The position numbers and the translations under genes are program-made. Positions 1-38,125 of a stretch of DNA of 38,125 nt are shown one piece after another. Origin of the DNA: an uncultured Oscillospiraceae bacterium (GTDB lineage Bacteria > Bacillota > Clostridia > Oscillospirales > Oscillospiraceae); the NCBI GenBank assembly GCA_947589745.1, contig CANQCS010000021.1, forward strand, positions 1 to 38,125, written 5' to 3'. The notes under the pieces were generated by a model that was not told the origin of the DNA, did not search any database, and worked only from the letters and a program-made list of their open reading frames with translations. The stretch's first letter is position 1; each line of letters opens with the position of its first letter.

Positions 1-135
1 AAAAACGAGCCTTACAATCCGGAACTCTACCGCAATGCGGACCGTCCGCCCAAGCATCGTGAGGTCTCTGTGGAAGAAGCTGTCTTTATCCTCCAACGCC
101 AAGGCTATCTCGTGACTGCCCCTGTTTCCTCTTAG
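1..135 (+). CDS. C-terminal fragment of a protein, possibly a transposase
   Basis: Frame 1 is open from the window edge to a TAG at 133-135 and encodes 44 residues, including [12 protein letters not shown] and [13 protein letters not shown]. The start lies outside the window. Charged, proline-rich tails of this kind occur at the C-termini of some IS transposases (I think of the IS110 type), and the surroundings are IS debris, but the family cannot be fixed from 44 residues. Seen: an open, codon-like frame with a clean stop. Inferred: transposase tail. Confidence 0.4.
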
Positions 136-255
136 GTCTTATCTTCAATCTTGATTTTCGGTCCGCTTCGGGGGGCCTGGTTCTGTGCGTCCTTTTTCGG
201 AATGGGACTCAAATTGCAATATTTCAACCTTTGTTAACTCGTTAATTGACCCTGA

Positions 256-265
256 CAGGATAATA
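256..265. repeat. Left copy of a 10-bp direct repeat (CAGGATAATA)
   Basis: CAGGATAATA recurs at 1600-1609, directly abutting the right inverted repeat of the ISAs1 element, and the following bases stay similar (CGGAC versus TAGGAC). It may be the target-site duplication of the IS, with the MITE-like element having inserted later between this copy and the left IS end. Confidence 0.35.
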
Positions 266-270
266 CGGAC

Positions 271-401
271 CTGTTGACAAAGTGCATTCTTAAAAAATCA
301 GGTAAACTTATGCGACCTGATTGTAGAGCTATTGCAATACAACACCAATATTTTAATACATTTGAATGGAGATTTTTTTGAATATACGACTTTGTCAACA
401 G
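271..401. repeat. MITE-like element with 13-bp perfect terminal inverted repeats
   Basis: CTGTTGACAAAGT at 271-283 is matched by its exact reverse complement at 389-401. Inside both arms the similarity continues imperfectly through an A/T run (ending near AAAAAATC on each side). The 131-bp AT-rich element has no ORF. Size and structure fit a MITE or a solo pair of IS ends. It lies immediately left of the ISAs1 element. Confidence 0.5.
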
Positions 402-409
402 CCCCAATA

Positions 410-1599
410 CACGGCTTACGCATGAACAGAAAGCATAACGTCTGCTAGGAAAGCGTTATCATAGGAACAGCGGCGGCGCTTTCTTGCAAGACTGATTTTC
501 TCCGGATATTGCTTCAAAATATCCAGGGCTATATGCCGAACCACCGCCATGTTTTCGGCGGAATGGTCCTTTCTGGTCCGATTATAGTCCTCGTGGAACG
601 TCATATCCAGACACCAATGCACAGAGTTTTCAATTCCCCAATGCACCCGGACCGCTCTGGCAAAGAGGTCTATATCATCCAGAGATGTGATGTAATAACG
701 TGTTTCCTCTGTTGTACGTTCTCCGGTCTGCACGGTTGCGCACACCGCCCCAAAGGCCCTTAGTCCGCTCCACGCTTCCTTTTCGTTGAGCCAGGCCAGG
801 TCCGCGGCCAGATAGTATTTTCGCTGCTCCACCCGCCCCATGCCCCTTTTCAACCGTCTTGATCGTCTGGATCGCCGGGTAGTTCCGCGGGTCCCTCCAG
901 GCGTCCGCAAAGTATTCGGCGGCGGCGTCCCGCCGCAGATTGGGCTGGTTGTCCTTCAGGCCGATCACATAGTCGTCCTTTTTGTCGATGAGCTTTTTCG
1001 CGATCTCCTTCTGACAGCTCATGGCATCCGCCGTGATGACGCAGTTTTCAATGTCCAGCATCTCCAAAAGTGCGGGGACCGCTGTGATCTCGTTGGATTT
1101 CTCCTCCACAGCATACTGCCCCAGTACCAGCTGCTTCCGATTGGCCCACGCGCTCACCATATGGACGGGGCTCTGTTCCCGGCTACCGCTCCGCTGGAGG
1201 GGTTTTCCGTCTATGCTGATGATCTCACCCTCTTCCTCTCCACAGACAGAGGACACCCACTTGCGGAAACAGCGTTCAAACTCGGACGGATCGATCATAC
1301 TCCAGACCCGCTGCATCGTATCATGGGACGGAAGCCCGTTTTTCAGCTTCAGATGCAGCGATTCTTTGAACCACGTTTCTTTTACACGGCAAAAATCTAC
1401 GATATCTTCCCATACATCGCAGCCGGCAATGATCGAGTAAATCGTCATAATCACGATTTCCAAAAGATTGTGCTCCACCTTCCGCGGCTATCTCAGATCT
1501 GTAAGCTCTGTAAAATAGTCCACATGCTCTTTGCACGCTCAAGACTATTTTACTACTTCTACATTGCGGATGGAAACTTTTTTTCATGCGTTGGCCGTG
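410..1599 (-). mobile_element. ISAs1-family insertion sequence, inactive
   Basis: The element is bounded by imperfect inverted repeats of about 23 bp. The left end at 410-433 begins CACGGCTTACGCATGAA, and the right end at 1577-1599, read inward on the minus strand, begins CACGGCCAACGCATGAA. Between them is one ISAs1-type transposase on the minus strand, running nearly end to end, as is usual for compact IS. The transposase carries at least two disabling lesions, so the copy cannot move by itself. Confidence 0.7.
416..1523 (-). pseudogene. ISAs1-family transposase, nonsense codon plus frameshift
   Basis: Translated pieces are typical of DDE transposases of the ISAs1 family: an N-terminal VEHNLLEIVIMTIYSIIAGC, a central ISIDGKPLQRS, VITADAMSCQ and YVIGLKDNQPNL, and a C-terminal RVHWGIENSVHWCLDMTF. 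Two lesions are visible. The N-terminus (DYFTELTDLR) is separated from the body by a TAG just upstream of the GTG at 1476-1478. The body shifts frame at about 835-839, where one extra G in a G-rich run separates VEKGHG from RVEQRKYYLAADLAW. Together the three pieces reconstruct a nearly full-length family member. The probable original start is GTG at 1521-1523. The stop codon lies in the left inverted repeat. Confidence 0.8.
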
Positions 1600-1746
1600 C
1601 AGGATAATATAGGACTTGCGCATGAAAAAATATAGATGCATTCTGCCCCAGCTATCAGCCACTGATGCCCTGTCTCGGCGGCCGGATATTTCAAAGTGAA
1701 TTTCGCGTCAATGGTAAAGGCATTGGACAATCGGAGTGGTCATACA

Positions 1747-3168
1747 TCATGTCATCCATTCAAGTAATCCTCGAAAATCCTCTTCTGTTGGTTGGAAGGG
1801 GAAAACCGCTTGATTCAATACGGTATCAAAAGTGGCTTTACCAAAATCGGTAAAAATTAATGTCGCAGTCTCTCTTACACGGGAAAGCGGACTATGCAAC
1901 ATGCACAGAATCATGTCGGGATGTGCTGTCTGACAGAGATGTACCATGATGTTTTCCGGCTCGTAATCAGCAAGAAGCCACTCAACCCCATAGAGATAGC
2001 TTTGTGGATAATCAGACAGTGCAAGACACTCAATATTATTTGCCGCCAAGAAATGCTTTAACTTTGGAATAAAAAGGAGAACTTTTTCACAGTACGGCTT
2101 AACTTGCAGCACTGGAACCTCCACGACCGCTTCTTGGTGACATTTGTGTACCAGTGTCTGCCGCACTTGCTCATCCCAGAAAAGGCCGGAGGCATTTGCG
2201 CGGACCCACTGTGGTGCTGTTCCAGAACATACGATTCCGATTCGCTTTTTTGACCATTCCAGCAGTTCGTTCCAGAAGTTATTGTCAGAACTAGGCAGTG
2301 GAGGCATGATTAGGGCAGGCGCACAAGGATCAGCTATCAACGCATTTATAAATTCAGATGAGTCTGTGTAGGAACCTAATACTTCGAAAGCCAATTGCTT
2401 TCTTTTATGTGTCAAAGATCCTGCTGGATCATACACAATGGATGTTCCCATGAAGTCCGGCCGCAAACTGGTTACAGGAATAGTCCTCATGTGTATCAGC
2501 TTTCTCCAAAATTCTGCCAGTGGAAAAGAACTATTCTGTTTTTTTAATATCTCGTGAGCTGAGGCAGTAATGGTAGGTGCGGCATAGCTGTTGGACAGTT
2601 GCGTTTCTTCATGTACGCCGTCCGCATTCCTTAGTTTGTGTCTAGCAGATGCCATGAGGCTAACATTATCTGGCTGTAGGTTGTCCGTTACACGGAATTC
2701 GTAGTTAACAAGCTGTGGATCCGCTACGACACCCAAAACGCCAGAGAAACAGGCCGGCATCGTATAGCACACAGTTTTATTGCTGTGTGCCGCCACCAAT
2801 ACCTGTCCTTGACAGAGCATGCGGGAAACTATTTTTTGAAGCGGCTCGTAGTCGGAAAGCCGTGTAGATCCCACGCTCAAATGAATCAAAGGAACCTTCT
2901 GCTCATAGCACCAATGAAGGGCTGATACGAGTTGTTTGATGTTGGTGCGAAATTTTTCGGTAGTGAAGATATCCAGAGAGCAAAAAGAAGCTTCAGGTGC
3001 ATAGGCGTGAATGATACGGGCGCAAGTTGTCCCGTGGTCAACGGAAAAAGAATCATCTACACCACGGGGACGAATAACCCCATTTTCTTCAACCACAAAA
3101 TCGTATTCCACCTTAAGTTCCGGATAGGTGCGAAAATTAATGCCATCGTCAATTACAGCAATCAGCAT
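1747..3168 (-). CDS. Subtilisin-like (S8) serine protease of the RiPP cluster
   Basis: This 473-residue protein has a subtilisin-type catalytic set at its N-terminus: Asp7 in AVIDDGI, His45 in VDHGTTCA, the oxyanion Asn130 in AAHSN, and Ser194 in NSYAAPT, where classical enzymes have GTSxAxP. The catalytic Asp is almost at residue 1, so there is no signal peptide or prodomain and the enzyme should act in the cytoplasm. Residues from about 210 to 473 form a second domain I do not recognise. The start is supported by an AGAGGAAG ribosome site. Low-GC codon use matches the other RiPP maturation genes, from which it is separated by the ABC block. The probable role is leader removal from the Cys-rich peptide. 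That role is inferred from context; the protease family itself is clear. Confidence 0.8.
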   Translation of the reverse strand: MLIAVIDDGINFRTYPELKVEYDFVVEENGVIRPRGVDDSFSVDHGTTCARIIHAYAPEASFCSLDIFTTEKFRTNIKQLVSALHWCYEQKVPLIHLSVGSTRLSDYEPLQKIVSRMLCQGQVLVAAHSNKTVCYTMPACFSGVLGVVADPQLVNYEFRVTDNLQPDNVSLMASARHKLRNADGVHEETQLSNSYAAPTITASAHEILKKQNSSFPLAEFWRKLIHMRTIPVTSLRPDFMGTSIVYDPAGSLTHKRKQLAFEVLGSYTDSSEFINALIADPCAPALIMPPLPSSDNNFWNELLEWSKKRIGIVCSGTAPQWVRANASGLFWDEQVRQTLVHKCHQEAVVEVPVLQVKPYCEKVLLFIPKLKHFLAANNIECLALSDYPQSYLYGVEWLLADYEPENIMVHLCQTAHPDMILCMLHSPLSRVRETATLIFTDFGKATFDTVLNQAVFPFQPTEEDFRGLLEWMT

Positions 3169-3249
3169 AAAGCTTCCTCTGTGTATTCAGTCTGATAATG
3201 TTTCTCTGGTAATGAAACAGTTCCGTATAACGACCATTATCCTCTTATC

Positions 3250-3909
3250 CTAAATCAGTTCTTGGTGTGTTCCCTGCTCCAGGACTTTACCTTTTTGCAA
3301 CACCATAATTCAATCTGCCAAAATACTTTGGTCAGACGGTGGGAGGTAAAAGGACAGTCTTCCCGTCTGTAAGTTTTTTAGATTCTGAAAAGTTCATGCT
3401 CCACTTTTGAATCCAAGTTGGAGGATGGCTCATCCAGCACTAGAGCAGTGTATCGCCGGTAAAATGTTCTGACTATGGCTAATTTTTGATATTGTCCACC
3501 GGATGGCCCTATTTCTTGGCTATAAAATAACCGGGATAAGTACGAGTCCAAAACTGTATGCCTTGTCCAAAATATCAATAGCTCCACTATGGAAAAGAGC
3601 ATATTTGCATTTCCAGCCCGATTCATCATGTAAAGTGTCAATTCACAGTTGGTTAACTGTTCATGCTATAGACCGTATGTAGGTTTGACCTTTCAGGATT
3701 GCTGAACGAAAGATACCAGTTAGGCAGAGAGTGCCAGTCAACAGAATCAGCGTTGTACGCTCTTGATTTGCCCCGAAGCGCCCGCTAAAACATCCAAGAT
3801 ATACTTTCCCAAAACAGAATCGACCTAGAGGCAGGACCAGATTGCAAAGCAACCGTAGCAAAGTATAGAAAGAAGATGTTCTCCAAGAATGTACAAGGTG
3901 GTCGCCCAT
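3250..3909 (-). pseudogene. Decayed ABC exporter (TMD plus ATPase)
   Basis: Three reading frames must be joined to recover this gene. A hydrophobic piece (3661-3909) looks like membrane-domain remains. The frame at 3378-3641 contains the ABC signature and Walker B region, SGGQYQKLAIVRT and ALVLDEPSSNLDS. Past a stop, short pieces in shifted frames read LTDGKTVL, FTSHRLTKVF and IMVLQKGKVLEQGTHQEL, the standard end of an ABC exporter ATPase, closing with TAG near 3250. The Walker A segment and most of the membrane domain are missing. No C39 peptidase domain is visible. It was probably the original peptide exporter of this locus, now lost by frameshifts and deletions. Confidence 0.75.
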
Positions 3910-3969
3910 GGTAGAGAAAAGGGAGCCTGTATGTCCTTGAATCTTACGCTTAGGTAATCAGACCATCTC

Positions 3970-4635
3970 TTACCTCTCCCTTGTCAGTACCCCGTCAGCC
4001 ATGCGGTAGACCGTGTCCGAGGCGTCGGCGATGGCCGGGTCGTGGGTGACGATGACCACACAGTAGTTTTCTTCGTGGGCCAGCCTACTCAAAAGCGCCA
4101 CCACGTTGCGGCTGTTCTCTCCGTCCAGGTTGCCCGTGGGCTCATCGGCCAGGAGCACCTGGGCTCCGGAGGCCATGCTCCGGGCGATGGCCACCCGCTG
4201 CTGCTCGCCGCCTGAGAGGTTGGCTGGGTAGCGTTTCCATTTCTCCTCCCCGATTCCTACTTTCCTCAAAAGCTCCCCGGCCTTGGCCTTGGCCTCCTTC
4301 TGGGCCGCACCCAGCAGTTCCATGGGGTAGCACACGTTCTCCATGACAGTGAGCAAGGGGAACAGCTGGAAGGCCTGAAAGATCACCGACACATCCTCCC
4401 GGCGGTACTGGTCCAGATCTTTCGCGGACAGATCGGCGCCGTTCAGGATCACCGAGCCGGCGCTGGGCCGGTCCAGACCGGCCAGAATGGAGAGCAGCGT
4501 GGTCTTGCCGGAGCCGGAGGGCCCCACCACGGCGGCGACCTTCCCGGCCTCAAACTCGCAGGTGACCCCATTCAGGGCCATCCGGTCCCCCTTCTTATAA
4601 CGGTAGCTTACATTGTTGACAGACAGTATGCTCAT
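3970..4635 (-). CDS. MacB/LolD-type ABC transporter ATPase
   Basis: This 221-residue protein has all ABC ATPase motifs: Walker A GPSGSGKT (38-45), Q-loop Gln87, signature LSGGEQQ (140-146), Walker B VLLADEP (160-166) and the switch His198 in VTHD. The ADEPTGNLD sequence is characteristic of the MacB/LolD/FtsE branch that powers FtsX-type permeases. It is the last gene of a three-gene transporter unit, 19 bp after the second permease. In RiPP loci such units export peptides or give self-immunity; which applies here is inferred. GC content is visibly higher than in the flanking RiPP genes. Confidence 0.9.
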
Positions 4636-4654
4636 CGTGAAATACCCCCTTGTG

Positions 4655-5968
4655 TTATTCCTTCACTTGCAGTAATTCCAGTGGATCTTTCGCTGTCATG
4701 GCAACAGAGGCCACGGCAGCGCCAAGGACAGCTGAGATCAGATAGAGCCCTGTCCTGCCCAGAGCGGGCAGGAGCAGTCCGGCCGCATCCCCCGTGGGCA
4801 GCATGACGTGGGCCATGACCACCGCCACCAGGTGGCCGGCCACCAGGCCGACGAAACAGGGCAGGATGTTCTGAAGGCAGAGGATCGCCCGGCATCGGGC
4901 CTTGGAGTTGCCCAGCACCCGCAGAATGGCGGCCTCCTTGGCCGACAGCAGGGAGAGCAGAATGGAGATGCCCGCCGCCACGATCAGGGACAGGGCCAAT
5001 GTCACGGGATAGAGCGTCTTCATCAGGGTGATCCCCTGCTCCATGGGCGCGATCGCCTGGCGCAGCTCCTGATCCCAGTAGACGGCGGTGATGGGCACCA
5101 CACCGCCCTCGGGAAGAAGATCGGAGAGCCGGACCCGGAACTCATCCAGCTGGTGGTTTTTCGCCGGGTCTATGGTCAGGATGACTCGCTGGTAGTTAGG
5201 GTCTGTTCCCGCCACCTCCCGGTAGCTCTCCATGGGCAGGAGCACCATATTGAAGCTGCCTGGATGAGTGCCCACCACAGTGAGGTTGGTGACGACCCTG
5301 GTCGTCTTGGGGGGCTCACCGGAGATGTCTACCGCGATGCCCGCCCGCAGCAGATCCCCCTCCTCCATCTGGAGCGTCTCATAGAGCTTCTGGGAGACCA
5401 CCGCGGGGTAGACCTTTGCGGTGTCCTCGCTCTGCCAGTCATTCCAGCTCTGGAGGAAGACCGATTCGTCCCAGCCGTCAAAGTAAGTAATCTCTCCGCC
5501 GGCGTCGGCGTGGTGCTCCTGAAATTCCTGGGAATATTCCGCCCCATAGAGGGTGACGTCGCCGACTGTGTACCGGTCATCCACCACACCTCCCCTGGCG
5601 TCCAACCGGATCAGGTAGTCCGCTTGTGTGGCCGCCTCCACATAGCAGTGGGAGAGGAAGCCGGTGCCAGCCAGATCATCCACGATGGAGGGATAGACGT
5701 ATCCGGTGTAGGTGATCCCCTTTCTGGTGATGGGGGCTAACGAGTTTTTGATGAGCTCCGCTGTGACCGTGGTGGTGGTATACAGGTGCTCCAGCTCATT
5801 CTCGCTGCGAATGGTGGACACCCGGATCAGCATGAGCCCCACCATGAAGGCCCCGGCCAACACAAGGCAGAGCAGGCTTTTGCCCGGCGCGCGAAGGATG
5901 TGGCGCAGGACATAGCGGCCCATGGCGCCGCTCCCGCCGTTTCTTTTCTGTTGCAGCATCAAGATCAC
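4655..5968 (-). CDS. FtsX/MacB-type ABC permease (second of pair)
   Basis: Up to 437 residues: one N-terminal membrane helix (about residues 33-55, SLLCLVLAGAFMVGLMLI), a large extracytoplasmic domain of about 240 residues, then three C-terminal helices (LALSLIVAAGISILLSLLSA, NILPCFVGLVAGHLVAVVM, YLISAVLGAAVASVAM). This is the FtsX-like layout of MacB-type mechanotransmission transporters. The segment AKEAAILRVLGNSKARC after the second helix is the usual coupling region to the ATPase. The start is ambiguous: a GTG preceded by GAAAGG at 5966-5968, or an internal ATG (MGRYVLRH) 15 codons downstream. It follows the first permease by 19 bp. Confidence 0.87.
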   Translation of the reverse strand: MILMLQQKRNGGSGAMGRYVLRHILRAPGKSLLCLVLAGAFMVGLMLIRVSTIRSENELEHLYTTTTVTAELIKNSLAPITRKGITYTGYVYPSIVDDLAGTGFLSHCYVEAATQADYLIRLDARGGVVDDRYTVGDVTLYGAEYSQEFQEHHADAGGEITYFDGWDESVFLQSWNDWQSEDTAKVYPAVVSQKLYETLQMEEGDLLRAGIAVDISGEPPKTTRVVTNLTVVGTHPGSFNMVLLPMESYREVAGTDPNYQRVILTIDPAKNHQLDEFRVRLSDLLPEGGVVPITAVYWDQELRQAIAPMEQGITLMKTLYPVTLALSLIVAAGISILLSLLSAKEAAILRVLGNSKARCRAILCLQNILPCFVGLVAGHLVAVVMAHVMLPTGDAAGLLLPALGRTGLYLISAVLGAAVASVAMTAKDPLELLQVKE

Positions 5969-5987
5969 GACCTTTCGGGGAAAAGTA

Positions 5988-7778
5988 TTATCTCTTGGTC
6001 CTTCCGCCCTGCAGTTGGGAGAGGACCGGCCGTCTGGCGGTCAACCAAGCAGAGCCCAGGGCCAGGACCAGCAGTGCGGCAGCTAAAGCGAGATCAAGGG
6101 CGGCCAAGGTGGTCATGCTCAGGGTGACGGCCGTTCCCTCGACCCCCGCAGCCTCCACCAGGGTGCTGACCAAGCGGTCGGCGTTGGCCTGGGTGTAGTT
6201 CCATGCCGGAACGGACCCACCGGCGATCCCCACGCAGCCGGTCAGCACCAGTGGCAGGGCTGAGGCTGTGACGCACTTCCCAATGGGGACGCCCAGAGCC
6301 CGGCTGATGGCCAGATCCCGCCGGCGAGATTGGAAGTAGACAAAGCAGGCCAGGCAGAAGCACACCGCCACAATGACAGCAAAGAGCAGCACATTGCTTC
6401 GCGCGGTGGCGCCGATACCCTCCGTGGCGCTTTTGAAAGTACGGTAGCCGGTCTCCCGGAAGGTAACGGTGTACCCCATCGCCGCCAGGTCCTCCCTTGT
6501 GGCGTCCAGGAAGGCGTCCTCGTGCTCGGGAGAATCCAGCACAAGGGTATATGGGCCGGAGAAAAGGGTACCGTCACTATCGAGAGCGGGGTGGAATGTC
6601 TCCGGGAAGACCGAAAGGGGGATATAGGCAAATTGATTGACGAGACTGCCCCAGCGATCCCCTCCGGGAGATGGGGTGCTGCCATAGATGCCCACGATTT
6701 CAAAGGTCTCGGTCTGGGAGGACAGCTCGTATCCGATCGGTTGCAGATCCGTCAGATAGCCGGTGCCGTCCACATAATAGTGGCCATCGTACGCATAAGA
6801 GGTATCCCGCAGCGTGAGGGTGATGGTGTCTCCTATCGCCAGATCCCTGGCCAGGGCAAGGCCGTGGGGGATCACGATGACCCGGCTGCCGGCCAGGTCA
6901 TCCTCGTGGTCCAGCCAGCGCCCGTCCACCAGGTAGTAGCGGCTCTCATAGTAGTTAGCGGACTGGATCGCGGCTATGGTGCTCATATCCGCGGTGGCCG
7001 TCAGGCTCAGCGCACAGGCGTTGTCATGGCACTGCTTGATCTCGTTGGCGAGTGTGGCGTATTCCGGCAGGGAGAGGTCCACATTGCCGTCAGTCTGGAG
7101 GGACCAGGGGAGATCCGGGGCCAGGGGCAGCCAGACAAATCTCGTCATGTCTGTGGACGAGACGACGGTGGCTAGCCCCACAGACTGCATTGCGGTGGTC
7201 TCTCTGGTAGCCCGAAGCAGATACCGTGCCCCCAGTTTCATCTCGGTGACATAATCCCCAAATGCCTCCGGAGGCGCATAGAGGCAGACCGTCTTATCCG
7301 GGGCGACATACTCCGGATAGCCCGCGATCACTTCATCCACATTAAACATAAATATGTATTTGTCCATGAGGCCGCCCGTATAGGTCCCGTAGAAATACAT
7401 CTCCCAAGGGTATATCTTCTCGGCGTCCGGCTCCCGCTCGTTCATCCAAAAACTGCCTGGGCCGGCATTTGCGTTATAGTACCCGTCCTGGATCACCCCT
7501 GAGACAGAGTGCCGCGGGTCCATATAGGCTATATAGGGGTTTTGCTCCAGATAGCTGGTCACCCCGTCCAAAAGGTACGTGCTGTCGCTGTCTTCGACCG
7601 GGACCAGGCTGCCGACAGAACGGTAATACTGAAGCAGTTCCTCCTGCTCCTGGGAGATCAGGGAGTATTCTCCCACACGGGCGGCAAACGCGAAAGAGAT
7701 CACCCCCACCAACAGGAGGATGAACAGGCTGCGGACAGGCTGCCGCAGGGCGGAGCGAAAAAAAACGGTTTTCTTCAT
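5988..7778 (-). CDS. FtsX/MacB-type ABC permease (first of pair)
   Basis: This 596-residue protein opens with a membrane helix (about residues 14-32, SLFILLLVGVISFAF), continues with a roughly 430-residue extracytoplasmic domain rich in Tyr, Asp and Thr, and ends with FtsX-type helices (VLLFAVIVAVCFCLACFVYF, LPLVLTGCVGIAGG and a final LALAAALLVLALGS). RRRDLAISRALGVPIGK after the second helix is the expected coupling segment. The start has an AGGAGG ribosome site 6 bp upstream. It is the first gene of the three-gene transporter and follows the peptide precursor by 143 bp, which hold a hairpin. Together with the 437-residue permease it would form a heterodimeric channel in the cytoplasmic membrane. 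Confidence 0.88.
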   Translation of the reverse strand: MKKTVFFRSALRQPVRSLFILLLVGVISFAFAARVGEYSLISQEQEELLQYYRSVGSLVPVEDSDSTYLLDGVTSYLEQNPYIAYMDPRHSVSGVIQDGYYNANAGPGSFWMNEREPDAEKIYPWEMYFYGTYTGGLMDKYIFMFNVDEVIAGYPEYVAPDKTVCLYAPPEAFGDYVTEMKLGARYLLRATRETTAMQSVGLATVVSSTDMTRFVWLPLAPDLPWSLQTDGNVDLSLPEYATLANEIKQCHDNACALSLTATADMSTIAAIQSANYYESRYYLVDGRWLDHEDDLAGSRVIVIPHGLALARDLAIGDTITLTLRDTSYAYDGHYYVDGTGYLTDLQPIGYELSSQTETFEIVGIYGSTPSPGGDRWGSLVNQFAYIPLSVFPETFHPALDSDGTLFSGPYTLVLDSPEHEDAFLDATREDLAAMGYTVTFRETGYRTFKSATEGIGATARSNVLLFAVIVAVCFCLACFVYFQSRRRDLAISRALGVPIGKCVTASALPLVLTGCVGIAGGSVPAWNYTQANADRLVSTLVEAAGVEGTAVTLSMTTLAALDLALAAALLVLALGSAWLTARRPVLSQLQGGRTKR

Positions 7779-7804
7779 GAAGCACCTCCTAGAAAAATGA
7801 CTCT

Positions 7805-7832
7805 CAGCGACGCCCTATTTCAGGCGTCGCTG
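7805..7832 (-). terminator. Hairpin between precursor and transporter genes
   Basis: CAGCGACGCC at 7805-7814 pairs perfectly with GGCGTCGCTG at 7823-7832, leaving an 8-nt loop. On the minus strand a T5 run follows six bases after the stem. The offset T-run makes it a weak terminator or attenuator; it could lower transporter expression relative to the precursor. Confidence 0.5.
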
Positions 7833-7858
7833 ATGAGCCACGCAATACACAAGACTTG

Positions 7859-7878
7859 CGTAATAGATTATACGTAAT
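7859..7878 (-). promoter_or_regulatory. Possible transporter promoter region with CGTAAT direct repeats
   Basis: On the minus strand a perfect TATAAT -10 box lies at 7867-7872, upstream of the permease gene, but no convincing -35 is seen at the right distance. It is bracketed by two CGTAAT copies (7859-7864 and 7873-7878) 14 bp apart, related to the ATTACA motifs at the other two promoters of the cluster. Confidence 0.35.
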
Positions 7879-7921
7879 TACAAATTTGAGAAGCTAAAAA
7901 GGAGGAACAAATCAGGCATTT

Positions 7922-8155
7922 TTAGCGGGTTGCCACCTGGCTGTTAGCCGAAATAGATTCGGTGACGATGCTGGATGCGGAACTGTATGCGCTATCACTA
8001 GGTGACGCACTATTGGTTGCATAGACTCCATTGCTACCGCCACAAGAACAGGAACACGTACAAGTGCAGTTGCACGAAGCGAGCAAGCAAGAACATATAC
8101 AAGCATAGGCTTCAACAGATGCGTCATTGTTTTGCTTTTTGGAAACTTTGAACAT
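7922..8155 (-). CDS. Cys-rich RiPP precursor peptide, CLI_3235-like
   Basis: This is a 77-residue peptide. The N-terminal part, MFKVSKKQNNDASVEAYAC, matches my recollection of the conserved leader of the clostridial CLI_3235 bacteriocin family. The core has nine cysteines in CIC-SC, then CNCTCTCSCSC, so most alternate with a single small residue (CxCxC). A GG pair follows, then a roughly 38-residue Ser/Thr/Ala-rich tail without Cys. The start is chosen at the ATG at 8153-8155, not the upstream ATG at 8164, because AGAAAGGA lies 7 bp before it and overlaps the upstream ATG. It has its own promoter, and the maturation genes lie just upstream. It is presumably modified on Cys by the radical SAM enzyme; the modification itself cannot be read from sequence. 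Confidence 0.82.
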   Translation of the reverse strand: MFKVSKKQNNDASVEAYACICSCLLASCNCTCTCSCSCGGSNGVYATNSASPSDSAYSSASSIVTESISANSQVATR

Positions 8156-8175
8156 ATACGTCATCCTTTCTGAAT

Positions 8176-8204
8176 AGTATACTGCAAATCTTGTGTAATC
8201 GCAA
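8176..8204 (-). promoter_or_regulatory. Sigma-A promoter for the precursor gene
   Basis: On the minus strand TTGCGA (8199-8204) and TATACT (8176-8181) are separated by 17 bp, placing the transcription start about 15 bp before the precursor ribosome site. It lies wholly in the gap between the ACP-like gene and the precursor. An ATTACA motif (8194-8199) touches the -35 box. Confidence 0.6.
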
Positions 8205-8206
8205 CA

Positions 8207-8479
8207 TCAAGTGTGCTCAAGAACATCTTGAACAACGGAGCAAATACCGTTGATAGAACTAAATCCATACTGTTCTAGGGATTCAGGAGGAATATTTATA
8301 TTAAACTCCTTTTCAATCTCAAACAGGATATAAATCAAGTCCACTTCGAACAAGTTGAGAACATATCCCGTCAGGGGTTCCTGCCAGAGAGAGGTATCCA
8401 ATTTATCAGGCGATAATCCGATACACTTAGCCACGACGGAGATAATTCGAGATTCAATGTCAGCTTTTGTTGTTACCAT
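8207..8479 (-). CDS. Acyl-carrier-protein-like RiPP maturation protein, no attachment Ser
   Basis: This 90-residue protein has the helical pattern of acyl carrier proteins, ending in YILFEIEKEFNINIPPE, which aligns with the helix II region LVMALEEEFDTEIP of ordinary ACPs. At the position where ACPs carry the DSL serine that receives phosphopantetheine, the sequence is LNLFEVDL and has no Ser. It should therefore not be a conventional thioester carrier. This fits the acyl-carrier-related proteins described with clostridial Cys-rich peptide systems (TIGR04069 type, from memory). The start overlaps the end of the upstream gene by 7 bp, with a GGGAGG ribosome site inside it, so the two are translationally linked. 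A scaffolding or precursor-presenting role is inference. Confidence 0.75.
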   Translation of the reverse strand: MVTTKADIESRIISVVAKCIGLSPDKLDTSLWQEPLTGYVLNLFEVDLIYILFEIEKEFNINIPPESLEQYGFSSINGICSVVQDVLEHT

Positions 8480-9594
8480 AGTAATGCCTCCCGCTGCAAA
8501 ATTAATTGGGCTAGCCCGTCTGCTCCCTCCGACACCACATTAAAAATCGGGAAAGCGCAATTCTTGCTCTGTTGTTTCCGAAGCATATCTGCTACGGGAA
8601 TGTTGGTGTGGACACAGGTGACTTTGTGCAACCGAATTATGTCGAAAGCGGCTACCATCACATTATTGACATGGAGCGCCATGATGGGTACTCCGTACCG
8701 AGCTGTAAAGTCTTTGCTAATCAGACTCAGGAAGCCTTCCGCTACAGCTACATCAGGTGGCACACTGCAAACGAGAAGATTGGGCTTCAGTGCCTGACAG
8801 AGCAAATAGGTCTGTAAGCCGAATCCATTCGGGGCTGCATTATTGTACTTCATCATGGGATCAGGCGCCTCCACAATAAATAGAGAAGGACGTTCTACTT
8901 GAACAATGTCCTGAGCCATTTGGTTGAGTACCAAAGCTTTGTCCTCCTCAGAGAGTGTGGCTTTCTTGTCGAAAATATGGGTATAAGTGTGCATTCCCAT
9001 TAGAAGTCCCATATTGCTACCGGTTAAACAGGAAACCACTTTTCCTTGGCACATAAAGGATTCGCGCAAAGCCAAAATGACCTCCAAACAATCTTCTTGT
9101 GAAATTAGGCCACCGACCAAAAGCACCGGAACGGAGAGAAGACTATATCCGCTACTCTGTGAGGTGGGCTTCCCTTTTACGTCATCCGCGGCTGAGAAAA
9201 ATTGTATCTGCTCAGAGTATTTTTGACAAAGAGGCGTCCACTCGCCATTTGAGCATAAATTGTTATTCTTAGCCACTGCGATAATTTTCTTCCCCTTGGA
9301 AAGAAGTTGTTCAAAGAACGTAAAAGAGTTGAAAGCCGCACTAGACCGTTCTAATTCGTCACAATCTACAAATAATATTTGCCACCCTATAAACGATTTT
9401 GTTTCAGTAGGGGAGACAACAGGAATACCGATGTTGGGGTGACAACAAATAAAGGCTGCATCTCTGCCATTTAACCCGGAACCACTCCAGGCGATAGCTT
9501 GACAAATGTGGTATACGTCCTGAGCTTGATTGAAATGACGAATAAAAGGAAGCATCCGCTCATGGAAAGGAAAAACTGCAACTTCAATTTTCAT
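8473..9594 (-). CDS. RiPP maturation protein, TIGR04066-like
   Basis: This 373-residue cytoplasmic protein has no signal peptide or membrane helices. Recognisable segments are an N-terminal KIEVAVFPFHERMLPF, LFVDCDELERS, PVLLVGGLISQEDCLEV (about 180-195), VVSCLTGSNMGLLMG, SLFIVEAPDPMMKYNN and IMALHVNNV. The alternating hydrophobic strands ending in Gly or Asp suggest a Rossmann-like or SIMIBI-like alpha/beta fold, but there is no clear P-loop. By context and overall character it fits the family called peptide maturation system protein TIGR04066, which accompanies CcpM radical SAM enzymes; its activity is not known to me. It overlaps the maturase gene by 4 bp (ATGA) and the ACP-like gene by 7 bp. 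Confidence 0.72.
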   Translation of the reverse strand: MKIEVAVFPFHERMLPFIRHFNQAQDVYHICQAIAWSGSGLNGRDAAFICCHPNIGIPVVSPTETKSFIGWQILFVDCDELERSSAAFNSFTFFEQLLSKGKKIIAVAKNNNLCSNGEWTPLCQKYSEQIQFFSAADDVKGKPTSQSSGYSLLSVPVLLVGGLISQEDCLEVILALRESFMCQGKVVSCLTGSNMGLLMGMHTYTHIFDKKATLSEEDKALVLNQMAQDIVQVERPSLFIVEAPDPMMKYNNAAPNGFGLQTYLLCQALKPNLLVCSVPPDVAVAEGFLSLISKDFTARYGVPIMALHVNNVMVAAFDIIRLHKVTCVHTNIPVADMLRKQQSKNCAFPIFNVVSEGADGLAQLILQREALLW

Positions 9595-11036
9595 TTTGCC
9601 ATCCTCTTCTTTTCCCGTACCTGATCACTATAATGACAGTTGATTTCATTAAGCAGAATTAACTGTCGAAGCTTTACATATGCGTTAAGACGAATTGACT
9701 CACAGTGTGACAGTTTAAATTGCGCGGAAAGCGTTTCCTCTCCTATGTCAGCTTTTTTGGCACAGCTAGAGCAATGACGTATAGCCCAACAGTTGCGGCA
9801 ATTTTCTTTGGTAATAGCCCCTACATTCAAAAGATAGATGGCTTTTTCGACATTGAACCCCGTTTCCAAGGAACCGATACTCATAACCGGCGAAGTTTCA
9901 CTAACGCGCTCACAGGGGAAAAAGTTTCCGTCCACATTAACAAACAGTCGCATTTGTCCTGGAATGCAAGGTCCACCAGGTACATCTATTTGCCGGAGGG
10001 GGCCAGAAAGATCTATATATCTCGCATCTTGTATCAAGGATGATATAGCGCTTCTGGAAATAGCGGAGACCCGGTTTGGGGGAAAGCGTCCTAAAACTGA
10101 TAAGAAAGCCAAAAAGTTTTGATAACGGAATTTCCAAATATATTTCTCTGAAAAAGCGGCTTCCTCTTCGTCATACTCTCTATCAACAATAGCTGCGTTA
10201 ATGTTATGTTGGTTGAAATCCTTTGTGGATATAGTAATCTCGTTGATGCAGTCGAAGTCATTAGCGGGATCCATCACCATACTAAATTGAATCTTTTCGT
10301 GGTATTCCGCATCTAGCTCTTTAAGTCGGCCAAGATTTTTCATAATGGTGTCAAATGTACCACCACCCCCGGCAAACACCCGGTTTCGGTCATGAATCTC
10401 CTTCGGTCCATCCAGGCTGATTACCAGATGGATTTTTTCATTAACTAGAAAGTGCATGATTTCGTCAGTCAGAAGCGTTCCATTACTTGTGATTGTGTAA
10501 TCAATTTCCTTTCCATCGAAGAGTTCCCGGGAATAAGCTACGACCTGTTGAATCAAAGGTAAGGCCAGGAGCGGCTCTCCGCCATAAAAAGCGATGGTTA
10601 CATGGTCGCTGTCGATGGAATGAGCATACAGAAAATCGACAGCCTGTTTTGCGGTTTTCCAATCCATGCTTTTGCTAGAGTGAGAACGCTGGTGCTGGTT
10701 AATTTCCTCGGAATAAATGCAATACTTGCACCGAAGATTACACCCCTGTGTTACCTGCAAGGTCATCTGGGATATCTTACGGTCCAGAAAATCGCCAACA
10801 AAAGGCGTATACGGATGGCGAATATCTTGAACAACACTCTCAGTGGCCAGATAACCCTGCTGCCGGAGTTCCTTAATCTCCGTTAGTGAAGTCGTCTCAA
10901 TATTTTCCGAGCCTCTCGTGCAATTGCTCAGAAAGCAAAATGCCTCTGATGAAACGGGAAGAATTTCGTTTTTGTTGGCATCGTACACATACTGGCTGCG
11001 AGGTGTTTTGAATAGCTGAATAAAAGGATGCGGCAT
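9591..11036 (-). CDS. ccpM: Radical SAM/SPASM Cys-rich peptide maturase
   Basis: This 481-residue enzyme has the radical SAM cluster motif CNLRCKYC (Cys99, Cys103, Cys106), which binds the 4Fe-4S cluster that cleaves S-adenosylmethionine. AFYGGEPLL (glycine-rich motif), TITSNGTLL and VISLDGP follow as in peptide-modifying SPASM enzymes. The C-terminal third has a SPASM-type cysteine set (GGPCIPG, FFPCERVSE, CRNCWAIRHCSSCAKKAD, HCES) for auxiliary clusters. The N-terminal ~85 residues could form a precursor-recognition domain. The start is placed at the ATG at 11034-11036 because AAAGGGG lies 8 bp upstream; the ATG six codons earlier overlaps that site. First gene of the RiPP operon. The symbol is assigned by similarity to the CcpM type. 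The expected chemistry is cross-linking at Cys residues, inferred from the family. Confidence 0.82.
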   Translation of the reverse strand: MPHPFIQLFKTPRSQYVYDANKNEILPVSSEAFCFLSNCTRGSENIETTSLTEIKELRQQGYLATESVVQDIRHPYTPFVGDFLDRKISQMTLQVTQGCNLRCKYCIYSEEINQHQRSHSSKSMDWKTAKQAVDFLYAHSIDSDHVTIAFYGGEPLLALPLIQQVVAYSRELFDGKEIDYTITSNGTLLTDEIMHFLVNEKIHLVISLDGPKEIHDRNRVFAGGGGTFDTIMKNLGRLKELDAEYHEKIQFSMVMDPANDFDCINEITISTKDFNQHNINAAIVDREYDEEEAAFSEKYIWKFRYQNFLAFLSVLGRFPPNRVSAISRSAISSLIQDARYIDLSGPLRQIDVPGGPCIPGQMRLFVNVDGNFFPCERVSETSPVMSIGSLETGFNVEKAIYLLNVGAITKENCRNCWAIRHCSSCAKKADIGEETLSAQFKLSHCESIRLNAYVKLRQLILLNEINCHYSDQVREKKRMAK

Positions 11037-11095
11037 ACAATCAACCCCTTTCATTTTATGGTTGCACGATGAGAAGATATCTATCTTTCATGATT

Positions 11096-11125
11096 ATTGT
11101 AGCAGATTACACACCTATTTGTAAT
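11096..11125 (-). promoter_or_regulatory. Promoter of the RiPP maturation operon with an overlapping dyad
   Basis: On the minus strand TTACAA (11119-11124), a 17-bp spacer and TACAAT (11096-11101) with an extended TGC in front form a plausible promoter about 60 bp before the maturase. ATTACA (11106-11111) and TGTAAT (11120-11125) make an inverted repeat with an 8-bp centre across the spacer and -35, as expected of an operator. Confidence 0.5.
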
Positions 11126-11282
11126 GCGAACCAAAAGTAAAATCAGAATAGCAGAACAACGCAAAAAAGCAAAAATGCAAGATATGGCAGACAAATCTCA
11201 TAACTTTCTGTTGCGCTGTCTATGACAATAGTAACGCAGATGAGTGTATCACAGTCTACCGTGAGGGGGCCAACATCGGAGA

Positions 11283-11459
11283 TTCGATCTGGAAACAATT
11301 TACGAATTTGTAATGGTGCATCTGCTGGAGTGGTTCCCGTGGCTACTCAGTTATCAGACGTTTTCTGACCAGCTGAACAGACTGGTGCCAGCATTTCAGT
11401 CTTTAGAAGAGCGTTGGCTGGATACATCGGGGTATATCTCCGTGAGCATGAGGGATTAG
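11283..11459 (+). pseudogene. Probable transposase remnant
   Basis: A plus-strand frame of about 59 codons contains LETIYEFVMVHLLEWFPWLL, SYQTFSDQLNRLVPAF and EERWLDTSGY, then TAG at 11457-11459. The composition resembles the N-terminal region of DDE transposases of the IS4/IS5/IS982 type. It has no good start or ribosome site and no catalytic residues, so it is a fragment. It lies between the RiPP promoter and the first lipoprotein gene. The rest of the 11126-11497 gap shows nothing else I can support. Confidence 0.35.
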
Positions 11460-11497
11460 ATAGCATCTGACAAAGCAGACAGCAACCGCTTTTTCAT

Positions 11498-14014
11498 TTA
11501 CCGTTGTTCGTTGACATACAGCTCCACCCGGCTCTGGATGTTGGCGATGACGGTATCCAGGGGGAAGTCCCCGGCAAAGTATCCGCCCGCCGCGTCGGCG
11601 ATGATGTCGTAGATGCGCTCGTCGTAGACGTCGAGCCGGTCGATCTCGTTGTAGAGGGCCATCAACTGGTCGTACTCCTCCTGGGTGGTGGACACGAGAT
11701 CCACCTGCTGGCCGTTACCGAAAGAGTACTGCATGAAGGACTTCTCTATGGGCTGTCCGTGATTGTCCAGCACCAGGTCGCCGTGGGCGTCCCTCTGGTA
11801 CACGGGAGTCATAGCCCCCTTGGCCATAAAGTCGAAGTCCGCTTTGTTGGTGAAGAAGCCGTAGTGCTCAAGGCAACCTCTGGTCATCTCGTCTGCGTCC
11901 AGATCCGCGTAGCGTTTGGATACATTGGGCAGAAGAAGCTGGCGTACGAAGCTCCAGGCCCCCTCCTTGTGGGCGCAGGTGCTGGAGATGGCCAGGCCCA
12001 GCTCGTCTCTGGGATAGAAGCTGCTGCCGCAGGAGCCGTCCTCCATGGGATAGCCCACATAGCTGACGCTGCCGTCGAAGTCCGCCTTGTTCTCCTGCAA
12101 ATCATAGAATCTTTTGATGGTGGTTTGCATCAACATCTGTCGGCCCTCGTAGATGCGGGTCACCTCATTATCCCCCTCATTCCCGGACGAGGTGTTACTG
12201 ATGACGTAGGGGAACCCGGCGCAGAACTGGAGCAGGGACCTGAACTCGCCGCTGTCAAAGGAGCACTCGCCTGTCTCCCAGTTCACGAAGCTATTCAGGT
12301 TCCGGCTCAGGATATTCCTCAGTACGCCGCGGGCGGTGTCGCGATCACTGAAGATGGTGCAGCCCTCTGGCATCCCGGCCAAGGCGTCCTCCAGGTCCGC
12401 CACGGTCCAGCGCATCCGGTCCCCCACCACGGAGGGCGCGCCCATCACCGTTTCGATGTTAAAGGAGGAGAACACCTGGTAGAGGTGCCCCTCCCGGTCG
12501 CTGGCCGCTTCGAGGACGCGGGTCATCAGGGCCTCCCGCCCCCCAAGCTCCGTGTCGCTGTCGATGTAGGTCCACAGGTCCTCCAGCAGCCCCCGGGCGC
12601 CCATCTGCTCCAGGGGCATGGCACAGGTGGACAGAATGTCCGGGATCGTCCCGGACATGATCTCGGCGCCCAGGCGGGTGTAGTTTCCGAGGGGGTCGTC
12701 AGCGGTGTTGAACTTGGTGTACTCGATGGCCTCGATGTGGTACTCGTCGCTGTTCCGGTTGAACTCTACGATCCGGTCCCACTCCTCGGGCAATATGTAG
12801 GTCATGGCGCCATAGGTGAGGATGGTCTTCTCCGGCACGGAGGACCGCTCGACCGGGGTGAGCAGCGCCAGTTCGTAGGTGTATCTTGTTTCAAGATAGG
12901 CCCAATCCTCTTGTTCCCGGAAGAACACCGCCACCTGCCCGTTAGAGAGAAAAGTGAATGACACGATGCTGCTGGGAGAGATGTTGACGTCCATCCAGCT
13001 GAGCAGCTCCTCCCCCACTGCCTGGAGATCGCCGCCCTCCGTGGGGACGGCGTCCTCGGCCCGGCAGCCGTAGAGGGTATCGCCGGATATGTAGTAAAAG
13101 AGATAGTCCCCGCCGCCGGGGTACAGATTAAGGGCCTCGTTGGGCAGGATGTAGGCCATCTCCCAGGACTGGCTCTCCATGTCCGCCACCTGGAGCTGGA
13201 AGCCGAAAGTACCGGTGAGCGTGTCCAGGTAGCCGGTCCGCGTCCCGATGGTGCCGTCCCCCAGCACCACCGGCGGATTGCCGTCCAGGGACAGGGAGAA
13301 CAGCGGGTTCAGCTCACTGTCCACGGCCCACAGGCCGGTGATTGCCGCGGTCCATAGGTTCCCCTCGCCGTCGATGAGATATTCGCTGGTGCTGTCGCCG
13401 TAGGAGAAACCGGTCCCGGCGGGGGCCAGCTTTCGGCTCAGATATGTGGTGTCCAGCCGGGTGATCTCGCTGCCGGTGGTGTCCAGCTGGCGGAGCATTT
13501 TCCGCTCAGTATAGCCGGTCATATAATTCGATTTGTTGCCGTAGACCGGGTCAAAGTCCTCCGGCAGGTCCAACTTGTAGTAGGTCATGTACTCGGTGAC
13601 CCACAGGGTATCTCCAGGTCCCGCCGCGATATTCGCGGGGTCGCTGTAACCATCCATGCCCTCCGGAACAGGCAGGGGCTCGTAGTTGGTCAGCCGCTCC
13701 ACGGTCCCGTCCGTGTCCACGCGGAACAGGGCGGTGCTGGTTGCGCTGCCGGTAACAGGGTCGCTGGCCTCCTTCCCTGTAACGGTTGCCAGGAGGAAGA
13801 TGCCGTTGCCAATGGCGCAGGCACTCTGGAGGGAGTCGATCTCTCCCGCCGCGCTCAGGTCCAGAAACTCCGGCACGTAGACCGTGTCGCTGAGCTGTTC
13901 TGTTCTGTCGTCGCCCTCCTTTTCGTCCTTGCCGCAGGCCGCCAGGGACAGCGGCAGGCACAGGGCCAGGAGCAGTGCCAGAAGCTTTCGGGTTTTTCCG
14001 GCGATCAGGGACAT
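11498..14014 (-). CDS. Solute-binding-type lipoprotein, copy 1
   Basis: This 838-residue protein starts with a type II signal peptide: positive KTRK, a hydrophobic stretch LLALLLALCLPLSL, then the lipobox LAAC, so it is anchored on the outer face of the membrane. Residues to about 400 are rich in short strands with Asp/Gly/Trp repeats (GDTLWVTEY, GEGNLWTAA, GDYLFYY, GQVAVFF), suggesting a beta-propeller. The second half (TILTYGAM, IVEFNRNSDEYHIEAIEY, AEIMSGTIPDIL, EGAWSFVRQLL) is typical of an extracellular solute-binding protein. The start is at the ATG preceded by AAGAGGAGG; nine codons upstream are also open. It is a paralog of the 833-residue protein at 15804-18305 (about four residues in five identical by eye). 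No partner permease is present, so its substrate and role are unknown. Confidence 0.85.
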   Translation of the reverse strand: MSLIAGKTRKLLALLLALCLPLSLAACGKDEKEGDDRTEQLSDTVYVPEFLDLSAAGEIDSLQSACAIGNGIFLLATVTGKEASDPVTGSATSTALFRVDTDGTVERLTNYEPLPVPEGMDGYSDPANIAAGPGDTLWVTEYMTYYKLDLPEDFDPVYGNKSNYMTGYTERKMLRQLDTTGSEITRLDTTYLSRKLAPAGTGFSYGDSTSEYLIDGEGNLWTAAITGLWAVDSELNPLFSLSLDGNPPVVLGDGTIGTRTGYLDTLTGTFGFQLQVADMESQSWEMAYILPNEALNLYPGGGDYLFYYISGDTLYGCRAEDAVPTEGGDLQAVGEELLSWMDVNISPSSIVSFTFLSNGQVAVFFREQEDWAYLETRYTYELALLTPVERSSVPEKTILTYGAMTYILPEEWDRIVEFNRNSDEYHIEAIEYTKFNTADDPLGNYTRLGAEIMSGTIPDILSTCAMPLEQMGARGLLEDLWTYIDSDTELGGREALMTRVLEAASDREGHLYQVFSSFNIETVMGAPSVVGDRMRWTVADLEDALAGMPEGCTIFSDRDTARGVLRNILSRNLNSFVNWETGECSFDSGEFRSLLQFCAGFPYVISNTSSGNEGDNEVTRIYEGRQMLMQTTIKRFYDLQENKADFDGSVSYVGYPMEDGSCGSSFYPRDELGLAISSTCAHKEGAWSFVRQLLLPNVSKRYADLDADEMTRGCLEHYGFFTNKADFDFMAKGAMTPVYQRDAHGDLVLDNHGQPIEKSFMQYSFGNGQQVDLVSTTQEEYDQLMALYNEIDRLDVYDERIYDIIADAAGGYFAGDFPLDTVIANIQSRVELYVNEQR

Positions 14015-14550
14015 GGGTGGACCTCCTCTTAAATTGATCATTGTCGCAGTTTTGTGCGACGCAGTCTTTCAGCCGTACTACTCCGCCATGTAAATCCACG
14101 TAAATACCACCTTAACGCGCTGCACCGCATCTGGGATGACCGGGAGATACGCCCAGGTCCTGCTGTGAGACCAGCTTCAGTTACGCCCCGGGGTGAGGGT
14201 GGCCCGGCCTACCAAAGGGCATCCCGACCGATTAGCCTTCTACTATTTGTATCAGGCAAGAACTTTTCTTTCTCGAAAGGAGAATCCCCGCCGTCGGACG
14301 GCTACATGGCTTGGGCGGATTCCACGGCGCTGGCGTTGCAACCGAGGAATCCGCCCTGCTTAACAAATTATTGTTCCGTGCGAAAACTCAATTGGAATGC
14401 CTTCTCATGCAATCGCTTTCATACAGCTACTGGGAAATTTGTTTCGATGAATCTTACAGCTGCTCCGAAAATACTTCTGGATTGTTCCTTTCAACGGTCC
14501 ATCGACTTTAAGCAGACTGTTTTATGAGAGATTGATACAGTGGCGCAGTT
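14015..14550. other. Non-coding leader of lipoprotein copy 1
   Basis: About 535 bp without a gene, homologous to 18306-18853. It holds an 11-bp perfect inverted repeat (GGGCGGATTCC at 14314-14324 with GGAATCCGCCC at 14347-14357) and a 6-bp stem (GTCGCA 14043-14048 with TGCGAC 14055-14060) just upstream of the lipoprotein ribosome site. Both are kept, slightly degraded, in the second copy. Neither is followed by a T-run. I see no convincing promoter. Confidence 0.5.
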
Positions 14551-14910
14551 TCAAATAGCAGGAGCACTGCACGTTACTTCTATCGAAGAAGTCGCTACTG
14601 TGCTACCTTCATACTTTACAGCATAAACTACGCGATGAATAGCTGTTTTATGCCCATTTGCGTAGTCAATAGTTGCGCTCGTCATCGTAGCTGTAATACC
14701 CTCATGCGATGCGGCATTCACAACAGAATAGGAGAACCTTGGAGTCCCAGAATCGGCTATAATTCCAGTACTCGCATCATAAGTAAACATAACGCTAACT
14801 GTAGCACGAACTTCTACTCGCCTGGGAGGGTCTCCATATGAATACCATTCTGTTTTGCTATTACTACTCGTTCCATCCTTAATTTCCACACTTGATTTTT
14901 TGTCTTCCAT
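14551..14910 (-). CDS. Small protein of unknown function, copy 1
   Basis: I do not recognise this 119-residue protein. It begins MEDKKSSVEIKDG, without signal peptide, and is rich in Thr, Ser, Val and alternating polar/hydrophobic residues, suggesting a beta-sandwich. Conserved with the copy at 18854-19207 are YGDPPR, VEVRA, RFSYSVVNAASHEGI, GSTVATS and a near-terminal Cys (EVTCSA here, DVTCTA there). The start is well supported by GGAAAGGAG 10 bp upstream and a possible promoter above it. The lipoprotein gene lies 536 bp downstream on the same strand, and the pairing is kept in both units, so the two proteins may work together. Confidence 0.65.
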   Translation of the reverse strand: MEDKKSSVEIKDGTSSNSKTEWYSYGDPPRRVEVRATVSVMFTYDASTGIIADSGTPRFSYSVVNAASHEGITATMTSATIDYANGHKTAIHRVVYAVKYEGSTVATSSIEVTCSAPAI

Positions 14911-14938
14911 GATACAAAATGCTCCTTTCCAACTATTT

Positions 14939-14968
14939 AGTCTATTTTTGTTCTAACACCTCGGTCAA
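14939..14968 (-). promoter_or_regulatory. Possible promoter of small gene copy 1
   Basis: TTGACC (14963-14968) and TAGACT (14939-14944) on the minus strand are 18 bp apart, about 30 bp before the start codon. The same arrangement is present in the second copy (19236-19265). Confidence 0.35.
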
Positions 14969-15437
14969 TGCATTCTTTTCTGTCCCATCTGTTTCGCCAG
15001 TTCTCTGTCCCTACCTTCTAAATAAAAAATCCTCCCGATATAACCACCTCTTTCAACTTAACTCAGTGAGCGATGCTTTCATCCTTATCAAGAATAAGCG
15101 TCCCTACTCATAGCATCGTGCATATTAAGAAATCCGTATCCGTCGCCTTCAGCGTGGGGGCCGACCGACCCAATGGGCAAGATATGTGTTAACCGATGAA
15201 GAACTATCATTACTACCGTTTTACAACGTCTATAAATATATGTATAGAGAGAATGGTTTTGTGACAAGGAATTGAGAATTTGAAAAATTTTGTATGTTTG
15301 TACAAATCATCCTGGCACATTTATTGTTTTTGGGGGCGATATGTATGTAGAGAAAACACTTTTTCGCAGAGCGCGTGTCGGGTTTATGCACCATTAGCTC
15401 CCAAGAGCGGTGCAGAGCGCAGTGAACCCCCTTTGTC

Positions 15438-15469
15438 AAAAAAGGGCCGCCGGTACAATCCGGCGACCC
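15438..15469 (-). terminator. Rho-independent terminator after the Rpn fragment
   Basis: GGGCCGCCGG (15444-15453) pairs with CCGGCGACCC (15460-15469) with one mismatch and a 6-nt loop. On the minus strand the stem runs straight into TTTTTT. It is the counterpart of the intact terminator at 19735-19766. Confidence 0.75.
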
Positions 15470-15502
15470 TGCCGCTAAGTCAAGATATATAGGTTTCGGG
15501 AA

Positions 15503-15645
15503 TCACTGTTTCTCCAGGAGATCCAGATACTTCTCCCATTCCTCCTCCGGCACCTTCAGCATGGCCATGGCCTGCTCCGCCGTCCATCTCATGCTGTCCA
15601 TCAGGCTGCGGATAGAGGCAAGGAGCGTCTCTGTGATGCCCTTCG
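15503..15645 (-). pseudogene. 3' fragment of an Rpn-family nuclease gene
   Basis: The minus strand encodes GITETLLASIRSLMDSMR, WTAEQAMAMLKVPEEEW, then KYLDLLEKQ and a stop, almost the same as the last 46 residues of the full Rpn protein at 19800-20753. Homology stops abruptly near 15645, where the tail of a small-protein gene begins. It is a deletion remnant with no start. Confidence 0.8.
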
Positions 15646-15655
15646 TTATGCCCTA

Positions 15656-15755
15656 CGTTACAAGAATCGAAAAGTCGCCACTGTAATACCTCGATGCTCT
15701 ACGTTAAAAATTACTTGATGCGTAACTATTGTATTCTCAGAATTGGACAAAGAAG
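15656..15755 (-). pseudogene. 3' fragment of a third small-protein gene copy
   Basis: The minus strand reads SNSENTIVTHQVIFNVEHRG, then ITVATF and a stop, matching SNPENTIVTHHVGYAVEYRG in the protein at 18854-19207. DNA similarity to 18870-18965 is high. It lies between the lipoprotein copy 2 stop and the Rpn fragment, showing that a third unit once existed or that unequal recombination scrambled the array. Confidence 0.7.
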
Positions 15756-15803
15756 ACTAAATAGCGTCTAACAAAACAGAAAGCGGCCGTATTTCCCGAA
15801 TAT

Positions 15804-18305
15804 TTACCTCTGCTCGTTGACATACAACTCCACCCGGCTCTGGATGTTGGCGATGACGGTATCCAGGGGGAGGTCCCCGGCCAGGTAGCCGCCCGCCGCG
15901 TCATTGACGATGTCGTAGATGCGCCGGTCGTAGACGTCAAGCCGGTCGATCTCGTTGTAGAGGGCCATCAACTGGTCGTACTCATCCTGGGTGGTGGACA
16001 TGATCTCTACCCGCCGGCCGTCGCCTAGGCTGTAAGACGTGAAGGACTTCTCTATGGGCTGTCCGTGGTTGTCCAATACCACATTGCCGTGGGCGTCCCT
16101 CTGGTACACGGGAGTCATGGCCCCCTTGGCGATGAAGTCGAAGTCCGCTTTGTTCGTGGAGAAGCCGGGGTTGTCGAGGCAACCGCCTGTCAGCTCGGCC
16201 CCGTCCAAGTCCGCGTATCGCTTGGATACATTCGGCAGAAGGAGCTGCCGCACAAAGCTCCAGGCCCCCTCCTTGTCGGCGCACGTGCTGGAGATGGCCA
16301 GGCCGTTTCCTATGGAGAAACTGCTGCCGCAGGAGCCGTCTTCCATGGGATAGCCCACATAACTGACGCTACCGCCAAAGGCGGCCTTGTTCCGCTGCAG
16401 CTCCTGGAATCTTATGAGGGTGGTTTGCATCAGCATCTGCCGGCCCTCGTAAATGCGGATGGCATCTTCTTGGAACAAATTCCCGGACAAGCTGGCGCTG
16501 GTGTCGTAGGGAAACCGGGCGCAGAACTGGAGCAGAGATCTGAACTCGTCGTTGTCAAAGGAGCACTCGCCTGTCTCCCAGTTCACGAAGTCCGTCAGGT
16601 TCCGGCGCAGGATATCGTTCAGTACGCGGGGGGCGGTATCGCGATCACTGAAGATGGCGCAGCCCTCCGGCATATTAGCCAGGGCGTCCTCCAGGTCCGC
16701 CACGGTCCAGCGCATCCGGTCCCCCACCGCAGAGGACGCGCCCAGCGCTGTGTTGATGTAGAAGAAGGAGAACACCTGGTAGAGATGCCCCTCCCGGTCG
16801 CTGGCCGCGTCAAAGACGCGGGTCATCAGAGCCTCCCGCCCCCCCAGCTCCGTGTCGCCGTCGATGTAGGGCCACAGGTCTTCCAGCAGCCCCCTGGCCC
16901 CCATCTGCTCCAAAGGCATTCCGCTGGTGGAAAGAATGTCGGGAATCGTTCCCGCAATGATTTCGGTGCTGAGGCGGCTCATGCCGCCAGTGGGGTCATC
17001 ATCGGTGTTGTACTTGGCGTAGTCGGTGACCTCAATGCGATACTTGTCGCTGTTCCGGTTGAACTCCGCGATCCGGCTTCGGTCGCTGGAGCTGAGGTTC
17101 ATGGCACCGTAGGTGAGGATGGTCTTTTCTGGCATGGAGGACCGCTCGGCCGGGGTGAGCAGCGCCAAACCGTAGGTGTTTGTGACTGTATAGGCCCAGT
17201 TCTCCTGTTCCCGGGTGAACACCGCCACCTGCCCGTTGGCGAGGAATGTAAAGGACACAATGCTGCTGGGGGAGATATTCGAGTCCATCCAGCTGAGCAG
17301 CTTCTCCCCCACTGCCTGGAGATCGCCATTTTCTGTGAGGACGGCGGCGTCAGCCCGGCAGCCGTAGAGGGTGTCGCCGGACAAGTAGTAAAAGAGGTAG
17401 TCTCCGCCCCCAGGGTACACCGTGTAGGCCTCGTTTGGCAGGAGGTAGGCCGTTTCCCAGGACTGGTTCTCCACGTCCGCCACTTGGAGCTGGAAGCCGG
17501 AGGTACCGGTGAGCGTGTCCAGGTAGCTGGTCCGCTTCCCGATGGTGCCGTCCCCCAACACCACCGGCAGATCGCCGTCTATGGACAGGGAGAACAGGAG
17601 GTTCAATTCATTATCCACGGCCCACAGGCCGCTGCCCGCGACGATCCACAGGTTCCCCTCGCCGTCGAAGATGTATTCGCTGAAGTCGCTACCGTAGGAG
17701 AAACCGGTCCCGGCCGGGTTCAGAGTCCGGCTCAGGTAAGTGGTGTCCAGCCGGGTGATCTCGTTGCCGGTGGTGTCCAGCTGGCGGAGCATTTTCCGCT
17801 CAGTATAGCCAGTCATATAATTCGATGCGTTGCCATAGACCGGGTCAAAGTCCTCCGGCAGGTCCAACTTGTAGTAGGTCATGTACTCGGTGACCCACAG
17901 AGTATCCCCAGGCCCCGCCGCGATGCTCGCGGGATCGCTGTAGCCATCCATGCCCTCGGGGACAGGCAGGGGCTCGTAGTTGGTCAGCCGCTCCACTGTC
18001 CCGTCCGTGTCCACGCGGAACAGGGCGGTGCTGGTTGCGTCGCCGGTGACAGAGTCGCTGGCCTCCTCCGTGACAGTTGCCAGGACGAAGACGCTATTGC
18101 CGATGGCGCAGGCACTCTGGAGGGACTCGATCTCTCCCGCCGCGCTCAGGTCCAGAAACTCCGGCACGTAGACCGTGTCGCTGAGCTGTTCTGTGCTGCC
18201 GTCGCCCTCCTTTTCGTCCTCACTGCAGGCTGTCAGGGACAGCGCCAGGCACAGCGCCAGGAACAGGGCTAAAATCTTTCTGGTTTTTCCGGTAATCAGG
18301 GGCAT
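15804..18305 (-). CDS. Solute-binding-type lipoprotein, copy 2
   Basis: This 833-residue paralog of the protein at 11498-14014 has the same layout: signal peptide KTRKILALFLALCLALSL with lipobox LTAC, a propeller-like N-terminal half, and a solute-binding-type second half (TILTYGAM, IAEFNRNSDKYRIEVTDY, AGTIPDILSTSGMPLEQMG). The regions around YVPEFLDLSAAGEI and KLDLPEDFDPVYG are invariant between the two. Differences concentrate in the middle (after TGFSYG, in the WAYTVTNTYG region) and around residues 650-720. The start is at the ATG preceded by AAGAGGAGG. It follows small gene copy 2 by about 550 bp on the same strand. No permease or ATPase partner is adjacent. Confidence 0.85.
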   Translation of the reverse strand: MPLITGKTRKILALFLALCLALSLTACSEDEKEGDGSTEQLSDTVYVPEFLDLSAAGEIESLQSACAIGNSVFVLATVTEEASDSVTGDATSTALFRVDTDGTVERLTNYEPLPVPEGMDGYSDPASIAAGPGDTLWVTEYMTYYKLDLPEDFDPVYGNASNYMTGYTERKMLRQLDTTGNEITRLDTTYLSRTLNPAGTGFSYGSDFSEYIFDGEGNLWIVAGSGLWAVDNELNLLFSLSIDGDLPVVLGDGTIGKRTSYLDTLTGTSGFQLQVADVENQSWETAYLLPNEAYTVYPGGGDYLFYYLSGDTLYGCRADAAVLTENGDLQAVGEKLLSWMDSNISPSSIVSFTFLANGQVAVFTREQENWAYTVTNTYGLALLTPAERSSMPEKTILTYGAMNLSSSDRSRIAEFNRNSDKYRIEVTDYAKYNTDDDPTGGMSRLSTEIIAGTIPDILSTSGMPLEQMGARGLLEDLWPYIDGDTELGGREALMTRVFDAASDREGHLYQVFSFFYINTALGASSAVGDRMRWTVADLEDALANMPEGCAIFSDRDTAPRVLNDILRRNLTDFVNWETGECSFDNDEFRSLLQFCARFPYDTSASLSGNLFQEDAIRIYEGRQMLMQTTLIRFQELQRNKAAFGGSVSYVGYPMEDGSCGSSFSIGNGLAISSTCADKEGAWSFVRQLLLPNVSKRYADLDGAELTGGCLDNPGFSTNKADFDFIAKGAMTPVYQRDAHGNVVLDNHGQPIEKSFTSYSLGDGRRVEIMSTTQDEYDQLMALYNEIDRLDVYDRRIYDIVNDAAGGYLAGDLPLDTVIANIQSRVELYVNEQR

Positions 18306-18853
18306 GGTCAGGCCTCCTCTTAAATTGATCATAGTCGTAGTTCTGTGCGACGCAGTCTTTCAGCCGGTATACTCCGTCACATAAATGCCACCTTAATGCG
18401 CCGCAACGCATCCGAGTTGACTGGGAAATACGCCCCGGTCTTGCTGTGGACCCAGCTTCAGTTTCGCCTCCAAGGTAAAAGCGGCTCGGCCGCACCAGAG
18501 AGCGTTCCGACCAATCAACCATCCGTTTTCTGTATCCGGTAAGAACTTTTCTTTCTCGAACGGAGAATCCTCGTTGCTGAACGGCTACACTGCCCGAACG
18601 AGCCGGACGGATTCCACGGCGCTGGCATCGCAACCGAGGAATCCGCCCTGCTTGACAAGATTATTGTTTCGCGCAAAACTCAATCAGAATGCTTTCTCAG
18701 GCAGTCGCATTCGTCCAGCGACTGGGAAATTTATTTCGATGAATCTTATGGCTACTTTGGGAATAATTTTAGATTGTACCTCTTGTGCAGACTGATTTAT
18801 GAGAGATTGATACATCGGCGCAGTTTCAAGTAGTCGTTTCACTGCGCACTACA
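18306..18853. other. Non-coding leader of lipoprotein copy 2
   Basis: About 548 bp without a gene, homologous to 14015-14550. The inverted repeat is shortened to 8 perfect base pairs (CGGATTCC 18608-18615 with GGAATCCG 18638-18645), and the stem before the ribosome site has one G-U pair. No promoter or ORF is convincing. Confidence 0.45.
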
Positions 18854-19207
18854 TTAAGCAGTGCACGTTACATCAATCGTAGAAGTCGCCACTGTAGAAC
18901 CTCGATACTCTACGGCATAACCCACGTGATGCGTAACTATTGTATTCTCAGGATTGGACGAAATAGTATCGCTCGTCAGCGTAGCTGAAATACCCTCATG
19001 CGAAGCGGCATTCACAACTGAATAGGAGAATCTCGCAACCCCAGGATTGGTTATAGCTCCAGTACTCGTATTATAACTAAACTCAACACTAGCTGCAGCA
19101 CGAACTTCTACCTGCCTGGGAGGGTCTCCATATGAACAACTTAAGGTTTCGTTTCCGCTTGCCGTTTTTGTTACAATCGCATGCACAGTTGTTTTTTTGT
19201 CTTCCAT
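18854..19207 (-). CDS. Small protein of unknown function, copy 2
   Basis: This 117-residue paralog of the 119-residue protein at 14551-14910 begins MEDKKTTVHAIVTKTASG, with no signal peptide or membrane helix. It shares CSYGDPPRQVEVRA, RFSYSVVNAASHEGI, GSTVATS and a Cys three residues from the end (DVTCTA). The N-terminal 30 residues are clearly different between copies. The ribosome site GGAAAGGAG and upstream DNA are identical to copy 1. Predicted mainly beta by composition. No family recognised. Confidence 0.65.
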   Translation of the reverse strand: MEDKKTTVHAIVTKTASGNETLSCSYGDPPRQVEVRAAASVEFSYNTSTGAITNPGVARFSYSVVNAASHEGISATLTSDTISSNPENTIVTHHVGYAVEYRGSTVATSTIDVTCTA

Positions 19208-19235
19208 GATACAAAATGCTCCTTTCCAATTATTT

Positions 19236-19265
19236 AGTCTATTTTTGTTCTAGCACCTCGGTCAA
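19236..19265 (-). promoter_or_regulatory. Possible promoter of small gene copy 2
   Basis: TTGACC (19260-19265) and TAGACT (19236-19241), 18 bp apart, as in copy 1. Confidence 0.35.
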
Positions 19266-19734
19266 TGCATTCTTTTCTGTCCCATCTGTTTCGCCAGTTC
19301 TCTGTCCCTACCTTCTAAATGAGAATTTCTCCCGATATAACCACCCCTTTCAACTTAATTCAGTGAGCGATGCTTTCATCCTTATCAAGAATAAGCGTCC
19401 CTACTCATAGCATCGTGCATATTAAGAAATCCGTATCCGTCGCCTTCAGCGTGGGGGCCGACCGACCCAATGGGCAAGATATGTGTTAACCGATGAAGAA
19501 CTATCATTACTACCGTTTTACAACGTCTATAAATATATGTATAGAGAGAATGGTTTTGTGACAAGGAATTGAGAATTTGAAAAATTTTGTATGTTTGTAC
19601 AAATCATCCTGGCACATTTATTGTTTTTGGGGGCGATATGTATGTAGAGAAAACACTTTTTCGCAGAGCGCGTGTCGGGTTTATGCACCATTAGCTCCCA
19701 AGAGCGGTGCAGAGCGCAGTGAACCCCCTTTGTC

Positions 19735-19766
19735 AAAAAAGGGCCGCCGGTACAATCCGGCGGCCC
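19735..19766 (-). terminator. Rho-independent terminator of the Rpn gene
   Basis: A perfect 10-bp stem, GGGCCGCCGG (19741-19750) with CCGGCGGCCC (19757-19766), has a 6-nt loop and is followed on the minus strand by TTTTTT. It lies 34 bp past the Rpn stop. Confidence 0.85.
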
Positions 19767-19799
19767 TGCTGCTATGTCAAGTTATTCTGTTTCCGAGAA

Positions 19800-20753
19800 T
19801 CACGGTTTCCCTAAGAGCTCCAGATACTTTGCCCGTTCTTCCTCCGGCACTTTCAGCGCGGCCATGGCCTGCTCCGCCGTCCATCTCATGCTGTCCATCA
19901 GGTTGCGGATAGAGGCAAGGAGCGTCTCTGTGATGCCCTGCTTCTTACCCTTTTCCTCTACGCTCTTACTCAGATCACACATCAGCGACACCTCCGTCTC
20001 CAAAGTCTGCGTCATCGGGATCGCAAAGTCCCGCGACAGGATATGTTTCTTTTCTTCCGCCGCCAGCTCCGAGGACAGGAGCGTGTCCAGCAGCCGCAGG
20101 ACACCGGCGTCCCGCTCTCCGCCGGATGGTCCCAAACAGATCATCACGGCGGTCATCAGGTCATAGTTCCTGACCGGTTCGCGGACATTTCCTATCAGGT
20201 TCTTCTCCGCAAGGGAATAGCTCGTGATCGTATTGGCCCGGTCCTTCGGCGGGTCCAGGCAGATCCAGATCGAATAGACCTTTTTGATCTGCCCGTACCT
20301 GGCGGCGGTGAACTCTGTCCCGTACTGGGCGGAGATCATGCGGCTGCAGTAATAGATGCCGCGGGTGATCAGCGGGTAGCCGGGATAAAACCGGTTCTGC
20401 GCCTCTACATTGACGATCAGGCGGATCAGCTCGCCGGACACCGGGGCGATGGCCAGAAAGCGGATATCATAGGTCACGACGCCCTCCGTCAGAGAGGCGT
20501 CCTCTCCGGCCATGCCGCGGATCACCGCATTCGTCTCGTCCGGGCCTACCGGCACCTCTGATACCTGGGGCTGGCCCTCGATATACTTCTCCGCGATCTC
20601 ATTGACATCGCAGCCGTTGTACTCCTCAACGCAGGAGCGCATGATCCACGCCAGGATGATCTTCTCCGACAACAGGCGCTTGCACGCCGCGTCATACCGC
20701 GCTTTGTCATCCATCACGCGGATGCTCTCCGCCATAGTGGTCTCCAGTTCCAT
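19800..20753 (-). CDS. Rpn/PD-(D/E)XK family nuclease
   Basis: This 317-residue protein is of the Rpn (recombination-promoting nuclease, also called PDDEXK-family transposase) type. The core motif is visible as YDIRFLAIAP (Asp), then LIVNVEAQN (Glu-Ala-Gln replacing ExK), preceded by KIILAWIMR near the N-terminus. The C-terminal ~60 residues (KKQGITETLLASIRNLMD, WTAEQAMAALKVPEEER) form the helical tail common in clostridial members. Relatives cut DNA and promote RecA-independent recombination, or act in phage defence. The start is at the ATG at 20751-20753, 8 bp after AGGAG; a GTG three codons upstream is too close to that site. It has its own terminator, and its tail is duplicated at 15503-15645. 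Confidence 0.8.
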   Translation of the reverse strand: MELETTMAESIRVMDDKARYDAACKRLLSEKIILAWIMRSCVEEYNGCDVNEIAEKYIEGQPQVSEVPVGPDETNAVIRGMAGEDASLTEGVVTYDIRFLAIAPVSGELIRLIVNVEAQNRFYPGYPLITRGIYYCSRMISAQYGTEFTAARYGQIKKVYSIWICLDPPKDRANTITSYSLAEKNLIGNVREPVRNYDLMTAVMICLGPSGGERDAGVLRLLDTLLSSELAAEEKKHILSRDFAIPMTQTLETEVSLMCDLSKSVEEKGKKQGITETLLASIRNLMDSMRWTAEQAMAALKVPEEERAKYLELLGKP

Positions 20754-20820
20754 TCCATCCACTCCTATGCTTATTGTTTATTCTATCATATCATTTGCCT
20801 GAAATCCAGTCTTTTTTCAA

Positions 20821-21861
20821 CTATCCCGCCCGCAGGAGCTCCAGTGCCTCATCATACTCCATGACACGGATATTCCGGGCGCCACATCCGCTGAAGGCGA
20901 CGGGCTCTCCGTTGTCCGTATAAGCGACAACCCCGTCGATCAGCACCGCCGCCTCCAGCTCCGGCAGGTAGCGGTAGATGTTCCCGCTCCTGTCCGCAAG
21001 GTAGTTCCGTCCGTTGCCAATCATGTGGTTCCCCAGCAACAGATGAACGTTGTCCGGCAGTTCCATCATGGCCTGACCGGTCCCGCCAGTCCTGTATTCC
21101 ATACCGCGAAGCGTCATCTGTTCCCAAAGGGACCTGCCGGCTGCGGTCTCATACTGGCGGTACCCTCTGTAGGAGAACCGTTCCGCAGCCGTCAGCACCA
21201 TTTCCCGGACCCTGCTGATGTTCTCTTCCATCTGGTCCAGGCGCACATACTCGTGCTGGCGGTGCTCCTGATAGTACCCGGAGCTGATGTTGACCGCAGC
21301 CACATCCAGGTGCGGCGCGACCACGGAGATGTCACTGAAGGTCCCTCTGTTCTCCATAAAGCCGAAGCCGCAGACAAACCTGGCAAATTCGCGGTTGGTA
21401 CAGCCGTAGAAGACCGCGTCATTGGCCCCATGCCGGTCCAGCTCCACCAGATAGTTGACCTCCGGCCGGATGCCGGATCGCTCAAACCTTCTCGCGCCCA
21501 GGCCGCCGGTCTCCTCGTCCTCACAAAACAGGACGTGGCAGTTGGCATCCTGGAGGATGCGCAGGATCATATAGACCCCTGCCCGGTCATCGCCGCCGAT
21601 CCCCTCCGGGGACATCATCACCGTTCCATCCGGGGTGTAGCAGATGCTCTGTACCAGCTGCCGGTGGACGGTGTCCAGGTGCGCGATCAGCATGACAGGG
21701 ACCTCCCCCGGAGCATAGAGGAATCCTTTCCGGGACCTGGGGCGGTATCCCAGCGCTTTCAGCTCCGAGACCAGCGCGGTCTTCAAGTTCTCCTGGGAGA
21801 GACGGAATACGCTCTCAAGATCCAGCGTTCCGAGCTCTCCCTTCAGGACCTTCCGATACAT
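20821..21861 (-). CDS. M20/M42-like zinc peptidase in the mobile element
   Basis: This 346-residue protein has the metal-site pattern of co-catalytic zinc aminopeptidases and deacylases: His in VMLIAHLDTVH (about residue 60), Asp in EGIGGDDRAG, the catalytic/ligand pair in CEDEETGG, Asp in LVELDRHGAND, and His in YQEHRQHEY. The last ~90 residues form an extra domain (HLLLGNHMIGNGRNYLA, YRYLPELEAAVLIDG). There is no signal peptide, so it is cytoplasmic. The start follows GGGAGG. It is the last gene of the mobile-element operon, 15 bp after the Cys-cluster gene. Its substrate is unknown; a peptidase is unusual among DNA-processing genes. Confidence 0.7.
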   Translation of the reverse strand: MYRKVLKGELGTLDLESVFRLSQENLKTALVSELKALGYRPRSRKGFLYAPGEVPVMLIAHLDTVHRQLVQSICYTPDGTVMMSPEGIGGDDRAGVYMILRILQDANCHVLFCEDEETGGLGARRFERSGIRPEVNYLVELDRHGANDAVFYGCTNREFARFVCGFGFMENRGTFSDISVVAPHLDVAAVNISSGYYQEHRQHEYVRLDQMEENISRVREMVLTAAERFSYRGYRQYETAAGRSLWEQMTLRGMEYRTGGTGQAMMELPDNVHLLLGNHMIGNGRNYLADRSGNIYRYLPELEAAVLIDGVVAYTDNGEPVAFSGCGARNIRVMEYDEALELLRAG

Positions 21862-21876
21862 ATCCGCACCTCCCCG

Positions 21877-23286
21877 TCACGCGGCGGCCGCATAGTCCGC
21901 ACGGGAGCAGAACCGCCCGCCGTCGATGATCCGGCAGATCTCCCGGCTGCCGCAGGAGGCGCAGCCGGCCGTTTCCGTGCTGTAGCACCGCTCACACAGG
22001 CGGACGATGCGGCCGCCTCGCTTCACTGCAGCCCGCAGTTCGCCTCCCCGCTTGAGCTCTCCACAGCAGTCGCAGGGCGATATGCACTCCCCGCAGAAAT
22101 ACGCTCCGTCCAGGTAGTGCGCCGTCCATTTGCTGACGGTCCTGCCGCATTCTTTGCAGACCACAGATTCGCTGCATACGCCGCATTTCACATCCGCATG
22201 ATGGGCAACGGGCTGTCCACAGCAGGTACAAAGGGTCCTGCTGCCGATCATCAGAGGCTTGTTCCCGGAAGAAGCTTTCAGGAGAGATACCACACCATAC
22301 CCGTGGATATAATCCGGGTAGTGGAGCGAGCGCTCCGCAGTCTGAAGGAAAGGTCGGACGTCATCCGCGCCGGTATAGGTCTTCCACAGATCAGGCGCTC
22401 CCTCACACTGCGCGATCGTCCTCTGTACCAATCCCCGGTACAGCTTCCGCGTATCGCTGTTGTTGTCAGGGTACAGCCTGGACTGCAGGAGCACACCGTC
22501 CCGGTAGCAGAAGATCTGCCGCGTCAACCGCGGGGCCTGATAGAAATTCTCCCGGATACTGTTGTCCACGGTGAAAAAGATCATACTGACGCCGTCGCCC
22601 ATATAGGACTGGCATCCGCCGCGATAACCGCCGCCATTGAGCCTGTGGCAGGAATTCCAGGTGCTTTTCTTGCTGGACATCTCCAGGAAGTCGCAGGGGT
22701 GGACGGACAGGACACCGGTTTTAGGGATCCGGACCGGATTAAGGGAGTCCGCCAGCCGCGCGAACGCCGCATGATAGGGCTTCACTCTCCGTGTCACCGG
22801 CGCGCCGTCAGGGCCAAGGGTCACCTTATCCGTCTCATACCGGTCCAGGCCGAAGTGCAGGCACAGCCGGTTGACGATCCGGCTGGCCTTCTGTCCCTCG
22901 GCGCATTTGATGCCTCCACGCTGACGGATGGTCTCCAGCCGCCCGGCATCCGGCACCGTGGCGTGATCTGCTGTGGCAGCTTCCAAAGCGGCGGTGAAGT
23001 CCTGCAGCTCGCTGCCCTGGAGTCCGGCCATCTGCGCCAGCTGCGTCATCTCAAAGCAGCTCTCGTCCACGGCGTTGCGGTCGATCTTACGGTCCTCCGA
23101 AAAATCAAATACGACGGCCAGCTCCCGCTCGTTCCAGTTGGGGTGCCGGCGCAGCAGCTCCACCAGGGGCGTTTTGCTCTCACGCCAGGTGTTGAGGTTA
23201 GCCGCCACGCCCTCCGGGGTGAAGGGCAGCTGATATTGGTACATCACGTCATAAAAGGCGGTCGTCAAAGGATCCAGTTGAACCAT
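21877..23286 (-). CDS. Mobile-element protein with C-terminal zinc-binding Cys clusters
   Basis: I do not recognise the family of this 469-residue protein. The first ~330 residues are soluble, with YQSYMGDGVSMIFFTVD and RQIFCYRDGVLLQSRLYPD. The last ~120 residues hold a series of CxxC pairs (CTCCGQ, CGVC, CKEC, CGEC, CDCC, CERC, CASC), enough for three or four zinc knuckles of RING/zinc-ribbon type. The start is at an ATG 7 bp after GGAGG; an upstream in-frame extension of 33 codons has no ribosome site. The neighbours are DNA-processing genes of an integrative element, so DNA or RNA binding is the likeliest role. Confidence 0.65.
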   Translation of the reverse strand: MVQLDPLTTAFYDVMYQYQLPFTPEGVAANLNTWRESKTPLVELLRRHPNWNERELAVVFDFSEDRKIDRNAVDESCFEMTQLAQMAGLQGSELQDFTAALEAATADHATVPDAGRLETIRQRGGIKCAEGQKASRIVNRLCLHFGLDRYETDKVTLGPDGAPVTRRVKPYHAAFARLADSLNPVRIPKTGVLSVHPCDFLEMSSKKSTWNSCHRLNGGGYRGGCQSYMGDGVSMIFFTVDNSIRENFYQAPRLTRQIFCYRDGVLLQSRLYPDNNSDTRKLYRGLVQRTIAQCEGAPDLWKTYTGADDVRPFLQTAERSLHYPDYIHGYGVVSLLKASSGNKPLMIGSRTLCTCCGQPVAHHADVKCGVCSESVVCKECGRTVSKWTAHYLDGAYFCGECISPCDCCGELKRGGELRAAVKRGGRIVRLCERCYSTETAGCASCGSREICRIIDGGRFCSRADYAAAA

Positions 23287-23306
23287 ATCGATACCTCCAT
23301 TAAATC

Positions 23307-23654
23307 TTATTTTTGTTCCCAGTGAAGCAGACACTCCCCGCCGGAAGCGCGTTCCCTGATCCTGCTGGCTGCGAAAGAAATACACCCGCGTATTTCTTCC
23401 GGAAAACTGGTCTCTATCTTGCAGTACCGGTGGTAGAGATCCGCCAGCAGGCCGGGCGAAGCCAACAGGAGCTCAGCGGTCTCCCTGTCCGGCGGGCAGG
23501 ACTTCAGCTCCAACAGGATGTCCTCTCTCACCGTATACTCCCCCGCGTGGGCAAGTATCTCTTCCGGATCTTGCCGCAGCAGCCAGTTTCTGTACGCTTC
23601 CTGTTCTGAAAAAGCCTTTTCATATAGGGCCGTATGTATTTCACGATCTGTCAC
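23307..23654 (-). CDS. DUF3848-family protein
   Basis: This 115-residue protein contains AFSEQEAYRNWLLRQDPEEI, then HAGEYTVREDILLEL and LLASPGLLADLY, the conserved core I associate with DUF3848, a family common in clostridial integrative elements. Its function is unknown. The start is a GTG at 23652-23654, directly preceded by AAAGGAGG; the upstream in-frame ATG would place the ribosome site inside the gene. Confidence 0.7.
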   Translation of the reverse strand: MTDREIHTALYEKAFSEQEAYRNWLLRQDPEEILAHAGEYTVREDILLELKSCPPDRETAELLLASPGLLADLYHRYCKIETSFPEEIRGCISFAASRIRERASGGECLLHWEQK

Positions 23655-23686
23655 AGCGGGCCTCCTTTGCAAATCTTTATATCGTG

Positions 23687-23714
23687 GGGGAGAGGGGGAT
23701 CGCCCCCTCTCCCC
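23687..23714. other. Long GC hairpin between ligase and DUF3848 genes
   Basis: GGGGAGAGGGGG (23687-23698) and CCCCCTCTCCCC (23703-23714) form a perfect 12-bp stem with a 4-nt loop. On the minus strand no T-run follows, and the DUF3848 ribosome site lies about 25 bp downstream. It could be a pause, an RNA-stability element or an insulator. Confidence 0.5.
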
Positions 23715-23730
23715 GCATTGCTTATACTAT

Positions 23731-23838
23731 TTTCCCATGAGAAGTAAACTTCGTTACCGTGTGGGAAATGTAGGTATTGCAACGCTTTGAGAGCGATATT
23801 AAAGTTCTTTTTGATACTTTTTCTTTCAAGAAAAAGTA

Positions 23839-23839
<1 letters not shown>
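23731..23839. other. Two further inverted repeats downstream of ligA
   Basis: TTTCCCA and TGGGAAA enclose a second stem GAAGT-AA-ACTTC within about 23731-23776. At 23814-23839 a perfect 12-bp palindrome (ATACTTTTTCTT, TC, AAGAAAAAGTAT) abuts the ligase stop codon and can act as a terminator. With the GC hairpin, the 184-bp gap holds three separate foldable elements and no ORF. Confidence 0.5.
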
Positions 23840-26134
<2,295 letters not shown>

Positions 26135-26138
<4 letters not shown>

Positions 26139-26347
26139 TTCCTCTCCCATCCTTTCTTGGCATATCTGCCGAAATTCAGTTCATGTATCATCCGGCTGAT
26201 CTCCGCGTCATTGTCCCAGTCCGCTGCCACCGCAGACCGCCCCGGGCCGTCCCCCACATGGAGGGACACCTTCCCGCCGGTGATCTGCAGCAGCACGTCG
26301 GGCCGCTGGGCGCAGACAACAGCCAGGTTGCCAAGCTGCTTCATCAT
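26135..26347 (-). CDS. Small mobile-element protein, unknown
   Basis: A 70-residue protein, MMKQLGNLAVVCAQRPDVLL through ISRMIHELNFGRYAKKGW. The start follows AAGGAGGAC in the 7-bp gap after the sigma-like gene, and the end overlaps the next gene by 4 bp. No family recognised; the tight packing supports it as a gene. Confidence 0.55.
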
Positions 26348-26354
26348 GTCCTCC

Positions 26355-26708
26355 TTACGCCGCTATGCTGAGCTCCCAATCGGGGACCGCAGCCTCCAGC
26401 GCCTCCAGAGACACCACGGCGTTCCGCAGCGCGAAGGGCGCGTCACGAAAACCGTATACCCTCTGGGGGCTCTTACAGTTGAGCAGTTCACACTGCAGCT
26501 GCATGAAGATATAGCCCTTCAAGCACCGCTTTCCAGGCTTGTACAGCTCCACCGCGCGGATCAGCCGCACGGCCAGTTCCTGATACACGTCGTCCCGGTC
26601 CAGGCGGGCCGCCCGGATCAGAGCCTCGTTCTGACGCATCACGCTGTCGATGCACCACATATACTGTTCCACCAAGGTGTTGCGCTGCTCAACGGTCATG
26701 TGTTCCAT
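26355..26708 (-). CDS. Sigma-70 region-2-like short protein
   Basis: This 117-residue protein has a helical segment that looks like sigma factor region 2: LDRDDVYQELAVRLIRAVEL followed by YKPGKRCLKGYIFMQLQCEL. This matches the DxxQExxLxLxxAxxxYDP and FxxYxxxxxxxxl pattern of the core-binding helices. There is no region 4, so it cannot recognise a -35 on its own. The start has a strong AAAGGAGAAGAGG site. It may be an element-borne regulator or a diverged relic. Confidence 0.55.
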   Translation of the reverse strand: MEHMTVEQRNTLVEQYMWCIDSVMRQNEALIRAARLDRDDVYQELAVRLIRAVELYKPGKRCLKGYIFMQLQCELLNCKSPQRVYGFRDAPFALRNAVVSLEALEAAVPDWELSIAA

Positions 26709-26723
26709 ATTCCTCTTCTCCTT

Positions 26724-27215
26724 TCATGCTGCCTCCAGCCAGACCGTCAACGGCCGGCTGAGGTCCGCTGTCAATGTTTGTGTCCTGACGTTGACAGGAC
26801 GGTACGCGCCGTCCAGCTCGCATCCCGCCGAGATCTCCACCTGTCCGCCTGTCCGCGCAAGCTGGGCCTTCACCGTCTGATAGGTAACAGACCGCTCACA
26901 CAGGCCAGCATCCGTTCTGCAGCAGATCTGCGGGCAGTAGAGGAACCGGTCAGGGTCCTCTTTCGTCCGAAAGCCGTAGGTCCTGTACCGCCGGGTGTTC
27001 CGTCCCCGCTCCCGTTCTATGTGCTTCAGCACTCCCACCGCGGCCCAGTAGCCGCGGGTCACAAAGCAAAGGCCAACGGCAGTCCTCTCTGCCGGTGTGA
27101 GTGCGACCGGTGTTTCCGGTGCGTGGGGCGATACCGCCAGCCATTTCGCCGCGCGAAAGCTCTCCGGCGCCCAGCGGTATCCGCTGATACGGTACATAAA
27201 TCGCTGTTTTTTCAT
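26724..27215 (-). CDS. Mobile-element protein, unknown
   Basis: A 163-residue soluble protein, not recognised. Its first half contains FVTRGYWAAVGVLKHIERER and its middle YCPQICCRTDAGLCERSVTY with four Cys that might bind metal; the C-terminal part is beta-rich (GGQVEISAGCELDGAYR). The start follows AGGAG by 7 bp. It lies between pcfJ and the sigma-like gene on the same strand. Confidence 0.55.
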   Translation of the reverse strand: MKKQRFMYRISGYRWAPESFRAAKWLAVSPHAPETPVALTPAERTAVGLCFVTRGYWAAVGVLKHIERERGRNTRRYRTYGFRTKEDPDRFLYCPQICCRTDAGLCERSVTYQTVKAQLARTGGQVEISAGCELDGAYRPVNVRTQTLTADLSRPLTVWLEAA

Positions 27216-27269
27216 TTTCTCGCTCCTATGGGCAGGGTGCGCCGCTGTGGCACACCCTGCCTATCCCGC

Positions 27270-29465
27270 TCATGCCGCCTCCATCAGATCGGCGGTCAGC
27301 ACATCGACCAGGCGCCTCCCGGCCAGTTCTCCGGTGTGGATGATGACGTTGTCCTGCCGCATCTGCGCAAACTCCTGTTCCCGCAGGTCCCGGCTGACAG
27401 CCGCCCGCTTTCGGTCGCTGGCGGTCAGCCGCTTGGCGATCACACGCTGCCATTCCGCAAGGAACTTCTTCGCGTCCTCGATATCGTCCTCCTGGCGGTC
27501 GAATTTGGTACGCTTCTGCCGGACAGTGCCGTCCGGTTCCACCTCAAGCGTGTAATACGGCGTATCCGGGGCGGAGGCCCGGCGGAGAAACAGGATATAG
27601 GTCTCATGCTTCTCGATCCGGTCCCAGTAGCGGTCGCTGCCCCGGAGACAGTGGTTGAGCATATCCCCCTCCACGATAATGTCGAGCACTCCATTGGGGG
27701 CGACAATGGCATAGTCGTCGTTGGCATACTTGTACTTCTCCTGGATGGACCGGCAGATCTCATCCACATGCGGGAACCTCTTCAGTACCTCCTGCGCCTG
27801 CCGCTCCTTGTCTTTTCGCTTGCAGCGCAGCACCAGCTCGTCGTGACGCTGATGAAGCAGCTTCACCCGGTATACGATCTCGTCATCCGTGTCGATCCCC
27901 AGCTGTACGGCCATGGAGAGGTAGTCCCGCCAGGTGGTGATCACCTGACGCACGGACTCGCCGCTGCCGGCTGTCTGCCGCTGCAAATAGTGGTAGACCT
28001 GGAGCGGGCTCATCTTCTCCCAGATAAAATCCAACTCCTCCGCCTCGACTCCTTGCGCCAGGAACCATTGGAGCGCTTCTTCCGGGATGTCCCTTCCACA
28101 CTGCTTTTGCCACTGCATCCACCGAAGGAACATGACACCGCCATTGCAGCGGCGCATCAGGGCAAGTTCCTTCTTGCCGATCCCCAGCGCTTTGGTGAGG
28201 CTGGAGGCCTTCGGTTCCGGGATCACCTTTTGCGATCCACGGGCGTCGTTCCGGCACTCCTCCGTCAATTTGGGCAGCTCCGCCTTCCAGATCTTTTCGA
28301 ACGCCGGGATCCTCCTGCATACCGCCATGTACTTATCCGGATACGCAACGAGCCCATGCCGGTAGATCCACTCCGCCAGGCCGGTATGCTTCAGTACGCC
28401 CCTGGCCAGATGGGGGAGCGTCTTTCCATAGACACGCCCCGCCTTGCCGCCGTGGTTGATATAAATGCTGTCGCGTCCCAACCAGGAGCAGTTGGGCATT
28501 CCGGCGATCCACCGATAGGAGAGGTTCTTATAGCAGCCCCAGTAATAGGTGCGGGGCGTCATATCGTGTTCCGCGTCATACATGACGCGCCATCGCTCCA
28601 TGCAGGATACCTTCGGATGCCGGTAGTCCCCCTTGTGGTACAGGCGGCTGGCCCAGAACTCCCGGGTGACAAAGCCGTCCGGCCTGGCCTGGATCAGATG
28701 GACACAGACCTCCTCCGTTTCAAGCCACCGGCCCAGGCGTCCAATCGCTTTGTAGGTGATCTCATGCCGGCAGCGGGGGCAGCGGCCTTTCTTATTGTGA
28801 CGGGGCCTTTCCCTGAGAGGAACATCCTCTTCGCAATAGGAGCAATACCCCGTCCTGGCGCCTTGCCTCCGGTACTCATAGAAGATAAAGTTCTGCGGGA
28901 TACCCACCTTATCCACCCAGCGGTCCCAATCCTTGGGGAGCGCCGGCGTCAGAGCCAGGTCCGCGTCCCACTTGGCCGTCTCCCTCTCGTAACGCCGCTG
29001 CCGTTCCTCTCGCCGGATATCCAGCTGGTAGTGGAGGATCGCTTCATACCCCAGCTTGTCTGAACCCAGGTAGTCCGCCACTGCCCTGGCATCCGCATCT
29101 GTCATCCAGACGTGCGGATACATGGGCATGTACTGCGGCCAATCCAGCCGGTCCACCTTGGCTTTCCGCCATTTCCTGTTGATACGGTCATAGGTGATAA
29201 ACCGCCGGGCCTCCCGGTCAATGAAGACCTCATAGGACGGCAGACGCCCTCCAATTCTCAGACTATCCGGGTAAAAGAGGGCGACCTTCAGGATGCCGTT
29301 TTCGACCCGGCAGCGCAGGAACAGCTGGTATTTCCGCTGCATATCATAGTAGGTCTGCCAGTAGGTGCGTACCGTTCTCCTTTGAGGAGCATCCTGCCGG
29401 GCGGCCTCGATCATTTTAGGCGTGGCCATGATCCGGCGCATCCCCAGCAGTTCTTTCCTGTTCAT
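27270..29465 (-). CDS. PcfJ-like protein
   Basis: This 731-residue protein resembles PcfJ of conjugative elements (pCF10 type). A zinc ribbon lies at about 215-245 (CSYCEEDVP to RCPRCRHEITYK). The C-terminal PcfJ signature runs from about residue 600: GDMLNHCLRGSDRYWDRIE, ETYILFLRRAS, then YYTLEVEPDGTVRQKRT. The His-Cys pair and the repeated strand pattern are typical. The exact biochemical role of PcfJ is not known to me; it sits next to a PcfK-like gene, as in conjugative plasmids. The start follows GGAGG by 8 bp. Confidence 0.8.
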   Translation of the reverse strand: MNRKELLGMRRIMATPKMIEAARQDAPQRRTVRTYWQTYYDMQRKYQLFLRCRVENGILKVALFYPDSLRIGGRLPSYEVFIDREARRFITYDRINRKWRKAKVDRLDWPQYMPMYPHVWMTDADARAVADYLGSDKLGYEAILHYQLDIRREERQRRYERETAKWDADLALTPALPKDWDRWVDKVGIPQNFIFYEYRRQGARTGYCSYCEEDVPLRERPRHNKKGRCPRCRHEITYKAIGRLGRWLETEEVCVHLIQARPDGFVTREFWASRLYHKGDYRHPKVSCMERWRVMYDAEHDMTPRTYYWGCYKNLSYRWIAGMPNCSWLGRDSIYINHGGKAGRVYGKTLPHLARGVLKHTGLAEWIYRHGLVAYPDKYMAVCRRIPAFEKIWKAELPKLTEECRNDARGSQKVIPEPKASSLTKALGIGKKELALMRRCNGGVMFLRWMQWQKQCGRDIPEEALQWFLAQGVEAEELDFIWEKMSPLQVYHYLQRQTAGSGESVRQVITTWRDYLSMAVQLGIDTDDEIVYRVKLLHQRHDELVLRCKRKDKERQAQEVLKRFPHVDEICRSIQEKYKYANDDYAIVAPNGVLDIIVEGDMLNHCLRGSDRYWDRIEKHETYILFLRRASAPDTPYYTLEVEPDGTVRQKRTKFDRQEDDIEDAKKFLAEWQRVIAKRLTASDRKRAAVSRDLREQEFAQMRQDNVIIHTGELAGRRLVDVLTADLMEAA

Positions 29466-29468
29466 GCT

Positions 29469-30011
29469 CTAAGCCTCCTTCCTCTCTTTCAGATCTGTGT
29501 CATACCACCGGTCCGGCCGGACCGTTTTCCCGTCTACCCGAACCATAGCTACCTGGACAATCTTTCCGGTGTCCGGCGTCTCCTTTGCAAAGGCCAGTAT
29601 GTCGCCCTTGCTGCCGGAGGCAATGGGATCAACGCCGCGAACGACGGCAAAACCGCGGCTGGCGCGCCCCTGCTCTCTCTGAACGTGACAATTCCATCCC
29701 CGTCCCGGATGATCCACCATATAGGCCAGCGCGTGGAGGAAAAACTCCTCCCGGGTCAGCTTCTTGATAACGGTCAGTTCCGTACAGGCGATCTTGGAGT
29801 CGCGCTCATCCTCATCCACATCGCCGCCGGCGTCCACCAAATAGTATTCGGACCGCTCCATGTCGCTGTAATAGGAGAGGCAGTCCAGCGGGTCCTCCGC
29901 GCAGTGGAATCCGTTCTGGGCGCAGTTGGCCTTTTCCGTCACATTGAGTCCCATGGTGAACTGATAGCCCAGGCAGACCATGCCGGGACCAAAGCCCTTA
30001 TACGCGATCAT
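29469..30011 (-). CDS. DUF7666-like protein
   Basis: This 180-residue protein starts MIAYKGFGPGMVCLGYQF and continues with CAQNGFHCAEDPLDCLSYY, the pattern of the DUF7666 domain often seen in phages and mobile elements. The remainder is charged and unrecognised. The start codon overlaps the PcfK-like stop (ATGA), with GGAGGAG upstream, and its stop is 3 bp before the PcfJ start, indicating coupled translation. Function unknown. Confidence 0.65.
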   Translation of the reverse strand: MIAYKGFGPGMVCLGYQFTMGLNVTEKANCAQNGFHCAEDPLDCLSYYSDMERSEYYLVDAGGDVDEDERDSKIACTELTVIKKLTREEFFLHALAYMVDHPGRGWNCHVQREQGRASRGFAVVRGVDPIASGSKGDILAFAKETPDTGKIVQVAMVRVDGKTVRPDRWYDTDLKERKEA

Positions 30012-30913
30012 CCCGCTTTCTCCTCCGGCATCGTAAAGCCGCCAAGAGTGAGCTGGCCGCTGGCCGCAGACTTCTTAGGCTCCTGTTTCTTCACCTCTGG
30101 CTTCTTTGTCGGTTCTTTCTTCTCCTTCGCCCTGCCCCTGGATGGGGACTTATGACCGCCGGTGTATGGCTTGGGCACGAATTTCTCCTCATCCCCACGA
30201 TCCTCCATGGCATCCGGATCATTGAAATAGTCCACAGCCCACTGGTAGCAGAGGTCATCCGGGACGTCGGCCCCATACGCTCGCTGTCCGGGGCCCGGCT
30301 GGATACCGTTGGCTTTCATCTCATCCTGTACATAGTCCCAGGCCTTCCGGCTGATATACTGGAAACAGTGGATCATGCTCTTGCGGGGGTGCATGGTCTT
30401 CCGTGCGAAGGCCGGGTCCTCCAGGCACATGGTCTGAATATGCTCCGAAACGCACTCCTTCATATTGCGGCGGGTCAGCTTCTCCGTATCCTTGCTGACG
30501 CGCTGCATGGAGGCCATCATCACATCGTTGTCGCTCATAGCGGCCAGTTTATCCAGTTGGGCCTGTTCCTCCGCCTGTTTTGCCTGTTGTCTGGCCTCCC
30601 ACTCCGCCTTGCGTCTGGCCTCGGCTTCCTCGTGGGCCTTGCGCTTGGCATCCTCGCTGTCATCGGGCTCATTGCCGCCCTGGCCGCTCTGGAGGGCCTG
30701 CGCATCCTTTGCCTGGTTGAGCTGTTCCAGCACCGCGGGGGCGGCGTCCGCCTCCGCCTGCTGCCGGGCGTCATCCGCGAATGCCGCCGGCACATTTTCC
30801 TGGGACGTATCCGTAGGCGGCATATCCCATGGAGAAAACGCCTCCGGCTCACTGGCATCATCGAATGGCCTGTCATATGACCGCTCCAGGTCTCTTTCTG
30901 AAAAGACTCCCAT
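30008..30913 (-). CDS. PcfK-like / AcrIIA9-family protein
   Basis: A 301-residue protein. The N-terminal ~130 residues are low-complexity and acidic, passing into a coiled-coil-like Glu/Ala/Arg/Lys stretch (EEAEARRKAEWEARQQ). The central domain (about 135-245) contains VSEHIQTMCLEDPAFARKT, KSMIHCFQYISRKAWDYV and LCYQWAVDYFND, the PcfK-like core. A Lys/Pro-rich linker and a short tail GQLTLGGFTMPEEKAG end the protein. PcfK-like proteins include AcrIIA9, an inhibitor of Cas9; whether this one inhibits Cas9 is unknown. The start is at an ATG after GAGGAG; an open extension upstream has no ribosome site and overlaps the neighbouring 81-codon gene. Confidence 0.72.
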   Translation of the reverse strand: MGVFSERDLERSYDRPFDDASEPEAFSPWDMPPTDTSQENVPAAFADDARQQAEADAAPAVLEQLNQAKDAQALQSGQGGNEPDDSEDAKRKAHEEAEARRKAEWEARQQAKQAEEQAQLDKLAAMSDNDVMMASMQRVSKDTEKLTRRNMKECVSEHIQTMCLEDPAFARKTMHPRKSMIHCFQYISRKAWDYVQDEMKANGIQPGPGQRAYGADVPDDLCYQWAVDYFNDPDAMEDRGDEEKFVPKPYTGGHKSPSRGRAKEKKEPTKKPEVKKQEPKKSAASGQLTLGGFTMPEEKAG

Positions 30914-31002
30914 GATAAAATATCTCCTCACTTTGATCAAATAGTCGGAAAGGGACACAGGCCGGCATACGCCGTTCCCCATGTCCCTTTCCTCATGTTC
31001 GC

Positions 31003-31248
31003 TCACACCGCATAGACCAATGTGCTGAATGGATCGAAGCAATAGCACACCAGTCCCGGATACTGAGCCGCTTTCTCCTGGATCTGCCGCTGGATAGCGC
31101 GGGCAGGCCCCTCGTCGTAAGGCCAGTCCCATCCCTTCCAGACCATCGCCGTCAGATAGTTGTCCTCCGGGTAATAGCGGACCTCCGCGCCCAGGGCGCG
31201 GCAGGCCTCGCTCATCTCTTCGAGAGCGGTATGGCAGTTCCTGTTCAT
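31003..31248 (-). CDS. Small mobile-element protein, unknown
   Basis: An 81-residue soluble protein (ALGAEVRYYPEDNYLTAMVW, then GLVCYCFDPFSTLVYAV). The start overlaps the primase stop (ATGA), so it is probably translated by coupling. No family recognised. Confidence 0.55.
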   Translation of the reverse strand: MNRNCHTALEEMSEACRALGAEVRYYPEDNYLTAMVWKGWDWPYDEGPARAIQRQIQEKAAQYPGLVCYCFDPFSTLVYAV

Positions 31249-32762
31249 TCCCTCGATCCAGCCGCCGTACCGGGCGCGAACCGCACAGGCACGAAGCCTG
31301 TCGAATTGCAGTAGAAGAACGCTCTCCGCTCACTGTCATACAGCTCCACCACATCCGAGGCGGCCAGCCTGTGCCCGCGATAGCCGGAGGGCAGATCATT
31401 ATTGCAGCGGATAAAAATGCGCTCCAGGATCATCTCCCGTCCGTCATCCGCACTGTGGCCGATCTCCCCGTCGAACACCAGCACGTAGTCCTCCGCCGGC
31501 GGCTGCTCATAGCCTGCCGCCCGCATGGCCTCAATGCCTTGGAACGCAAAGGGATATGTCCTGACTCCGTTAAGGTCCAGCTGGTACACGCGGTATTTCT
31601 GGCTGTATTTCGGTCCCGTTTTCATTTCCTGAGCCTCCTTTTTCTGTTCTCTTTCTCTGCGAAGCGCCAGCTGCCAATCGTCTATCCCCTTATAATTGGG
31701 GTCCCAGATCAGCCTCCGGCACGCCAGCCCGTGCTTGTGCGCCAGCTGCCATACCTTGGATGCGCCGCGGCTGACCGCCTGGTTGCGGTACTTGTCCATA
31801 TCCTCCGCTTCAATGACCTCCTCCACGCCGTTCCGGCGCAAAAGAGCGAACAGCGGGTCCAGCCCGGCGGTGTTGTTGGCCCCCGCCGTGGCCGCGAAGG
31901 TGCGGCCCGTCAGGGCGTGGGCAATATCCGCTTTCAGAGCTCCCTCCGTCACATAGACTACCCGGGAGAATGGGTCCCCGATGAAATGAACAGGACTCCC
32001 GGAGGTAGTCCCCATGTTCTTGTTGGCGGAGCTCAGCGGAAGATATTTTGTGCCCGATCTTTCCGGCGGGTCGTCCCTGTTCTTGATAGGATGGTCCAGC
32101 CTGATCTGTGCGCCGTGGATCAGGCCATCCGCCCCCAGGATGGGGATGAGGATGCCAGACGTTCTCCGATGGAACTTGACCGTCCACCTGCCACTGTCGT
32201 TCATATAGAAGCCCGGTATGCCCCGCACCGTGTATCCCTGTTCCAGCAGGCGCTCCGTCAGGTGGCGGCAGAGCTGGGGCGGCGGTGTGCTCCTGAATCC
32301 GAACCGGTCGATCTGCCCGTCGGTCAGACCGCGCTTGGTACGCAGGTGTTCCCGGTGCGCGGGCGTCAGCGTCAGCAGGGAGAGCAGGGCGGACATCGTC
32401 CGGTGTACTGTCTGCGCATCCGCCCGCTCCGACTGGGGGACGGTCTCTATCTGCGCCATTTCTTTTGAAACAGCCGGCGCCGGAGCTGTGCCGCCGGTCT
32501 GGAGGGCGTCGCAGATCTCCTGATAGGCAACCGAGGTGCTGACGCCGTGGACCTTGGCGTACAGAGCCAGCATCCCGCCGCCCTCGCCGCAGTAGTTGCA
32601 GCGCCACAGGCCTTTTGTCAGATTGATATTCATCTTTCCCCGGCGGTCGCCGCAGATGGGGCAGTCTACATACACCTGGCCCGCCATCCTCCGCCTGATG
32701 TTCAGGCGGAGGAGCGAGGCCACGTCCATGATCGTAAAGGGCATGTCCGCTATGTACTCCAC
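31245..32762 (-). CDS. DnaG-like primase with CHC2 zinc finger and Toprim-like domain
   Basis: A 505-residue protein. The N-terminal zinc finger is CPICGDRRGKMNINL then GLWRCNYCGEGGGMLAL (CxxC...CxxC), the CHC2-type DNA-binding module of primases. The middle carries a Toprim-like core, VVYVTEGALKADIAHAL followed by AATAGANNT and VEEVIEAEDMDKYRN, as in phage and element primases with DUF3854. The C-terminal ~120 residues after WQLALRRERE are unrecognised. It starts with GTG, 8 bp after GGAGGAGG. It probably primes replication of the element. Confidence 0.8.
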   Translation of the reverse strand: MEYIADMPFTIMDVASLLRLNIRRRMAGQVYVDCPICGDRRGKMNINLTKGLWRCNYCGEGGGMLALYAKVHGVSTSVAYQEICDALQTGGTAPAPAVSKEMAQIETVPQSERADAQTVHRTMSALLSLLTLTPAHREHLRTKRGLTDGQIDRFGFRSTPPPQLCRHLTERLLEQGYTVRGIPGFYMNDSGRWTVKFHRRTSGILIPILGADGLIHGAQIRLDHPIKNRDDPPERSGTKYLPLSSANKNMGTTSGSPVHFIGDPFSRVVYVTEGALKADIAHALTGRTFAATAGANNTAGLDPLFALLRRNGVEEVIEAEDMDKYRNQAVSRGASKVWQLAHKHGLACRRLIWDPNYKGIDDWQLALRREREQKKEAQEMKTGPKYSQKYRVYQLDLNGVRTYPFAFQGIEAMRAAGYEQPPAEDYVLVFDGEIGHSADDGREMILERIFIRCNNDLPSGYRGHRLAASDVVELYDSERRAFFYCNSTGFVPVRFAPGTAAGSRE

Positions 32763-32808
32763 GAGACGATCCTCCTCCCGTCAGGTGTCCGGTACGCCCG
32801 CCGCCGGG

Positions 32809-33852
32809 TCATCCGGCTTTCTTCAGCTCCAGATCGTTCAGCAGCAGGGAAGCGCCGGCCTTCAGGATGTTCCCGGCGTCCTTGCACCCGTACACATACC
32901 ACTTCAGGCTGGAGGGCCGGCTGGCCGCTACCTGCCCCAGGGTCCATCCCTTGCAGGTGCCCATGGGGACTACCACGGTCTTCGCCTCCTCCAGCGACAT
33001 GCGCCGGCAGATCTCCTCCACCGGCATATCCTCCGTGTAGCCCGTCTGCTCTCTGGCAGCGGCCTCCTGCTCGCGGTCGCTCTCCACCGGAAACTCCTTC
33101 CCGGAGGCTGTCACCTCATGCTCCTGCGGCTGTTCCTGGATCTCCCGGCCGGCAGGGACCTCCCCGGCGGCCTGAATACAGGACGCCGTCATTTCCCCGT
33201 CAGGCGGCGGGGCGGTGTCCTCTGTCACCGCAGCGCCCGGCTCCGCTGCCGCTTCCGGAGCGGCGGCAACGACCGCGGCCTGCGGCGCCATTTGTCCTCC
33301 GGCCTGCTGCGGCGCCTCGTTGGGCGTAGGTTGAGCGATAGCCGCCTTCTCCCGGGGAACCTCATCAGGAACACCGACGGGGGCGCCGCTCTTCGCAGCT
33401 GCGTCTATCTGGGACAGCGGGATCTCGGAACCCCGTCCGCTGCCATCCGATACCTGGATCACATCGCAGAGCTGGATGCCGAAGCCGGCATTGTCCAGCG
33501 CCTCGTTCAGCGCGTCATCCTGCGCGGCCCGGATATACAGTCCGCCGGGCACATCCTTCGCCATCTGCGTGGAGGTGAAATTGGCGATGGGCATGGGGTC
33601 GTCCTTGCTGGCATAGAGCCTCGCTTCAATGATGGCCATCTGGTCCGTGATGCGGAGGGGATTCAGGAGCGTCCGCCCGTTGGGGCAGGCCAGCCGGAAC
33701 CACAGCTTCTTATAGGCCAGGTCCAGCTTCATCACCTTCTCTCCGGTGGCGGAGGTGGCCCTGCGGAGGAATTTCAGCGGGTCAAAGCCCGGCACTCTCC
33801 GCAGCTCCTTGGCGGCGGCCACATTCTCGATCAGCGTGTCCTTGTTCTTCAT
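32809..33852 (-). CDS. Mobile-element protein with Pro/Ala-rich linker
   Basis: A 347-residue protein in three parts. The N-terminal ~155 residues form a globular domain (RATSATGEKVMKLDLAYKKL, LLNPLRITDQMAIIEARLY). A ~115-residue disordered linker rich in Pro, Ala, Glu and Gln follows. The C-terminal ~70 residues (EAKTVVVPMGTCKGWTLGQV, SSLKWYVYGC) resemble the small domain at the C-terminus of some exonucleases and helicases. It is a frequent hypothetical next to RecD-like helicases in clostridial elements. The start follows GAGAGGAG by 8 bp. A single-stranded DNA role is conjecture. Confidence 0.6.
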   Translation of the reverse strand: MKNKDTLIENVAAAKELRRVPGFDPLKFLRRATSATGEKVMKLDLAYKKLWFRLACPNGRTLLNPLRITDQMAIIEARLYASKDDPMPIANFTSTQMAKDVPGGLYIRAAQDDALNEALDNAGFGIQLCDVIQVSDGSGRGSEIPLSQIDAAAKSGAPVGVPDEVPREKAAIAQPTPNEAPQQAGGQMAPQAAVVAAAPEAAAEPGAAVTEDTAPPPDGEMTASCIQAAGEVPAGREIQEQPQEHEVTASGKEFPVESDREQEAAAREQTGYTEDMPVEEICRRMSLEEAKTVVVPMGTCKGWTLGQVAASRPSSLKWYVYGCKDAGNILKAGASLLLNDLELKKAG

Positions 33853-33922
33853 TGCAATATTCTCCTCTCATAAAATAAATAAGAGATCCCGGCGCTTTTT
33901 CTGCACAAGGTATCTCTTTTTT

Positions 33923-36187
33923 TCAACCGGCATTTTTCAATTCTTCCGTCCCACCGGTCCGCGCGCGGTAGTACAGCGCGATGCGCTCCCCCAGGAGGGT
34001 GTTGCGCCGCCCCCGGCCCCGCTTTCGGACCGCCATGTAGAGCGCCTTCTTCTGTCCCACCAGGATCACCCGTTTCTTCGCGCGGGTGACGGCAGTATAG
34101 AGAAGATTCATGGACAGCAGGATCCTATGGGCCGGGAGCAGAGGGATGATGACCGTCTCATACTCGCTGCCCTGTGACTTGTGGATCGTAATGGAGTAGG
34201 ACAGCTCCAGCTCCCCCAGGCTCTCCAGCGGATAATCCGCGATCCGCCCGTCAAAATCGACGGTAACGGTCCCGGATCTGATGGCGAGGATCATTCCGAT
34301 CTCGCCGTTGAACACGCCCTTTGAGACGGCTTCTCCGTCTCTGTTGTATAGCGTGATGTCGTAGTCGTTCCTGGTCTGCATCACCCGGTCATGGAGGCGG
34401 AACAGCCTGCCGCCGAAAGTGATCTCAGAGCGGTCCGGCGCGGGCGGGTTGACCTCCGCACGAATGACCTCATTGAGCGCGTTGGAGGAGGCGTCCCCCT
34501 CGCTGCGGAAGGGGGAGAGGATCTGGATCTGGTCCATATCGGTCCTTGTCAGCTCTTTTCGATACAGGTCCCGGATCAGCTCAGCCGCCTCCGCCTGGGA
34601 GCCTGCTTCGACGAAGGAGAAATCCCCGCCGTAATACAGCTCTCCGCGGCCCTCCTTGATAAATTTGGCGTTGTAGGCGATGAGGCTGTCCCCGGCCTGC
34701 CGGAAGATCTGGTCCAGCACCGTCACCGGCACCAGGCCGCACTCGATCAGCTGCCCGAACACGCTGCCCGCGCCTACGCTCTCCAGCTGGTCAGCGTCTC
34801 CTACCACCAGCACCTTCGTCCCTGGCCTGATCCGCGAGAAGAGCTGGTGGGCCAGCCACATGTCCATCATGGAGGCCTCATCGACGATGATCAGGCCCGC
34901 ATCCAATTCCGTCTTCTTCTGCCATCCGGCATCCTCTCCGTAAAGCCCCAGGAGGCTGTGGAGGGTCTGCGCGCTCTCCATCCCCGTGGTCTCCGCCATG
35001 CGGCGGCTGGCCTTTCCGGTCGGGGCACCCAGTAAAATGGTCCCTTTGGGATACAGCAGCCGGTACGCCTCAATGACCGCTTTCAGGATGGTGCTCTTGC
35101 CGGTACCCGGACCGCCGGTGATGACCGACAGATCGTGACGGAACACCATCCGCACCGCGTCGCTCTGCCGCTGTGACAGGACGATGCCCAGCCGGCCCTT
35201 CACCCGTTCCATGACCGGTCCGAGGCGCACGGGCTCCGGCTCCTCCAGCAGCATATCCACGATCTTGCAGGCCGTCTCGCTCTCCTGGGCGAACACGTGG
35301 GGCAGATAGACGTTGCCCTTGTTGGACACCACCACGTTGGTGATGACCATATTGCGCAGCTCCTGCTCTACCTCCTGCCGCTCTATCCGAAGGCCGGCTT
35401 GCGAGATCCTCTCGTTCAGAAGCAGCAGCGCCTCCTTCACCAGCGTCTCAGCTTCCAGGAACAGATGCCCGCCCTCGCTTCTGGACTTTTCCAGTGCATA
35501 GAACAGGGCTCCCTGGACCCGCATGGGGTCGTGTGGCTCACCGCCCGATTTTTGTACGATCGCATCCACGCGCTTGAAGCCGAAGCCAGAGACCTGGCAC
35601 AGCCGGTAAGGGCTTCTCCGAAGCAATTCCACGCCGCCTGGTCCGAAATGTTCATAGATCTTCATGGCGGTGGTGGGCGTCACCTTGAACGGGGCCAGGA
35701 GCATCATCAGCTCCCGCATCTCCCTGCTCTCGGCATACCCTGTCCGGATCTCCTCCAGGCGCTCCCTGGTGATCCCGCGTATCTCCAGCAGCTTCTCCGG
35801 CTGGTTTTCCAGGATATAGAGGGACTCCGTACCGAATCGCTGGACGATGGCGTCCGCCGTCTTTTCTCCGATCCCTTTCAGCAGGCCGGAGGCCAGATAT
35901 CCCCGGATACCCTCGACGGTGGGCGGCACGATCTCACGCCACTGCTCCACCTGGAGCTGGCAGCCGTATTTGCCCTTGACCCAGGTCCCCTCCAGTTCCA
36001 TCTTCACCGCATCCGTCTGGGGCAGGTCATAGCCCACCGCGGTAAAGCGGATCAGATGGTCTCCGTAGCGATAGGGGCTTCTGGCGTCATCCGGGATCAT
36101 GATATCCGCTGTCTTCAGCCGCACGACACAGTATTTGCTGGCGCTGTTGACGAAAAGCGCCTTGTCGAACGCCGCTACGATGCTCAT
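33923..36187 (-). CDS. RecD2-like 5'-3' DNA helicase
   Basis: A 754-residue superfamily 1B helicase of RecD2 type. It has an N-terminal OB-like domain, helix-hairpin-helix repeats (GLLKGIGEKTADAIVQRFG, 102-120; QVSGFGFKRVDAI), Walker A GGPGTGKS (358-365), then LIIVDEASMMD (motif II) and VVGDADQLESVGAG (motif III). The end carries AYSITIHKSQG-like motif V (SYSITIHKSQGSEYETV) and LLYTAVTRAKKRV (motif VI). It unwinds DNA 5' to 3'. The start follows GAGGAGGTGA by 5 bp. It lies directly downstream of the YqaJ nuclease, so the two probably serve end processing or element recombination. Confidence 0.87.
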   Translation of the reverse strand: MSIVAAFDKALFVNSASKYCVVRLKTADIMIPDDARSPYRYGDHLIRFTAVGYDLPQTDAVKMELEGTWVKGKYGCQLQVEQWREIVPPTVEGIRGYLASGLLKGIGEKTADAIVQRFGTESLYILENQPEKLLEIRGITRERLEEIRTGYAESREMRELMMLLAPFKVTPTTAMKIYEHFGPGGVELLRRSPYRLCQVSGFGFKRVDAIVQKSGGEPHDPMRVQGALFYALEKSRSEGGHLFLEAETLVKEALLLLNERISQAGLRIERQEVEQELRNMVITNVVVSNKGNVYLPHVFAQESETACKIVDMLLEEPEPVRLGPVMERVKGRLGIVLSQRQSDAVRMVFRHDLSVITGGPGTGKSTILKAVIEAYRLLYPKGTILLGAPTGKASRRMAETTGMESAQTLHSLLGLYGEDAGWQKKTELDAGLIIVDEASMMDMWLAHQLFSRIRPGTKVLVVGDADQLESVGAGSVFGQLIECGLVPVTVLDQIFRQAGDSLIAYNAKFIKEGRGELYYGGDFSFVEAGSQAEAAELIRDLYRKELTRTDMDQIQILSPFRSEGDASSNALNEVIRAEVNPPAPDRSEITFGGRLFRLHDRVMQTRNDYDITLYNRDGEAVSKGVFNGEIGMILAIRSGTVTVDFDGRIADYPLESLGELELSYSITIHKSQGSEYETVIIPLLPAHRILLSMNLLYTAVTRAKKRVILVGQKKALYMAVRKRGRGRRNTLLGERIALYYRARTGGTEELKNAG

Positions 36188-36200
36188 GCTCTCACCTCCT

Positions 36201-37250
36201 CTACGCCGCCCGGGGCGCGGCCCGCTTCACGTTGAATCTTCTGCTCTCGGAAACAGTGACATACTCCGCGTAGATGTCCGGATGGACCAGCTTCATCCGC
36301 AGCAGGTCGTCCTTCCGCACGACGGGCTTGCGGCTGGAATCGAATGTCACGGTATAATTCCCGCTCACATCCTCGTAGACCGCCCTGCAGCTGGTCCCCA
36401 TATCAGCGGCGATGAGCGCTTTCAGGCGCTGCATCTCGTCCCCAATGCGCTTTACCTCCGCGGCCAGACTGCTTTTCTCCTCCTGGAGCTCCAGATAGCG
36501 GAACACCTTGGCGGACTGCGGCGGGGTCAGCAGCACTGGCGGCGCATCCTTGCTGGACGGACCCAAGACGCGACGCAGGCTCTCCATAATCAGCTCGCCG
36601 TCGTCCTCCGTATAGGCCGGTGGGACCCGGGCCTGGACGTTGTTCCTCCAGAAGTCCTCCTCCAGAGCGATCAGCTCCGCCTCATAGTCCCTGTCCCGCT
36701 CAATGGAGCGGATGATGACCTCATCCTCGCTGTTGCCGTAGAGGCAGCAGTAGTACACACGGTCAATATCCATCACCGCCATGTAGTGCCGCCCCTGGAC
36801 CTCATAGTACACCGGAACGATCTCCGTACCGTCATACTCCCACTTGCCCTGGGCGTTATAATTGGTGGTCTTGCACTCCAGGATCGCTGTGCCGCCGTCT
36901 GGCAGCTCCACCAGATAGTCCAGGTCCGCCAGCATCCACGGGTGTTCCGGGTGCTGGAACATACACTTGCGCTGGTAGATCTTCAAACCGGTCTTTCGCG
37001 CGAAGATGCGGGCTACCAGATCCTCCAGGAGAACGCCTGCCTCCTTGGCCACCCAGTTGTCCTCGCCGTCCTCCAGTGGCAGTCCCAACTTGTCGTAATA
37101 CAGGTCCACCGCTGTCCGAAAAGGCGAGATGCCCAGGACGGCCGCGGCGTCGCTGCCGCCGATGCCCTTCCTGCGCCATTCAAGCCACTCCTCCCGCGTC
37201 AGGCTGGCTGTGTCCACCAGCACCAGCGGCTGGTACGCTCCTTGTGCCAA
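36201..37250 (-). CDS. YqaJ-family viral recombinase nuclease
   Basis: A 349-residue lambda-exonuclease-like protein. The family signature WRRKGIGGSDAAAVLGISPF is near the N-terminus. The catalytic core follows: LLEDLVARIFARKTG (Glu), WMLADLDYLVE (Asp), AILECKTTNY (the ExK motif) and VPVYYEVQGRHYMAVM (Gln/His region). The C-terminal half includes a helical segment that may oligomerise. It resects double-stranded DNA for single-strand annealing, normally with a RecT-like partner, which is not in the window. The start is a TTG at 37248-37250, 7 bp after AGGAGGAGG; the ATG seven codons upstream lies inside that ribosome site. Confidence 0.85.
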   Translation of the reverse strand: MAQGAYQPLVLVDTASLTREEWLEWRRKGIGGSDAAAVLGISPFRTAVDLYYDKLGLPLEDGEDNWVAKEAGVLLEDLVARIFARKTGLKIYQRKCMFQHPEHPWMLADLDYLVELPDGGTAILECKTTNYNAQGKWEYDGTEIVPVYYEVQGRHYMAVMDIDRVYYCCLYGNSEDEVIIRSIERDRDYEAELIALEEDFWRNNVQARVPPAYTEDDGELIMESLRRVLGPSSKDAPPVLLTPPQSAKVFRYLELQEEKSSLAAEVKRIGDEMQRLKALIAADMGTSCRAVYEDVSGNYTVTFDSSRKPVVRKDDLLRMKLVHPDIYAEYVTVSESRRFNVKRAAPRAA

Positions 37251-37380
37251 CTGCCGTCCTCCTCCTTTCAAATGTCATGATCCGCATTTTGATCTTCTGA
37301 GCCTGCCGGCTCTTCCCCCGCTCCACTTTCGGAAGGGGTCTGGGCCTGCCTTTCCGTTTCCAGTTCCGACGCCGTCTCAT
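37180..37380 (-). CDS. Possible small basic protein at the operon head
   Basis: An ATG at 37378-37380 preceded by GAAAGGAGC opens a 66-codon frame beginning MRRRRNWKRKGRPRPL, very rich in Arg and Lys. It overlaps the first 70 bp of the YqaJ gene in another frame and would couple to it. The ribosome site is good, but the coding value is doubtful. It could be a leader ORF. Confidence 0.35.
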   Translation of the reverse strand: MRRRRNWKRKGRPRPLPKVERGKSRQAQKIKMRIMTFERRRTAVGTRSVPAAGAGGHSQPDAGGVA

Positions 37381-37434
37381 GTCTTTGCTCCTTTCAAAAT
37401 GATGTATTTCCAAAGCCCGCAGGCAAATGGACAA

Positions 37435-37509
37435 CAAAAAAAGCGGGAACGACCGAAAACTGAGACCTCAGCTTTCTCCACCTCATGGGTGGACGCAGTC
37501 ATTCCCGCT
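37435..37509 (-). ncRNA. Structured leader RNA ending in a terminator-like stem
   Basis: On the minus strand AGCGGGAATGAC (37509 to 37498) pairs with GTCGTTCCCGCT (37453 to 37442) in a 12-bp stem with one mismatch (A opposite C), followed directly by T7. Within the closing stem are two hairpins: TCCACC-loop-GGTGGA and CTGA-GGTC-TCAG. This gives a three-way junction whose basal stem is itself an intrinsic terminator, a layout known from riboswitches and attenuators. No known class is recognised. Confidence 0.55.
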
Positions 37510-37540
37510 ATCCCTGGGGGAAACCCCCAAAATACAAAAA

Positions 37541-37582
37541 GCCAGTGGTCACTGGCCATCAAGGCGCAGTAATTCCACTGGC
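37541..37582 (-). promoter_or_regulatory. Alternative hairpins upstream of the leader structure
   Basis: On the minus strand GCCAGTG and CACTGGC flank AC and are followed by TTTTT (37556-37536), a small terminator. A further upstream GCCAGTGG (37575-37582 on the complement) can pair with the same CCACTGGC. The two pairings exclude each other, as in terminator/antiterminator switches. A separate GGGGG-TTT-CCCCC hairpin lies between this and the three-way junction. Confidence 0.45.
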
Positions 37583-37628
37583 AATGCGTACAAACTTAAC
37601 AACGTGTGCTGATCGGAATACTCCGTCA

Positions 37629-37644
37629 CCGGACCACCGTCCGG
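37629..37644 (-). other. First leader hairpin
   Basis: CCGGAC and GTCCGG form a 6-bp GC-rich stem with a 4-nt loop, about 40 nt after the predicted transcription start. Confidence 0.45.
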
Positions 37645-37685
37645 CTATCCTGAAAAGGAGACGCACAAAAATCAATGATAATGGA

Positions 37686-37715
37686 AGTATAGCACAATAT
37701 ATAGGCATTTGTCAA
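37686..37715 (-). promoter_or_regulatory. Strong sigma-A promoter of the mobile-element operon
   Basis: On the minus strand a perfect TTGACA (37710-37715) and a near-consensus TATACT (37686-37691) are 18 bp apart. Transcription would start near 37679 and run about 300 nt before the first possible start codon. It is the only strong promoter seen for the operon down to 20821. Confidence 0.7.
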
Positions 37716-37764
37716 TGGAATTTCCACAAGATATCACTGCAAAAACATTTACTTATACTAATCC

Positions 37765-38125
37765 TCAATAAAAACAAGATAAAATCCAAGGGCGAGCGGT
37801 GATGTTGCGAATGGTATGGGCAGATAGACTCACAAAGGCGGTCCACGACTTTCTCCAACGTGGCGAATACCTCATTTCGGAAGCCGATTCGGCGCAGCTC
37901 TTTCCAGATCTGTTCCATAGGGTTCATCTCCTGGGTATATGGGGGAAGAAAGAACAACTTGATGTTGTCAGGCAACCGAAGGGTGTCGGACTTATGCCAG
38001 GCGGCGCCGTCGCAGCACAGGAGGATCGTGTCATCAGGATACCGTTTTGAAAGTTCCTGGAGAAAGATGTTCATACACGCTGTATTGCAGTATGGCAGGA
38101 CCAGAAAAAACGACTCCCCTGTCAC
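37765..38125 (-). pseudogene. IS630-family transposase, partial, with a frameshifted C-terminus
   Basis: The frame enters from the window edge and contains the last part of an IS630-type DDE domain: TILLCCDGAAWHKSD (second Asp), LFFLPPYTQEMNPMEQIW (with the PPY and NPxE/IW motif, catalytic Glu) and EKVVDRLCESI. Near 37815-37822 the frame shifts: the expected ending TIRNITARPWILSCFY lies in another frame and stops at 37765. The lesion lies after the catalytic residues. The N-terminal part is outside the window. The left part of the element, with its terminal repeat, should be near 37720-37765, but I cannot define it. Confidence 0.75.

Follow-up and report, generated by a model that had tools for sequence, protein, structure and literature searches.

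A divergent CcpM-type RiPP locus from an Oscillospiraceae bacterium and a relation between cysteine number and tail length in its precursor family

Introduction

What would a radical SAM maturase make of a small peptide in which a dense run of cysteines is followed by a long Ser/Thr-rich tail? The question is raised by a 38,125-nucleotide stretch of DNA (hereafter the window) from an uncultured Oscillospiraceae bacterium (assembly GCA_947589745.1, contig CANQCS010000021.1). The first-pass annotation of this stretch had read it as a RiPP system with a CLI_3235-type leader and an alternating CxCxC core, and had suggested either repeated Cys cross-links or metal binding.

Results

Judged by its profile matches, the locus is a divergent member of the CcpM-type RiPP clusters, a known family of enzyme-modified Cys-rich peptides. 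We call it divergent since, in the HMM search that had been recommended, only TIGR04068 scored over its cut-off, and TIGR04066, TIGR04069 and TIGR04065 all stayed below theirs. All cluster genes are on the minus strand. The four ORFs were found at the positions given earlier, but the gene run had been followed too short, as it extends downstream of the precursor to 1747. The proposed gene set, a SPASM radical SAM maturase with TIGR04066-like and ACP-like partners, was borne out by the HMM matches and by the recurrence of the partner genes in related loci; the earlier reading had overlooked a subtilase and an FtsX transporter, as well as the decay of an exporter and the absence of the Ser from the ACP-like protein. 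A TIGR04066-type gene accompanies every CcpM (51 and 51 in 48/48 loci, and again in 31/31 later loci), and an ACP-like gene is present in 44 of the first 48. Of 391 genomes of the class that were sampled, 15 had CcpM-type systems. Three records of a plasmid collection match CcpM, the best with 34% identity over 83% of the query, and a viral collection searched with a single CcpM sequence gave no match. An alignment search brought up at least 79 viral CcpM-like loci, which we do not count as CcpM-type systems, the TIGR04066, S8 and ACP-like partners being absent by profile.

The maturase (9591..11036, minus strand) matches TIGR04068 over positions 1–461 of 462 with 523.5 bits, over the curated cut-off of 500, which 0 of 14 control genomes exceeded. 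Its ORF spans 9591–11054, and the start at 11036, which the first-pass annotation had given and which AAAGGGG precedes, is better than the alternative at 11054. The CNLRCKYC cluster site and seven further C-terminal Cys are invariant in nine aligned maturases. The second-best NCBIfam models are those of RumMC (203.8 bits) and the lachnocin maturase (201 bits), both far under their cut-offs.

The ACP-like protein (8207..8479, minus strand) scores 50.6 bits against TIGR04069 (E 2e-13, cut-off 70). LFEVD replaces the DSL motif, with Glu at the position of the phosphopantetheine Ser, so that it lacks the residue which a functional acyl carrier requires. Among 46 homologues taken as cluster-adjacent (of 52 in total, six being set apart by hand), Ser occupies the phosphopantetheine column in three and never follows Asp. 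Four of the six set apart carry DSL, DSM or NSV, and two (L073 4913 and L092 11171) carry PRD. The TIGR04066-like protein (8473..9594, minus strand) is likewise a divergent relative of its model (127.7 bits, E 5.2e-37, residues 5–355, cut-off 200), and Cys replaces the Lys of an atypical P-loop-like motif that reads TNKF in most relatives. Its predicted model has the DUF1611/DgcN fold, with a full-length structural match (VIA-align); the assignment is based on the model, since a PDB sequence search returned one chain only, at E 0.28.

Downstream of the precursor lie the two halves of a MacB/FtsX-type permease (first half 5988..7778, second half 4655..5968) and the ABC ATPase of this transporter (3970..4635), all on the minus strand. 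The same strand then carries a remnant of the ABC exporter usual in CcpM clusters (3169..3969), of which two pieces match residues 10–102 and 486–540 of the exporter at locus L050, with stops and the middle lost. The run ends with an S8 subtilase (1747..3168, minus strand), a likely leader peptidase, whose Asp/His/Ser triad is intact, as it is in 22/22 subtilases compared. By profile comparison its C-terminal part carries a domain related to the TIGR04066-like protein. Between the precursor and transporter genes, a 12-pair stem-loop with a T-rich tail (7804..7833, minus strand) might be an attenuator; the evidence is weak, as 11 sites of this type were found in the region against 7.7 expected.

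Read from its first ATG (8164), the precursor ORF (7922..8164, minus strand) encodes 80 aa. We regard Met4 (8155) as the likely start, given a ribosome site, AAAGGA, that points there; this gives a peptide of 77 aa (7922..8155, minus strand) with a homologue in a Roseburia locus, L088 (16768–16980). A basic leader (8102–8155) ending in SVEAYA is followed by the Cys block (8042–8101) and a tail of 39 residues rich in Ser/Thr/Asn/Ala (7925–8041), in the same gene run as CcpM. The block holds nine Cys within 20 residues, with gaps of 2,2,5,2,2,2,2,2; seven of the eight are CxC, so the alternating core stood as described. In 100 first-order Markov resamples of the window, no 20-residue stretch had more than seven Cys (nine in the window), and no open stretch more than three CxC (seven in the window). 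TIGR04065 is the top match of the peptide from Met4, over model positions 1–33 of 34, at 9.3 bits (E 1.3, cut-off 26), and the precursor is not filed under that model; read from the first ATG it had no NCBIfam match at E <= 1, nor did a TIGR04065 search of its own genome at that threshold. Of ten precursors scanned with TIGR04065, six pass the cut-off, and that of L088 scores 9.9. The call of a CLI_3235-type leader thus fell short of the curated score, and is supported by likeness to other CcpM-linked precursors, with which it shares the VEAYA-C junction, and by the Roseburia relative. The precursor frame is conserved across the related genomes.

Comparison of 75 CcpM-linked precursors revealed that the tail past the last Cys grows with the number of Cys. 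The rank correlation was 0.916 in 52 precursors picked by eye and 0.906 in 23 further ones found by a fixed-rule caller (at least three Cys, 40–90 aa). The first set came from 42/48 loci, small Cys-containing ORFs otherwise being passed over by eye; L055 6724 and L093 9768 (doubtful), L075 6955 (a near copy of L069) and L065 8797 (short) were left out, and none was found at L059, L066 and L073. In 22/31 later loci the caller found precursors (26 matches, 23 unique); the remaining nine gave none. Where a last Cys stood alone more than 15 residues beyond the block, it was not counted in it (L050, two rows). The two sets are not fully independent, since genomes G1101 and G775 and their genus feed both (L215 8353, for instance, nearly duplicates L071), and clustering and tree contrasts were used for this reason. 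Over 41 clusters at 50% identity rho was 0.895, and contrasts on the CcpM tree (45/51 rows with a precursor) gave r 0.877 and a slope of 3.8, with 33/40 concordant. Among 37 disjoint nearest pairs, Cys number differs in 20, and the tail changes in the same direction in 19 of these. With Cys-block length controlled, Cys number still predicts the tail (partial correlations 0.79 and 0.75).

The pooled slope is 3.71 tail residues per Cys (95% 3.26–4.23), against 1.80 on the Cys side, and is lower in the test set (2.77) than in the training set (4.19). The sequences compared thus suggest a rule of about four tail residues per Cys, which is new here. We further noted that a tail of at least 4n+3 residues for n Cys, which is the minimum for a nested thioether hairpin at ruminococcin C spacing, is present in 75/75 precursors (permutation mean 21.0 violations) and in 23/23 test rows (permutation mean 6.3). 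The bound was formulated after the data had been seen, with its constants taken from RumC; in the part of PMC6779426 drawn on here, the 4 and 7 behind it follow from the RumC2 bridges Cys24–Glu31 and Cys22–Asn35. The left-out candidates of L055, L075 and L093 also satisfy it, and the window precursor, with nine Cys, sits exactly on it. Taken literally, the RumC rule would have acceptors spaced twice as far apart as the donors; it was discarded, as it fails at irregular Cys gaps (minimum -11). As to the blocks themselves, 125/213 gaps are CxC against a random mean of 49.8, no CC pair occurs in the 213 + 100 gaps of the precursors, and Ser, Thr and Asn abound at the positions between Cys.

The tails also resemble themselves at a distance of four residues more than expected, though the signal is not clean. 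Identical residues at i and i+4 are in excess in 56 non-redundant tails (z 4.3; p < 0.001 in training, 0.032 in test), a signal read after many residue classes and distances had been inspected. For the Ser/Thr/Asn class, p was < 0.001 (training) and 0.069 (test) at distance 4, and 0.044 and 0.024 at distance 5; for Ser alone at distance 4 the test p was 0.18. No composition signal was obtained for a fixed acceptor phase (positions 7, 11, 15 and so on; p 0.17). A helical tail would fit the distance-4 signal as well.

Discussion

The sole studied relative that we found is SacP23 of Paenibacillus polymyxa (PMC10731318), whose cluster likewise holds TIGR04068, TIGR04066, TIGR04069, subtilase and ABC transporter genes and a Cys-rich CLI_3235-type precursor. 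SacP23 was produced heterologously, is active on several Gram-positive bacteria, and has an m/z of 3404 and an apparently blocked N-terminus (PMC10731318). It has a mass and an activity but no structure, and no product structure for a CcpM-type system was found in the literature, in agreement with the earlier remark that the product is not structurally described; at least one published member is antibacterial. SacP23 differs in its multidrug ABC transporter (as described) and 61-aa precursor; in the window, the precursor carries nine Cys, the transporter is of the FtsX/MacB type, and the partner proteins score under the curated cut-offs. The Roseburia intestinalis L1-82 cluster contains the same five kinds of gene, and its authors saw no obvious structural gene nearby (PMC4573289). 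Closer to the window is L088, a locus in a Roseburia MAG (JAAUZB010000023.1). Its maturase is sister to that of the window (48% identity, 100/99 support); it also has a similar FtsX/ATPase transporter and a homologous precursor with a CxC run, and the P-loop Lys is likewise lost. Its precursor has seven Cys, its transporter genes are duplicated, both ATPases being 58–59% identical to that of the window, and each of its two permeases, about 1060 aa long, unites both halves in one protein; no subtilase was found in the 21 kb examined. Ruminococcin C resembles the window in having CxC donors, and in its N-terminal domain the acceptors follow one another at four-residue intervals; RumMC is the next-best family for the window maturase, nearly tied with lachnocin. 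Ruminococcin C forms two short hairpins with two bridges each, in contrast to the single nine-Cys block here, which comes with a gene set including TIGR04066-like and ACP-like partners. In thurincin H and subtilosin A, spacing is equal on both arms, which are joined by three to four bridges; we know of no ACP-like or TIGR04066 partners for them. Both are nested-hairpin sactipeptides, in which, as far as the portion of PMC8172795 used here describes, an N-terminal Cys strand is bridged to C-terminal residues in one hairpin.

With these systems in mind, we propose that CcpM would bind the leader and, proceeding outward from the turn, join each Cys sulfur to one tail residue, presumably through a thioether. 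The Cys strand and tail would form the two arms of a single nested hairpin, advancing by two residues per bridge along the Cys strand and by about four along the tail; the latter step is the one reported for ruminococcin C in its N-terminal domain. Lacking the Ser that phosphopantetheine would need, the ACP-like protein may serve as an adaptor rather than an acyl carrier, and the TIGR04066-like protein, whose P-loop Lys is lost in this subclade, as an assembly or docking factor. The leader would be cut off by the subtilase, perhaps close to the EAYA-Cys junction; the FtsX transporter would either export the product or protect the producer. By analogy with SacP23, the peptide made is most likely antibacterial. 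Taken as a whole, we consider this account probable, with appreciable room for error.

Three other explanations were weighed against it. CcpM might instead form local S–C(beta)/S–C(gamma) thioethers beside each Cys, as PapB/SCIFF maturases do in ranthipeptides, the tail being a follower or solubility segment. The maturase indeed also matches the models of PapB (189 bits) and SCIFF (150 bits), in neither case over the cut-off, its closest solved structure is 5wgg (E 1.7e-52), which we take to be the SCIFF maturase CteB, and the inter-Cys composition would suit such chemistry. Yet with Cys two residues apart only a single residue separates one donor from the next, and if the rings were local, nothing would explain why tail length tracks Cys number; we regard this explanation as unlikely, if a serious contender. 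The same relation speaks against a thioether-free peptide whose CxC block binds metal or forms disulfides, with CcpM acting otherwise. CxC spacing is typical of metal-binding peptides, for example metallothioneins, but CC pairs are missing (0/313 gaps) and the maturase scores alongside thioether-forming SPASM enzymes, which makes this explanation very improbable. The tail-length rule and the distance-4 signal, both read from sequence, speak for a cross-link from each Cys to the tail rather than for a peptide that only binds metal, so that of the two suggestions made at the outset the repeated cross-links gained indirect support and metal binding became less likely.

Finally, the window cluster could be decaying and make no product. 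The usual exporter is reduced to fragments and the Lys of the TIGR04066-like protein is lost, both of which could mean decay; three components score under curated cut-offs, and transposase genes lie close to both ends of the window. On the other hand, the remaining genes are open, and neither the radical SAM and SPASM Cys nor the subtilase triad has been lost. The precursor tail has just the length that the family bound requires, and at the sister locus L088 an FtsX transporter of this type is likewise combined with loss of the Lys. Decay is, in our estimation, improbable.

The DUF1611/DgcN-type fold predicted for TIGR04066 and the Ser-less ACP fold of TIGR04069 offer fresh starting points for two partners that PMC10731318 read as an immunity protein related to ATPases and as a modifying enzyme, respectively. 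We tentatively suggest, with the balance still leaning somewhat the other way, that CcpM products constitute a separate structural class, built as one extended thioether ladder in which CxC-spaced Cys are each bridged to about every fourth tail residue. If so, Cys number would set peptide length, and the nine rungs would exceed the 'up to four' thioethers of reported sactipeptides given in the part of PMC6779426 drawn on here. With the relation between Cys number and tail length, a mere 'Cys-rich peptide' acquires a definite topology that can be falsified, and it becomes possible to say which truncations should fail.

Identity and distribution of the locus

The first-pass annotation placed a nine-cysteine CxC RiPP locus of four open reading frames at 7922–11036, and the positions of all four, on the minus strand of the window, are correct. 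The proposed radical SAM maturase scores above the curated cut-off of TIGR04068, the model named 'Cys-rich peptide radical SAM maturase CcpM'. The TIGR04066-like and ACP-like (TIGR04069-like) proteins match their models over nearly the whole length, although with scores under the cut-offs; the precursor, for which a CLI_3235-type leader was suggested, has TIGR04065 as its top match, but at 9.3 bits only. The precursor's cysteine density lies beyond the range of resampled sequence, and the likely ribosome site points to Met4, residue 1 of MFKVSKKQNNDASVEAYA-CICSC, as the start.

At a survey threshold of E ≤ 1e-120 and with the own genome counted, TIGR04068-positive genomes number 4/400 in the family, 7/394 in the order, 15/391 in the class and 4/378 in the phylum sample. 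Within the own genome the TIGR04068 cut-off is exceeded at this one locus, and the 14 control genomes gave no score above it. Maturase relatives (35–42% identity) were also seen in three short, human-gut records of a phage collection (MT837814.1, MT839046.1 and MT838708.1), which are perhaps bacterial fragments.

Tail length and the likely build of the product

The training set comprises 52 precursors selected by eye in 42 of the 48 loci collected first; a fixed caller then supplied 23 more as a test set, from 22 of the 31 loci added later. The tail, i.e., the residues after the last cysteine, grows with cysteine number in both sets (Spearman 0.916 and 0.906, respectively). The correlation is 0.895 after clustering at 50% identity (41 clusters) and 0.76 at 42% (11 clusters). 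Likewise, 20 of 37 nearest pairs differ in cysteine number and 19 of these are concordant with the tail; independent contrasts on the CcpM tree give r 0.877, with 33/40 concordant (45/51 rows used). Leader length shows no rise with cysteine number in either set (−0.30, −0.34). Cysteine number also predicts the tail better than block span does (partial 0.79 and 0.75 versus 0.24 and 0.53). The pooled fit is tail = 3.71n + 8.7 for n cysteines and the block gains 1.80 residues per cysteine, a slope ratio near two; the tail slope differs by set (4.19 versus 2.77). Two loci of relatives (L053 and L094) each carry three related precursors with unequal cysteine numbers, whose tails mostly shift in step.

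For ruminococcin C2, Cys24-Glu31, Cys22-Asn35, Cys45-Arg53 and Cys41-Arg61 are reported as favoured bridges (PMC6779426, PMC8172795), with a donor step of 2 paired with an acceptor step of 4 and an inner loop of 7 (PMC6779426). In a similar ladder with one bridge per cysteine, the shortest workable tail would have 7 + 4(n−1) = 4n + 3 residues. All 75 precursors have such a tail, shuffled tails average 21.0 violations, and the window precursor (nine cysteines, tail 39) sits exactly at the limit.

Identical residues are in excess four positions apart in the tails, with z 4.3 for the non-redundant set of 56 and p 0.032 for the test tails. By this measure, 4 is the sole distance under p 0.05 in the pooled non-redundant and test sets; training tails give p < 0.001 at distance 4 and p 0.039 at distance 5. 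The signal is less clean for the Ser/Thr/Asn class, with p < 0.001 (training) and 0.069 (test) at distance 4, and 0.044 and 0.024 at distance 5. Two results count against the ladder: residue classes in the tails show no fixed phase (p 0.17), and a stricter rule, with acceptor spacings that double each individual donor spacing, fails where the cysteine gaps are irregular. Together, the data support a tail that has one unit of about four residues for each cysteine, from which we infer a single tail acceptor per cysteine; they do not locate these acceptors.

Gene order, transport and surroundings

Transcription on the minus strand runs from CcpM through the TIGR04066-like, ACP-like and precursor genes to a stem-loop, two MacB/FtsX permease halves and their ATPase, and ends with a degenerate ABC exporter remnant and an S8 subtilase. 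Since the exporter matching this remnant adjoins the subtilase in some relatives (L089, L094), the window seems to retain the old subtilase and a ghost of the old exporter, for which the FtsX transporter would be the replacement. The Roseburia MAG locus L088 (JAAUZB010000023.1), sister of the window in the maturase tree (support 100/99), has the same kind of transporter, with a homologous precursor between the transporter genes; unlike in the window, however, the transporter is duplicated and its permease halves are fused. The Asp, His, Ser triad is kept in all 22 subtilases found among the first 48 loci. The C-terminal part of the subtilase (gene at 1747–3168) has a domain in common with the TIGR04066-like protein (8473–9594; hhalign 96.7%), which suggests that related DUF1611-type modules occur in two components of the system.

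Elsewhere, two adjacent 840-residue lipoprotein-like proteins (11498–14041 and 15804–18332) are 80% identical and match no Pfam family at the thresholds applied. A mobile-element-like block (20821–37271) encodes an NAD-dependent DNA ligase, PcfJ, YodL/primase, a RecD2-like helicase and a YqaJ/RecE exonuclease. Transposase genes lie close to both contig ends (416–1478 and 37712–38125), and the former extends over two overlapping frames, which suggests a frameshift.

Relation to known systems

Full-text searches of openly licensed papers yielded no CcpM product whose structure has been solved. The SacP23 cluster has the same kinds of genes as the window and SacP23 was produced heterologously (PMC10731318), Roseburia intestinalis has the cluster genes with no recognised precursor (PMC4573289), and TIGR04065/CLI_3235-type precursors are reported from P. 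polymyxa Kp10 and two Blautia strains (PMC7343975, PMC7872077). Given these relatives, the window system is a divergent variant of a kind already known; what is new here is the evidence on the likely build of the product and on the appearance of the partner proteins.
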